Source: Oidiodendron maius Zn (taxonomy: Eukaryota > Ascomycota > Leotiomycetes > Myxotrichaceae). Taken from it: a stretch of DNA of 64,000 bases. Below are positions 1-64,000 of the stretch, piece by piece. How positions within the stretch are numbered: position 1 is the stretch's first letter; each line of letters opens with the position of its first letter. Under the pieces are notes generated by a model. The model saw only the letters and a list, made by a program, of their open reading frames with translations. It was not told the origin of the DNA and searched no databases. The stretch is taken from NCBI GenBank assembly GCA_000827325.1, contig KN832886.1, forward strand, positions 783,629 to 847,628, read 5' to 3'. A program made the translations under genes and the position numbers.

Positions 1-1382
1 GTTGGAAGCGGGTTCGTGAAATCGGACTTCTACCAGAAACAGACCAATGGTGCGTCATCAGTGTTCAGCATAACCGACCCAAAAAAGCACAGTGCACGAC
101 GGCGTCTACTGTCTGCACCTATGTCAGATTCGTCCTTGAAGTCGATGGAGTCCCTTATCAACGAAAAAATTACTCTTGCCATCCAGAGGATAAAAGAGGA
201 GATGGAACTAAGAGGCTCAGCAGACGTATTTAAGTGGTGGTTGTTTATGGCTTCCGATGTGATAGGCCAGTTAACCTTCGGTGACTCCTTTAAAAATCTC
301 GATCGAGGAGTGGTATGATCTCAATTGTACTAACGTCTAGTACTATTCCACTGATTATCGTACAGGAAAATCAGTATTTTTCTGATATGAAGAAAGTTGG
401 TTCTATCGGAGCGCTGAACACAAGCTTTCCAGTTATAGTCAAATTATCACGCACCATACCACTACCCTTCTTTGCGAGTATAACAAGCGCAAGTAAACGG
501 CTGGTCATATATGCTGAACAGTCTCTCGAGCGCTATAAGAAGCTGCTTGATGCCGACCCTACGCACCCACCACCGACACTCTTCACCAAGTTGTTCCAAG
601 CCGGTGAAGAAGGCTTGCCAAATGATGTTCTGAAGGATGAGGCACGAGGGTATATCATTGCTGGCAGTGATACTACTGCAGTCAGCCTTACATATCTCGT
701 CTGGGCAGTCTGCTCCGATGAGAAGATTAAAGCAACTCTGATCGAAGAGCTAGGCTCTCTTCCAGAAAATTTCCAGGACCAAGATACCCGAAATCTTGTA
801 TACTTGAACCAAGTAATTGATGAGACCTTGCGTGTGTACTCGGCTGCTCCGTCCGCTTTACCTCGCACTGTTCCACCTGGTGGCGCAGTCTTGGCAGGCA
901 AACATATTCCCGGAGGCGTCACAGCTACGACTCAGGCATACAGCCTTCATCGAAATCAAGACGTCTTTCCGGATCCTGAGAGGTGAGCCTAATTTCTGTA
1001 GCATTTCCCTGAGATGCATAAAGAACTCTCAGATGTCTAACCGACACCCAACCAGATTCAACCCGACAAGGTGGGTTGCGCCGACAAAGGACATGAAAGA
1101 TGCTTTCATGCCTTTTGGTGGTGGCTCCCGTAGTAAGTTTTACCACTCAATCATGTCACCAAACTGAACTTCTATTTTACTAAGAGATGTGGTATTTAAC
1201 TAGTTTGCTTGGGAATGCACTTGGCACGAATGGAGCTGAGAATGGCCGCCGCCCTCTTTTTTCGTACATTTCCGCATGCGAGGGTATCAAATCTAGAGGG
1301 AATGAGTGATGCGGATATGGCCGAAAAGATATATTTTCTTCTGTCGCCGAAAGGCAAGCGTTGTCTCATACGAGCTTCATGA
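1..1382 (+). CDS. Cytochrome P450 monooxygenase, 3' part (5' end outside window)
   Basis: Heme-thiolate monooxygenase, by family a membrane-anchored ER enzyme using NADPH-P450 reductase. The frame is open from base 1, so the N-terminus lies outside the window. Exons that fit in phase are 1-312, 366-982, 1056-1132 and 1204-1382, giving about 394 residues. Visible motifs are the I-helix AGSDTT, the K-helix ExxR (ETLR), an FNPTRW motif equivalent to PERF, and the heme loop FGGGSR-I-CLG. The heme loop is split by the last intron: the codon for Ile is completed across the junction and the ligand Cys opens exon 4. Introns are 53, 73 and 71 nt with GT-AG ends. The protein ends ...KRCLIRAS. I saw no internal stop or frameshift, so the visible part looks functional. 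Substrate cannot be told from sequence; no neighbour within the window indicates a pathway. Confidence 0.93.
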
Positions 1383-2180
1383 TTATGCATTATGTTACGG
1401 CTCTGGAGAGACCATAACTATGGTCCACGTGATACTCACACGTAATGAGCGAGCGAGGTTGGTATAAGGCACCTGCACTGACCTTAATCTTAGTCTTCCC
1501 TCCTTAGTTTTGTATTCTAAGTTTATAAATCGATATTATGCTTCCACCTTGAGGCCTCTCTCTCGTATTGTAACATTATACAAGATCAGGTTCGCTCTAA
1601 GAACAGGAAGACTTGGGTCGCAGATTGAGGTCAGTGCCTTTACGCAGAACTCCCAACAGTTTGGGACTTGAGACTTGACCGGTCTACAGCGGCTGTGGGA
1701 CAATAACTAGTTGGGCTGTTGGATGATTCTCGATTTCTTTCAAACGTTATGTGAAACGAGATATAGCTTTAGCCATGAGTGGGACTGCAAAAGGCCATTG
1801 GCCTTACACAGTCAACTGGAATAAATCGATTCAATTTAATTTAATTTAATTGAATCAATCAATCCGATCCCTTATCTTCTCCCATCTTTCCTCCTCTTCC
1901 TCCTTTTCCCACTCCACCAGAGTCTACTGGTTCATGTCAGCCACAATTATGGCACCACAACCAGATGCTACACAGCATCTTTTGATAATGACATTACTAA
2001 AGAGATGGTCTGAAACCAAGCTAATAGCAGAAGCCCTATGCAGCTCCCGTGCCATCCAGAGATTCTGTTATACAATAGTTCGAAATTCCCATCCTAAGAA
2101 CAAAACAGCGTCAACTCTCGAAGCTGTATTATTTAAGCCTAGTCGGACTGTCTTGAAAGTAAAATGTAATCTGATCTAGG
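1383..2180. other. Intergenic, no convincing gene
   Basis: I see no supported gene here. A low-complexity stretch at about 1828-1862 consists of repeated ATTTA/ATCA units and forms an imperfect A/T palindrome (GATTCAATTTAA...TTAATTGAATC). An open frame across 1850-2179 has a Ser/Phe-rich composition typical of a pyrimidine-rich tract and no recognisable domain. Confidence 0.5.
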
Positions 2181-3151
2181 CTAATTCATTGGCATATCCT
2201 GTAGGCCCCACGTGAATAGAACCTCGGTCGCTCCCAAAGACTCTGAAATTATCTTGGACAGTGGTTTCACTCTATCCCGTAACCCTTCCCAATGATGCCT
2301 GCCAAGGTCTAGAGTTGGGAGCTGCGGGTAGCGCTTTTCAATGATTCCTAACCAGTTCACGCGATCTACGCGCGCACTGTAGAGCAGGTGCTGAGCATCG
2401 TTCATAATACACTGCTTTCGATCTATCTTGTTCGCCACGTTGTATACACCGAACCCCGACAATGGTACTGCTGTTTCGGTAGAGTCGAATATGCAGGTAA
2501 AAATACCCGTGCCCATGGCCACACGCACATCCACGGAGTTTTGCGGCAGTTTGACTAGGAGTAATCAAAAAGCAAATCCAAGCTATAATCAACTTCTTCA
2601 CATATATTGATAATAACCAAAAAAAGCAACTTCTTTGTTGTGCTCAGAAACATTGGAGAATCCTGCAGTGAATCTCCCACTTAGTAGAAATTCGATAGCC
2701 TCGCCCATGCCCGGGAGAGTCCTCTCGACCGTGATGTCCTGGACGAATAGTATAGTGGCCTCGCTATAGCATCAACCACCATCTATCGATGCTCTCTACT
2801 TGCAGAGCATCTCGCGAAGCTGCCTGTACATGTATGGGTCATACGAACGGATTTCTCGCCATTAAATATAGCAAATTTAACACAGCCCAAGTAAATCCCC
2901 ACCAGGAGCTCACAAAGCCCTCCACTCCTCGCTTCTTCTTTTAGGAGGTTGGAGCGGCATATTTTGAGGTTTAAAGGAATCGATGCAACATTGATCATAG
3001 CATGGATGCTCAGATTATATAGATGAAGAGCCGGTACTACTAACTTCTCGTAAGCGATGAAATCAGGATTGGAAGTCAAGTTCACCAACCGAAGTTGGGA
3101 TCGAGATCTAAGAAGCCAGTCCTCGAATCCGAAATCCGGAAGCGATATCAA
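2181..3151 (-). pseudogene. Possible decayed hypothetical gene (two fragments)
   Basis: Two minus-strand open segments, 3151-2783 (about 122 residues, beginning MISLPDFGFEDWLL) and 2534-2181 (about 117 residues, ending QDMPMN), have protein-like composition. They are separated by about 250 bases with stops. I found no convincing splice pair that joins them, and I recognise no domain. They could be two exons of a lineage-specific gene or remains of one. Function is unknown. Confidence 0.25.
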
Positions 3152-3386
3152 CCTCGGAACTGGAGCTAGTTTGACTCCAACACTCGAGCATACTGAGCCC
3201 TAACAATATTATGGGGCACGTATGTGGGCTCAGCAATATGGCGCTATTGCTGGTGAACGGTTATTTAAGTACCTGTCCGACTCCCATGCCCATTGGCTGA
3301 TGTCGGAATTCGGAAACTGGGAAAAGCTGCATCCTAAGCCAACCATTCCCAGAAACCGTCAAAGAGAATCAGTGTGCTCTTTGGCT

Positions 3387-3604
3387 CGACGGTTTCCTAA
3401 GCCTGTGTCCCACATTGAGCGATGCACGTCGACTTTGAGCACACAATGCGACGCTTTCCTGGATTTCCCAACATATCCTACATCGAGCAACGTACGTCGA
3501 TTGATGTACGTCAATTTTCAGCACAATTATATGCGCGACGGTTTCCCGAAATGCCTGTAGCCCGTCCCACGCCGAACGATGCACATCAATTTTCAGCACC
3601 ACGA
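3387..3604. repeat. Degenerate tandem repeat, three units
   Basis: Three imperfect units begin at about 3387, 3449 and 3536, each opening with CGACG(G/C)TTTCC and carrying a later CGATGCAC(G/A)TC / GTACGTCAATTTTCAGCAC block. Units 2 and 3 share TCAATTTTCAGCAC. Unit length is unequal (62 and 87 bp), so this is an old array. On the minus strand it encodes the repeated string VLKIDVH, but the frames are short and I do not call a gene. Confidence 0.5.
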
Positions 3605-4380
3605 TGGGTCGTCACAGAATGGGCGCTATACGCCGTCTCAATCTGGAGCAGTATCAAAACGATCATCAAGCAGATGGCAGCGCTCGAGATCGAAAGGCAT
3701 ACCTAGGCCACAGGAGATACATGCATTTGGTATGGTTTGAATGATTCCAGCCGCATGCGGCACTGGCTGCCGGGATGCCAAAAGAAATTCAGGTCGTTGA
3801 TCTTACTCTGTTGGGTGTCAGGACCGATCTTCTTGTGTCATCTGACAGACCATACTCATACGGGTGGTTGGTAAATAGAATTGAATGGCTAAGCATAGGC
3901 CCGGTCATGCAACGACATGTTAGCATCTGGCTACCCTGATTCAATCAATTTAGCCCCTTAACGATATTCTCTCAGGTGTACAGTCAACAGTGGGCGTGGC
4001 CCTCCCCATTATGCCGACTGATGTTCGTAATACCCTAAGGTCTGTGGCTGAATTCCATAACTTTTTAGACCGACATACGAAAACTTTCTCCCCATGCCTT
4101 TTCCTTTTTTTCGGATTTTAATCTACTCTAGCATACAGAAGCGCCGCTGTCTTTATGCGGAGTATTTGTTGCCTGTAATGCAGTTTGGAAGCTTGGTGTA
4201 GCGTCCGACCGCGGCAAGATGTCATCTTTATTCGATGGTACACTGTCGCAAATTGTAAAATATTAGTAAGAGTTCTGATTTCTGATGGAAGAGCACAAGT
4301 TTAACAACTAAGAATAGATTTCCAGAAGGTCATTTTCGCTATATCTACAACTTTTTAGTCTACCCTAACGTCTCAGCTTC
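3605..4380. other. Intergenic, nothing recognised
   Basis: No open frame with protein-like composition and no RNA gene or repeat that I could recognise. The last few hundred bases are downstream of the minus-strand secreted peptide gene and would hold its 3' UTR. Confidence 0.5.
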
Positions 4381-4850
4381 TTAGGAAGTCAAATTTATCA
4401 ATCGTGGTGCAAAATCTTCATCTCCATCCTCTCCTCCAGAGCTTCTGGGGCTTCTCGGGCGGCCTGTAGCATGAGAATGCTTTGGTTCGCGCCTCTCAAC
4501 CTCTTCCCCACGTCTTGGATGGGTTGGACGGTTTGTAGGGTGAGAGTGCTTTGGCTCGCGTCTCTCAATTCCTTCTTCATTTTCTCCCCGTCTTGGACGG
4601 GTCGGGCGGTTTGTAGGGTAAGAGTGCTTTGACTCCCGCTTTTGGATATATTCAGGAAAAGGACCAATCGAAGGAAGTTTTGTATCAACAGCCACTGCTT
4701 TAACTGTTTTAGTAGGAATTGGAGCTGTGAATATATCCATTAGCCAGCTTAATGATGAGACGGTTAAAGCGGTTACTTACTTGCGCCCACAATGCTTGAC
4801 ATAGTAAGAAGTCCCGCCAGAGCAGCGTTACAAATGCTTTGAGTCTTCAT
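4381..4850 (-). CDS. Secreted repeat protein, candidate kexin-processed peptide precursor
   Basis: Two exons, 4850-4781 and 4724-4381 (56-nt GT-AG intron), give a 137-residue protein. The N-terminus MKTQSICNAALAGLLTMSSIVGA is a typical signal peptide, ending near the splice junction. After a linker of about 30 residues come three repeats with the pattern (K/R)R-E-(S/P)-KHS-(Y/H)-(P/A)-T-(N/G)-RP-x-x-PR, each preceded by KR or RR. Repeats 1 and 2 are also followed by RRG and an acidic spacer (ENEEG, EEVE). The tail is acidic (GGEDGDEDF). Known for the family: fungal multicopy precursors (alpha-pheromones, KEPs, dikaritin precursors) combine signal peptide, repeats and Kex2 sites. Inferred: Kex2 cleavage would release short cationic Pro/Arg/His-rich peptides. 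No UstYa-type (DUF3328) gene is visible nearby, so a cyclised product is not supported. It may instead be an uncleaved repeat cell-wall protein. Confidence 0.7.
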
Positions 4851-5126
4851 TTTGAACCTGGTATCGAAACTTTTGAGAAAACTTTTGGAAAAAAAAAACT
4901 TTTGACCGTTATTGACAGTACTAGAACTGATGCTGGATATTTGAGATGTTGATGATTTTTGACTTTCAAGCAGAATCTCTGACATTTTATATACAGTTTT
5001 ATCTTCTTAGAATGTTAATTAGAGAGAGAATTGAGGCTTTTGCGAGTCTTTGAATCCTGAATTTCCAAACGACTCTGCCACTGCAAGCCAATCCCATCAT
5101 TCCTCCTGAAATAACTTTGACCAATT

Positions 5127-5345
5127 TTGAATAACACTATCACAGGAGTAAAGGCAAGTAATCATTGGCTCGTTTATACAAGCCTGCCCTGGTGCGACTT
5201 TGCAGTCATAAGCGATTACGACGGTCAGGGGTACAGCCTAGCTTACTGCAAATCGTTTTACATTGGCTCTAATTTTAGAGCCTACTCAACCTGCGGCCAG
5301 CATGGCTTTGCTGTGGCATATCTATCTCATAGATCGGGGATCTGA
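5127..5345 (+). other. Short Cys-containing open frame, unassigned
   Basis: A 72-codon frame without an ATG, possibly an exon: the bases just before it (CTATCACAG) look like an intron 3' end. It contains four Cys and many aromatic and Ser/Gly residues (for example DYDGQGYSLAYCKSFYIGS), a composition found in small secreted proteins. I found no upstream exon with a signal peptide and recognise no family. It lies between the divergent secreted-repeat gene and the LicD gene. Confidence 0.2.
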
Positions 5346-6134
5346 CAATTGAAGGGGGATATTCCTATCACATCTCCTTGAATTTTGTAGAATAATTACT
5401 CCTACTATTATTCACAATAGTAGAACTGATCCCAGCGACTACCCCTTGTAGGTGCAGTTTAGAGTACGCTATAAAGCAGAAACTCTAGCAGTATAACAAA
5501 GATTTAGCGGAAAGGTCCCAATTTTTGCCCTGTTTACCCAATCCAATCGATGTCACCACATGCACCTGTGTTTATATTGCCGCTCACGGCGCCTGATGTC
5601 TATTTGTCAAACACTCCTGTAACGTGGCACCAAGCTTCATGATCGAATAAATTAATGTTTTCAGACCCCTATTTCCTGTCTGTTGTCAAACACTAGCAAT
5701 ACAGATGGGGGCTGCGTATGCTACAAATCGTGGCTGGTGCTAAGCATTTAGATACTTGATACACAATCCTGCTTCCCGGAGGCTTAGATTTCATCCTACC
5801 CCCCCTCTGCTGGTGATTTATTGCGTCTGAGATTTGCTATCCAGGCTGTTACCAGACGACGGGAGGAAGTGGCTTCTGATTAATTTTTAAATTGACACTC
5901 TTATTCGATATGTAATCTTACTTGTGTACCTATGTACTAATTCTAAGTCGGACCCGTAGTGAACCCATTTGCTCTTCTTATATCTAACCACATCCTCATA
6001 TCGCTCCAATTTTTTTAATTTTTTTTGTACATTTCAAGCCCAGTTCAATTTGCTCAACAACTACTCCATATTCATAAGCCGCCTCTGACTAATTCCCTGG
6101 AGCCAAAGAAGTGCACTTGAAGGGCTTAACACCA
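5346..6134. other. Intergenic, upstream of the LicD-family gene
   Basis: No coding signal. The last 150 bases contain T-rich runs (about 6008-6026) and the leader of the downstream gene. Confidence 0.5.
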
Positions 6135-7275
6135 ATGCACAAGATGTACCTAACATGGTACTTACAGTTATTTTCTTTATCGGTTGTATCTGTTGTAGCA
6201 GTACGGCCACATAACATAGGTTCTATTAGTATAATGGGACCAGCGTGTCAAGATATGAGTGGTAGGGACAGTGACCCCCCAGGCAAATACTTTCGTAAGT
6301 AAAACCAGCAGTTGTGAACACGTTTGCTAATGTAGCACAGATGAAAGTGTGTAAGTCGGATCAATAAACAATAATTTACAGTGTAAATATGCTAATAGTT
6401 TCCTACTTAGGTTTCATCCGCATTATGACGGACGGTCTGCAAATCCTGCCACATACTATACCGAATGAGACTAACATCATCCTTTAGATTTGCCGAAAAG
6501 GAATTGGGTTACACAGGGCGTAAACATACTCTTTCTAACCTGATCCAATCCTATCTGGCTACTTTTGTAGACACTGGTGTAGAAACATGGTTGATGCACG
6601 GAACTTTGTTAGGTTGGTGGTGGAATGGCAAGGTAAGTTCAATAGCAGTTTGATTAGACCAAGCCATTGACTTTCTCTTATATGTAGGTATTGCCCTGGG
6701 ATACTGATTCTGATATGCAAATATCTGAAGCATCTATGCATTATCTTGCATCGTACTATAATATGTCTATATTCCACTACAAGACGCTACGGATTCCAGA
6801 GGGCCGAGATTATTTATTGGAAATAAATCCCAACTATGTTAACCGAGACCAGACGGATGAGTTGAACCAGATTGATGCGCGGTGGATCGATACATCTACA
6901 GGACTTTTTATTGATATTACTGCGGCGAGTTATGATCCAACGCACCCCGCTGGAATGGGCATATTGAGCTGCAAGGATGGACATGAGTATCTGGTAGGCA
7001 AAAGATTGCCAAGAACAAAATCTTTGTTTTAACGACTCGTAGGACAGTTACACTTTTCCTTTGAGAGACACTCTGTTCGAAGGGGTACCGGCAAAAGTTT
7101 CATTCGCACCTAGAAAGCTTTTAGAGGCTGAATACCGCAAGAAGGCTTTGACTCTTACTACTTATGAAGGGTATGATATAAACATGGCCCTGTTTATATT
7201 TTGGCACGGAAATGCTGACATGGTTATTTGAGGCATTATTTTAACGACGAAAAGTTCGAGTGGATTCCTCATTAG
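6135..7275 (+). CDS. LicD-family (phosphoryl-choline/mannosylphosphate transferase-like) protein
   Basis: Seven exons give about 271 residues: 6135-6294, 6341-6350, 6411-6434, 6488-6632, 6688-6993, 7043-7170 and 7233-7275. The N-terminus is hydrophobic (LTWYLQLFSLSVVSVVAV), a signal peptide or anchor. The core LicD signature is clear: VETWLMHGTLLGWWWNGK, then LPWDTDSDMQ (the acidic metal/nucleotide motif), IDARWIDTSTGLFIDITA, and the closing HYFNDEKFEWIPH. Exon 2 is only 10 nt but is required to restore KYFHESVFHPHYDGRF across three junctions. The intron at 6435 starts with the unusual donor GTCTGC. Known: LicD domains occur in fungal Golgi/secretory proteins involved in transferring phospho-substituents to glycans. 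The substrate is not known here. No internal stop; it appears intact. Confidence 0.9.
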
Positions 7276-7359
7276 AAGATGGTAGACTCTGGGATAGCAT
7301 TTAGCAGTTAGTAGGGCTACTAATGCTGAGTGTTAGCAGAGAGTTATAACATTATTTGT

Positions 7360-7790
7360 CAATTAGCCTGACCCACCGCTTCTGGGTATTGTCGATATCC
7401 TCAGGTGGGGGTTCATGGTGAACAATCGAGTGCAGTGATCCTGTGTCCACCTGTGAGGCGAAGCGGTAGCGCCTAGATCAACCCATTCCAACATGAGCAG
7501 TATCGCTCGTGCTTTGGCCATTTCCCTCTGCCTGCTGCTCAGTCCAGAACATGGTCGACGACCGTCACTGGAAATGTTCGCGCACCATCTTAGCCCTGGC
7601 GCGCTCGAACACGGCGAGCGCAAAGTTATCTAGAATACCAAGGACATTGCAGTAGGTAAACTCAGATTCCATCTGGATGCGCAGGCGCCGCCGGAACTCA
7701 GCCCAGTCGGCATCGTTATCGTAGGTGATGCGATAAATCACAAATACCCATACCCAGTGGCCATCCTCTTCCAGGTGCTTCTCAATCTAC
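7360..7790 (-). pseudogene. Relic of a widespread fungal hypothetical-protein family
   Basis: Read on the minus strand from about 7788, a continuous stretch resembles a common, functionally uncharacterised fungal family, from memory of its pattern: HWVWVFVIYRITYDNDADWAEF, a middle region LRIQMESEF, then KMVREHF followed by a stop. Further on comes RRYRFASQVDTGSLHSIV, after another in-frame stop. A stop also lies directly upstream (before IEKHLEED) and no start codon fits. The gene is therefore broken in at least two places. Confidence 0.6.
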
Positions 7791-8780
7791 TCGGCTGGAT
7801 GAAGATGCCACGACATGTCCGGGTTGCGCTGCGATGGTGACTTCATTCGGCGACAAATACTTTCCGACCACGCCAGATCGGCCTCCAATGACTTCCCTTT
7901 AAGCATATCCTCAGGTAAAATTAGAAAGGGATCCATTGTAAGGACTGACGAGATTGCAAGAATGTACAAAGCCAATGCAGAATCAAGTGCGTAACGTACT
8001 TTATAAGCCAATACCAGTGGTCATATATGCGAGTGGATCACTCAATTTTACTGTAATAACTCTGCCATCTTAAAAGCCCCCCGTCTCGCAGTATCCGTGG
8101 TCAAATTTTCTCCGCGAGGATCATGTCTCGGTTTTGGTAAAGCCCAAGACATAGATAAAAGGCCTGTAATAATGCCGGCAAAGAATAGACGTATTCCAAA
8201 GTTGATAAACGACAAAGTGTATTGTTTGCATGAAATTGATTTTAAAGCTAGGGATCTTTGACATGCGGATATCCAGTACAGTTATACAAGATTTTGTCCC
8301 ATGGAGAACAGACATTCGAGTATATTAGCCTTCCTAAATTGCCTAAGCGTAAGGGCGTCATGCAGAATAAAAATAACGCTAAAATGATGGCTGGAGCATA
8401 AAAAGTATAAAGAATAAAGCGACTACTGAGATAGTACTAGCTGTATATGTGGGGTGCATATACACTGTCTGGCCGCTGACGTCTCTAGGCTACAACATTA
8501 ATTTACTTCAACAAAAAACTCGTTTTAGTATGATAAAGAGATTCTATATAAAGTATGGTATGAAGGAGAATCTAACACTGCCTCTTCATAACTTTGGAAG
8601 GCAATTTATTATTTAAAATTGTTGATGCATACTGTATATTACTAGGCACCTTTGGTAGCATCATCCTGGCAAGTTTATCATGCCGTGCCGCAAGCGAGGC
8701 TTCTGTTTGTTTACAAGTAAGTGCAACATCGCAAAACTCGCCTCTATAGGTTAGGCTCGATAAGTCCTCCTCTCTCCCTG
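7787..8780. other. Intergenic, no supported gene
   Basis: Short open frames occur on the minus strand (8011-7787, 8315-8121, 8796-8572) but none has a recognisable motif, a plausible splice partner or consistent codon use. Confidence 0.45.
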
Positions 8781-9030
8781 CAGAGCTGGATGGCACCGTC
8801 TAGGCCGACGCGTTTGACGACGAGGTCACCGCCACGGAGAGGATCGTCCTAGGCCCAATTGAAGACATGGTGCATCTTCTAGGGGCTAGGCGAGATCTCT
8901 TGCGCAAGTACCGGAAGTTGTATGGTGCCCGCCACTGGTCAAACGAAGGACATTGCGACGTTGTTCGTGTGATTGACCTAGTGTATGATAAGGTTGGGCA
9001 GGCTAATTTTGACTTGACAGTACCTTGGGT
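8781..9030 (+). pseudogene. Fragment of a hypothetical protein gene
   Basis: A plus-strand reading frame of GC-rich, codon-biased DNA encodes AELDGTV, a stop, ADAFDDEVTATERIVLGPI, and then RRDLLRKYRKLYGARHWSNE and VVRVIDLVYDKVGQA. The composition (charged, helical, spaced Leu/Arg) is protein-like and unlike the AT-rich surroundings. The in-frame TAG and the lack of a start mark it as a remnant. I recognise no domain with certainty. Confidence 0.4.
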
Positions 9031-9650
9031 AGATATGTAGTTTCAAGTCAGTCAATGATGTGCTTTCTATGCAGCAGCTTGAATAATTAATCACACCTAT
9101 TTCTCTAGAGAGTTTAATCTTGTCAAACGAATCTCGCAGCTCCAACAAGAACATTTCAGCCCATGGCGCGCCTGAGCAATGTCAACGAGGGCTTAACTCG
9201 CGATTAACCGCAGATCCAAACCTCTCACATTATACGGATGCCACAACCGCATAAAAGGCTGTCATGTGGCAATGAGCTACCTGCGTCGCGCCAACAGATT
9301 TTGCAGCCAAGCACATCTTGGATTTCGATTACCCGTCGGAGTGCACAAAACATTGGGGATTCCCTACTGCTGCCGAATAGTACACAAAAGCCCGCCGCTG
9401 AGAGCTTATCAGCATCATCGCTTGCTCACAAGCCTCGACGAAAAACGATAGCGAATGCGCCTGTCATCCCACTGCAACCACGCGCCTCATCTAATAGAAA
9501 TCAAAGCCGGTCCCGTGGTAGCTGCTACTAAACCCAAATTTAAGAAGACAATACCAGCAAATCTGCACCAGTCGGGAACCTAAGTCAACCTGAATCACCG
9601 CCTACAGATTCACCCAACTCACCACGGGAGTGGGTAATGTGCCTATATTA
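9031..9650. other. Non-coding or unassigned
   Basis: Two overlapping frames at 9238-9531 are Ser/Arg/Gln-rich and lack motifs; I do not call them. Nothing else was recognised. Confidence 0.4.
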
Positions 9651-9883
9651 TATTGATCAGGGCCTCAAGCACGCATTATACATCCCTTAGGATCTAGGAT
9701 ATCCTTTAGGATCCAGGATATATGGGAGTCAATAAGAGGCCGAATAGGTCTATATAAAGGGGTCCTTACTCCAGTATAGCTGTGCTTAATTAGTTGTCTC
9801 TGCATCACTCAATAGTCAATATAACTGAGTTTCACCTTGATATCCGATTACAACTTGCGCATTAACCTGACCTCTGCTCAAGA
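9651..9883 (+). mobile_element. LTR remnant of the same Ty1/copia family as the element at 18826
   Basis: The segment starts TATTGATCAGGGCCTCAAGCAC and ends with CCTCTGCTCAAGA, matching the two ends of the 248-bp LTRs at 18826 and 23437. The block GTTGTCTCTGCATCACTCAA plus TAGTCAATATAACTGAGTTTC is essentially identical to those LTRs, while the centre has diverged. No coding interior follows. The next bases (AGAGGATATATATTAATATA) differ from the leader of the complete element. It is either a solo LTR or the 5' end of a truncated relative. Confidence 0.8.
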
Positions 9884-9999
9884 GGATATATATTAATATA
9901 AACAGTATAAGTTACTTGGCTGCTTGAATTCCTACCTCCTTATAAATTGCAGACTAATTTTAACCCTTATAATCCTCTTAAGCAGTTAAAGTCCCTCCT

Positions 10000-10130
10000 T
10001 ATAACAAACCTAGCTAGTATAGTATATTGCTTTCAGTATAAGTGTATATAGAAACCTACATGCTGTACTGCTAGGTCATATATGTTTCTGTATACAGTGA
10101 TACTGAAAGCACTGGCCAGGTTTGTTATAC
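10000..10130. repeat. Large imperfect inverted repeat (hairpin, MITE-like)
   Basis: The left arm 10000-10055 and right arm 10084-10130 are reverse complements with a few mismatches and one gap. They share ATAACAAACCT..., TGCTTTCAGTAT and GTATA(T/C)AGAAAC, around a loop of about 28 bases. There is no coding capacity. The surroundings (9884-10380) are AT-rich. This could be a MITE, a decayed transposon end pair, or a structured non-coding RNA. Confidence 0.65.
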
Positions 10131-10635
10131 TAATGGCTCTATCTACATTATATAATTTAAAAAGTTATAATAATATGACTCAATAAACAACAATACAGTC
10201 TGTAACATTAATATCTAGCTGGCCGCTGCTGTAACCTCAACCTTACCTCTTACTTTATTAGTTTATAACACTCTATTTATATCCTTGATAACTATTCAGT
10301 ATCTCTACACTTATCAGTCCTTTCCTAGCCCTCCTCTACTTCTATATAACAATTATCTTTCATCTATGCTGTATATTGGAGTACTGTAGACAGGACTGTC
10401 TGGAATTGTTCTAGAAGCCCCGTCCTGAGGATCATCTTGGCTACTTGGACTGCCATTGTCGAGCTATAGAGAATGCGTCTGATGTCCACGTATAGAGACT
10501 TGCCTACCTACATCCGCTCCCCCCCCAACCCAGTTCCGGCATTCAAGAAGGACGTGAGTATGGAGGAAGTAATAAGTGGTTTCTCAGCACTTATATATTC
10601 AACAAGACTATCATCAAGAGTGAACGATTATCCAT
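10131..10635. other. AT-rich intergenic, 3' of the Zn2Cys6 gene
   Basis: No supported gene. The first half is TA-rich and may be relic retroelement DNA next to the LTR remnant. A plus-strand frame from 10473 overlaps the end of the minus-strand regulator and is not supported. Confidence 0.45.
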
Positions 10636-12357
10636 TCAGTGTCCGAATCTTGGCCCTACATGTTGTAGTTCAAAATACCTTAATGCAGTCTGAAGGGGCG
10701 CCTTGGAAACTATAGTGCCCTCAAAACAAGATAAAAGATAAGGAGCCGCCTCAAGGATTAAACACGCAGTTTTCTGAGCCATATACAGATCCTCTTCTAA
10801 TGTATCATTCTGAACATCAGGTATACCTCGTTTGAGGTCGATTATGCCCATGAGAAGCTCCAGAAGGAAGTCCCAGTAAGTAATAAGAAGTCCCGCCTTT
10901 TGGCCACTAAGGAATCGGAGTTGGAAGGCTGTATCAGTGAATGAAGGGATGCATTCCATATCAACCTCCACGATCATCCTGGGCATTGGAAGAGTGGAGG
11001 TCCAATACAGCGGCCCACTTTCGGAAGACTTCCAATTGTTGAGCCATTCCTCTATTCTATGCAGGATCGTATAATAATCAACAAGGAGCAAAGAGGCCGG
11101 CCCATGGTCTTGATCGCTAACCCCCGGAGGTCCTCTGCAATCGGATGTGTCGTCCGTGTTGACAAGCCCAGAAATTAATCTATCTGTTCGGTAAAGGAGC
11201 CCAGGGATTTGAAGTGCAAGGTCGTGGAGAAGTTCCCTTCTTGTTTTCCGGAAGCCTTCAAAGGGAAGTTCTATCCAATTTGGTTCCGCTAGGAACGTTG
11301 GCTGGCGTCTGTGTAGCGCAACTGAGACCTGATCAATCGTGAGCGGAACCAAAAGGATGAAAGGGCGATAATGGCTTACTAGGATACCTCTAAAGCCACT
11401 AAATGCTTGCCGTATTTGTGCCGAACGGTACTGTTGGGGCCCAGATAATTCTAGTACGCTCAGTGCTCCATCGACGTGGGTGAAAAGAGCTGCTTCTGAT
11501 GACTCGGTCCCGCGTACGAACTAACAACTTATTAGTGGGGTTACTATAGAAAGCCGAATACGGACACTCTTGATCTCACCTCGAACGTCTGAAATGCTAT
11601 CGTCAACAATAAGAGCAATTGGAGGTTTGCTTTTGGTCGTGACCCCGCATTGCAGTCTACTATAGCTTGTTGGATATATGGATGTGATTCTTCCAAAGCA
11701 GAGGCATATGTTAGCTGTGCAAGTTGTACAAGCCTACTATCGCTCCTTAGACCCCCCATATATGTCATTAGGAGGCTGAAAATAGGGAGGTCCAACCACT
11801 TCATCCTTAAAGACGTTAGGGGGAGTAAGGCTCGAATACATAATGCTGCACTGGAGTACATTGGCTGATTCCGCGACACTCTATCGCCACTGAAGATGCC
11901 CCTCCATGCAAGGGGTTTAAAGTCTTCGATAAGTGTCAAGTACGTAAGTCGGCCAGGCAAAAGCTCCGATATTATGTCTGGAAGTGGACTTGGTCTGTGG
12001 GGAGAGCTCGTTGCTGTTTGCCGTGGCGTATGAGCCTGGCCATTTGAGATTCCAGAGTCCTCGTTAGCTGGTTGTAACTGTCTCCGACTCTGCAGTGCAG
12101 AAGCTAAGGCCCTTCTATGAGACTGCTGGCCTAAGTTTGCGGCATTTCGATGGATAAACGTCCGTGGGTCTCTCAGTCCACTGCACTTGACACCGGCTCT
12201 ACAGCACCGGCGACATTCAGGTGTGCTAAGATCACACTGTTTACTTACACCATCAAAACCAGATTGCGTGAGCGCTCAGATAGGGACATGTACATACTTT
12301 CTTGTGGCGCTGACGGCATTCTTCGCACCCCTGTGATGCGCCCGGGTAGAGAGGCAT
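10636..12357 (-). CDS. Zn(II)2Cys6 transcription factor
   Basis: Three exons (12357-12298, 12236-11580, 11520-10636) encode about 533 residues. The first intron (61 nt, GT-AG) splits the DNA-binding domain. Joined, it reads CEECRQRHKKCDLSTPECRRC followed by CRAGVKC, a canonical C-x2-C-x6-C-x6-C-x2-C-x6-C binuclear zinc cluster at residues 11-38. A Ser/Arg/Gln-rich linker follows, and then a long helical region of the fungal-specific regulatory type (KPLAWRGIFSGDR, the DUF3468-like family). No internal stops. It is transcribed divergently from the isochorismatase-like gene, whose start is 520 bp away. Both flank a 32-bp motif that recurs upstream of the reductase gene, so it is the obvious candidate local regulator (inference). 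Confidence 0.92.
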
Positions 12358-12544
12358 CTTTCAACTCAACGGCTCGCAATCAGTTTTGTGGCAGCGTGCC
12401 GATCCAAACTCTCATCTAGATGCCCAGTGACTGCCAAAATTGTGTCAAAGATCTATATTTGGGAGTAATCGTTGAAGCTTCTGTGGAAGCCCCAGAGCCG
12501 GCGCTGTGGGATAGAGTTTGCCACAGATGAGGTAATTCCGAAGA

Positions 12545-12576
12545 TGGCGCTACTCCAGAAAGGGCAGTCACAGCGC
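12545..12576. promoter_or_regulatory. Shared 32-bp promoter motif, copy 1
   Basis: The sequence begins TGGCGCTACTCCAGAAAGGG and ends CAGTCACAGCGC. It matches 15473-15504 at 29 of 32 positions. It lies in the divergent promoter between the regulator (start 12357) and the hydrolase (start 12878). Its ends form an imperfect inverted pair, TGGCGCT and AGCGCTG. It may be a regulator-binding site or a remnant of a short dispersed repeat. Confidence 0.55.
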
Positions 12577-12877
12577 TGGATGGGTCTAGACGACAATACT
12601 AATCATACCCTCCAATTGCTCTCTCTGCGCAGCCAAAGGCGCAATTGCGATTGTGTTGCAAAAGGATTGGATCACCAATTAGGCCGCTTCCTATTCAGTA
12701 CCCACAGAAAGTAAACGGCTTGGCTTTTTCCAGCGCGTAAAATACCGTATTTATTTGTTTACTAAACAGTTGCTGCTTATATCAATGGAGTGCGGGCCAA
12801 CGCTGCGTGCAAGATCACCTTCGCTGTTTATTTAACAAGTTTCATACCCTTAGCTGCAACTTCTAAGTCTTGTCACC

Positions 12878-13690
12878 ATGAACTCCCATATTGCAGTCGT
12901 TCTTATTGACCCACTCAACGACTTCCTTCATCTTGATGGGAAGCTGTACCCTCTTATGAAAGCCAGCTTAGAGTTTTCCAGCGCTCTCAAACATATGAAA
13001 GAACTGGTCGAAGCCGCAAGGCTGGCTAATATCCCTATCTTCTATGGTCTGCATCAGATCACTACAGATCACACCTATTCCGGCTGGAACCATATGAACG
13101 CATCCCAGAACAGGATCAAAGATAACAAGGCATTTGATGAAGCGTTTGGCGGCCAGATTTTCAAAGAACTTGAACCTCAGCCTAGCAATGGTGATGTGGT
13201 TGTTTCCCGCCACTGGAACAGTAGGCAAGTACCAGTACCCTTTGTGCCACACCGTAGTCTCATATACTTACATATATTGCCATAGTTCCTTCTCCAACAC
13301 TGATCTAGAGTATCAACTCCGACAGCGCGATATCACAAATCTCGTCTTTGCGGGCTTAACCACCAACACTTGTGTCGAGTCTACCGCGCGACATGCCCGC
13401 GAACTGTGAGTATTTCTATGCCGTTGATATCATTTTCTTGATCATTGTTGCTGACGTGGTGGTGCTACAATAGCGGGTTTCACATTACTCTGCTGTAAGT
13501 TATGGAATAACTTTCCGTATCATTGGCGAAATGCCGCTCAGATCATATAGCTAACTGAGTCAGTACTGACGCAACTGCCGCGTTTTCAGTTGAGTTAGAA
13601 GAGGCAGCAACAAAAGTAGTCTGGCCAGTCATTGCGGATAAACTCATGATGGTTAGCCAGTGGGTGGCTTCAATTAAAGTGCGACTGTAA
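12878..13690 (+). CDS. Isochorismatase-like cysteine hydrolase
   Basis: Four exons (12878-13224, 13286-13405, 13474-13494, 13564-13690) encode about 204 residues. The family splits C-N or ether bonds (isochorismatase, nicotinamidase, ureidoacrylate hydrolase types). Seen: the N-terminal VVLIDPLNDF with the catalytic Asp, and TTNTCVESTARHAREL with the nucleophile Cys after the usual cis-peptide region. A basic residue before the Cys-bearing strand should complete the triad (SRHWNSSSF region), though the position usually held by Lys is not obvious here. Intron 1 uses a GC donor (GCAAGT...CATAG); it restores WNS-SFSNTDLEYQL exactly. Exon 3 is only 21 nt. Length fits the family. The partners are a divergent Zn2Cys6 gene and a downstream convergent reductase. 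The substrate is unknown. Confidence 0.88.
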
Positions 13691-14156
13691 CCATTAAAAG
13701 AACACTACATAGATATTAAATACGACGTCTCTGGTTACTTATTTTCAATCATCAATTTAAGATTGCAGTTAATGTTCCTCCTGGGTTATCAACGTCAATG
13801 TGCTAGTGATAGAGAATAAAAAGAGTGGCGTATGAATAGCTGAGCTGTTCTTAGGGGCAACTGATCTCATTATGCCCACTTACTATCAGTCTCCCAATTA
13901 GGTGACGACACATTATCCGATACTGTGCAGAATATTTCACAATTCCTTAGATCTATCCAACCTATAAATTTGGGCTGTTAACGCCCTAAATTATTAGCGG
14001 TTTGATCATATTCGTTGAACTGAGTCCCAAAACCCCCCAAAAATGACGTTTTAAACAGGGGCATATACCAATTATAACCTCAGACAGCTTCAAAGGCGAC
14101 AGAATTTAAGAACATTCAGCTAAGAAGAGTATAACATTCCTCCTATTATTCCCACT
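13691..14156. other. Intergenic between convergent genes
   Basis: Holds the 3' regions of the hydrolase (+) and reductase (-). No further gene seen. Confidence 0.5.
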
Positions 14157-15241
14157 TTATAGCGAACTATCTCTCGACTTCTCCATCTCTAGAAATGCAT
14201 GCGCCATATCAAGGAATGTTTCCGAAAACGACCGAAATTTTATTCCAAGAACATTTCTCGCCCTCGAATTATCAGCGATATAGTGTTCACCGATGGTTGG
14301 TTTGCCTCGACTTCCGACCGGTACGCGATTCTCCAGCGTGGAGATATGAGCCCGGAATAGATCACATACCTGTTGCATGTCGAAATCGCCGCCCGAAAGA
14401 AGAAACCTTAGTGGTTGTTCTGCTTCAAATGCCAGGCGATGTGCTTCCGCTACATCGCGAACATCTACAAAAACAGGCACCATGGTTGGTGGCACCTTCG
14501 TCATAGATCCATTCATAAGCGCATATATTTCTGACGTAGATTGCCCAAGGTGCCTGAGATCTCCAGATCCAGGGAATGGTGGACCGTAGACCATAACTGG
14601 ATTGATAGTAGAAAGAGAGAACTTGATGCTGGGGTTTACTGCAGCAAAATGCCACGCCGCTTCTTCTGCCAGCTTTTTGCTACCTCTGTAGAGTCAGTTA
14701 GTAGAGAATAAAGAGCCTTGCATCTGATAGGAGCTCACCCATATGCAAGACCTTTCTTGTCGTCCTTTGTCTCTTGGTACGTTATCGGATTCCACTGCGA
14801 TTCGTCATAGACATGTCCCGGCCTCAACCCCTTGGAAAAATCGGCAATCGCAGCAAATGAAGAAGTCACAACAACACGTTTGACCTTTGGAGCCAAAGAA
14901 TGTGCGCTTTCTAAGATTCTAGTTGTGCCATTTATTGCTGGCATAATCAAATTTCTCTCATTGTCTGTTATTTTGTAAGTGAAAGGAGATGCCATATGAA
15001 TTATTCCATCAACGTCTTTGACAGCTTCATCAAATGCTCCAGGTCTCGTGATATCGGCGACTATTTGGGTTTCCAGGTAGTCTCGATATTGACGATGGGT
15101 AGAGAGGAGGCGGTCACAACTCTCTTGGTTACGAGCAGTGGCTCGTACCCGATATCCATGCGACAAAAACTCCGAGACAGCGTGGTTTCCGATGAAGCCG
15201 GTTCCACCAGTAACTAAAACCAGGGCCTTGGAGTTAGACAT
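14157..15241 (-). CDS. NAD(P)-dependent extended SDR reductase (dihydroflavonol/aldehyde-reductase type)
   Basis: Two exons, 15241-14739 and 14685-14157 (53-nt intron), encode about 343 residues. An extended short-chain dehydrogenase/reductase: the N-terminal Rossmann motif VLVTGGTGFIG is at residues 8-18, a basic RVRATARNQE segment favours NADP(H), DGIIHMASPF follows, then VVVTSSFAAI with the catalytic Ser, and YGGSKKLAEE, which gives the Tyr-x3-Lys pair across the intron. The C-terminal half VDVRDVAEAHRLAFE is typical of DFR-like reductases. An in-frame ATG at 15268 would add nine residues. I prefer 15241 because the added part is unlike the family and ends like a splice acceptor. It probably reduces a carbonyl. 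Its promoter carries copy 2 of the 32-bp motif. Confidence 0.92.
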
Positions 15242-15472
15242 TTCGATTGAGATTGCTGCAAATGACACTTATATAAGATGCTCTGAATAATATCGGCGGA
15301 TTGTTTTAATCTAAGAGGAATTTTTCAAGTCACAGCCTTCCTCTTATACCTTTAAGTGGGGCTAAATACCCCGCGGTCAATGAACTTATTTCCGCCAGAT
15401 TATAAAAGAGTTTCGCGGCTATTTTACCGACATGTTTCTCCTTCTAGGGGCATCGTGGGTAAGAGCCAGCGC

Positions 15473-15506
15473 TGGCGCTATTGCAGAAAGGGAAGTCACA
15501 GCGCCA
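15473..15506. promoter_or_regulatory. Shared promoter motif, copy 2 (with perfect inverted ends)
   Basis: This copy matches 12545-12576 with three mismatches over 32 bases. It has perfect 7-bp inverted ends, TGGCGCT (15473-15479) and AGCGCCA (15500-15506), 20 bases apart. It lies about 230 bp upstream of the reductase start at 15241. Confidence 0.55.
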
Positions 15507-15612
15507 TAGCAGAGCTTGCTTGCTAAATATTAACTAAACCCTAATACCACCTTCCGACAGCTTCGTCAAATGGTTCAACTGAATTTATAACTTGCTCTCG
15601 CACTAATCTATT

Positions 15613-16097
15613 ATGGAAGTAAGAGCGCAATTGACTGTGGCAAGAATTGCGCGAATTTTAGTGTGTGCTGCAGAGTCCTTCCGCCCTTCCGGGATTCTGG
15701 ATCTTCATGTATCGTGTCACCATTCACCTACTGTATCGGCGGCATCACCGCGACGCAGCTGCACGATCAAGCTATTTCTTGTGCATCTAGTGAGACTCCT
15801 ATTTTCAACCCTCCGGCCGGCCAGACTTGCAGTGAGTATCTTGCATCGTACCTCATGCAAGCGCCCGGATACCTCGTGAACCCCAATGCCACCATCGGCT
15901 GCGAGTACTGCTCTTTCCGGAACGCATAACAGTTACTAGCGGGCTCTGAAATCTATTGGAGCGAGCGATGGCGCAACTTTGGCGTCGTGTAGGCGTTCAT
16001 TTTATTCAACATTTTCATCGCTGTAGTCACATACTACCTCTTCCGCGTCAAGAAATGGAGCAGCATTAGCAGCAGAAAGAAGAAGTCCCTTTTGTAG
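15613..16097 (+). pseudogene. C-terminal relic of a PDR-type ABC transporter
   Basis: The reading is unmistakable in pieces: LPGFWIFMYRV, then after a 1-base frame change near 15710, FTYCIGGITATQL, FNPPAGQTCSEYLASYLM, GYLVNPNATIGCEYCSF, then SERWRNFGVV and ILFNIFIAVVTYYLFRVKKW to the stop. This is the last extracellular loop (with its conserved Cys) and final membrane helix of the CDR/PDR ABC-G full transporters. There are two in-frame stops (TAA after FRNA, TAG after FGVV) as well as the frameshift. The rest of a roughly 1,400-residue protein is absent. It is a broken end fragment. Its position beside the regulator/hydrolase/reductase group suggests that a drug or metabolite exporter was once there (inference). 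Confidence 0.85.
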
Positions 16098-17254
16098 CAT
16101 TCAGGAACATGATATAGACGGAAAATTTCCCATTAAAGTCAGAAAAGAAGTTAAAGAGTACGAATAACTCTCGATGATTAAACGCTATACTCTCTTATTT
16201 TGAAATACTTATAATAAACTGTACCTCCTTTGCCTTTTCTTATATTATGTAGAAATATGATAATTAAAGAATACGATCGCGATAACAGAACGATTTAGGG
16301 TTGGAATATTGGTTGCAATGGGTAATGTTTCGCAGACAGGCAGGCGGCTAGCGTTGAACGAACCGTTGTGGCTCATGCGGTCTGAAAACCCGAGGTTTTG
16401 TTCTGAACATTAAAATGCTGCGACGGCCTCTGGAGAGAGATCACTCTGAGAGAAATTAGATGCCTTGAGCGAGCAATCTCCTCGTTTCTCAATCCGGTAT
16501 ATCCGCTGGAGGCAATCTACTTGACACAAGATGAATCGTAGCTATTTTAATATCCTCTAGTCCTAAGGCGTGGGTTTGAAGTGCTGATCGATAGCAATGA
16601 AGCATTGACGATTGGGGTGCGGATAAGACCTCCTTGGTGGCGAAAGCCTCGGGGTCTTATGTCTGGGATAACATGGAGGTGTCATGCATAGGACAATGAT
16701 GATGAGACTGTGTTCTAAAGTGCTTAGCACATCGATGACGCTCTTGAAGTGTATGAGTTGCATATTTGGCTACATATTACCATCATGAACCTTGATTATA
16801 TTTTTAGATAGAGAAAATTGTAGGGAAAGAGGTTAAGGACCTCTCTAATCGGCAAATCCCCAGATAACTATACAAAACTCCCGTATGTCTTTACCTCAAT
16901 ATGGTCCTTACGGTTCGAGTGTTTCAATATCGATTTTGCGAAGCAAAACTATGTGAAAACACACCCCTGGATTCCTCGCGAGACAGTCATCCAGGAGGAT
17001 GAGACATTGAGAACCGATCCCAATTAACGGGCGCTTCATCTACATCCAGCCTAACCATCATCACGTCCTTGGCGACCTCCGTCGTAAGAACCACATGTCA
17101 CACCTGGGAGCCAATCCATCCCCGTAATTTAATCGGTTGGTACAATTTTTATTTAGACGAAGGCGAGGACCCATAAATATTGTAAAGAAAGAGCGACAAT
17201 AAACTATAGTAGAGCAGAGTAAGGATAGAAACTACAAGTCTCGCAAACTCTTCC
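16098..17254. other. Intergenic, nothing recognised
   Basis: Only short frames without motifs on both strands. No tRNA-like fold or repeat was recognised. Confidence 0.45.
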
Positions 17255-17580
17255 CTATCCAGCAAGATTGCTTTCGGGGGGGTGTTTACGGCTCAGCCAC
17301 CACGCCTGTAAAGCCTCCAGAGTTTTATGGGGAAGACACTCCACTGATGTGGTTAGGGCATCTCCTTGACTCGCTTGAGTACGGCACAGTAATAAGCCAA
17401 GGCCAACCAGAATACAACAATAGCCAGCTTGGGCCACCACAGCCGTATTGCGACGTCCTGAGGGCTTAGTTTCGTTGTTTCATGTATAAATCCTGCCATC
17501 AATATGAACTCAGGGTGAGCACCTCTATTAATACAAGATAAATCGCAAATTATAGAACATAGAAAGAAGTCGGCCAACAC
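17255..17580 (-). pseudogene. Possible membrane-protein remnant
   Basis: Minus-strand frames include ILMAGFIHETTKLSPQDVAI and a hydrophobic helix LAIVVFWLALAYYCAVLKRV, followed by a stop. The segment ALQAWWLSRKHPPES continues in another frame. No start codon, domain or clean intron could be assigned. It could be an old membrane-protein exon or chance. Confidence 0.2.
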
Positions 17581-18007
17581 TTTGTAAGCAATAACATCTG
17601 CATATGGATCATTATAATTATATAAATCTTAATTTGCTCTATGGAAATTTATCTCTCTCCAATGGTAAGATTACTCTCTCCTAGTTTTGTAATCGAAGCT
17701 TCCAGCAGAATATAGAAGTTGGGGTGTCTTCCTGTTTCAGTTGGGTTTGCGATACCTTTAGCGACTCCTATAGAAACGAAGGAGCCTCATCCTCCAACCT
17801 TGTGTTGTAGTATATCAGAATTAGGTAGGAATGTAAATCCACTTGAAGGAGTATATATTGAGCGTAGGTATGCACTCTTCGAGCTCGCGGCTCCGTAAGC
17901 GACTCAGATTATCTTGCACAGACACCTTGCTAACTTTTTCTCTCATCTTCCTCATATATTTCTGCCCTTCATCACAACCTTCCTCTATCCCAAATACAGA
18001 AGCCAAT

Positions 18008-18175
18008 ATGAAGTTCCAATGTGTCACCGTCGCTATCACGATGTCGATTTTCATCCTTGTAGGGACAGCCCTGCCCATGCCATCATTGCTTACCGCCTCT
18101 CAATTGAGCAGTTTGGAGAAATCGACCACCGAAGGACTTACGCAACATGGCTCCTACATAACTATCTCCAGCTAG
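18008..18175 (+). CDS. Possible small secreted peptide (about 55 residues)
   Basis: ATG at 18008 opens MKFQCVTVAITMSIFILVGT followed by ALPMPSLLTASQLSSLEK, with the usual n-region, hydrophobic core and a small-residue cleavage site of a secretory signal. About 35 residues follow before TAG at 18173. There are no Cys in the mature part, no repeats and no recognised family. A splice that bypasses the stop is possible but I found no strong donor. Tentative. Confidence 0.35.
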   Translation: MKFQCVTVAITMSIFILVGTALPMPSLLTASQLSSLEKSTTEGLTQHGSYITISS

Positions 18176-18820
18176 AAATGGAATAGCATTGGTGATGGCT
18201 AACCACCAGCTATCAGGAGCATAACACGGGGAATTGCACTGCATTAGCTCAAACATGCAGTCTTAAAGGAAGAGGCTTTACGATCTTCAAGGATGAATAT
18301 TACGCTCCTTGCAATCTGTATTTAGTAACATATCAGTCTTTGCAGTCAATGTAAACCCTGGATTAGCTGAGTGGTTGCAAAAAATAAGAGAGTTCTGCAT
18401 AAAAATCGACATATCACGCGATAAACTCTCTAGAAGCCGTTATATGCGACGGTAACCCAATACGTAGGCCGAACACTTAAAGACGACGAGCTAAGCCTTA
18501 TATTGGTAACATAGAGACTGTGGTTTCCCTTCTATAAGTGTCTTGTAGCTCCCATAGCTCTGTGACCTACAGGTTCTATTCTGATATCGCTCCCTGTATA
18601 ACTGTAAACCTATTATGTTACTTATTTGTTATCTTACTGTTGGTATTGTAGACCCCCTTGCGCCTATTCCATTCTAGGAGCTTTCTTTGACTCTACCTAA
18701 GCCTAGGCTAAACAGAGCTGACTTTATTTTATATAGATCTATTATTAAGGCTTTATTGCTCTATAGCCATAAAGGACTATATATACAAATTTTCCTAACT
18801 GATATATTATTATATATATA
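18176..18820. other. Intergenic, flank of the copia insertion
   Basis: Becomes TA-rich toward the element (TATATATATA at 18811-18820). The DNA beyond the 3' LTR (23690-23930) has the same composition, so the element probably inserted into older repeat DNA. Confidence 0.4.
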
Positions 18821-18825
18821 TCTTT
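18821..18825. repeat. 5-bp target-site duplication of the copia element (left)
   Basis: TCTTT directly before the 5' LTR is repeated as TCTTT (23685-23689) directly after the 3' LTR. Five bases is the usual Ty1/copia duplication. Confidence 0.75.
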
Positions 18826-19073
18826 TGTTGACTGTGTCAGGGCTTCAAGCACATACATCACGATGTCTCAGGGTTAGTGGCAACATACACAATGGCATAC
18901 GACTATATAGTCGTAAGGGCTTACGCATATTGCCACCTAAGCAGGTATATAATAAGTGTTGTGTTCCATAGTCTAATCCCCTCAGTTGTCTCTGCATCAC
19001 TCAATAGTCAATATAACTGAGTTTCACCTTGATTCGACTACGACCTGTACACCTATATTGCCTCTGTTCAAGA
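18826..19073 (+). repeat. 5' LTR of the copia element
   Basis: Begins TGTTGACTGTGTCAGGGC and ends CTCTGTTCAAGA; 248 bp, same length as the 3' copy. The following GGTTATAAGCCCGG would be the primer-binding region; the priming tRNA was not identified. Confidence 0.9.
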
Positions 19074-22000
19074 GGTTATAAGCCCGGCTGCCTTAGGTTA
19101 GTCGGAATCACCCAGCTTCAACTCAAATCACTTGAATAGGCAGCAATTATAGCCAACCAAGGGTCCAGCTCGATGTTCCTCCCTAAGCCTATATAGCTAG
19201 AGGGAGAAGATAACTATAAGGACTAGAAGGATAATATAACCCTATTCCTAGGCTCAAAAGGACTAGCCAAGTTCATTATAAAGGGGTCGATTATAGCTGA
19301 ATCAGATGAAGTTAACTACCAGAGGATAATATATACGATATCAATTAAGGGGTCAGTTCACCCTGAACTGGCTGTAAGGCTAAAGGGGGTTACAGATCCA
19401 GCTGAAATAATACACCTACTCGACTAGAGGTATACCTCAACTAGGTAGAACCTTAAGCACAAGTATTTAACTAAATACAATACCCTAAAAGTCGAACACC
19501 ACGACTCGATTAGTGTATTTGTTGACTAATACAAGGCTCTTAAGTCAAAACTTGATACTATTAGACTACCCCTACTAGAGGAGGTTTATACAATCAACTT
19601 TATTACACTCCTAGACATACAGTACCCTATATAGGCAGACTAGCAAAGGTCTAATATATATAAAACATCACTAACCCTGCTAGACCTTATAGTTAATATC
19701 CTAGACAAGTCTCAGAAAGCTGAAAAAGCAACAACTACACTATATAGTAGGAAGCCAGACACAAAAAAGGGATGCCAGGGTTATAAGAGTAATAAGAATA
19801 AGGGTAATATAGTCAAGTATAGCCACTACAAAAAGGAAGGCTATATTGAGCCTAAATACTAGCTAAAGTACCCTAAACTAAGACTCTCAAGGGGTAAGAA
19901 CCAGAAGAAGAAGAATAATAAGGATAATAAAGACAATATACTAGTACTCTTACTAATAGCCCTTCCAACTAAGTCAGGGCTAGCATAACACTCCTAGTGT
20001 TTCAACAATAGCGTAGCATTATATATTATATATATATATACAAATTTTGAGTCCTATACTCTAAATAATAGGTCACTATAGACTATATTAACAGCCAATA
20101 GACCTGCTATACCACTAGGCAGTAATACAGTCAGAATAGAAGTTAAGGGTTATAATAGCAAGCCTCTAAAGCTAGAGCTAAAGGATATATTACATTTACC
20201 CTCTATACCAATCAACCTCTTCTCTAGACAGTAGTTCAAAAAATACACTAGAGGAGGATACCTTAAGAAGGGAGTCCTCTATACTGGTAATAATGAACCA
20301 GTAGCTCCAATCAAGACTACTAAGTCAGGGCATTTCCTAAAGGTAATAAAGGAGCCTATATTTATATATATATTATTAAGCTCAATGAGCTTAAAGCTGA
20401 AGCCCTTAGTCCTATAGTATAAACGTCTACTATATACCTCTCTAGATAGGGTAAAAGAGACAGTACAGATTATAAAGGGTATATCGATTAAGGCTAGCCA
20501 ATTAGAGCCAGGGCTGTACTGTATATACTAGGTAGCTAATTCGATTCAGAATGTATTATATACACCTCAATCAAGATAATAGAATGTATTTGAACTAGTA
20601 TATATTGATATCGAGAAGATATCACCAGTCAGCTTTAATAGCTATATATAGGCTAGCCTATTTACAGACAATATAATATATGCTAGGTAAGCCTAGTCCT
20701 TTAAGAATAAAGGTAATATATATCATTCAATTGTATATTTCAATCAACTGGTTAAGATACAGTAGAATGCTACTATAAAGATATATTGGATTAACAGGGG
20801 CAAGGAGTATAGTAGAGACAAGCTAGTCCAGCAGCTAAAGAAGTATAGAATACTGTCTGAGATCACTACTCCCTATATACCTGAACAGAATAGTATTATA
20901 GAGTATACAAACCGCACAATATTCAGTAAGGTAAAGAGTACTATTAAGGACTCCAACCTGCTACTAGAACTATAGCCTGAAATACTGCTAGATATAGTCT
21001 ATATTACAAACTATATAGCCATCTCTTCACTTGATAAGATAACTCTAGCAGAAGTATTTAAACGTTAGGTCCAACTAGGACTACAAGACACTAACTACTT
21101 GCTAGATATCAGCCACCTATATATCCTAGGCTATAAGGTATATATAAATATCCCTAAGGAGAGAAGGATCAAGAGCATAAAGCTAGCCCCTTATACAGAG
21201 GAAGGCTACTTTATAGGGTTTAAGGGGAGTAAGATATACTATATCTACCTCCTAGGCAGGGCTCAAAAGATCATACAAATATTACACTATATATTCGATA
21301 AATCAAAGCCTCTAGAAGAAGCCTATAAAAACCCAGAAAATACACCTGATTTAATCTGGCTACTAGAGGAAATCAAATACACCCCTAAAGCTACTAGCCA
21401 AGGGGAAGACAGTGGCCTTAATCAAGAGTATAACCCTCTCACGACTATTATAGTCGATACAGAAGCAGATCAGGACAGTAATAGTAATCCTAGTCTACCT
21501 GTACCTAAAGGGAGAGGTTAACTAAAAGGATCAAAGAATAAGGTAAAGTTCTTAGAACCACCAACTATACAACTAGGCTCAAAGACACCTAGTCAGACTA
21601 GACTACCTAATCAAATCAATTAAGAGGAGTCTAGTCAGGGGAGTAAGGCTTAGGGTAACCAGGACTAGCCTCCCCTAGATCTCTTAAATCAATAGATCAC
21701 TCGATTATACACCTAGGGTAATCCAGCCCTATTTACAACTACCCTACTAGCCACTCAGGTTAGTGGATATATAGCAGCTATTTCAGACTATAAGGAGCCG
21801 AGAACAGTACAGGAGGCTAAGGACTTATCTGACTAGCTAGAGTAGCTAGAAGCCATATATACAGAACTAAGGTCCCTGATTAAGAATAAGACCTGGAGAG
21901 CAGTATTAGTCAGTAAAGGCTATCTTAAAGCCCAGGGTAAGAAGCCCTTAGGTACTAAGTAGGTATTCAAGATCAAGCATAATACCGATAACCAGATTAT

Positions 22001-23436
22001 CTAGTATAAGGCATACTGGATAGTCAAAGGATATAAACAACAATATAGCCTGGATTATAATCAAACCTTTGCTGGTGTTGTATATACAGCCATCTAGAGG
22101 ATTGTTCTAGGGCTTGTAGCAGTAAACGACTAGGTAGTAGATTAGATAGATATCAAATCAGCCTTCCTATATAGTAATATTAATGAAGAGGTTTATATTA
22201 ATCTACCTGATAGCTAGGAGCTATTCCCTAATATATTCAAGCCAGGGGAGACAGCTCTATTACTCTAAAAAGCCTTATATAGTCTAAAACAGTCACCTCG
22301 ACTCTAGCAACTCACCCTGAAAGCAGCCCTTAAAAGGCTAGGGTACCTGCCCTTAATTACAGATCAATATATATATCGATATACTAATACAGGCTTAATA
22401 ATTATTATATATATGGATGATTTCCTGCTAATCGGACTACAAGAGAGGCTTAAGAAGCTGAAGCAGTAGCTATCAGAGACCTTTGATATAAAAGACCTAG
22501 ACCAGTACTAGTACTTCTTAGGGGTCAGGTTTATATAGAATAGACAAAGGCACCAGGTAACCCTTTGTCAGGATATATATATATATAAGACCCTAGATCA
22601 GTTTAGTATACTAGAATATAGAGCTGTATCAATACCCCTTGATCCAGGAGCTAGTGAATCGCTAGTCCCTTACCAGGGAACAGCCTCTAAGGATCAAATC
22701 AAGCTCTATCAGTCTCTGATCAGGCGAATTAACTACTTAGCCACTCAGACAAGGTATAATATCGCATTTATAGCCTCTATATTATCACAGTTCCTGGTTA
22801 ATCCAGTACCAGCTTATATCAGATCAGCCAGAAGGGTCTTACAATACCTTAAGGAGACTATAATATATAGTATCACCTATAGAGGCATACAGGGACTAGA
22901 TATCAGGCTATATACAGACTCTGATTACACTAGAGACCGTGATATATACAGGTCAACTAGTAGGTATATAAGTTTTATGGCAGGAGGGCCAGTATCATAG
23001 CAATCGAAGCGATAGTCGGTAGTTGCTCAGTCTAGTATAGAGGCTGAGTATATAGCCATATCCGAATCAGCTAAGGAGGGAGCCTGGATCCGATACCTCC
23101 TAGAGGGATTAGAATATAAGGGTCAGGACTTGAACCCTATTACCCTATATGGAGACAACCAGGGCGCGCTCTCATTAGCTAAGAATCCAACCTTTCATCG
23201 TGGAAGCAAGCATATAGCTGTCCGTTACCACCTAATACACCAGGAGGTCGAAGAGGGTAGGCTACAGCTAGCCTATATACCGACAGACTGTATGCCAGCT
23301 GATGGACTCACAAAGGCTCTAAAGTCACCAGCATATATAAGGTTTTTACAGCTCCTGACGCTAGTAAAGGAGGTTAAATAAGGAGGGTATTCGAGGTGTT
23401 TTTACTCAACTAAACATATACATTCAGCCAGGGGAG

Positions 23437-23684
23437 TGTTGACTGTATCAGGGCTTCAAGCATATACATCACGATGTCTCAGGGTTAGTGGCAACATACG
23501 CAATGGCATACGACTATATAGTCGTAAGGGCTTACGCATATTGCCACCTAAGCAGGTATATAATAAGTGTTGTGTTCTATAGTCTAATCCCCTCAGTTGT
23601 CTCTGCATCACTCAATAGTCAATATAACTGAGTTTCACCTTGATTCGACTACAACCTGTGCACCTATATTGCCTCTGTTCAAGA
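23437..23684 (+). repeat. 3' LTR of the copia element
   Basis: Begins TGTTGACTGTATCAGGGC and ends CTCTGTTCAAGA. It is preceded by the polypurine tract at 23426-23436 and followed by TCTTT. Confidence 0.9.
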
Positions 23685-23689
23685 TCTTT

Positions 23690-24019
23690 TAATTATTACT
23701 AGAAACCCTATAGATTGTCTTCTAAATCTTAGACCCACCTCTATACCAGTATAGGATATATAAGTACTAGAGCTTCCTCTAGTATACTTCTTGTTATTAC
23801 TTTAATACTTTTCTATTCATTACTGTTATAAAGCAATTGAAACGCTTAAGTCCTACCTATTAAATAAAATATTAAAATACTTAAAATTAAAAATATCCTA
23901 CCTAGAATCTTATTATACAGGGTCTATTTTAGTGGGAAGAGCCCAAATCTCTGCACAGATACAGGGTAGATTTGAAAAATAAATACGGTCGTGATACTAT
24001 TCCGCACACTGCATATAAC
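23690..24019. other. AT-rich flank
   Basis: A/T-rich non-coding DNA between the 3' LTR and the end of the acyl-CoA ligase gene. Confidence 0.4.
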
Positions 24020-26051
24020 TCACTTCTCTAAGTAATCGCCTTTCGCCCAAGCTCTCAATACATTCTTTTTCAATTTTCCTGTACTTGTCTTTGGCAACTC
24101 CTGCACAATCTCCACTTCTCTTGGTACCATAAACTTAGTGATGCTACTCTGATGTTTTGCCCATATGATCAAGTCCTGCCCCTTTAAGGTCTTTCCCTCC
24201 TTTATCGTAATAAAGGCTTTCGGTCTCTCTCCCCAAAGCGAATCAGGAACTGCAACAATTCCTGCTTCTAGCACATCAGGGTGCTGTACCAGCATGGACT
24301 CAAGGGCTACAGACGAGATATTTTCACCTCCTATAGTTCCAAGACTATTAACACCTAGGTAACACAGAACTTCAAAAGCGGAGAGAAAAACGTACCAGAA
24401 ATGATAATATCTTTTTGGCGGTCTAGAATCTGGATGCTTCCATCTGGGTGCCAGACTGCCAGGTCCCCAGAATGAAGCCCCCCACCGGCAAACAGCTCCC
24501 TTGTTGCTTGGGGATTATTAAGGTACTCTTTTGCGCAAATATTTCCGAAGAAAACAACCTCTCCGATCTCTTTTCCGTCTTTCGCAACATCAATCAACAT
24601 ACCCTCCGGATACTCCATCTTAATTACCCGCAGCGGCAAACTGGTAATAAAGCCGTGGCCCTGTCTCGCCATTCTAGCGTACTTTTCCTTCGTCGGAAGA
24701 GTCTCCCAGGTGGGCATGTGATATCCCTTTGTGATGGGTCCATAAGTTTCTGTGAGGCCGTACACGTGAACAGGCATGAGGTTTAGGTTAGTCATTTGCT
24801 CAAATAGGTGCGCGGTAGGTGGTGATGCAGCGACAGTGACACGGATGGGGTTCGGAAGCCTCTCGGCTTCTTTAGCAGCGCAGAGGAGTGTATTGACAGT
24901 AGGAGCAGCGTTAAAATGAGTTATTGCTTCTGTTTTGAGCAATTTCCAGATGAGGGGGTAGTCAATTTTGCGGAGGCAGAAGTGCGTCCCGCGAACGGCT
25001 GTTACGGCCCAGGGGAATGCTGAACGCCTTGTTAGCATTCGGTACATAGATTAATCTGAAGATTGAGTAATTAAAGGCCAGTCTTCAATTATTTAGCCTG
25101 GTTTCGTTGTAGGGGGTTAATACATCACATCCCCACTTGGATATTTTAAGTCCAGTCTCAAGTTGCATTGAAAGTCACAGCCGTGGGCCACTCTGCCCAC
25201 TGAATTGATGGCAACTCTGGGCCATTAAGTTCAAGATCAATAACAACTCAAAGAAATGACTTACTCCAACCCATAGCATGAAACATAGGCAGCGTCCAAA
25301 GATAACCACACCTCCCAACGTGGTAATTCAAGCCACTCTCAATGACATTTCCCAATGCTGCCAAGTATGCCCCACGGTGGGTATAGACGACACCCTTCGG
25401 CTTTGCTGTCGTACCGCTTGTGAACGGAATGGCAATGGTTGCACCTTCGTCTTTACAACTCGCCTCGAGTGCATCCCATCCATTGGCTCCGTTTTCTTCA
25501 TCCCATCTCAGCCCCTCAAGAACCACTGCGTCAAATGGCCCAGAAGGTGCATTTTGGTCCGTATCAATTATAATTGGGATATTCGGATGTAAAGTCTTGA
25601 AGTCATCTAGAAGGGAAATGTATTCCACGTCCACGATAACGGAGTCGACTTTTGCGAAGTCAAGGATGTACGTGATATCCTCTTTCTTCAATCTATAATT
25701 GACTACGACATTGATTCCACCGCTTGCTCCAATGCCGAAGATGCTTTCGAGAAATGCAGGCGTATTGGGTGCCAATATGCCGACGCGACATAAGCTATGC
25801 TTGAGCAGGTAGTAAGCTATCCCGCGAGCTCGGTCTGCAAATTCTATGTAGGATCGTCGTAGGATCTGATTGTCAGCCGTAACGTGGAAGATGGCTTCAG
25901 CATCTGGTTCGATTTGGGCCGCGCGATGGAGAAAGAGTGTCGGGGAGAGTTGGTGGATGTGATGGTTGTGAGTATAAGCATCTGCTGAAGCAGTGGATGA
26001 AGGATCTATATGAGAGAGGACAGATGTCAATCGGCTGGTTGGCGGTGACAT
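24020..26051 (-). CDS. AMP-forming acyl-CoA ligase (ANL superfamily)
   Basis: Three exons (26051-25265, 25019-24396, 24330-24020) encode about 573 residues. The enzyme activates a carboxylic acid as acyl-AMP and transfers it to CoA. The ANL motifs are in order: A3 PFTSGTTAKPKGVVYTHRG, the LPMFHAMGWTFPW region (spliced over a 245-nt intron), A5 VYGLTETYGP, A7 LHSGDLAVWHPDG, DRQKDIIISGGENISSVALE (across intron 2, 65 nt), and A10 PKTSTGKLKKNVLR with the catalytic Lys. This order and length fit medium-chain or aromatic acyl-CoA ligases rather than NRPS adenylation domains; no carrier domain follows. The C-terminus GDYLEK is not a classical peroxisomal SKL signal. The gene looks intact. A broken partial copy of its C-terminus exists at about 39950-40220. 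Confidence 0.95.
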
Positions 26052-27714
26052 GTTGGCTGTTGATTTTCTAAAAGAAGTTTGAGGCTGTGGATTTGAGGTG
26101 AATGCGGCATTCTGCAGCAGTCATCTATATATCCCAACCATTGCCGTTTCTGGATACCTTTCGAGCGTGGAAAACCAATGAGGGAGCAGACAATTCATGG
26201 GCAAGGCAACCGTTTTTTATTCACGGCAGGGGGAAATACGACAAGGTTGAAGAATGCGCCCCCACTGGAGCGGGACCTGACGCCAGGCCACGATGTAGCC
26301 AACTAAACTACTTTCCTCCAGCGAGAATCTTCGCTCCGCCCACATTCGTCCTCGATATTGCCAGTAGTCAAAGGACTCGGCTGGGAATCAGGCAGATGCC
26401 CGCCCTTTCTGTGTACGATGCTGAGAATCGCACTCACGACTTGGATGACGAGGGTGTCTTGGGGTTGGCAGGGTCACTTTCCTTGCAGGTTCACAGTGCT
26501 GGTTCGCGGTTTGAATAATATTTTCCGTGCCTCGCAAAATATTCCTAATTAAGCTTCGCGCGTTGGAAAGGTTGCTGGGACGCTAACCAATGATCAAAGT
26601 TCTGCGGATTCTTCCACGCGAACACTATCTTGTGCGAGTTGCTTGAGCACTATCCATTGTTCTGACCTTTATGGAAATGAATTCGTGGCTCCTGGCCGAA
26701 ACTGCTCGAGCCGCATTCTCCCACTGGCTTGAAACAATCCTCTCTATTACACCAGGTTCAGTCGTCCCTGTTACGGAAAATCTTTCCAAATGAAGGATAA
26801 TACATACCTGTAGTTGTATGGTGTCAACGACCTCTCTTATGTCCTCATAAATGGTATTCTTCCGGAGTATTATCTCCCAGCAAAACGCCAGAGTCCAGTT
26901 CCAATATCGGGAATAACTTCAATTGATGCTAGTGAGGAATTACTTCTTTAATGCAAAGGAACATGTCAAAAAAGTTCTGTGGCGTAGGTATACGGGCTGC
27001 GCTCGGTGAATTTACGCGGGTAGGTACGTGGATGTCGTTTTCGCTGGCCCCTATTTATATGGTCCTATGATCTAAATCCCGGCGGTAGATACCTAAACAG
27101 TCGTGACTATTAAAGCACTCAGGGGCAAGTACCACGTCCTGGTAGTCTCTAGGAGCCAGTAAGAGGCTCTAAATAGTCAGAGGGACGGAGTATGCTTTGA
27201 CGCCCTGAAGTGATGCGACAGAGATATTGAAGCCGTTAAGAGGCCTGTAATAGAGGACAATAGCTCATCAAAAAATCACTCATAATCATCATGATCAGTT
27301 AAAAGGTAGTGTGCAATAAGTAAAAGGTAATGTTCAATAGGTTGCCATCTGGCCATCCTCATCTTCCATTGTACTGTAAGAAGAGAGCAAAGCAGATCTA
27401 CAACCCCATCTAGCATCTATCTGTCTTAAGGTATATGTATGCATCGTTATGAGTAGGGGGTAAGTAAATCGCACCTTCTAGTACACTGGGGTCGACAAGC
27501 TCAGAAGATAAATATGCAGAAATTCTGCAAAAACATGAAGTGTTAACCAAAGAGAGCTCAATTCCATATATCCAAGATTACATTTTAAGAGTTCATTCCT
27601 AACTATGTCTACCGATCAGCACGTTAGCCACCGGAAAATGTTATTTCATCCGTTTTCTCAATGGGCTTCGGCCTTTTTATAATGTGGGGAAGCTGAGCGG
27701 GGCGAGATCAAGGA
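26052..27714. other. Intergenic (1.7 kb)
   Basis: Upstream of the acyl-CoA ligase and downstream of the acetate-permease-like gene. A 138-codon frame at 26102-26518 begins 50 bases from the ligase start on the other strand and shows no motif; I do not call it. Nothing else recognised. Confidence 0.5.
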
Positions 27715-28679
27715 TTAGACGGTCTTGTGATTGGTTCTAGCGCGGGCCTCGATGGCGTGGGCGGACCAGGGGAAGTGCGCTACAGGGACGACGAAGAAGG
27801 AGTTGCTGTGATCGTCAGCTGGGCTGGAGATGAATTCGCTTTCGAACGTACCTATCGTCGGCAATACCCGCGAACGCGTTGTACCACGCTCCGAAGGCTG
27901 CAAAGAGGCCGAAGTAGCCACCAGCTTTGATGATGTCAGCCTTGGGGGCACCACCCTCGCCCTGCAGCCAGCCAATGGCGAGCAGCAGGAAGGCCATGTC
28001 TACCAAAAAAAAGGTCAGGAAGAAGGCGACGGTGGAGCGAAGCGTGCAGAAGACCATGATGGTAGTAAAGATGAACCACCCGGTGAGGAAGAAACCAAAA
28101 GCGTTGTTGAAATCATTGCCTGAGTATGCCGATGCAATATCGAAGCCACCGGGGGTCAGTACGATAGCGAAGGAGATCCAAAAGCCGCCGTATGAGGAGA
28201 GTGCAGTAGCGCCGAATGTGTTTCCGACAGCCATCTCCCTAATGTATTGAATTAACCCAGAACTGAAGAGGTAATACCTGAATTTATCACTCGTATCTGT
28301 ATAACACATACCACATGCCCGCTAGTAACTGAACAAGACCACCGTAACCAAGGGCCAGCGCTAGAACAATGTTCGGCTCAGTCACATTCTTAGCCTGGAC
28401 GTTGATGAGCGATAGCACAAAGGTGGTCAGGGCGAAGGCGCTCAATCCCAGCGGCGCTGGGTTGGCGAACTTGCGCTCGGTGGTGGGTTTGTAGAGGCCA
28501 GGTTGTAGTTCTCCTCCAAAGGCCGCATACCGGGCAGATTCACCTGTGTTGAGGTGGGCCAACTGGTTGCCATCGTGGAAACGCTGGATCGTACTGCTTT
28601 TCTGGCCGTTGACATCGCTGTTGGACTGGACATCAGTATCGACTTTAACTGTATAGTCTGTAGTCTCAGTAGCGGACAT
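27715..28679 (-). CDS. GPR1/FUN34/YaaH-family acetate permease-like protein
   Basis: Three exons (28679-28312, 28238-27852, 27805-27715) encode about 281 residues. The family signature [15 protein letters not shown] opens the first membrane segment at about residue 75. [20 protein letters not shown] is restored across intron 1, and five further hydrophobic segments follow ([67 protein letters not shown]). The end [12 protein letters not shown] is typical. The N-terminal 70 residues are polar and probably cytosolic. Known members (AcpA, Ady2) move acetate and other short monocarboxylates with protons across the plasma membrane. No defects seen. The neighbouring acyl-CoA ligase and acyl-CoA dehydrogenase fit an organic-acid-use context (inference). 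Confidence 0.95.
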
Positions 28680-29128
28680 GACGAGCTCATATATAATAAC
28701 AAGAATAACAACAAGTTGGGAAGATACGGGGCGATAAGAGGATATAGTCGAGGAGAGCGGAGTCGAAGAGAGGAAGGGAGAAATACAAACACGTGGCGGT
28801 ATTTATGTTTTTAACCAGAGACGCACAGAGTGCTGGCGGGGGAGTTAGGCAGGTAATGATAGACGTATCGCTAGCTTTGGACCGTGTAGTACAGCCTTGA
28901 GCGGTACAGGGCGCCGCTAAGATTGTACTGTAAAGCAAGCACCCGACCAGCAATGCACATCCATCCGTCCGGTGGCCCAACGACCCCGGAAGAGCGGCGA
29001 TGGTGGGCGAGGGGTAAATGTCTCGAGGGAAAATTAGTGATAGACTGAATCGCCGGGGTAAATGTTTTGCATTTACGTGTGAAATAATAGCGTGATATCG
29101 TTCTCGGTCACATTACTAGACAGAGTAG
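28680..29128. other. Intergenic, promoter side of the permease gene
   Basis: Contains the upstream region of the permease. No gene recognised. Confidence 0.5.
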
Positions 29129-29578
29129 GTGGTTGTTGCAATAGGTACAGACCAGGTAATAATCCGAGGCATCTATATTCTAACAACATCTAATAGTTTG
29201 CGGGCACAGCTATTGATGGGATATTTGGTGTGCGGTTTGTGGTGCTCGTTTCAATGTATGGAAGTTTTATCAAAGGAATCATTAGAAGTTATGTATGCTG
29301 AGTATTGGGTTGGAGGGATGGGCTTTCCCGTGACAGACGGCTCGGTATGTAGAATATACATATTTAGTAATGAGAACCGGCAATTACATCCAGATTGGTA
29401 TGGCGACGACAAGGGAGCCTGTTTGAAGTTATATTGGAGATGTATGGGTAAAAATAAGGTTGTTGAACAGGTAAATTTCAAGCATTCTGTCAGAATACAA
29501 CGTGTCCCAGGGGACACTCAAATGAAGCTCAAACTTTTTCGCGCATCGTCGGAATACTGGTATGGAGGAGGTCCTTAG
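29129..29578 (+). CDS. Hypothetical protein, uncertain
   Basis: An open frame whose first plausible ATG is at 29216 (MGYLVCGLWCSFQCMEV...) and which ends YWYGGGP at 29578, about 120 residues. It is rich in Trp, Tyr and Gly and contains six Cys, as in some small secreted proteins. The N-terminus is only moderately hydrophobic. No recognised domain, no intron evidence. It may be genuine or a remnant. Confidence 0.3.
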   Translation: MVVAIGTDQVIIRGIYILTTSNSLRAQLLMGYLVCGLWCSFQCMEVLSKESLEVMYAEYWVGGMGFPVTDGSVCRIYIFSNENRQLHPDWYGDDKGACLKLYWRCMGKNKVVEQVNFKHSVRIQRVPGDTQMKLKLFRASSEYWYGGGP

Positions 29579-31900
29579 GCATTGATCCTAGTCCCATTTG
29601 CTGCCCATTATAATCGTGGTCCAAAGTTAATCATTCAGATTCCTTAGCTGTCCCTGTCGCCACTCGCGAAACTAACCTTATTTCGACTAGGTAGATGCTA
29701 TTACGAAAACCGGGCGCGCCAACTTAGTTGCACAAGCCGGCCGTGCCGCGGCAGATCACTCAGGCACCAGGATTGTATGCACGAAGGTCCGACCATGCCT
29801 TGATGCACCCACGGGCTGTGGTAGCCAACTGTTGAAGCCTACAGATCCCGACAAACCCGCATGTCACGGTGCCGTCGATCAATTTACCAAGTAATCTTGG
29901 CCCATTGCCTGGCCCATGTACTGCCTGCTATCCGCTGCCGCAATGCCTTCTGATGTCTAAGCTTTCGCCCCCACAGTGTCCTATCTGGCCGTAGCCGTGA
30001 TCGACCCGCTATCACTGTCTATGCTGCGAATGATCGTGCTCTGGTACCCCCGGTGTGGGCGGGTGCTGAGATAGGTCAGCGCTACGAATTTAGAAAGTCT
30101 CTCAATCCCAGAGCTTCCGCATAGCCGAGGCGGACATTTCCGCAGTCCTTTTTGTAGCATGGAGGACTAGAATATCATGTCAGCTACGGCAGCACAGGAC
30201 AGAATCCACAAACTGTGCTCCTTAAAGTGGAATGAGGAAGAAAAGGGTACTGTGGCACGGGTAAGTTACACCCGGTGCATTTGGTATATAAGCCCCTCTG
30301 CAAGGGTGCTTATACAGAGGCTGGCGTAATGGGAGGGAATCACAAGCGCAACACAGGCAGTAGTATCGTATGAGCTTCAAGGACAACTCTCGTGTCCTGA
30401 AGCAGAGATCAATTCAAAAGACAGACTATTTCTTACAGAACCCTTAGAGAGGATCACTCTCTTTTTATCAGAGTCTCACTCCCATAATCTAGGAGTCGAC
30501 GTAGCTAGTGCGTCGCACTAGCATCTCAGCTGCGCTCCGCGCATTAGCCCTAGCCACGTGATGACCATTCGGCCATAACAAATTCGATCTCTCCTGGGTG
30601 AACAAGAACAATGGATATATGATCATGGGGTTCAGTCAATTCAGGACCAGGATAATCAATTAATCCAGGTACAGGCAGTTCAGGTAGTTCGGGATCAGGT
30701 AGATCAGGTGGCTCAGAATCAAGCGATTCAACTACATCGATATCCATTAAGGAAGCAATATCATACTGTACAAGCTACTGCCCTAGCTAGAGAGTAAGGT
30801 AGTTGAATCAATCACCATTCCATTGTATAGCTATAATAAGGATATCTAGTTTAATATAAAGGGCAATTTTTAAGTACTAAGGTTACTTGATAAAACGGTT
30901 ATTCAGCATATAACATCTACCTTCTCTTCTGTTACTCTTAACCACAACGCAAGCTATCCGAGCTTTCACGGTCTATGGCGGACCTCTAGCTCCGTCACAA
31001 ATGGCTCGGTCAAGGGATGTATCTAGAGCTCACTAGCCCCGATCCCTAGAATTGCTGTGCGGCTAGCGGGAGAAGGAAGAAACCGCGGCCAACCCTTCAC
31101 AATACTCCAACCACCGACCAGATCACTGCCATAATCACCACCAAACAAAGCAACTTCCGACCCTTTTATGATTTCGGATGTTCGTGCTCCACGCTATGCG
31201 ACATATCTTCGCGATGTGCAACAAACAATATTTGGATCCGAAGCCTGACCCGTATGCAGGCGATATCCAACTCGACAAACCCCCTCCAACAGTGATAATA
31301 CCGTTTTTCGAGGACCCACAATCTACCTAATGAGGGTGAATATTTTGCCGTGAACGTGACGCAGAATTGTCCTCATACAGGGTAAGGATACAACCGCTGC
31401 GCCTCAATACATGTGACATAGCCCTTTCATTACTACTGTAAAGGCGCCTTAATGCGATAGCCCGTACTATGCGGTGTTGATCAGTGGAGGATGGATACCC
31501 AACAACAGACTATTCAATCACACGGTGGCCGGCCGTTAATAGCGACGCCAAACGATTATCCCCGCACCTGCACCCCGGCGCCATATATTTGCACCAGCAA
31601 ATATCAATTACTATATAGCGGTAGGGAACCTGGCCCTACGTGATTAGATTGGGGTACTCGCAAAAATTGCTGGACGAGGGCATCGAAAATACAAGTCAAT
31701 TCAGCCTCCCATAGAAGCTCATATCAGAGCTACCTTTGGTTAGTTTTGCGAGAGACACCGGAGAATCGGCCGAGCATCCTCTAGTGGCAAACTTTCGATC
31801 CCAAAGAACTCAGAATCTCAGTTCCCCGCACAACAACAAACATTGATTCCGCTTTTATATAGAGTGGTGTAACTGCCAACTGAGCAGGGTGTGACGCTCG
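29579..31900. other. Long intergenic stretch with possible old LTR-like DNA
   Basis: No supported gene over 2.3 kb. The part at about 30270-30560 has LTR-like traits: a TATATAAG box followed by CCCTCTGCAAGGGTGCTTAT, and short clustered direct and inverted repeats (GTAGCTAGTGCGTCGCACTAGC forms a palindrome at about 30499-30520). I could not find a second copy in the window. A 65-codon minus-strand frame at 30747-30550 is Pro/Glu/Asp-rich (EPPDLPDPELPELPVPG) and may be a fragment of a repeat polyprotein or chance. Confidence 0.35.
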
Positions 31901-32397
31901 CTATTTGGGGGTCACTATTTTGAGTTCGGATGCTGGTTTCTGTTGGGGATAGTCTGTACTTGCCTTGGCTGGGGTTCTGGTTTGGTTGGAGTAGACTACG
32001 CTGACGGTTCTAAGGGTTTCTACATATTTCACTGCTTGCAAAGAATTTTGTTTTGGCAGATCATATTGGTAGTAATAGTCAAGTAGCAGATAGAGAACGC
32101 GGATTGGTAGTGGTCGGAATGCGAGAATAGAGAGACGTGATATCTGAAATAAGACCAGACATAATGCATGTAATCTTATCTGTGAAAAGGAAAAGAGGTA
32201 GATAATTGAAGATCCTATGGTAAGCAAGCTTAATATATAATTCTTCTTGTAGCTCTATTACTACACTATTAAAGTCGAGATAGTGTGATGTCGCGTCGCT
32301 TTCTCCTATCAAAGTACCTGATTAAATTGATTGCAGGGGAGAAGTGAAGCAATTCGGTGTTGAAATCTTATATATAGTGAATTTGCCTAATATACTG

Positions 32398-35014
32398 CTA
32401 TACATACACAGGGGATATGCTATTACAGCTTCTATCTGAATTGATATAGTCGTTAATATTGATATCCGTACCCACATCTGCCAGCCCGGGAGTGTCCACC
32501 CCATTGTTATTGTAGTTACATATGAGGTCACTGTTTGAAGTAGCTGTACTCGTCTCCGCATGTGTTTCTGGTCCAGCTGGTGTAAGACCAATTAAAGTAC
32601 TGTGATAAAAGCACTCATCCATAATGATTCTAGTATCAGCTGTACGATTTCCAAGCAAATGAATCCTACCCTCTTCAGAAAGCGAAGGTGTATGTCGAGA
32701 TACGTTCGGGAACATGTACACACCCTCAATCAGGTCGTCAATAACTGTCAGCGGTTTATCATCACACCCCACGCTCTCTCGTGGCCCCAAGTAACAATTC
32801 TCGGTATCGATACCGACTTTCCGTAATGCAGCTTCGATGAACTGAATTGCGAAATTAGCGGACGCATAGATATCCTTTAATGTTTCAAGCACGGCCATGC
32901 ATTAATAGAAGCCATCCATGGCAGTTTGCCTGGCTGCACCATTGCCTTCCTTGATATCACGTAGGTGAACAATAACTGCTGGGAGCAAGACCATAACACC
33001 AGTTGTTGGGAGATACCTATCAAGCCTATTTTCATGGAGTCTTTGTAACATAGAGGTGATCTCTTTAGATGCGAGACGGACCTTCTTGAGAGAAAGATCC
33101 CGTAGCTTCTGATATTTGTCTCGTTTTGTAATTGGGCCTGAGAAAAAGAGCTGTGGCCTGTGCAGAGCAGAAACAGCGGCAAAATATACCATGTGCAGCA
33201 GAGATCTCTGCAAGAAGACCAAGGCTCCACTCGTTCCAGGATCAACTTTCTCTCCGTACAGGCAGCATTCAGGTAGCTTTGCGGCCCATGTATTCAACTC
33301 TTCGTCACAACGTTTGACCTCACTGGCCTGGTCCAGTAATTTGAGAAAAGGCACCGCGTCGGGACGAGAATATCCATCCTGTCCCTGTGGCCCTCGTGCG
33401 AGAATTATAAAGGAATGTTGTGCCGTCAGCACATGGCTTATACAAGTGCAGAGTTTTGTTTTCGATATGCACATCTGAGCCAGCTGTCTCTGTGCTTCAA
33501 CATCTCTGACTAATGTGCAATAACTTGAGATAATAGTAACATTATGGGAAGTAGAAGAAATCTCGAAATCCTCTTCCGTCAGCATTGTAACGTCATAAGC
33601 ATCGTCCTGTATTCTTATTGGTCTCATCATGCCTAATGCAACCAAACGGTCGCGCATAAAACATGACCACCATATCCTTTTCCTGAGTTTCTTCTTCTTG
33701 AGCTCGATGTTTAGTTTTTCTGGATTTCGATGTAAACCGATCGTATATGCGACGGAAATTGCTATACCCAACCAGTGCCAAGTGTTCTTCTGATCGTCGG
33801 GTGTCTCATACCAGAAAGTCATGAGGAGTAGAGATTGTGCAACGGCGATGCGATCGATTTCGTAGTCAAAGTCATACAAGATCTATACTTTTTAGCACAT
33901 TCTATGAAAGTGAGGACGAGACATACCCTAACTTTTTGGAAGAATGCTTTCCGAGCTGCCATCCTATTTGAATAACCCATACTTCTTAAAACTTCAATGC
34001 CGACAAAGGCTGTGCCTGCAAACATAACCGATTGAAATAGCAGCAAACTCAATTCGCCGTTCTCTCCAGTTCCGTCATCAATTATCTGCAAAAACTCGTG
34101 AGTCTCAATTAGAGGCATGCAAGGGTGAACAAATTCGAGATAGGCCTGAAGGAGCGCATTTCTAGCAGGTGTTGTTGGGATGTATAAAGCGCCTGTATCA
34201 AACAGGTAGCTCATATCAATATAGCTCATATGAGCAGGAGCAGGCTTGAGATAATCGGGAAGTTTGTGGCTTGGCATAGGTGCCATGGAAATTGGCAGAA
34301 GGGGATTGAGGTAAGCATAAGACGTGCTCCCATGTATCGTGGCTACATTATGGGAAAAGACGGAATTCGGTTCATTGGTAAAATTTGATTGCTGTTTGTG
34401 GATTTTAGCACCACTCTGCTGGTGATTCGCGGCTTGGACTGACTGTCAACTTTGTCCTACAGGAGCCAGAATACAAAACTTACAGATTGAATAAGCGAGA
34501 TGATTCTCATTCAAGAAATCTCCGTTAGCTATATCATTAGACACAGTGGTCAAACCATTCCACCTCCGATATTCAGTGTCCATAATTTCTGGATAATTTA
34601 ATAAACTAGTTTCCCAAGTTTGCGCTTCTACCATATCGGGATGTTCTGCTAGAGCTGTTGTTGCTTTGGCGGGCTGACTATTATTTGGATGTTTTCTGGT
34701 CCACATCAGCATAAATCCTACTCGGACAGAGCCTCGCAAACTCACTTGCGGCTTTTGCTTTCCTGAATCACACATCTGATGCCGTCCATGACACAGTTCG
34801 AACAGGCGACTGTGCCGTCAGCAGAAACATGATATCTCTGCAGAAGATCGCACCTAACCTTCCTTACGCGACATGCTGCGCAAGCCTTCGCAGCCCTCTT
34901 TTTCGCAACTCTCTTTTCCGGAACCTTCATTTTACCAGCGTTCGACTTTCCCTTTGCATCAAGTTTCACGGAAGCCTCAAACGCTTTCTTGAACCCTGTG
35001 TCGGTAGAATCCAT
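32398..35014 (-). pseudogene. Cutinase-regulator-like Zn2Cys6 transcription factor with one nonsense codon
   Basis: Exons 35014-34746, 34695-34484, 34438-33927 and 33882-32398 join in phase to about 825 codons. The DNA-binding domain is CAACRVRKVRCDLLQRYHVS...CSNCVMDGIRCV, with a longer loop between Cys 3 and Cys 4 than usual, preceded by the basic KRVAKKRAAK. This resembles the CTF1-type regulators of cutinase and fatty-acid genes. The middle homology region (AQSLLLMTFWYETPDDQKNT, WHWLGIAISVAYTIGLHRNP) is of the Fungal_trans type. At 32904-32902 a TAA interrupts DGFY-stop-CMAVLETLKDIYAS, where the family pattern suggests Gln. After it the same frame runs 168 more codons with protein-like sequence. 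A truncated 657-residue protein could still be made. It is transcribed divergently from the acyl-CoA dehydrogenase fusion, starts 571 bp apart. Confidence 0.8.
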
Positions 35015-35584
35015 GAGGGGTTGGAAGGTATTGATTTAATTGAAGTCTTGGGGACTCACGGTGATTTCTCTGGTCTAGAAGCGTGGAGCATACGAGGAAG
35101 TTGGAATTCGGATCCGAAAATACTACTGTATATACCATAATACGTGCTTAGCGGTGGATATGGGTGTCCCGATAGGGCTAGTTTATAGCTAGCATTGCGA
35201 TGTAGCTGTACAATTATACCAGCTAATAATAGAGTGTACACCTCGCATTAATAACTCAATCCGGCGGAGCCACAATTGTGTAGGCTAATAATGTACACTT
35301 AAATTTTTGGCATCGAAGGCCGGGATGCTCCGTTCTCCGAATATTGTTGTCGAAAACTAGTTTATGCAGTATTGTTTCAGCCACTAACCTCGGTCACCTA
35401 TAAATGCAGCACGATTCAAATTGAGCACCGTGCATAAAAAGAATCATAAGGTGTCTTGACAGCACTTACGCTTCTCTCTTTATTTCTCTGCATATAACAA
35501 TCTGACGTACCCGGGTTAAGCTTCTCGGTAGGCCCGCTTGCTCTTTCAAATCGCAAACTATAGGAGATACAGACTAAATCAACC
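35015..35584. promoter_or_regulatory. Divergent promoter between the CTF1-like regulator and the b5-ACAD gene
   Basis: Bidirectional intergenic region of 570 bp. I did not identify a clear repeated regulator site; CCGG/CGG elements are present (for example near 35258-35262) but not as an obvious pair. Confidence 0.4.
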
Positions 35585-37568
35585 ATGATGTTGCCTCAGT
35601 TGCTGACCCGTGCTGAGGTTGCAAAAAATAATTTCGCGGATTCCCTCTAGATTATCATCGACTCGAAGGTATATGATGTTACAGGCTTTGTGGATGCGCA
35701 CCCTGGCGGAGAATCGGTCTTAAGGCAGGTCGCAGGACGAGATGCAACAGAAGCATTTTATAACCTCCACCGGCAAGAAATCCTTCAGAAATATGGAAAT
35801 CTCTGCATTGGGACAATTGATGGAGAGGAGTCTCACGTTATCGAACAGCACCCAGGCGATTTAAGCCTCGTCCCCTATGGCGAACCAACGTGGCTTACCC
35901 CGCAATTCAACAGCCCATATTATACAGAAAGCCATCGCCGTTTGCAAAAGGCATTGAGGATATTCACGGACACGTATGTTACTCCTGTGGCCCAGGAATG
36001 TGAGAGGACTGGTCAGCATATTCCCCAGCATTTGATTGACCGAATGTCAAGGGCGGGCATCCTCCATATGCGCCTTGGTCCTGGGATGCATTTACATGGC
36101 GTACAATTACTTGGTGGAATTGTTAAGGGAGAAGAATTCGATTCATTCCATGATTTGATTGTGGGCCAGGAAATGGTTCGCGCGAATGCTCGTGGATTCC
36201 AGGACGGAAATCTGACTGGGTATGTAAAAGGAAGAAACGTATTGAGATCCTAACTGATGTTACATTAGGATGATTATTTCTCTTTCGGCAGTCCTCCAAT
36301 TTGCAAACAATGATGCATGGAAGAGCAGAATTGCCCAAGAGGTATTTAGTGGCAAGAAGAAGATATGTTTGGCTATTACCGAGGCATTTGCCGGATCCGA
36401 TGTTCCTGGTATTCGAACCACGGCGGAGAAGACAAACGATGGAAAATATTACATGGTGAATGGCACTAAGAAGTGGATCACAAATGGCGTCTTTTGCGAT
36501 GTATGTAACTTTGTACCAGTCTTGTGGGGACTTCCTCTAACGATATTTAGTATTTCGTAACCGGCGTAAACACTGGCAAGTTTACTCCCGTTATAAATGA
36601 GTTCGATAATTTGGAGAGAATAGGATGCGCTAATATCTTGAAAACTGATAGATAAAGGTTTATCAGTTGTCCTCATTGAGAGATGCGAAGGGGTAGAAAC
36701 AACCCCAATCAAGACAGCATATTCGGCCACAGCAGGCACCGCATAGTATGTTGGCCCACTATCTTCTAATAAATATCTCGTCATGCAATTGACCTGGAGG
36801 CTCTTAGTGTCACATTTGAGAACGTCAAAGTTCCTGTGGAGAATTTACTTGGCGTAGAAAACAAAGGCATTCACGTGATACTTCCAAACTTCAATCATGA
36901 GAGATGGATGATGTCTAGTAAGGAGAGAGACTCTTGTCGTACCATAATTCAAGATCAGTATACTGACATTAACACAGATGCTGTGATTCGTGTAAGCCGG
37001 CTAGTGACGGAAGAATGTATCAAATGGAGTAATCAAAGACTAGTCTTTGGGGAAAAGCTTATCGAGCAGCCAGCGATACGTCAGAAGTGAATTGCCCCAG
37101 ACTGTTCAGCTATATGGAGGTTGACAATCCCAGGCTTGCTAAAATGATCGCACATTGCGAGGCAAACCAAGCCTGGTTGGAGAATATCACGTACCAGATG
37201 ACCCTCATGCCATATAAGCAACAGTCAGCCCACCTTGCAGGCCCGATCGGGTTACTGAAAATGTTTGCTACGCGGAGTGCTCATGAGTGTGCGGACGAAG
37301 CTGTTCAGATATTTGGCGGAAGAGCACTTACTCGGACTGGCATGGGAAAGACAATTGAAATGTTCCATAGAACGTTAGCGGTCTGTTCCGTCTAATATTC
37401 TTGTTAGGCTGACTTCTTCTGTAGATATAAATTTGATGCTATCCTGGGCGGTGCAGAAGGTAAGTCTGTCCTTTCAATAAAGTATATTCCTTACTGACAG
37501 TAGCAGAAATCCTCGGTGATCTTGGAGTTCGGCAAGCCTTAAAAAATATGCCCAGAAGTATGTTGTAG
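35585..37568 (+). pseudogene. Cytochrome b5-acyl-CoA dehydrogenase fusion with early nonsense codon
   Basis: Nine exons (35585-36219, 36269-36500, 36551-36575, 36652-36745, 36808-36917, 36978-37086, 37134-37373, 37425-37459, 37507-37568) give 513 codons. Residues 1-80 form a cytochrome b5 heme domain (VYDVTGFVDAHPGGESVL, with the HPGG heme ligand). The rest is an acyl-CoA dehydrogenase: AITEAFAGSDVPGIRTTAEK, YYMVNGTKKWITNG, VENLLGVENKG, NFNHERWMM, RLVFGEKLIEQPAIRQ, QIFGGRALTRTGMGK. By family it oxidises acyl-CoA using FAD. Intron 3 has a GC donor. Codon 22 (35648) is TAG in FADSL-stop-IIIDSKVYDV where Trp is usual, so the full product would need readthrough. A 34-nt intron ending at this CTCTAG is conceivable but would remove conserved residues. 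Confidence 0.85.
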
Positions 37569-39935
37569 ATTTCTTGTGACAATTCTCAAGTAAGCACCAG
37601 TGTCGCTATATCGTTGCATTTATTTCCTTTCTGGATCTTCAAGCCCCCCTCTGTCGATGGGTTATGGAACTATTCTACTCAAGTTTTCGCGGATCTGCCT
37701 ATTTATACTCCTGCTAGCCAAATATTATTGAACTGCTCATTATGCTACGGCATCGTTCACCCTGTATTTGGATGTTTGCTATTGGATTGATTTTAACATT
37801 TAACTGTGCTATGCAAGTGAGCCATATGCGCTCTTACGATACAGCTCTTAGTGTATTACGCACCAAGAATATAGATGAGACCGTTTTATAAAGACTTTGT
37901 CTGAAGTCCGTTACCTCAAGCAATATTCATAATTGGAAAGCTGCCGGTTAATACCTTCAACCCTGAAAATGGTGCTTGATAGACTACTAGCAGGGCTAGC
38001 TTAGACTAGACATCGCCTTAGCCAGGAGCTAACCTCCAGATGGGATTGAATTTCGCGAGTCGAACCATTGTTTCATCGCCATGTGGCCGTCCTATTGAAG
38101 ACACTAAGAATATGAAGTACTATATGTTGAGATATGTTATGATTTGTCCGCCGCGTCTTTGTCCACCGCGTCAAAAGGAAAGGCGACCGAGTAGGTGGCA
38201 GCTCGGTAAAAACCAACAACGCCCGGTTTAGAGTTATTAGTAGCGCATAGATCCGTAAGGTAAAGGTTCATACAACAAAGAAAGCAAGATACGTGAAAGA
38301 GGCTGATAGATGAATATGGTCTGCCAGAAACTCCACACCAGATTATCTCGGTGCCCGCAATACAGTCTTGTTTCTAGTTTATTGCCGTTACCATTATGGC
38401 TTTGATCTGCTAGAAAGTCACGGCAGATGTTCATTGCGAATATCAAATAATTTCACTACAACTTTCGATCCGCCTACCATTGCATCCCAGTCCCATATAG
38501 GTACTGTACGGGACGGGATATTGTATCAATAGGCGGGCTGAGAATTGGTGCCTCTCATTTCGAGCCGATGTCCGTCAGTAGAGGTGAAGAACCGCCCTCA
38601 TTACGATTAGCATTGCGAGATGAAGGAAGGTATTGGTAATTCGGTAAAAGGCTAGACTAACCCGCAGTGTAACATTGCTGCACACCTAGGAGATTGTTTT
38701 AGGCAGAGGTAAATTGTGCTAGAGCCGTTTCAGCCCACATTGCATGTTAAAAGGTTCGTTTATGCCGCAGCAAGGAAATTCGTATATGATTGTACTCCTG
38801 CCAGGAGCTAATTACGCTGCTCTAGAAGAATTGGCAGAACATTGCCCCATCATTGGCTGGAGTTCATCAGGCAACCGACGTGCCATTCCGCGACCTTAGG
38901 GAGCTAAACTAAGTTAGGAATGTTTTGCGAGACGTAAGACTCTATTTGAACCACACCTAGTGATAAAACTGTGAACCCTGGCTAATCTCTTGCCCGGCAG
39001 CGCTGGATCCAAGATGCGTAGCAGATCTTCTACATATAGCACAACGGACATGAAGCGACAGCCTCAGACATCGGCTTTAGCGCCGTGGTCAGAGGCAGGG
39101 CTGTTCAAGTAACGAGCACAGCTTACATGGGGGATATAGCCCGGAATTTCGGGATCTCCAGCAGCGTATATGAAAATAGCATCATGTTTGTGCTTTCATT
39201 TAGTCGTATAAATCTCCATAAACCGATGAATGAATCATGGCTATTACAATAAAGATTCAACTCTACAAAGGCCTTCCGCAGACTTTCTGTACTGCCAAAT
39301 TAAATGGCCGCATCGACAACCTCGAGGGCGAATGAGAGATTAGCGAAGGTATGCTCTCCGTTGCTGCACTTCTTGATCGGTTCGGTTCTGTCGGAATTCT
39401 ATAAGATGTGGATCTCGTAGCTGAATACTATTTTGATTGCTTTCCATTGAAAAACAAACCCTGTAATTGTGGCTCGTGATGTAAAACTAGAGAGATTCCC
39501 GATCCCTTGGGCCAAACAACTGTAGTTCAGTTCGTTAAATCCTGGACCGACATCGGATCCCTTCCGGTGAGATGAGTTGTCTAGCTTTGATATGCTTTTT
39601 CTGCCGCGGAATGAAAAGTGATCCGACATTATGTATGAATCTTCTTCCCCTCACTGGTTTCCTATACTCTAATGCCATGCGCAAAAGAATCTCTTAATAA
39701 TCCCAAAGCAACAAGGGAGCTGTTCGCCGCCGGAAGGGGGGGGGGGGTATTCTGGGGGTCTGGCAGTCTGGCACCCCGATGAGAGCATCTAAATTTTGGA
39801 CCGCTAGAAGGATATTGTCATTTCCGGTGTGTTTCTGTCTCTATTTCCCAACTTGTTCTTTTTTTACCAGGGTGTTAATTATCTGGGAATTATAGGAGGC
39901 AAAATATCTCGTCCGTGGCCCTTAAGCCTATACTG
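37569..39935. other. Intergenic stretch of 2.4 kb, no supported gene
   Basis: Several short frames (for example 38040-38231 +, 39629-39399 -) lack motifs. At 39060-39180 a GC-richer piece with protein-like codons (ASDIGFSAVVRGRAVQVTSTAYMG) suggests a gene remnant I could not identify. A run of 12 G is at 39736-39747. Confidence 0.4.
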
Positions 39936-39944
39936 GTACAACAT

Positions 39945-40225
39945 ACCGACATGCTAGAAGCAGGTATTATCTCGGTCCCGACTTGATTTAGGGAGAGCAA
40001 GCGAAAGCTTTTGTTACAACTAAAGAGGGGAGGTACTTGACAGGGCAAGACTTGATTGAGTGGGCGAAATGTTAAAGTAGTATCAGTAGGTTTATGCTAC
40101 CGAGAGAGGTAGAGATTATACAAGAGTTGCTAAAGATAAGTACAGGAAAATTGAAAAAGAATGTGTTAAGAGCTTGGGCGAAAGGTGATTACTCCAAGAA
40201 GTGGGCTGCACGGGTTTGGGCAAGA
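39945..40225 (+). pseudogene. Partial, broken copy of the acyl-CoA ligase C-terminus
   Basis: Reads DMLEAGIISVP, then with stops and a frame change KEGRYLTGQDLIEWAK-like sequence, FMLPREVEIIQELLKISTGK and LKKNVLRAWAKGDYSKK. This matches the last exon of the ligase at 24020-24330 (VLEAGIVAVP..., FMVPREVEIVQELPKTSTGK, LKKNVLRAWAKGDYLEK) almost residue for residue. It lies on the opposite strand about 16 kb away. No upstream ligase sequence is present, so this is a fragmentary duplication or the tail of a lost paralogue. Confidence 0.85.
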
Positions 40226-40702
40226 GGCCAATTTTGCGTTGCTGCATATCTTGAGTGGAGAAATACGCATCTGCTAGAAGCGTGCCTCTGAGGAGGTTTA
40301 GATACTTCTTGTGGTAATATATTTCATGATTCTGGGGCTCCGGTCTTAGAGATCTAAAGCTAGTGTACGAGAAGTAAAATCGAATCCTAAGTAGAGGAGA
40401 AACATGAATCACATCCGACACGTCTGACTTATTAAACATACCCATCAACTCTTCCGGCATCTTTGTTCGTAGCGTCAAAAGAAAAATCGAAGTTGTGAAT
40501 AATGTATGTAATAGTGACAAAATATAAACCTCTCTGCAAGTCTATTTCTCTCTTTAAGTGAGAAATAAATGTGAAAGGAGTTCGTTCTAACTGTTGGCCC
40601 AGGGAACTTTTACTGCCCTGTGAAAAGTTTCCTAAATACTTCTTGAAGGTTTGGCTGCCCTTCCCTTGCAAGAGTAATGTACAGAGCATATATGCACATT
40701 AA
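40226..40702. other. Intergenic
   Basis: No gene recognised; minus-strand frames at 40689-40116 show no motif. Confidence 0.4.
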
Positions 40703-40723
40703 ATCACGTGTTCACCACGTGAT
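40703..40723. promoter_or_regulatory. Perfect palindrome with two CACGTG boxes
   Basis: ATCACGTG-TTCAC-CACGTGAT is a perfect 8-bp inverted repeat around five bases. CACGTG is the E-box bound by bHLH factors (Cbf1, SREBP-like) in fungi. It is 515 bp upstream of the Zn2Cys6 gene starting at 41238. Confidence 0.45.
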
Positions 40724-41237
40724 CATGAAGCAAATCATTGGTAGGTCATATTTTCGATGATTTATTGCTTTTCTCTGGACTGCTCGAGTTCTGTGATAGC
40801 GTCAATGCGAGATCTGTCTTGTCATAGGTCAAGAGTAGCGCACATTAATTTGCCCCGAATTTTGCGTTAGGAGTCCAGAGCCATGATGTATCCCTCGCCC
40901 GGGACGAACTAGCCACGCTAGTAGGGTCTCCGCGATTTCTCTAATTTGATTTGCTCTTGGCACAATATTATGCAGAGCTTTCCATTCTTTAGTCAATTAT
41001 GCAACGAATAAGCGGTTTAAATGAGATGTATCATTGGAGGATTCATCCCTGCTAGCGTGGCTAGTTCATACCAGAGCGGATGTAGGAGCTTGAGCCGTGT
41101 TTCCTGATTTGGCTTAGCGTCTCGCTCAAGTGCGGGGTAGCCACAACCGTGCGCCCAGGACTTCAAACCCGCAACTTTCGTTTGCATAAAGTATTACTAC
41201 ACAGTGTTTTCCTTCACTTTGCTTTCTATGCTACATA
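40724..41237. other. Upstream region of the Zn2Cys6 gene
   Basis: No coding signal; 5' region of the following regulator gene. Confidence 0.4.
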
Positions 41238-43105
41238 ATGGCTCGCCATTCCGGCCGTAGTCGAGGCTGCAAGACATGTATTCGACGAAAAGTTAAGGTA
41301 TGCTATACCCCAAGCCATGATATCGCCAAGTTTGCCGCCGAGAGCTTATTCCAGTACAGTGCGATGAGAAACTTCCTGGATGCACGCAATGTATTTCACG
41401 TGGCCAAACATGTCCTGGCCCTACCACTGGGGCAATATTTCTCAACATGGTACCACACCCTGCGACAAAAGTTGAGGCTATAGACAACAGCTTACAGAAT
41501 GAACGAAATGTATCAAACACTTATACTAGAAATGACAATTCAAGTACGACTATGATATTTAACAGAGATTCTCCAGATGACCATCTCAATGATCGAAGAT
41601 ACGACAATAAGTCGGCTGATGGACCTGGATATGAAAATGGTAAGACACTCGCCGACTCCTGCGAGGAGTGTAGCATCCTTCTGAGCTATTGTGACATCTT
41701 TTCCTAGCTTCGAATACAGAGAGTCATGTATCGAGAAGCCCTTTGCAATTCCGGCTACCTCCTTCTCCGCCCTCTCGTGCTGTGCCTTTTGAGCAGCTGT
41801 TTCTCTCACATTACATCGAGTCATTTGGCAGCCCTAGGGGCCAACCAGCATTCTGGTTTGACAAACTCCCTGAATTGCTTGCATCCCCTGTACAGCCTTC
41901 CGTCAAGCACTCCATCCGCGCAGCAGGAATGGTTTTTTATGGTATCTTCACTGGTAATGTTTCTATACAAACAGAAGCATGCAACCGGTATGCCATGGCA
42001 TTGCAATCTCTGCACTCTCTTTTACGGAACGGGGTCCTCATGGGTGACATAAATACATTACAATCAGCCGATACTGTCGTTTGTGCTCCAATAATGATGT
42101 GCCAGTTCGAAATAATGGCTAGCACGTCCCCAGATGCCTGGATGCAGCACGTGGAGGCTGCAGCAGCTATGCTGGTGAGCCGAGGTCCAAAGGACTGCAG
42201 TGTTGGACTGGCCCATCAGGTGTTCCTCACCGTTAGAATGTTTCTGGTAAAAAGCCTGTTTTGGTAATTTATACCAACGGTTGAATACTTACAGACCTGT
42301 TCGGAGATAGTTGTTTGTGTCTATGACAAAGAATAAGCCGCATGCCTTTGCATCACAACCATGGCTGACCATACCATTTGAGAATCGTTCGAAGACTCCA
42401 ATCGACGAACTCGTTGATATCTTACTCTCTTTACCAGGCTGCTTGTCTCTCGGGGATAAGATGTTAGGTCAAGACAACCGATATCTGAGTGGCGTAGAAA
42501 CAAGCCTGCACAAGCATGTTCTAAGTATAATATCTCAATTAGACTATTGGATGTGCCAATATTGTGCCGAGGTCGTCGAACCCGATGGCCAAAGACGAAC
42601 TTTCTTGACGGCCTCTACTGAAAATATGTTAGACGCATGTGGCCTAAGTTTTGATGCTCCGCAAATGAGAACTTACAGCGATGTTGATACGGCGGCCTTC
42701 AGCGCCATGTACGACGCGGCCAATTTGATAGCCTTTTCACTGCTGCTGCTTGTATCGCCGCCAATAGACAACCACGTGCAGCACCGAATACATTTCCACG
42801 CTCAGTCAATTCTCTCAGCAGAGGACTTCGTTGAGTCAAACGATTCCCCTGCACCAGCCGGTAGATCTTTGCTGATGGTATTTCCACTGAAGATTGTTAG
42901 TGTCTGGGCCCCTCTTCTGGAGCAAAGGGAGTATGCGGCTAGGAAATTACAGAACTGGGATCAGGAGGACGAATCACACAGCATATGCAGGTTTGCAGCG
43001 CCAGTGTTTCTGCAAGGTTCTACTACGGACACGCTATCAAGTGTGTACCATGCGAATGTAGCTGCTCAAGTGCATCTGCGACTAAGCCCAACACATCTTT
43101 TATAG
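41238..43105 (+). CDS. Zn(II)2Cys6 transcription factor
   Basis: Four exons (41238-41297, 41360-41639, 41708-42246, 42311-43105) encode about 557 residues. As in the regulator at 12 kb, intron 1 falls after the third basic block: joined it reads CKTCIRRKVKCDEKLPGCTQ then CISRGQTCPGP, a canonical C-x2-C-x6-C-x6-C-x2-C-x6-C cluster at residues 11-38. The remainder has the helical Fungal_trans_2-like pattern (VKHSIRAAGMVFYGIFTG; WMQHVEAAAAMLVSRGP; HVLSIISQLDYW; ETSLHKHV). The third intron (64 nt) avoids a TAG by using the acceptor GAGATAG. No internal stop. Target genes are unknown; the nearest neighbours are pseudogenes and a transposase relic, so it is an orphan regulator. Confidence 0.9.
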
Positions 43106-43379
43106 AAGCTAAAGAAAAGACTTTGCAAAAGAGCCATTCTAGATCTTGATCGTGTGCTAAAGGATACATACCGGCTTTTCAAGACCTCAAGAACAAATTG
43201 CGTCTGAGAACTGGTACAGGCCCTCTCTGCGACAATATTCCGTCTCGGTTAGTTGTCAACGCAAGGCATACTGTGCCAACCACCAATCCGTATTATGGAC
43301 TCAATCTACTCCTATTGTATGAAATTGATCTATGATAGGGCAGAAAAGCCACAAGTATCGCAACACTTTGCAGATGTGC

Positions 43380-44095
43380 CTTAGGCTAAGTATCTTGCCA
43401 GGCTAAATATTCTCGACGATATAATGTCTTCCCTTCTGGTAATGGAATATTTCAGGTCGAAATTCATGATACTGGCGTAAGGGATATTGTTAACTTAGCG
43501 AAGAGATTGTGTGACTTGGAGACTTTTATGAGTACCAAGGTCCCTGTACTCATGCTATTGCAGCAATACAATGCCAAGGCGATGATCCGTTGGCTTTCTT
43601 CCTAATTCAGTACACGACTGACTACTTTCGAAGTACTTATTCTCATCCAATTATACCTATATCAATCAACGATTTAGCTACTTCGGAAGTCAACCCACCT
43701 ATTATTTGCAAACAAGCCGGTAGGCCTGGTACGAAACCTATTCGTAAGGGCCAATGGTCACGGAAACAGAAGCAATGTAGCAATTGCTTAGATTGGGGCC
43801 ACTCAAATCGTACATGCCGTGGGCAGCCAGTTTCCAGTGGACGGAGAAAAAGAGCACGTGATTGGCTTCCCGCTCAGGTCGAGAATACCTACAGTGACAG
43901 TGCTGGCGATAACGACAATGATAGTGCTTGTGATAGCAACGATTCGACATAGGAAGAGATAATTGTTGAGCTCGCAGATCTGTTGAGCGAGCTAGATGAG
44001 AGCCTTACTCTAAAGGAAGATGTGGTAGACCAAGAGGAGCTTGTAATTCAACCTCCTGCTCTAATTAGGCGATCATCTCGAGGGAAGAAGTAAGC
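43380..44095 (+). pseudogene. C-terminal relic of a Mutator-like (MULE) transposase
   Basis: Pieces in shifting frames: YSRRYNVFPSG, FQVEIHDTG, a SWIM-like EYQGPCTHAIAAI, then a long frame with GRPGTKPIRKGQWSRKQKQC leading to a CCHC knuckle CSNCLDWGHSNRTC and GRRKRARDWLPAQ. The order SWIM finger, then a GRPK-like linker, zinc knuckle and RARDW is that of fungal MULE transposases. The catalytic DDE part is absent and stops and frameshifts are present. After 43950 an acidic tail (ELADLLSELDESLTLKED) continues past a TAG. Confidence 0.75.
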
Positions 44096-44400
44096 AGGGC
44101 ATAGTAGCTTGAATTTCAACATTCTGAGGTAGAGCGGATAATTCGATCAACTCGAAGATGAAAGCAGGGTGGAATGGCAGTAGATTAGGTTTTAAAGTAG
44201 CCTTTTTGTGCAAGGAAGTTTTTATTGCAATACCACCGATTATATGATAATATCAATACAATACCATTGAGTTATGCAAAAGTGGTAAGTTAGTAAAGTG
44301 GCGATTGAAATTGTGGTATCTGGGATAAGTGGACACAAAGTAGTGGTAGGTTAGTAAATTGCCGTATAATTATTACGTATCAGGTGTTTTGTCATATAGA
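44096..44400. other. AT-rich spacer
   Basis: Repeated GTGGTA(A/G)GTTAGTAAA(G/T)TG motifs at about 44282-44361 may be part of a transposon end. No gene. Confidence 0.35.
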
Positions 44401-44449
44401 GTGAAACGGTTGGCTAGGCAATAGGTAAGTACTATATCTTAAAAGATGG

Positions 44450-46080
44450 GTTACACACACACACAGTTTAGTAACACCCGAAAGGGCAGCTACTACTAGT
44501 CTACAAGTATAGCTCATTGATCTCCCCAAGACCATGCACAATCTGCTTCTAGCTTTAAGTCCCTTCTCATATGCCATGTATTACAGATTCCCATGGACTA
44601 GTAATGTTCTTAGTAGGCTAGCTTGAAGCTATTCTTAAAGTGTTCAGCGTCCTATCTTCGGCGGGTAAAGCTGTGTCTACCGTATATGGCACGAGGTGAT
44701 TGGAGCCCGTTGGGTTTGACAGAGGCGGGTTCAAGACGCGTCTCGCTGTGGTTGATCTGCGTCAAGCCAGCCTGTAGCTATTTAGAACCGTATCGCCGCG
44801 CACGGATTCTATGTTCGGGGTCCATATTTTGTGATCCAAGGGTGATTTTCCTCCAAGGTAGAAGGAGATGTTGCTTCTGTAGGCATCAGTCCATTGAAGC
44901 ATCTCCGTTCGGTATGCAATCCATTTCTACATCGGAACAGGATGTGTTCCACTGTTTCTCCTGCTTGTCCGCACGCGCGCTGGTCTGATGGCGCTGCTTC
45001 AATTCGATAAAGGTATGCGTTCATCCTCGCTATGCCAGTCCTGAGTTGGGCGAGTATGATAGCTTCTTTCCATAACAGGTGGTCATATAATCGTGGCATA
45101 TGTTTGCCTGGTAGCTCAGTATTGACCCCTTTGGGGTGTTTACCAACCTTGTCTGGTAAGCTTCTGGTAGTGCTCTGTTGCAGTGTGGCGTCTTACCGGG
45201 TTGTTGCCTTGGCATTCTGCTTGGCAAGCTTTAGAAGCCCTTTCCTCGCTTGATGGAAGCCCTACATAGGCCTGCCGTTGTGTTACCATTTCTCCTTAAT
45301 TTCCTGATGGAATAGTAGATGCAGGCGAAGTTGCTCTCATCTGGACTGTTGTCGAGGTTGCCCGAGCGCAAGTATAGCTCCCTTATTTCTTTTTAGTAGT
45401 ACGCTGCTGCGGCGCCTGAGTTTCGGTGGGGGCCTAGATCGCTCGCCATTGCCTCAAGCTCCTCAGAGTATGGGCCCCGTTCTGCTCTTGTGCTAAATGT
45501 GGAGGAAGATTTCTCGAGCCTCAGCTCACTTTGTACCGATGTACGTACCTCGATAGCACCTCCTATTTCTACTCCTATTTCTACTACCCGTATAAACTAG
45601 CATATAAGAACCCCCTTTCGGCCGCCTCCGAAAGGTGATAGTCCCACCTAACCGAGGCCGTTTAACTGTCTAAGTAGGCTAGAATAACTCTCAAACATAC
45701 TACTTCAAGGACTTTGACATGATCTTTAGGTCGGATAGCTCATCCTTTGATAGTGAAGGGTTCTGCGTTAGACTTGTACATCTTGCGCATGAAGTGAATG
45801 ATTGCTGTCTTCTCTGCTTCGAATGTCGCCTCACTCCTCATCTCCCATTTAAGAGTATCGCTGATGATTGCTTTTATGCCTTCGCAGTTGCTCTGTGCCG
45901 TTGGTCCCAGGACCCAGGCCGTGAAGTCGTCGACGCAGGTGATTGCGCCCCCATGGCTGTCGATCCGCCGTTGTACCAGATCTGCGTTAAAAAAAGAGGA
46001 ACAGGATTGGAGATAGGGGGGGGCCTCGAGGCAGGCAGGCCTGAGGCAAGCTTCGAGTTTCAGATAACTATCCATTAATC
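44450..46080 (-). mobile_element. Tad-like LINE (non-LTR retrotransposon) fragment
   Basis: Minus strand. The reverse-transcriptase region at 46075-45740 contains FNADLVQRRIDSHGGAITCV followed by DDFTAWVLGPTAQ, the RT active-site block. Downstream, at 45099-44809, comes the C-terminal part typical of Tad1-clade LINEs: WKEAIILAQLRTGIARMN, YLYRIEAAPSDQRACGQAGE, TVEHILFRC (a Cys/His-type tail). The link between them is broken by frameshifts and stops. On this strand the sequence ends near a (TG)n run, 44455-44466 (CACACACACACA on the plus strand), as LINE 3' ends often do. It is 5'-truncated, as expected for LINEs. Confidence 0.8.
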
Positions 46081-46268
46081 TAAATCGTCGCCGTGCGGTC
46101 GGAGCAAAAGGTCTCTACCCACCGGCACTGTTCCTCTGTTATGCCTCGCGCGCCTTCATTCTCTGAAGCAGTCTCTGCTTGCACACGCCATTGTAGGCTC
46201 GTCTGACATCGAAACTGACTATTGGCATCTCGTACTTGTTGTCTCCTCAAGACGTCTTTCCAAGCTTT

Positions 46269-47300
46269 TCATGACTTCCTACTGCTGCGTAACAATTGTG
46301 TCAACTTCGTGATCTCTTCATTCGTCATTCCCACCACCTCCATCGCCTTCTGCCAACCAGTCACATTAGCCGCCGGTGGCTCGGCATTCCTGTCCCCTGT
46401 TCGAACTTCATTTGTTGTTCGTGGAGCCCGTTTTGAAGTCTTCGCTTCCGTCATGCTTGCGCTCTCGCCTTGATCCTGATTTTGCTGGACCTTCTGGCCG
46501 GGCGTACGGGTGCGTTGGCTCAAAGAGTGAGATATGTTGTCGACTTCAATTGTGTCAACTGAAGTCTCCACATCACGACCCGCCATGTCGGAGACGAAGC
46601 GCGCTACGCGGGTGTTGCGCTTTACGACACCACGCCAATTAGGCCGTCGATTTAATGAACGGTTGAGCAAACGTTTGAGTAGATGACAAGCAGAGAAGTC
46701 GCCTGTCTGATTTGTGTCCTGGCCTGGTCGAATCAGTGCAGCATCCAAACGTTCCACCTGGTTCCTTGTCATGATTAGCAACCGTTCCTGCGAACTGCGT
46801 TATCGATACTGTTCAGAAGCACGGAGAGAAACGCCTTCCTTTCCAGTTTCTCTTTCAAAGAAGTGGCTGTGTCATCTTGTCCTGGGATCATTGTTCCCCG
46901 GTGTCGAGAGTGCGTTGCGTTGACAGCATCGACGTCTTCGAGAAGGATAACACAATGTGCCGGTAGTTTGTTGAATAGGCACCGAGTTCTTCGATTGCAG
47001 ACGTCCGCGGAGAATTACCGCGGTTGCTGACATCATGGTCTTTCCTTCTAAGGGGCGTGAAGGCAAGACTTGCGTCGAGACAGGTTCGCGTAACTCGTTC
47101 TACGGGGTCCCCGTCCAGCGCAAATCCACCGTTGCACTCCAGTTGCAGAATATGCTCGTCGGGTGATCTGCCTCCGGACCGTGGTCCCCGTGAAGTGCCA
47201 ACAATACCTAGTGTGCTCGGCGAGGTGGCTTCAGGTGTCGAGGGCACGCAGGCCGAATGGCCATCCGACGTCGGGAGGATCGTCAAGATTTAAGAATTCA
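46269..47300 (-). pseudogene. BCS1-like AAA ATPase relic
   Basis: Minus strand. LPAHCVILLEDVDAVNATHS (Walker B with the following Asp, as in BCS1-type ATPases), then, in another frame, a segment resembling KAFLSVLLNSIDN, and LIMTRNQVERLDAALIRPGQ (sensor 1 and arginine finger region; usually TTNHIERLDAALIRPGR). A degenerate P-loop-like PLEGKTMMSA lies upstream near 47045. At least two frame changes and several stops separate these blocks. Known BCS1-like AAA proteins act in mitochondrial membranes, but this copy cannot be functional. The 170-codon frame 46781-46269 covers the ATPase end and a Ser/Thr/Lys-rich tail. Confidence 0.75.
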
Positions 47301-48211
47301 GAGCTCTGGCCCGGTTGCGTCCGGAGCTACGATCTGCAACAACTAGCATTCTCGCCTCTGACAGAAATGTGCTTGCATTTTGCGAGGTCTGCACTGTGGA
47401 GTGTCCAACTGTTGTGATATCAAGGACGTTGCCGACTGAGCGGCCTGCCTTGACGGGCTGTCATCCCTGTGAGCGACTCGGTCATCGAGGCCATCACCTG
47501 AATCAGCCAGAAGGTAGTCAAGGTTCAACAGAGGCAAAAGGATCGCCACCCGTCTGTTCAGTTTCAGGTTCATCCGCATCCTCACAGTATGCTTGGTATT
47601 GTCGGTCTCCATCCCTGGCTCCTTATCGCGCGGCTAGTGTGACTCCACGGTGAGACCAAAGAGGTCGCTTTCGCTCTAGCGAATGCTATGTGCTCCATTC
47701 ATGGATCGTGTGCTAGTCCGAGTTGCTCGCCTCGTCTTCTTAGATGATGTGCTGGGAGGGCAGAGGGAGACAGCAGCCTTTGGTATGTCGCTCCCGCGAG
47801 GTGTTGACGCTCGAGATGCGGCTCCTTGAGCGGCTGCCACGAGTGGAATAAGCTGCCTACAGTTACGTGGCGATTCGTGAGTAGGTTGGTCCAAGAAACT
47901 TGCCCGACAGAGATGGTTAAAGTTTTCGGCCTTTTACAGAACGCACATCGGACGGGCAAACCATCGCTGAGGGAAATACCGATGGCGACAATGGCGGGCC
48001 ATTGCGACTGGGCGTCGACTTCGGGGCTGGCGTTGTACACACACATTATCTCAAGAGGAGGAACCGATGAGAAGGCTGCTGCTGCTCTCCTGCGATTACA
48101 GTAATATTTACTAAGATAAAATAGAAGACTTAAAGCATGGTATATAGCACATGTATTCTTGTCCAGGGTTCGGAGGATTTTGAGACACCAGAGGAAAATG
48201 TGAGGTCGCAT
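47301..48211 (-). other. Unassigned, probably older part of the relic block
   Basis: GC-richer DNA with overlapping minus-strand frames (47612-47343, 47894-47676, 48211-47699). No domain recognised; may be the N-terminal half of the ATPase relic or of another dead gene. Confidence 0.3.
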
Positions 48212-48727
48212 TTAGTAATATTCGGAAATGTGCCCTAAATCAAAGAGTTTGTTTGGCACTAGAAACCAACTTTCGCGAAACTAGCTGCAGAGCGTTAGTG
48301 AATTATTCTCCCGATTTAGTCCAAAAATGGATTGTCTCTCCGTGACCGCAGGGTTTTCCCTGGGTGTGGAGGTGTATCGATTCCCAGCCCTGTCTACACT
48401 GTCCTATTCTGCCGGGCTATCCGTCCGTCCATGCTTCTTGAAATCATTGCCTCTCACATAAGCAGACAAGGGCCGCGGCAACACCGGTAAAGTTTTAGCG
48501 TCATTATGTTCTCATCTGTATCCTACAGTTGTCAATAAGAAGGCTTATACATCTGGAGGGAACGGTAACGCATGTTAATCTCTCAATACCTTAGGGCCCA
48601 AGACTCACTCCGTGCTGCTTCTCGCTCTCCCCCATTCGACCTTACCTTGCTGGGAGAACAACTAACCCCTATTTATATTTGGACTTAGCTTACCCCCCAG
48701 AGGCATCTTTTACCATAATACTCCGAG
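48212..48727. other. Upstream region of the second P450
   Basis: No gene recognised. Confidence 0.45.
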
Positions 48728-50513
48728 ATGGGCCAATCTAATTCTCCTTTATCCTTTGAAGTAAAACCTTCCGCACTTCTCATTTTTTGTGGGATCACCA
48801 TATTTCTCTACCGATGCTAGCGCCAGGCATTGCCTCGTCCAATTCCTGGCATACCATACAATACGGATGCAGTCAGAACCATTTTTGGAGACGTTCGTCC
48901 GATGCTGAAACATGCGGCAAAGACCAAGGAGCTTTTCAACTGGATTTCCTCACAAAACATCAAACTTCAGTCGCCTATTATACAGCTGTTTGCTCGCCCG
49001 TTCTCAAGACCCTGGATAATCATTACGGACTTCAACGAATCTCAAGATATCTTGCTCCGGCGCACTAAGGAGTTTGACAGGTCGGATTATTTGGGCGACC
49101 TGTTCTCAGGCCTGACTCCAGAGCATCACATTTGCATGAAGACGAATGATAGTTTTAAGCAGCATCGGCGCTGGTTACAAGGCCTCATGACACCGGGTTT
49201 CCTGCATCAAATAGCTGCCCCACATATCTACAATGCTGTCCAGGACTTACTTCAGCTCTGGGAGAAAAAGTCGATGCTTGCAAAGGGACATCCGTTTGCG
49301 GCTGGAGATGATATATATCGCACAGCACTAGATGCAGTATGGGGTACGGTGTTTGGTGTAGATCCATCAAACAGCATAGTGAGAGCTCAGCTTCAAACCC
49401 TATCGCCGCTAGAAAGACTAGATGTCACTAGCGATATAGATAAAGAAGTCGATATCCCAGACGCACCATATCCTGCAGTAGTTAAGTCAGTAATCACACT
49501 CACGGCCAGTCTAGAGACGAGTCTGAAGTTACCACATCCGGCAATGGCCTGGTTTCTGCGCAAAACTCCATCGATGCGAAAAGCATACAATGTAAAAGAG
49601 AACTGTATTAGACATGAGGTGGAAAAAACTATGAAAAGATTCTCGAGCAGCACCAAGGACGCTATGGAGGTGAAGTGCGCAATTGATGATATGTTATACA
49701 GAGAAATCCTCTTGTCTGCGAAGGAAAGCAGGGCTCCGATGTTGCATTCTAGAGCTATGTATGACGAGGTACTGGAACATTCATCTCTGCAGCTAGTGAC
49801 AGTACTGATGCGAATAGATATATGGCTTCATCGTTGCCGCTCACGATACGACTGCAACCACCCTCACCTGGGGTCTAAAGTTCCTCGCTGATAACCCGAC
49901 GGTACAATACAAGCTGCATTCCGAAGTGTGTTCTGCCCTTGCGCAGGCAACTACCGAAAAGAGGGATCCAACTGTTGAAGAGATCACTGGCGTGTCAATT
50001 CCCTATATTGACGCTGTCATCGAAGAGATTATTCGTCACTCACTTACTTCACCGGTTGTTATACGGCGTTCTATGGTCGATGTTGACATCCTTGGCCATC
50101 GCATTCCCGAAGGAACAGACATTTTCCTCATGGCTAATGGTCCTAGTCTGCTTTCCCCTGCATTTGCTATCGATGACTCGGTGCGGAGACCAAATTTTCA
50201 TGCAGCTAAGAATACGGTGGGCATATGGGATTCTCCTGACATAGCGGATTTCAACCCAGAGAGATGGCTTTCTGGAGAAGGTGGGGAAAAGATATATAAT
50301 GCAGCTGCCGGGCCGCTGCTCACATTCGGCCTCGGCCCACGCGGCTGCTACGGACGGAAGTTGGCATACCTGAAGCTGAGGCTGTTTCTGGTGCTGATCG
50401 TTTGGAACTTTGAGCTGGAGAAATGCCCAGACGAATTAAGTGGCTATGCTGCAGTCGACAAACTGACGCATGCCCCGCAGAAGTGCTTTGTGCGGCTGAA
50501 GAAGATATGCTAG
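48728..50513 (+). pseudogene. Cytochrome P450 with an in-frame TAG in the membrane anchor
   Basis: Two exons (48728-49768, 49818-50513) give about 578 codons. The N-terminus MGQSNSPLSFEVKPSALLIF and FCGITIFLYRC is an anchor helix, then comes TAG at 48818-48820, then RQALPRPIPGIPYNTDAV, the proline hinge. The body is complete: I-helix GFIVAAHDTTATTLTW (restored by a 49-nt intron), K-helix EEIIRHS, FNPERW, and heme loop FGLGPRGCYGRKLAYLKLRL. TGG to TAG at the stop would be a RIP-type change. Alternatives: a 60-nt intron (GTAAAA...GATGCTAG) would skip the stop but delete the anchor; translation might also start downstream. Apart from that codon the gene is intact, so inactivation is recent or the model is imperfect. 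Substrate unknown. Confidence 0.85.
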
Positions 50514-53500
50514 AGGATAAAACGACCCTTTCAAAGACGTCAAGGATGTAAATTTCGGCCCAAAGAGTAATGGTCTCCACAGTTAATGTAATTTGTCTAT
50601 TCTCAGGAAGTTTTCCGGGTCTTGGAGGTCGGGTTAGGGTCAATACAAGCGAAATTTGCCTTGTGATTGTGGACGTATATTATTCGGGAGGAGGCCGAGG
50701 GTGATGAGGGCCTCTGGTGAGATACACCACAGGAAAGTGTGGGAATAATATATATTTTGTCCACTAAATCAAAGAGATCACTGGTCGCCAGACATTCAAG
50801 TCCATTCAATGTTCACGTATCATGAAGCATTTGCTTCTTGACTGCTCACAACCAACCACGCCACCACGAGTGCCTTACGTCTTAAAGTTGCAATAAATAT
50901 AGTATAAGATCAGACAACAACGGGAATCAAATTTTATTTTATATAGCAGTGTTAATTGCTCAGATATGTGGTCACACCATTAAGCAAAATAGGTCTGTGG
51001 GTTCACCATCTAAAGTTAGATTTAGGTCATAAAAACTTGACCACAAGTACTATAGTATATACCGAATTTATATCATCAAATTGAATAGGTTTACATCTGT
51101 TCATTGTGAAGATATAAAGGTGCAAAGTTCGTGGTCCTCGTCATCGATTTCGAGATGCTTCGCTCATCGAATTTCGGGGGTCACTGATTACCCGAGTTTT
51201 AACTAGCGCGTCGGGGGACCGTTAATTTCAGGATCATACTAGTAAATTATAGGAATAACTCCATTCGGTTCTGTACAAGCACAGACCTTCGGGAGGATGT
51301 CAGTCTTTTAGACTCACATATGCAAATCGTGCGTTGAATCGATTAAATCTGTGGGGGGTTGACCTCATGAGGATCCTCAAGGCCTAATTAGTATACTAAA
51401 TGGGGCTTGCTCCATCTTCCATTCCCTAGCTCTCCATTCGCCTCTTAACGAAGCCGCTCTGCTGGCCCCGTGTAACCCTCCATCCAGGCTGCTAAACAAT
51501 TCAATTGGATTGATGGATTGACAAAATTGAGGTTCAATCTGTCAATTCAATCAATTCAACCGAGTTCTTTATTATGTAATCAATCAATCAATTCATGCTG
51601 CTTATGAAGATCTTTCAACAGCTAACTGACATACATCATTGGACCGCTTACCATGGCCGTTTTGTGGTTTTTTGCTACGGACGAAGGGATACTCTTATGA
51701 TCTCGCCTTGGCAGTTGGCTGAGTCGTCTTCGCGCTTTGTGGTTGGCTGGGGCTAGTCATGCTCCCTTGCTTTCCTTTCTTTTTCTCTTCATGCTACTCC
51801 GGCGGTGGCTTAGCGGGTTACGAATAGCTTCATCCTCTCTTCTTTCGGTTAGCCACCTCCCATCGTCCGATATCATCGACCAGTTCCTCTCCCTCATCTG
51901 CTATCAGTTGACTGTCGTTCGTTGTGTTTCCCTTGCTGGCTCACTTTTCCTGCACAACATGGCTATCTACTTCGGTCAGTTTGTACGCCTTCACCCCTTC
52001 TCTATGTCTAATGCCACAATTATTATTGTTAGCGGCCATTCTTGTCCATCTCGTTGCATAACTGGCTGAATTAGGAATAGTTGCTCATAAATTTATGTAT
52101 TATATTCAGGAGCAAATCATCATACCGGAATAGGGAAAACCCTACTAGTGTAGCTAGTTTTTACTGGACGAGGGGATAAGAGGGATTGAGCCAGGTTATG
52201 TAACCGAACGATTAGCTGGGCTTTTTGACGGCGACCTCCATAGGTTGGGTTCGGAAACGACCCTAAGCCCGTGATCCAAGTTCACTTCGCAAAAAGTTCC
52301 TAATATCGACTAGATTTATCCCATCGAGCGCCCGCAGAACCCAGGCATCAACGCGCCGTCGCTTTCACCCTCACCTTCTGCTCTTCATCCTCGCCTGACC
52401 TGCTCTCCACCCCCTATCAGCGGTCCGAAGGGTCTGAGTTTCGTCGTTCGTAGCGTCCTGTTTGGCCCAAAAGTGATCGGCCCACCCCAGTCCACCGGCA
52501 CTCCCAGGCACCATAATAATCGTCACGGAGTTGGAAAGTTCTGGTGAGCAGGGTGTGATAAAGTAACGAACGCTGCATCACAAAGAGAAATTTGGCCCTC
52601 AGATCCCGTCCAAGGAAAGGGTTTTCCTTTCGATTCAATGAGCCCACGTCAGGGGTGCTCAGGTGATCAACCAGATGGCTGGGGACCTTGCAGTGAGTTG
52701 TCTTTGCATCCCTGCTTGCCAGGGACGACTCATGGGAAAGGCATCGTGTATGTGGGGTCCTCGGATAGGAGGGACTGAACTGCATGACAAGACACTAGTT
52801 GTATCATAGCGCGATCTGAGGCAGAATAAACATCTCGAAAAAAAACGGAATATCAGTTTCGGCCAGATCTGAACTGCGCGATGTGTCGAACTAGAACAGT
52901 CGTTGGGTCACCGCTCAGATAGTTTGCAAGTCCTTCGCATGGGCCGTTCATCTCCACCTTTGACTGACACTAGTGGGTCAGCTGTGCGCTATGTCACAAG
53001 CAAACCGCCCGTGTCGGAAGCGTTCCGGAGGGTCCGATTCACTTCTCTGATCTCGCTTGCCTAAGTTGTGAAAATCAAACTAGTTTGGTCTGGAGCATAC
53101 TCACAGCCCTTCAAAATATTGGATGGTAGAGAAGTGGGCCAGTCCGAAGGGGAATCCAGTTCACCTAGCAGGGGCCGGAGGGATAGATGTTCACCCAACT
53201 CGCTCAGTTCGGCTGTGGGAAACGTTCGAGGGTCGATCCGCTCGTGCTACCGGTCACTAGATTTAGTAGGGAATGTCCTTGCCTTGAATAAATACGGTAG
53301 GTCACCAGCATGCCTATACGACTTTAATCTAGTCCAAAGTCTTCTCGTCACTCTATCTTTCTCCGGCCGCCAACCGTTTATATGTCGTTGGTACGTATCA
53401 TTTTATTAGTTGTAAAAAGTACAAGGCGCAGTCAGTCCTATTTATGATGTTGAGACCAGGAGGTAGAGCATAAACACCTGCTTTATCGCTATCGAGAACG

Positions 53501-53550
53501 GACTATGCGCGGGATCTAGACCGTAATTGCGCATCTGGCAATTGAGTGCT
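50514..53550. other. Long intergenic region (3 kb), no supported gene
   Basis: A CAAT-rich low-complexity tract at about 51495-51597 (repeated TCAATTCAATCAATCAATC) resembles the one at 1828-1862. Frames at 51737-52069 (+), 52785-52417 (-) and 53068-53409 (+) lack motifs and have pyrimidine-tract composition. Nothing else recognised. Confidence 0.5.
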
Positions 53551-53599
53551 GGGTGATGAAAGGCTCTGCTAACATTAATGTCAGAACACCACCGCATAT

Positions 53600-54862
53600 A
53601 ATGCACAAACTCGAGTGCCTCAAATTCTCACCAGTTGCATTGTACCCGGTACATTTGCATCAATTTCCGTCTTTGCCCGTCTATATTCTCGGGCAATGAT
53701 TGTGCGAAGCTGGGGGGCAGATGACACATGGGCATTGACATCATGGGTGAGATTAATAACTTCAACCTTAGTAATAATATAACTAATGTTCTCTATTAAG
53801 GTTTTTGGTATGGCTACGATAGGTCTAAGCTGCGCTGAGATAAAATTTGGTGCCGGTCGACATTCCACAATTCTAACTGCGAACGATAACATCCAATCTC
53901 TCAAGGTAGCCTTTGCATATCGTATCACGTACCAATTTTCGCTTGCCACAACAAAACTCAGCATTGGCGCCTTTTATCTTCGAATCTTCCAAGACCCTAA
54001 GTCAATGTCTATTACATACACACTTATGGGGTTTGTTGGACTTTACACGTTGGCCCTTCAATTAGTTGTGCTCTTTCAATGCAATCCTATAGCTGGTGCT
54101 TGGTCAAAACTACCGGCCAAATGTATTAACTTAGACATCTTCTTCTATGCATCAGCGGTTTTCAATATTGTTGTCGATGCTCTCTTGCTAGGGTTTGTTA
54201 TCCCACGCCTTAGTAAGTACATTGAATATTTTCTAGTTACAAAGTTGTCTAACTATATTTAGTGCATTTGAAAATGGTACGGAAAAGGAAGAATGCACTA
54301 TTATTTGTTGTGGCTCTAGGAAACGTGGGAATAATAGCTGCTATCATCCGTGTAATTCGAATAAGTCAGATGAGTATGACCGACGATAGCTCTTGTGTGT
54401 TCAAGCCTGTAAGGTCTTGCCGGAAATTAGTCATCTAATTCTTTTTCAGGGAAAAGCGTAGATGTAACGATATTTAGCTCGATGGAAGTAAACATCGGCT
54501 TGATTTGCGCAACAGCCCCAGCTGTCAAGCCGCTAATTCACAAGTGGGCACCCAGTCTCCTGGTAGCAACTAGCGACAACGCGAGATTTTATTTAGAGCA
54601 CACCGGTCCAAGCGACCACGTAAGTACCGCCAGATCGGCACACAGACGCATCCAAGGGCCTCTTACGCTTGAAACCCGCAATAAATATATATCAGCGTCC
54701 AATCAAGGCAATACCACGAATATATTCTGGTCAAGCGAGACAATGGATAAGAGATATATGGGGGATAATGAAAGCGAGACGAGCGCTTTTGATGTGGAGC
54801 TTGATAGTATCAGAACGAAACGAGTAGAGTGTGACATTTGTCGAGTCTCTCCGGCATCTTAA
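53600..54862 (+). CDS. Rhodopsin-domain (SAT4-type) fungal integral membrane protein
   Basis: Exons up to 53746, then 53801-54212, 54263-54394 and 54450-54862, join in phase. Motifs: FARLYSRAMIVRSWGADDTW (the conserved R-x-Y-x-R...WGADD block after TM1), FGMATIGLSCAEIKFG, YQFSLATTKLSIGAFYLRIF, LALQLVVLFQCNPIAGAW, CINLDIFFYASAVFNIVVDA, KMVRKRKNALLFVVALG, then DDSSWKSVDVTIFSSMEVNI with IGLICATAPAVKPL. This is the DUF/Rhodopsin_fungal family of seven-helix proteins (PTH11/SAT4 relatives), often found in secondary-metabolite clusters; role unproven. The 5' end is unresolved: an ATG at 53556 is in a different frame from the first exon, so either a small exon is missed or there is a 1-base frameshift. 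The C-terminal 80 residues are polar and cytosolic. Confidence 0.85.
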
Positions 54863-55106
54863 TACTGTGTTGAACTGTACAGCATCGATTTGCTTTCAAA
54901 ATACTTATTTTACTAAATTTGATGATACGAGTATATATTGCATGGCTATACACGTATACACGTCAGACTGGGATCAATCCAAAACAAGATTCATCTAGCT
55001 CTATATCCTAGCCGCTTGTTTGATATTCGTAAAAACAATTGCGGAAGCAAACAAAGGGCTGCCTCGCCTCTTGCAAAGGCCCGAAGGCGATTACAAAAGG
55101 TGAAAC
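54863..55106. other. Short convergent intergenic region
   Basis: Only 244 bp separate the stop codons of the convergent membrane-protein and esterase genes; their 3' UTRs probably overlap. Confidence 0.5.
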
Positions 55107-57385
55107 CTATACAAAATAACTGAGCGGAAAACCCAAGAAATCACACTGCGCCGCTTCGTTGAATGGAATTTGTGAACTGGGCCAATCTAGACGTCGTAGC
55201 GTCGGACTCCCTCCACTTGTGAGAGGTTCCCAGCTGCCACCGCTACATTGTATTTGGTGAAGAGTACTACTGTAGCCCCTTGCACTAAGATACTGGACCG
55301 TAGGGTTAGGTGTATAGCTGCGTGCAAAAGATGTATACAGATCAACAATGAACTGAGAGAATAGTAGGTCAACATCATCTCTTTGAGGCCGACCTTGGCG
55401 AATAAGGTTACCGAATACGTAATATACATCGCCACCGTGGCACCTTAGTTGTGTTAGCCAGACTACAAACTTAGCGCAGATATTAATTCACCTGAAGTAT
55501 GGCTGTGATGTATCACCATACGGATGTCCCGTATCAATTGGAGCATCGCAGACCGGGGCGTTCATTTCAAAGTCAAGAGGCTGATAGCTCCTAGCGTATT
55601 CATAAAACCAGACGCTCTTGAAGATATTGTTTTGTATGCCGGCATATGCAATTGCCTGGTCAAGGCAGCGTAACTGAGCATCCGTCGCCATGTGCGCCGT
55701 AATATTAAAGATATCTAGAGTCACATTCGCCCCACCCGGCTCTGGGAATAATGTGGTGTTGTTCGTGTAGATGTCTGGGGATAGGCCAATGTCCTCGATT
55801 GCCTTGGTGATATTGGAGCTACTGGGGTACGGGATGAGAGCAGCGGCATCATCGCGCATTACACCCAAGGTGAGGTGTACATCTGCAACCAACCCCGAGC
55901 CATTTAGGACAAGATATGAAGAATTGATATAAGTCCCATCTTGGACTAAATATCTAAATTCCGTAATTAATTCCGGGCCTCTAATTGATAGATTTATTGG
56001 GTAACTTACGGAGTTATGCCACTGGCCAGCAGAAGTAGATCTTTAGCATCTAGATCCCGTAGGCAATCAACCTGTGAACCTGCATTAGTGCAATTAGTAG
56101 GTTCCAATACCGAGCTCATTATCGCGGCTGCTGCATTCGCTATGGTTGGGTATGTTTTGTATACGGAGCCTAGCAGACCCTGGCCCCCAACGTTGCTTAG
56201 CGGCATGGCAGCAGAAAACTTTCCAACAGCCTCAGGGGACCCGAGAAGGGCCCGGATGGAAACGGCCCCAGCTGATTGACCAAACACTGTTATACGATTC
56301 GGGTCGCCTCCGAAGGCAGCAATATTAGCTCTAACCCAGTCTAAGGCGACTATCTGGTCCGCAATGCCGTAGTTCCCACGAGTAGCATCGTCGCCAAGTG
56401 CAAGGAAGCCGAAGACTCCGAGACGATAATTAATCGTAACCACCACCACATCGCCTCTTGATGCTAGGTTGCCACCATCATAATCAGGGACTGCTCCGCT
56501 ACCCACAATGAAGGCCCCTCCATGAATAAAGAACATAACTGCTCTAAGTTGATCCGGGCTATCTAGTTCGTTTGGCAGATAGGATGTAAATATATTGAGG
56601 AATAAACAGTCCTCGCCTCCAGTGTTGGGTAATTGAATGCATTCCTGACCATACTCTAGTGCAGTTTGATTGCCTGCATTCACAAGGGTTTGTGCGTAGG
56701 TGAAACGCTGTGGCTGGTTGGCATATCGTACTCCAAGAAAACGGAACGACGCACGGTCTCGGAACCTGATCACAGAAAATGTCAGACGTTTTAAAACATC
56801 GAGTCATACGCGGAAAGAAGCAGAGTTTTGTTTACCCTGTGATATTTTGTTCCCCAGCTTGAACTGTAATCTGCCACTTTGATGAAGTATCACTGTAGGT
56901 AACATTCGAAAAGGGTGCACTCTGTGTACATAGACCTGGGAGCTGTTCAAGGCAATTGACGGCGCTTATATGACCACCTGAGTCAGTCGCTTGGCAAACA
57001 CCAGGACCAGATGCCACCCAATATTGCTGACTACTGTTTAGTGGTTTGTCGTAGGTGAGATGCCCAAGGGCGGCAGTCAAGTTGAACGACATGGCGGCCT
57101 CCTCTAGGTTGAAGAGTTCTTCCTGAATTTCAGCGCATGCCTGCAACGCAACGTGATAAGCGGCACTGTCAACGAGGATCACAGCCTCTCCTGTGTCACT
57201 CGAGGCACCTAATAGAACGGTCTCGTTAAAACTTTCCTATTTCGTAGTGCTTGAGAGAAATTATTTAGGGTCGTACCTAACAGGTCATTTTCCAAGAGAA
57301 TCGTCAAGCCAGTGCTTAGAGATTGACGTTGGCACCTGCCATGCGTAGCTAGAACGAAATACAGGACTAAGATGAAGCCTCTCAT
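55107..57385 (-). CDS. Secreted type-B carboxylesterase/lipase
   Basis: Five exons (57385-57277, 57208-56836, 56765-56010, 55953-55492, 55443-55107) encode about 678 residues. MRGFILVLYFVLATHGRC is a signal peptide, so the enzyme is extracellular or in the secretory path. Alpha/beta-hydrolase features: RFLGVRYANQPQRF, EDCLFLNIFT, FFIHGGAFIVGSG (oxyanion hole), nucleophile elbow TVFGQSAGAVS with the catalytic Ser, and CHGGDVYYVFGNL with the catalytic His. Many N-x-S/T sites are present (NITG, NNTT, NVT, NIT). The N-terminal 150 residues before the catalytic domain, with paired Cys (CAEIQEEL, GVCQAT, CLEQLPGLC), are longer than in standard esterases. An in-frame ATG at 57445 would precede the signal peptide. 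All introns are 48-70 nt and in phase; no defects seen. Confidence 0.93.
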
Positions 57386-57445
57386 GATACTCGGATATTG
57401 AATTGTCTGCTTCAAGGGTCTATTACTGCCAGCAAAATCGTCCAA

Positions 57446-60361
57446 GAGTGGAATATCGGAAGGAGGTCAATCTTGGTATGTGAATGGGGATATACTATGC
57501 TAAGCCGTGTGCTTCTTGTCTTTATACACCCGTAGGCTAGTACCATGGCGAAAAGGCCCGCGCTACATTTTATCTAATTTTGTTCATTGGCGTTATTGCC
57601 GACTGAATTCATGCTTACCCCATGGGGTTTCTAACCCCGCGGGGCTAGGTTCATGCGATATTCTACTACTATAAGTCCCCAAAAGCTACGCGGGCTAGTC
57701 TCTGCATTGTTATTGCCCTCCTCTTTCGCTGTCCCTAACACTAGCTAACCACAGGAAAGCATTGCATAAGTACATGCAGAATGTTACAAATCTCTCCTAG
57801 TCTATAACATCTTAAGGGCCTTTGGTAGGAAATGGTGAGCATCACACCCTTTTCAGTCGGCCGCTCAATTCCAAGGCTAAATCAATGTGTCGTGCAGGGA
57901 ACTGAATTGTTTTGCATATTTAAGCGAAGTGCTTCTGCTAGAATATGTACAGCCATATCTCCGCTGTCTCTCGCAATACTAACTAGAAGTAGCCATTAAG
58001 ATCGGATCCTGTACAGGAGGGGCTGTAATTGACTTCATATTCCGCTCACCCACACCTAGTAAGTTTTGCGAACAACCTGTATGCCCCCAAGTGCCAAATG
58101 CGTAAACCCAGTTCTCCATGCGACGTCGTCAGGGGTTTACCAGAAAGCTTTTTCGTTATTCCGGCCCTCATCCAGGCGGCAGATTTCAAACACAGTGCAC
58201 CACTGATTATCATTCACTCGTCCTACGCACGTAGAACTCGCAAGGTTATTCATCAGATGCCCTAATCCCGACAGTTTTTCATGCTCCCTCCATGTTGCGC
58301 GTGGAGCAACGGTAACTTTGCGATGCTTTCGGCAGAGACCAGGTGGTTGCCACCATGGGATACGAAAAGTCTGTATAATACACGGCGTGGAAGAGGAATT
58401 ATCGGCATGTGGCTCTAAAAATTTGGAACATAGAATAGCCAAGAAAGATTATTAGTTGACCCTCCTGCCGCGATTCGCAAACCTTACTTTATTCTAGCAA
58501 GGTGAGATGAGGCTGTTCCGCAACCTTATCGTCTATGGTTCCAAGGGAGGGCAGGCGACAATCGATGATCTCTCGTCAAACAAGCGCGTCAATTTGAGAA
58601 GGTTATAATTTACTGTTGCTGTACTCAAGGAGTATAGGTGCTTCTTGCGGGCCTGGGTCAAAGACTGTCACGGTCGCTGAAATAAACTCGCAAAACTAAC
58701 CGAAGGCAGCCTAACGTAGCCTGAGCCCCTAAACCTTATCCTAGCAACGTCTGTATGTCAGTGATGACGGCTGCCCCAAATGTGCAACAAAATGTTGAAT
58801 TTCCATCGCATATGAGACCACGGAAGAAGTAGCGATTTTCTTAGCTAAAGTCATCTTAATTGGTTACGGAGAGGCTAGCATATATTAGTGTATGTCTCAA
58901 CGACATTCCTCGCCTGAGAAATTGTCCGTCAACTCTGCAGTCCCCATATTTCGGTTGGTTCTACTAAAGCCTCCTAGTTTTCACAGCTCCACTAAGATTT
59001 GTCTCTTTGAGACTATCTTATATGCTTTGCAAACACCGTGTACCATAATTCTCACGGTTGTCAGTGGCTCGCTACGTTTCCGAATGTCACTTTCGCCAGC
59101 AGCACGGAATGTCTATCTCGAGGACATGCGACCGAAGCTAAGTACGAGTTTCCAAAAGGCACCAGGATTTAAAATTACGCAATAAAGCCCTAGGTGTCCG
59201 CTTAGCAGTGAAGCTCTCGGAACCAAGCAGCTCCAAATTGCCTCTCTTATCATCCAGGTCCATCACTGGATCACCGTTGATGGTACAACTGTCTATCGTA
59301 ATAACAGGCAAATTTTGTGAAGTTATGCGCCATTACAGGATTATATCTAATTTACGATCTTGCTGGCAATAGTTACACTGACGACCTAGTGTGCAATACC
59401 ACGAACAGACTACTTAGCAACGAAGGAGCGATGCCATGAGTGCCGCGCATCGGGACAGATGCTAGGTATCCTCAAACCACTTAGTAAGCACTATGTGGTC
59501 TCTTTACTAGAGCTTTGACTGTCCGGTAATTCTATGTATAAAGGCCAGCATTTATCCTCTCTAAAACCCTACCCATCATTACTATTTCGCTTTATCGCTT
59601 TGGTTATAAGAACTACTACTACAATGCACGTTTTTCAGATCATGCCTTTAGCTCAAAGGCAAATGTATTGGGAGTTAAGCCCGGGTGATCATTGTAAGGA
59701 GACTTCTATTGACTAGAACTAGAAAAACTTTGCGAAGTGAATCACCACCCACCACTCCCTGGAGAGTAGTAGGTAAGGACGTCTCCCGGCAATGGCCAGA
59801 AGTGCCTTTGCTGGATTTCGCTAATCAGAAATCATCGTCGATCCTGTCCGTACGGGCTCTGTTGGGCTTTGCGCGCCGTTGTTTCAGCCCCAAAGTACTG
59901 GAAGCAGGTAAGCTCTTCTTGGTGATTGGACGCTTAAATACGCGTCGCATTGCTAACGGAATCTAGCGCCACTCCATCTACGAAACCCAATATGCCTCTT
60001 TTCTCACTCGAGCCGGAGTCCTCGTAGCCGCAGCAATTCCTCAGAGTAGATTTATACACGCGTTACACCGAGTTATAGGCCGATGACGTAAAGTGGCCTT
60101 TCACGCTCCTAGATAGTTGCAATCATCTAGCTAACTCGGCCTACCACAACAATAAATCTAGATAATACACGTCATCTCTATTTTATTTCTGACGGCCGGC
60201 TTCTTGTTCCATTTTCCAGTCCGTCACCACATGCTACTAGATATGGTTAGTGGTAGGTATCGCCTGGACAAAGACCCATCAACCATACACGTCAGCCTTC
60301 AGATAATCGACTCAAGCTTCTATACGACAACCCCCCTCCCTTAAAAAAAAACATTAGATAC
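57446..60361. other. Long intergenic region (2.9 kb), no supported gene
   Basis: Short frames (58442-58137 -, 58892-59185 +, 59685-59966 +) have no recognisable motif. The 57630-57645 stretch (CCCATGGGGTTTCTAACCCCGCGGGG) is a GC palindrome-like element. Nothing else stood out. Confidence 0.45.
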
Positions 60362-61466
60362 TATTGACTAGGTCCTAGGGCTTCAGGCACATTTACACAT
60401 ACTACACATCTGCCTATTAGGCTGCCTACCGGTGCCTATAAGGTAACCAGGTGGGAGCCTATTTGGTGACTCAATTGAGTGCATAGTATTGAGCATAAAA
60501 GGCTCTAGTTCTCCTAAGTCTCTTCTTACTTTAGTTGTCTCTGCATCACTTAATATAACACTGAGTTTCACCTTGATTCCTGACTACAACCTGTACATCT
60601 ATATTGCCTCAGTTCAAGAGGTTATGAGCCCGGCTGCCTTAGGTTAGTGGGAATCACCCAGATTCAACTCAAACCACTCGATTATAGCCAATCAAGGCTC
60701 CAGCTCGATATTCCTCCCTAAGCTGATATAGCTAGAGAGAGAAGATAACTATAAAGACTAGAAGGATAATATAACCCTATTCCTAGGCTTGAAGGGACTA
60801 GCCAAGTTCATTATAAAGGGATTAATTATACCTAAATCAGATAAAGTTAACTACTAGAGGATAATATATATAATATTAATTAAAGGGTTAGTTTACTCTA
60901 AACTAGCTATAGAGCTTAAGGGGGTTATAGATCCAGCTGAAATAATATATCTATTTAACTAGAGATATACTTCAACTAAATAGAACCTTAAGTACAAGCA
61001 TTTAACTGAATATAATACCTTAAAGATTAAATACTATAACTTAATTAGTATATTTATTAACTAATATAAGGCCTTTAAATCAAAGCTTGATATAATTAGA
61101 CTACCTTTACTAGAGAAGGTTTATATAATCAACTTTATTATACTTTTAGATATATAATACTCTATATAAATAGACTAGTAAAGGTCTAATATATATAAAA
61201 TATTACTAATACTACTAGATCTAATAGCTAATATCTTAGATAAATCCTAGAAAGCTAAAAAACCAATAACTATACTATATAGTAGAAAGCTAGCTATAAA
61301 TAAAGACTATAAAGGTAGTAGAAATAAGGAGATAGTTAAATATAGCTACTATAAAAAGGATAGCTATAATAATAATAGCTATTAGATAAAGTACTTTAAA
61401 CTAAAACCCTTTAAAGATAAGAACTAGAAGAAAAAGGATAATAATAAGGAAGATAATTTAGTATTA
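60362..61466 (+). mobile_element. Copia-family LTR plus gag fragment, heavily RIPed
   Basis: 60362-60619 matches the LTR of the element at 18826: GGGCTTCAGGCAC near the start, TTAGTTGTCTCTGCATCACT, and the end GCCTCAGTTCAAGA. It is followed by the same leader (GGTTATGAGCCCGGCTGCC). From about 60660 to 61466 the DNA parallels gag at 19130-19960 (for example GACTAGCCAAGTTCATTATA), but with many more C-to-T and G-to-A changes. Similarity stops at about 61466, inside gag. This copy is older or more heavily RIPed than the full element. Confidence 0.85.
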
Positions 61467-64000
61467 GGTATATATCTATCAGATAGCTATATAGTTACTG
61501 TTTACTATATAATATAAATTATCTAGATAATTGTTTTATAAAATATATATATATATTAGAGAAAGCTCTTGATTTAAAGAGTAGTAATTAGTCTTTTATA
61601 TTTTCCTATTATTAAATATATTATTATTACTATACTATACTAGTAATCCTCTAGTAAGGTTATAGCTATTAATCTAAAGCTACTATAATAACTATTAACT
61701 AGCTGACTCTTTTACTCTATATAATAGATATCTAATATTCTAATTACTTTATCTATTAGATATATAGACTATTAAAGTAACTATAATAAGACTATATAAA
61801 AGGCCTTTAAGCTTTATTTAGAAGCAAGATTTAGAGACACTTTACTATATTACTACTAGTATATAGTATATATCTAATAAAGAAAGAGTAAACAAGACAT
61901 CTATTAATACTTAAAGAATATTAAAAGATAAGTTAGATAAATATATCTCTATTAATAGAGAAAACCTTTATCTTAAGAGAAAGTATAAATATATTAAAGC
62001 AAGGTAGTAGAGAGAGATTCTAGCTATAGATCCCTTTAAGTTTAATAATCCTATAGACTTTATCTTTAAATACTCTAAATAGTAACCTTAAAAAGAGAGT
62101 AATATAAGGATCTAGCTTTTATCTTTAAGGTTCTAGAGTAGTAATTATACTAAAATATAGAATTTTATATTTAATCTAAAGAATTAGTTCTATATATATA
62201 CTAATAATTTCTCTATAGATTCTTAATATATTATCTATATTACTAGCTTACTAATAGAACCTTTGAAAACCTACTAGTATAACTATATTATATTAAATTA
62301 CTAGAATAATCCTAATAATATAATCTAGAATTAAATAAAGTAATAGCTAATAGAATATATTACTAATAATACTATCTATTTCTTTAATATAATTATAAAG
62401 CTATATTATATCTTCTAGTAAGATAACTAGTCTTTTAACTAATTTCTAGATATCTATAAAGCTACTAAAAGTAAGCTCTTCTTTAAGTATTTAGTAATAG
62501 CTTAAATATATTACTTTATTAGTACTTTAAGACTAGATATAAGGAAACAGATTATAAGTATAAATATACTAATAGACTATCTAGCTTTATTTATAGCTAT
62601 CTAATAAGCTAAATCTCTCCTTTAAAGTAGATAGCTTACTTCTAATAGAGCTTTATTTACTTTATAATAACTAATATTCTATCTATTAGTAGTACTAGTA
62701 GTATCTACTATATTACCTGTTTTAGTTTCTATCTTTATTTCTATACTTTAATATCTAGTCTTAAGGAATAATATAAATATCAATTAGTCTAAAGGTTTAT
62801 AATAAAGAAACTACTATTAATATAATAATCTAGAATATTTTATAGATAAGTATTCTTACTCTATTTATAGAAATTATAGAAAGAAAGGATATATAATATC
62901 CTACTACTTTACTTTATTTATTTATTCTAATATATTACTAGTAGTTTATTATATTACTTCTAATCTATAGTAATAAGATAAACTCTCTATAAGTATCTAA
63001 ATATAAGTATAATTATATTATAGCTAGATTACTACTTTTATACTTCTAGACTTTAGTATAGAAGTTAATTTAATCTATTTAAAGCTTTTAGAGTTTATTA
63101 ATCTTAAAAACCTTAATAACTATATTATAATCTCTACTCTATTTAATATAATAATATAGCTACTAGACTCTTATAACTAATTTATAAAGATTAGAGATAT
63201 CTTTAGTATTATAAATCTTTAGTAAATATACTTTATTATTACTAATATTAGAGAACTTGATATAATTCTTAGATTTCTATAGCTTAAGACTACTAACTCT
63301 ATTATATTCTAGAAATAATATAGCTTTATCTTCTTTATAGACTACTTTTATATTCAATTATATATTACTAAAAAGAAGATTTAAAAGACTCTTTAGAAAA
63401 GCTAAGTTACTATTATAATAGAAGTTATTCTTATTTCTATTATAGTTAAAGGTAGTAATAAAGTTATAGATAGACTACTATAAGTTATCCCTTTAAAATA
63501 TACTACTTTAATATAAATATTCTCCCTTAAAGAGACTAATACCCTTGTTTTAATCAATGATTATACTTATAAAATCAATCTAAAGGATACTACTATTCTA
63601 TTATATAGTCCTATCTATTCTTTAGCTAAACTTAAGCTTAAAGTACTTTATAAATATTTAAGTAATACTATTATAAAAGGGTAGATTTAATCTAGCTATA
63701 ACTCTACTAGTATCTTAATTCTATTTATTCTAAAGAAGGATAGCTAGCTATATCTCTATATTAATTATAGAGCTCTAAATTAAATTACTTAAAAGAATCA
63801 GACTCCTTTACCTTTAATTAAAGAGATTCTAGACTATCTCTTTAAGACTAAGATTTATACTAAACTTAACTTTAAAGATATCTATTATTAAATTTATATT
63901 AAACTAGATAATAAATAGAAAATAGCCTTCTATTACTAATATAAGTATTTTAAGTATTATATTATATTATTTAGTCTTACTAATATACTAGTAATCTTCT
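61467..64000 (+). mobile_element. Ty3/gypsy retrotransposon, RIP-degraded, runs off the window
   Basis: Extremely AT-rich DNA in which one frame (with many TAG/TAA stops) still shows Ty3/gypsy order. A gag-like region lies at about 61900-62700. A decayed zinc knuckle is at about 62850 (the YRNYRKKGYIISYY region, Cys codons turned to Tyr). A protease-like block VLLDFSIEVNLIY-type sequence lies near 63050. Reverse transcriptase starts near 63560: PIYSLAKLKLKVLYKYL, YLYINYRALN, PLPLIKEILDYLFKTKIYTK, LNFKDIYY, KIAFYY, YIILFSLTNILVIF. The last matches the gypsy motif PFGLTNAPATF. It interrupts the copia fragment at about 61466. Start of its LTR was not resolved. Non-functional. Confidence 0.8.

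What the first reader, a model, noticed from the sequence alone, without database searches (positions are those of the whole stretch)
4381..4850. Multicopy Pro/Arg/His-rich peptide precursor with kexin sites
A 137-residue protein combines a signal peptide, three near-identical repeats of about 16-17 residues, KR/RR before every repeat, RRG after the first two, and acidic spacers between them. The repeat unit (for example ESKHSYPTNRPTRPRR) is cationic and Pro/Arg-rich, recalling proline-rich antimicrobial peptides of insects in composition. Seen: the layout and repeats. Known: Kex2 cuts after KR/RR in fungal pheromone, KEP and dikaritin precursors. Inferred: it releases several copies of a secreted cationic peptide. 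No UstYa-type oxidase is visible, so a cyclised RiPP is not claimed.
Basis: partly seen in the sequence, partly recalled or inferred. Interest (0 to 1): 0.8.

Follow-up and report, generated by a model that had tools for sequence, protein, structure and literature searches.

The report
Fungal multicopy secreted peptide precursor gene

Summary
The gene is real, on the minus strand: ATG 4850, a 56-nt intron (4780-4725), stop 4381, 137 residues. A signal-peptide-like start and a pro-region precede three 16-residue repeats (9 to 13 of 16 identical), each directly after KR or RR. The repeats differ mainly at synonymous sites (pS/pN 2.84; 0 of 1000 neutral simulations reach it), so the peptide sequence was selected. 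It works like a Kex2-processed repeat protein (KEP), a known, very diverse fungal class.

Two points change. First, the RRG sites after repeats 1 and 2 have proline at P3, scored 0.01 in a published Kex2 matrix; the sites before the repeats score 17 to 48 times higher, and repeat 3 has no RRG. Likely products are three head-plus-tail peptides of 24, 21 and 35 residues, net charge 0, 0 and -1, though residues beyond the cut and at P4 partly favour RRG. Second, likeness to insect proline-rich antimicrobial peptides is no better than composition gives. No UstYa was found in what was scanned. No relative was found, but no fungal collection could be searched. Ordinary in kind.

The parts
4781..4850 (-). 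Exon 1: residues 1-23 (signal-peptide-like) and the first base of codon 24
   Evidence: gene model; most hydrophobic 12-residue stretch 1.91 at residues 10-21, 5 of 5000 shuffles as hydrophobic near the N-terminus; V-G-A before the proposed cut, judged by the recalled (-3,-1) rule
4725..4780 (-). 56-nt intron, GTAAGT...GCTAAT...CACAG, phase 1
   Evidence: without it the frame from ATG 4850 stops after 25 residues (end of the ORF 4773..4985); branch-site likeness of GCTAAT is recalled
4381..4724 (-). Exon 2 with stop codon
4636..4724 (-). Pro-region TPIPTKTVKAVAVDTKLPSIGPFPEYIQKR (first base of its first codon is in exon 1)
4636..4641 (-). KR of the Kex2-type site IQKR before repeat 1
   Evidence: site score 0.099
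4588..4635 (-). Repeat 1 head ESKHSYPTNRPTRPRR; its RPRR end has Pro at P3
   Evidence: site score 0.0050
4558..4587 (-). Acidic tail 1 with the site before repeat 2, GENEEGIERR
   Evidence: site IERR score 0.087
4510..4557 (-). Repeat 2 head EPKHSHPTNRPTHPRR; its HPRR end has Pro at P3
   Evidence: site score 0.0037
4489..4509 (-). Acidic tail 2 with the site before repeat 3, GEEVERR
   Evidence: site VERR score 0.174
4441..4488 (-). Repeat 3 head EPKHSHATGRPRSPRS; no dibasic pair at its end
4384..4440 (-). C-terminal acidic tail SGGEDGDEDFAPRLINLTS with an N-L-T sequon
4988..4993 (-). TATA-like box TATATA, 143 nt before the ATG
4227..4232 (-). AATAAA, poly(A)-like signal downstream of the stop

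Best explanation
A low-copy, kexin-processed peptide precursor of a fungus, working like a KEP. The signal peptide takes it into the secretory pathway; Golgi Kex2 cuts after the KR/RR before each repeat ([IV]-[QE]-[KR]-R then E); Kex1 trims C-terminal basic residues; three linear peptides are secreted, each with a basic His/Pro/Arg head (E-[SP]-KHS-x-x-T-x-RP-x-x-PR) and an acidic tail, about neutral overall. The peptide is most likely an external signal or interaction peptide. Shown: gene anatomy, repeats, selection on the amino acids between repeats, charge layout. Inferred: secretion, cutting, which sites are used, function, and the taxon (fungal by its neighbours' Pfam domains; a filamentous ascomycete is a guess).
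For: Open spliced frame with a GT-AG intron. Strongest tandem array of the window. Synonymous bias in this frame and in neither other sense frame (2.84 against 0.87 and 0.43; 0 of 1000 neutral simulations). KR/RR before 3 of 3 repeats. By the matrix of PMC2515848 the three sites before repeats score 0.099, 0.087, 0.174 and the two after repeats 0.0050 and 0.0037. Glu at P1' in 3 of 3 sites before repeats, where that paper's abstract reports a preference for negative residues. Aliphatic P4 at these 3 sites fits PMC8528282. Repeat 3 has no RR at its end. Basic heads and acidic remainder are segregated (54 of 20000 shuffles as extreme). No UstYa Pfam match in 37 of the 114 ORFs of 90 aa or more (ORF list) and no paired H..HC motif.
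Against: No transcript, peptide or orthologue seen. KR/RR number alone is not above composition. On the choice of sites: the RRG sites have Glu at P2' (2 of 2) and at P4' (1 of 2), which the abstract of PMC2515848 also calls favourable, while the sites before repeats have none there (one search read); the RRG sites have Arg and His at P4, the highest P4 values of the matrix (1.00, 0.73), and PMC10699272 says that Kex2 prefers positive over negative residues at P4 and P3, whereas two of the sites before repeats have Glu at P3. PMC8528282 says that P3 makes no direct contact with Kex2. The matrix is for the S. cerevisiae enzyme. RRG is kept in 2 of 3 repeats. Having only two units bounded by dibasic pairs on both sides, it would by my reading fail the literal filters of both KEP surveys.
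Confidence: 0.6

Rival explanations
1. All five dibasic sites are cut: free 14-residue basic peptides (two copies) act as a proline-rich antimicrobial peptide, acidic spacers being discarded.
For: Insect apidaecin-type precursors also carry several copies separated by a conserved oligopeptide (PMC11678341 passages); a KEP type (P-4) is listed with the Pfam Apidaecin profile (PMC7329392 Table 2); repeat 2 NRPT-HPR aligns with formaecin NKPTPHPR; acidic P2'/P4' and basic P4 at the RRG sites.
Against: Charge of the free 14-mers only +2 and +1; the third copy stays in a -1 fragment. Best-of-nine alignment scores are reached by 554, 393 and 721 of 2000 shuffles of repeats 1, 2 and 3. No Apidaecin match at E up to 1. 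Proline at P3 of both RRG sites.
Confidence: 0.12
2. All five sites are cut, but the free 14-mers are signals or interaction peptides rather than antimicrobials.
For: Acidic P2'/P4' and basic P4 at the RRG sites; both KEP surveys cut at every dibasic pair.
Against: Proline at P3; repeat 3 has no RR, so only two of three copies would be freed.
Confidence: 0.15
3. An alpha-type mating pheromone precursor, with Ste13 trimming.
For: Same precursor plan; an XP dipeptide (EP), a Ste13 target, follows the site in repeats 2 and 3 (signature in PMC6339444).
Against: No cysteine after the signal peptide and no PYG[LM]P[IV]G in the sequence, the two patterns described in PMC6339444; repeat 1 begins ES, so the signature holds in 2 of 3 and is not reiterated.
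Confidence: 0.04
4. A secreted low-complexity wall or matrix protein in which the dibasic pairs are just composition and nothing is cut.
For: KR/RR number is not above shuffled expectation.
Against: The pairs lie at the same place before 3 of 3 repeats, with aliphatic P4 and Glu P1'; the repeats are under selection.
Confidence: 0.09

Closest known systems
Kex2-processed repeat proteins (KEPs), PMC6339444 and PMC7329392
   Same: Signal-peptide-like start, three similar units, each after KR/RR; the 16-residue unit falls in the 9-24 aa class, the commonest in most Dikarya; no DUF3328 gene found, as for 6120 of 7878 KEPs in PMC7329392
   Different: Only two units are bounded by dibasic pairs on both sides; the unit is not among the conserved cores printed in the Results of PMC6339444
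Rep1 / Ece1 / CA0365 polypeptide precursors (PMC2515848 passages)
   Same: Repeats with Kex2 sites; CA0365 has three repeats, each with a further internal site
   Different: Rep1 has ten and Ece1 seven repeats; no sequence comparison was made here
Insect apidaecin-type multipeptide precursors (PMC11678341 passages)
   Same: Copies separated by a conserved oligopeptide; Pro/Arg content
   Different: Likeness of units not above composition; predicted products near neutral

Membership tests
KEP (Kex2-processed repeat protein) | Signal peptide | tested here: inconclusive
   Hydropathy (5 of 5000 shuffles) and recalled (-3,-1) rule; SignalP was not available
[quoted passage not shown]
   Three units, KR/RR before each
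KEP (Kex2-processed repeat protein) | Literal survey filters: three similar fragments before the C-terminal one (PMC6339444), or three repeats of 8 aa or more between sites (PMC7329392) | tested here: not met
   Judged by reading the fragments; neither pipeline was run. Two similar fragments are bounded on both sides, the third is C-terminal. I take these as survey filters, not as the definition: the 2019 paper says that some pheromone precursors have fewer repeats
KEP (Kex2-processed repeat protein) | Actual Kex2 cleavage | not testable with these tools
   Needs peptidomics
Dikaritin-type cyclic RiPP | UstYa (DUF3328) gene nearby | tested here: not met
   No Pfam match in 37 of 114 ORFs of 90 aa or more; 2 lone H..HC motifs, no pair, in the six-frame translation (motif recalled). 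The other 77 ORFs were not scanned with Pfam, and the window begins 4.4 kb from the gene
Alpha-pheromone of Pezizomycotina | Two-cysteine or PYG[LM]P[IV]G core | tested here: not met
   No cysteine after the signal peptide, motif absent on reading (sequence; patterns)
Insect proline-rich antimicrobial peptide | Sequence similarity beyond composition | tested here: not met
Insect proline-rich antimicrobial peptide | Cationic charge of the mature peptide | tested here: inconclusive
   +2 and +1 for free 14-mers; 0, 0 and -1 for head-plus-tail products

The most novel reading that the evidence does not exclude
The gene makes an undescribed type of kexin-released peptide: charge-segregated, net-neutral chains with a His/Pro/Arg head and an acidic tail, from a low-copy precursor whose internal RR pairs are shielded by proline at P3, so that surveys which cut at every dibasic pair mis-predict its product or overlook the gene. 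Such chains could pair head to tail, or bind metal through the KHSH head, outside the cell.
Probability: 0.25. Interest if true: 0.45.

Novelty: new member of a known kind. Interest (0 to 1): 0.3.

Why it matters
KEPs are numerous and their functions largely unknown (PMC9769878 abstract, listing); 2560 of 7878 in one survey had no relative (PMC7329392). This gene gives a concrete, testable case of a point that the surveys' cutting rules leave out: whether proline before a dibasic pair protects it, so that a 'spacer' is in fact part of the peptide. If so, predicted products of other KEPs with P-R-R or P-K-R ends would need revision. Otherwise it is one more member of a large class.

Tried and rejected
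Relatives: none in genome contigs (74 stretches matched a pattern, none confirmed), viral contigs (2, none confirmed) or the PDB (E up to 10); these hold bacteria and archaea, viruses and solved structures, so the absence says little about fungi. Pfam gave one sub-threshold match for the protein (Toxin-JAB1, E 0.28, 12.1 bits against a cut-off of 21), taken as chance. Six unit strings searched in the paper library: 0 papers; supplementary tables were not readable here, so I cannot say that the sequence is not listed in the KEP surveys.

Own genome: none held, so a second KEP, the kex2 gene or a canonical alpha-pheromone gene could not be sought outside the window.

Proline-rich antimicrobial peptide reading: tested, not better than composition. 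Cyclic RiPP: no UstYa found in the part scanned. Intron as a folded element: z 0.76, nothing. Crude search for another KEP-like ORF: of the 30 ORFs that passed its filter this one is best (13 matches), but the next has 11, so the measure discriminates poorly. LicD as a partner enzyme: LicD is not in the text of any of the 20 papers listed (of 31 found); left as a passing note. A likeness of RPTxP to plant CEP peptides was thought of from memory and not tested; repeat 3 lacks it.

Full report
What is there. The gene lies on the minus strand. ATG at 4850, exon 1 to 4781, a 56-nt intron 4780-4725 beginning GTAAGT and ending CACAG, exon 2 4724-4381; 137 residues. Without splicing the frame from this ATG ends after 25 residues (ORF 4773..4985, which begins at an upstream in-frame ATG). 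A TATA-like box lies 143 nt before the ATG and an AATAAA downstream. The protein has a hydrophobic N-terminus (5 of 5000 shuffles as hydrophobic there), a 30-residue pro-region ending IQKR, and three units: ESKHSYPTNRPTRPRR, EPKHSHPTNRPTHPRR and EPKHSHATGRPRSPRS, matching at 13 (1-2), 11 (2-3) and 9 (1-3) of 16 positions, each followed by an acidic stretch.

Is it more than chance. The array has the highest tandem-repeat score in the window, 193 against 72 for the next of 9 rows. Between the three 57-nt units, pS/pN summed over the three pairs is 2.84 in the proposed frame, 0.87 and 0.43 in the other two sense frames; 0 of 1000 simulations that placed the same kinds of change at random on unit 2 reached 2.84 (mean 1.36, highest 2.81). 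One antisense frame gives 3.08, but it holds a stop in all three units. So the amino acids of the units have been kept while silent sites changed. Against this, the mere number of KR/RR pairs (5) is ordinary for the composition: 851 of 5000 shuffles have as many.

What it most likely does. The plan is that of Kex2-processed repeat proteins. The surveys cut at every dibasic pair (PMC6339444 methods; PMC7329392 methods). I scored the five sites with the Kex2 matrix of PMC2515848 Table 1. The three sites before the repeats score 0.099, 0.087 and 0.174; the two RRG sites after repeats 1 and 2 score 0.0050 and 0.0037, because proline at P3 has the value 0.01. Repeat 3 lacks the RR pair (PRSS). This fits a precursor cut only before each repeat. 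The products, after Kex1 trimming, would be ESKHSYPTNRPTRPRRGENEEGIE, EPKHSHPTNRPTHPRRGEEVE and the 35-residue C-terminal peptide, with net charge (Lys+Arg minus Asp+Glu) 0, 0 and -1; heads +4, +3, +3 and tails -4, -3, -4. Charges are segregated between the heads and the rest of the repeat region in a way that 54 of 20000 shuffles match, the RR of the sites being counted with the tails.

What speaks against that choice of sites. The abstract of PMC2515848 reports preference for negative residues at P1', P2' and P4': the sites before repeats have Glu at P1' (3 of 3) but nothing acidic at P2' or P4', while the RRG sites have Glu at P2' (2 of 2) and P4' (1 of 2). The RRG sites also have the best P4 residues of the matrix (Arg 1.00, His 0.73). 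PMC10699272 says positive residues are preferred to negative ones at P4 and P3, and two of the three sites before repeats have Glu at P3. PMC8528282 states that P3 has no direct contact with Kex2, though it gives aliphatic P4 as preferred, which the three sites before repeats satisfy. The matrix rests on the S. cerevisiae enzyme. The site choice is therefore a prediction, not a result.

The antimicrobial reading. Multiple-copy precursors exist for insect proline-rich peptides (PMC11678341 passages), and one KEP type is listed with the Pfam Apidaecin profile (PMC7329392 Table 2). Here, local alignment of each unit with nine such peptides gives best scores reached by 554, 393 and 721 of 2000 shuffles of the unit; single comparisons of repeat 2 with apidaecin 1b (0.028), repeat 2 with Bombus apidaecin (0.0395) and repeat 1 with pyrrhocoricin (0.035) are low before allowing for 27 comparisons. 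Even if all sites are cut, the free 14-mers have only +2 and +1. The reading is possible, not supported.

Other readings. Not an alpha-pheromone by the two patterns in PMC6339444, though EP after the site in repeats 2 and 3 is a possible Ste13 signature. No UstYa: 37 of 114 ORFs of 90 aa or more, and one shorter, were scanned with Pfam (one ORF twice) and the H..HC motif occurs twice in the six-frame translation, never paired; the window starts 4.4 kb from the gene, so one flank is short. Deletion of kep genes in Coprinopsis cinerea (six investigated) gave no detectable phenotype, and its authors suggest a role towards the biotic environment (PMC9769878 abstract and passages); this, by analogy, is the basis for 'signal or interaction peptide'.

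Relatives and novelty. Most KEP types are found in a single genus (PMC7329392), so an unrecognised sequence is expected. Papers: of PMC6339444 I read the abstract, the Results (both parts) and the pipeline section; of PMC7329392 the abstract and the sections on diversity, DUF3328 neighbours and detection, plus passages; of PMC2515848 section 7 and passages; of PMC9769878, PMC11678341, PMC8528282 and PMC10699272 passages only; other papers were seen as search listings.

Noticed in passing
6135-7200 (+), approximate: LicD-family gene in several exons with a signal-peptide-like start, transcribed divergently from the peptide gene with about 1.3 kb between the start codons (Pfam LicD E 8e-8 for the 6688-7029 ORF; frames). 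The joint near 6470 was not resolved (intron or frameshift).
   Followed up: partly
294-983 (+), 49818-50510 (+): Two cytochrome P450 gene pieces.
   Followed up: no
11547-12275 (-), 32905-34445 (-), 41695-42264 (+): Transcription factor genes: Fungal_trans at 32905-33882 (weak continuation to 34445), Fungal_trans_2 at 41695-42264, and only a sub-threshold Zn_clus match (E 0.054) at 11547-12275.
   Followed up: no
21069-21518 (+): Retroviral polymerase SH3-like domain, probably a retrotransposon piece.
   Followed up: no
24358-26120 (-), 27818-28802 (-): AMP-binding enzyme near a GPR1/FUN34/YaaH-family gene, same strand.
   Followed up: no
12854-13282 (+), 14738-15268 (-), 35651-36250 (+): Isochorismatase-like ORF, NAD-dependent epimerase/dehydratase ORF, and an ORF joining cytochrome b5 and acyl-CoA dehydrogenase N-terminal domains.
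   Followed up: no
53783-54859 (+), 55110-56803 (-): Fungal rhodopsin-domain membrane protein beside a carboxylesterase gene (the outer pieces match below the cut-off).
   Followed up: no
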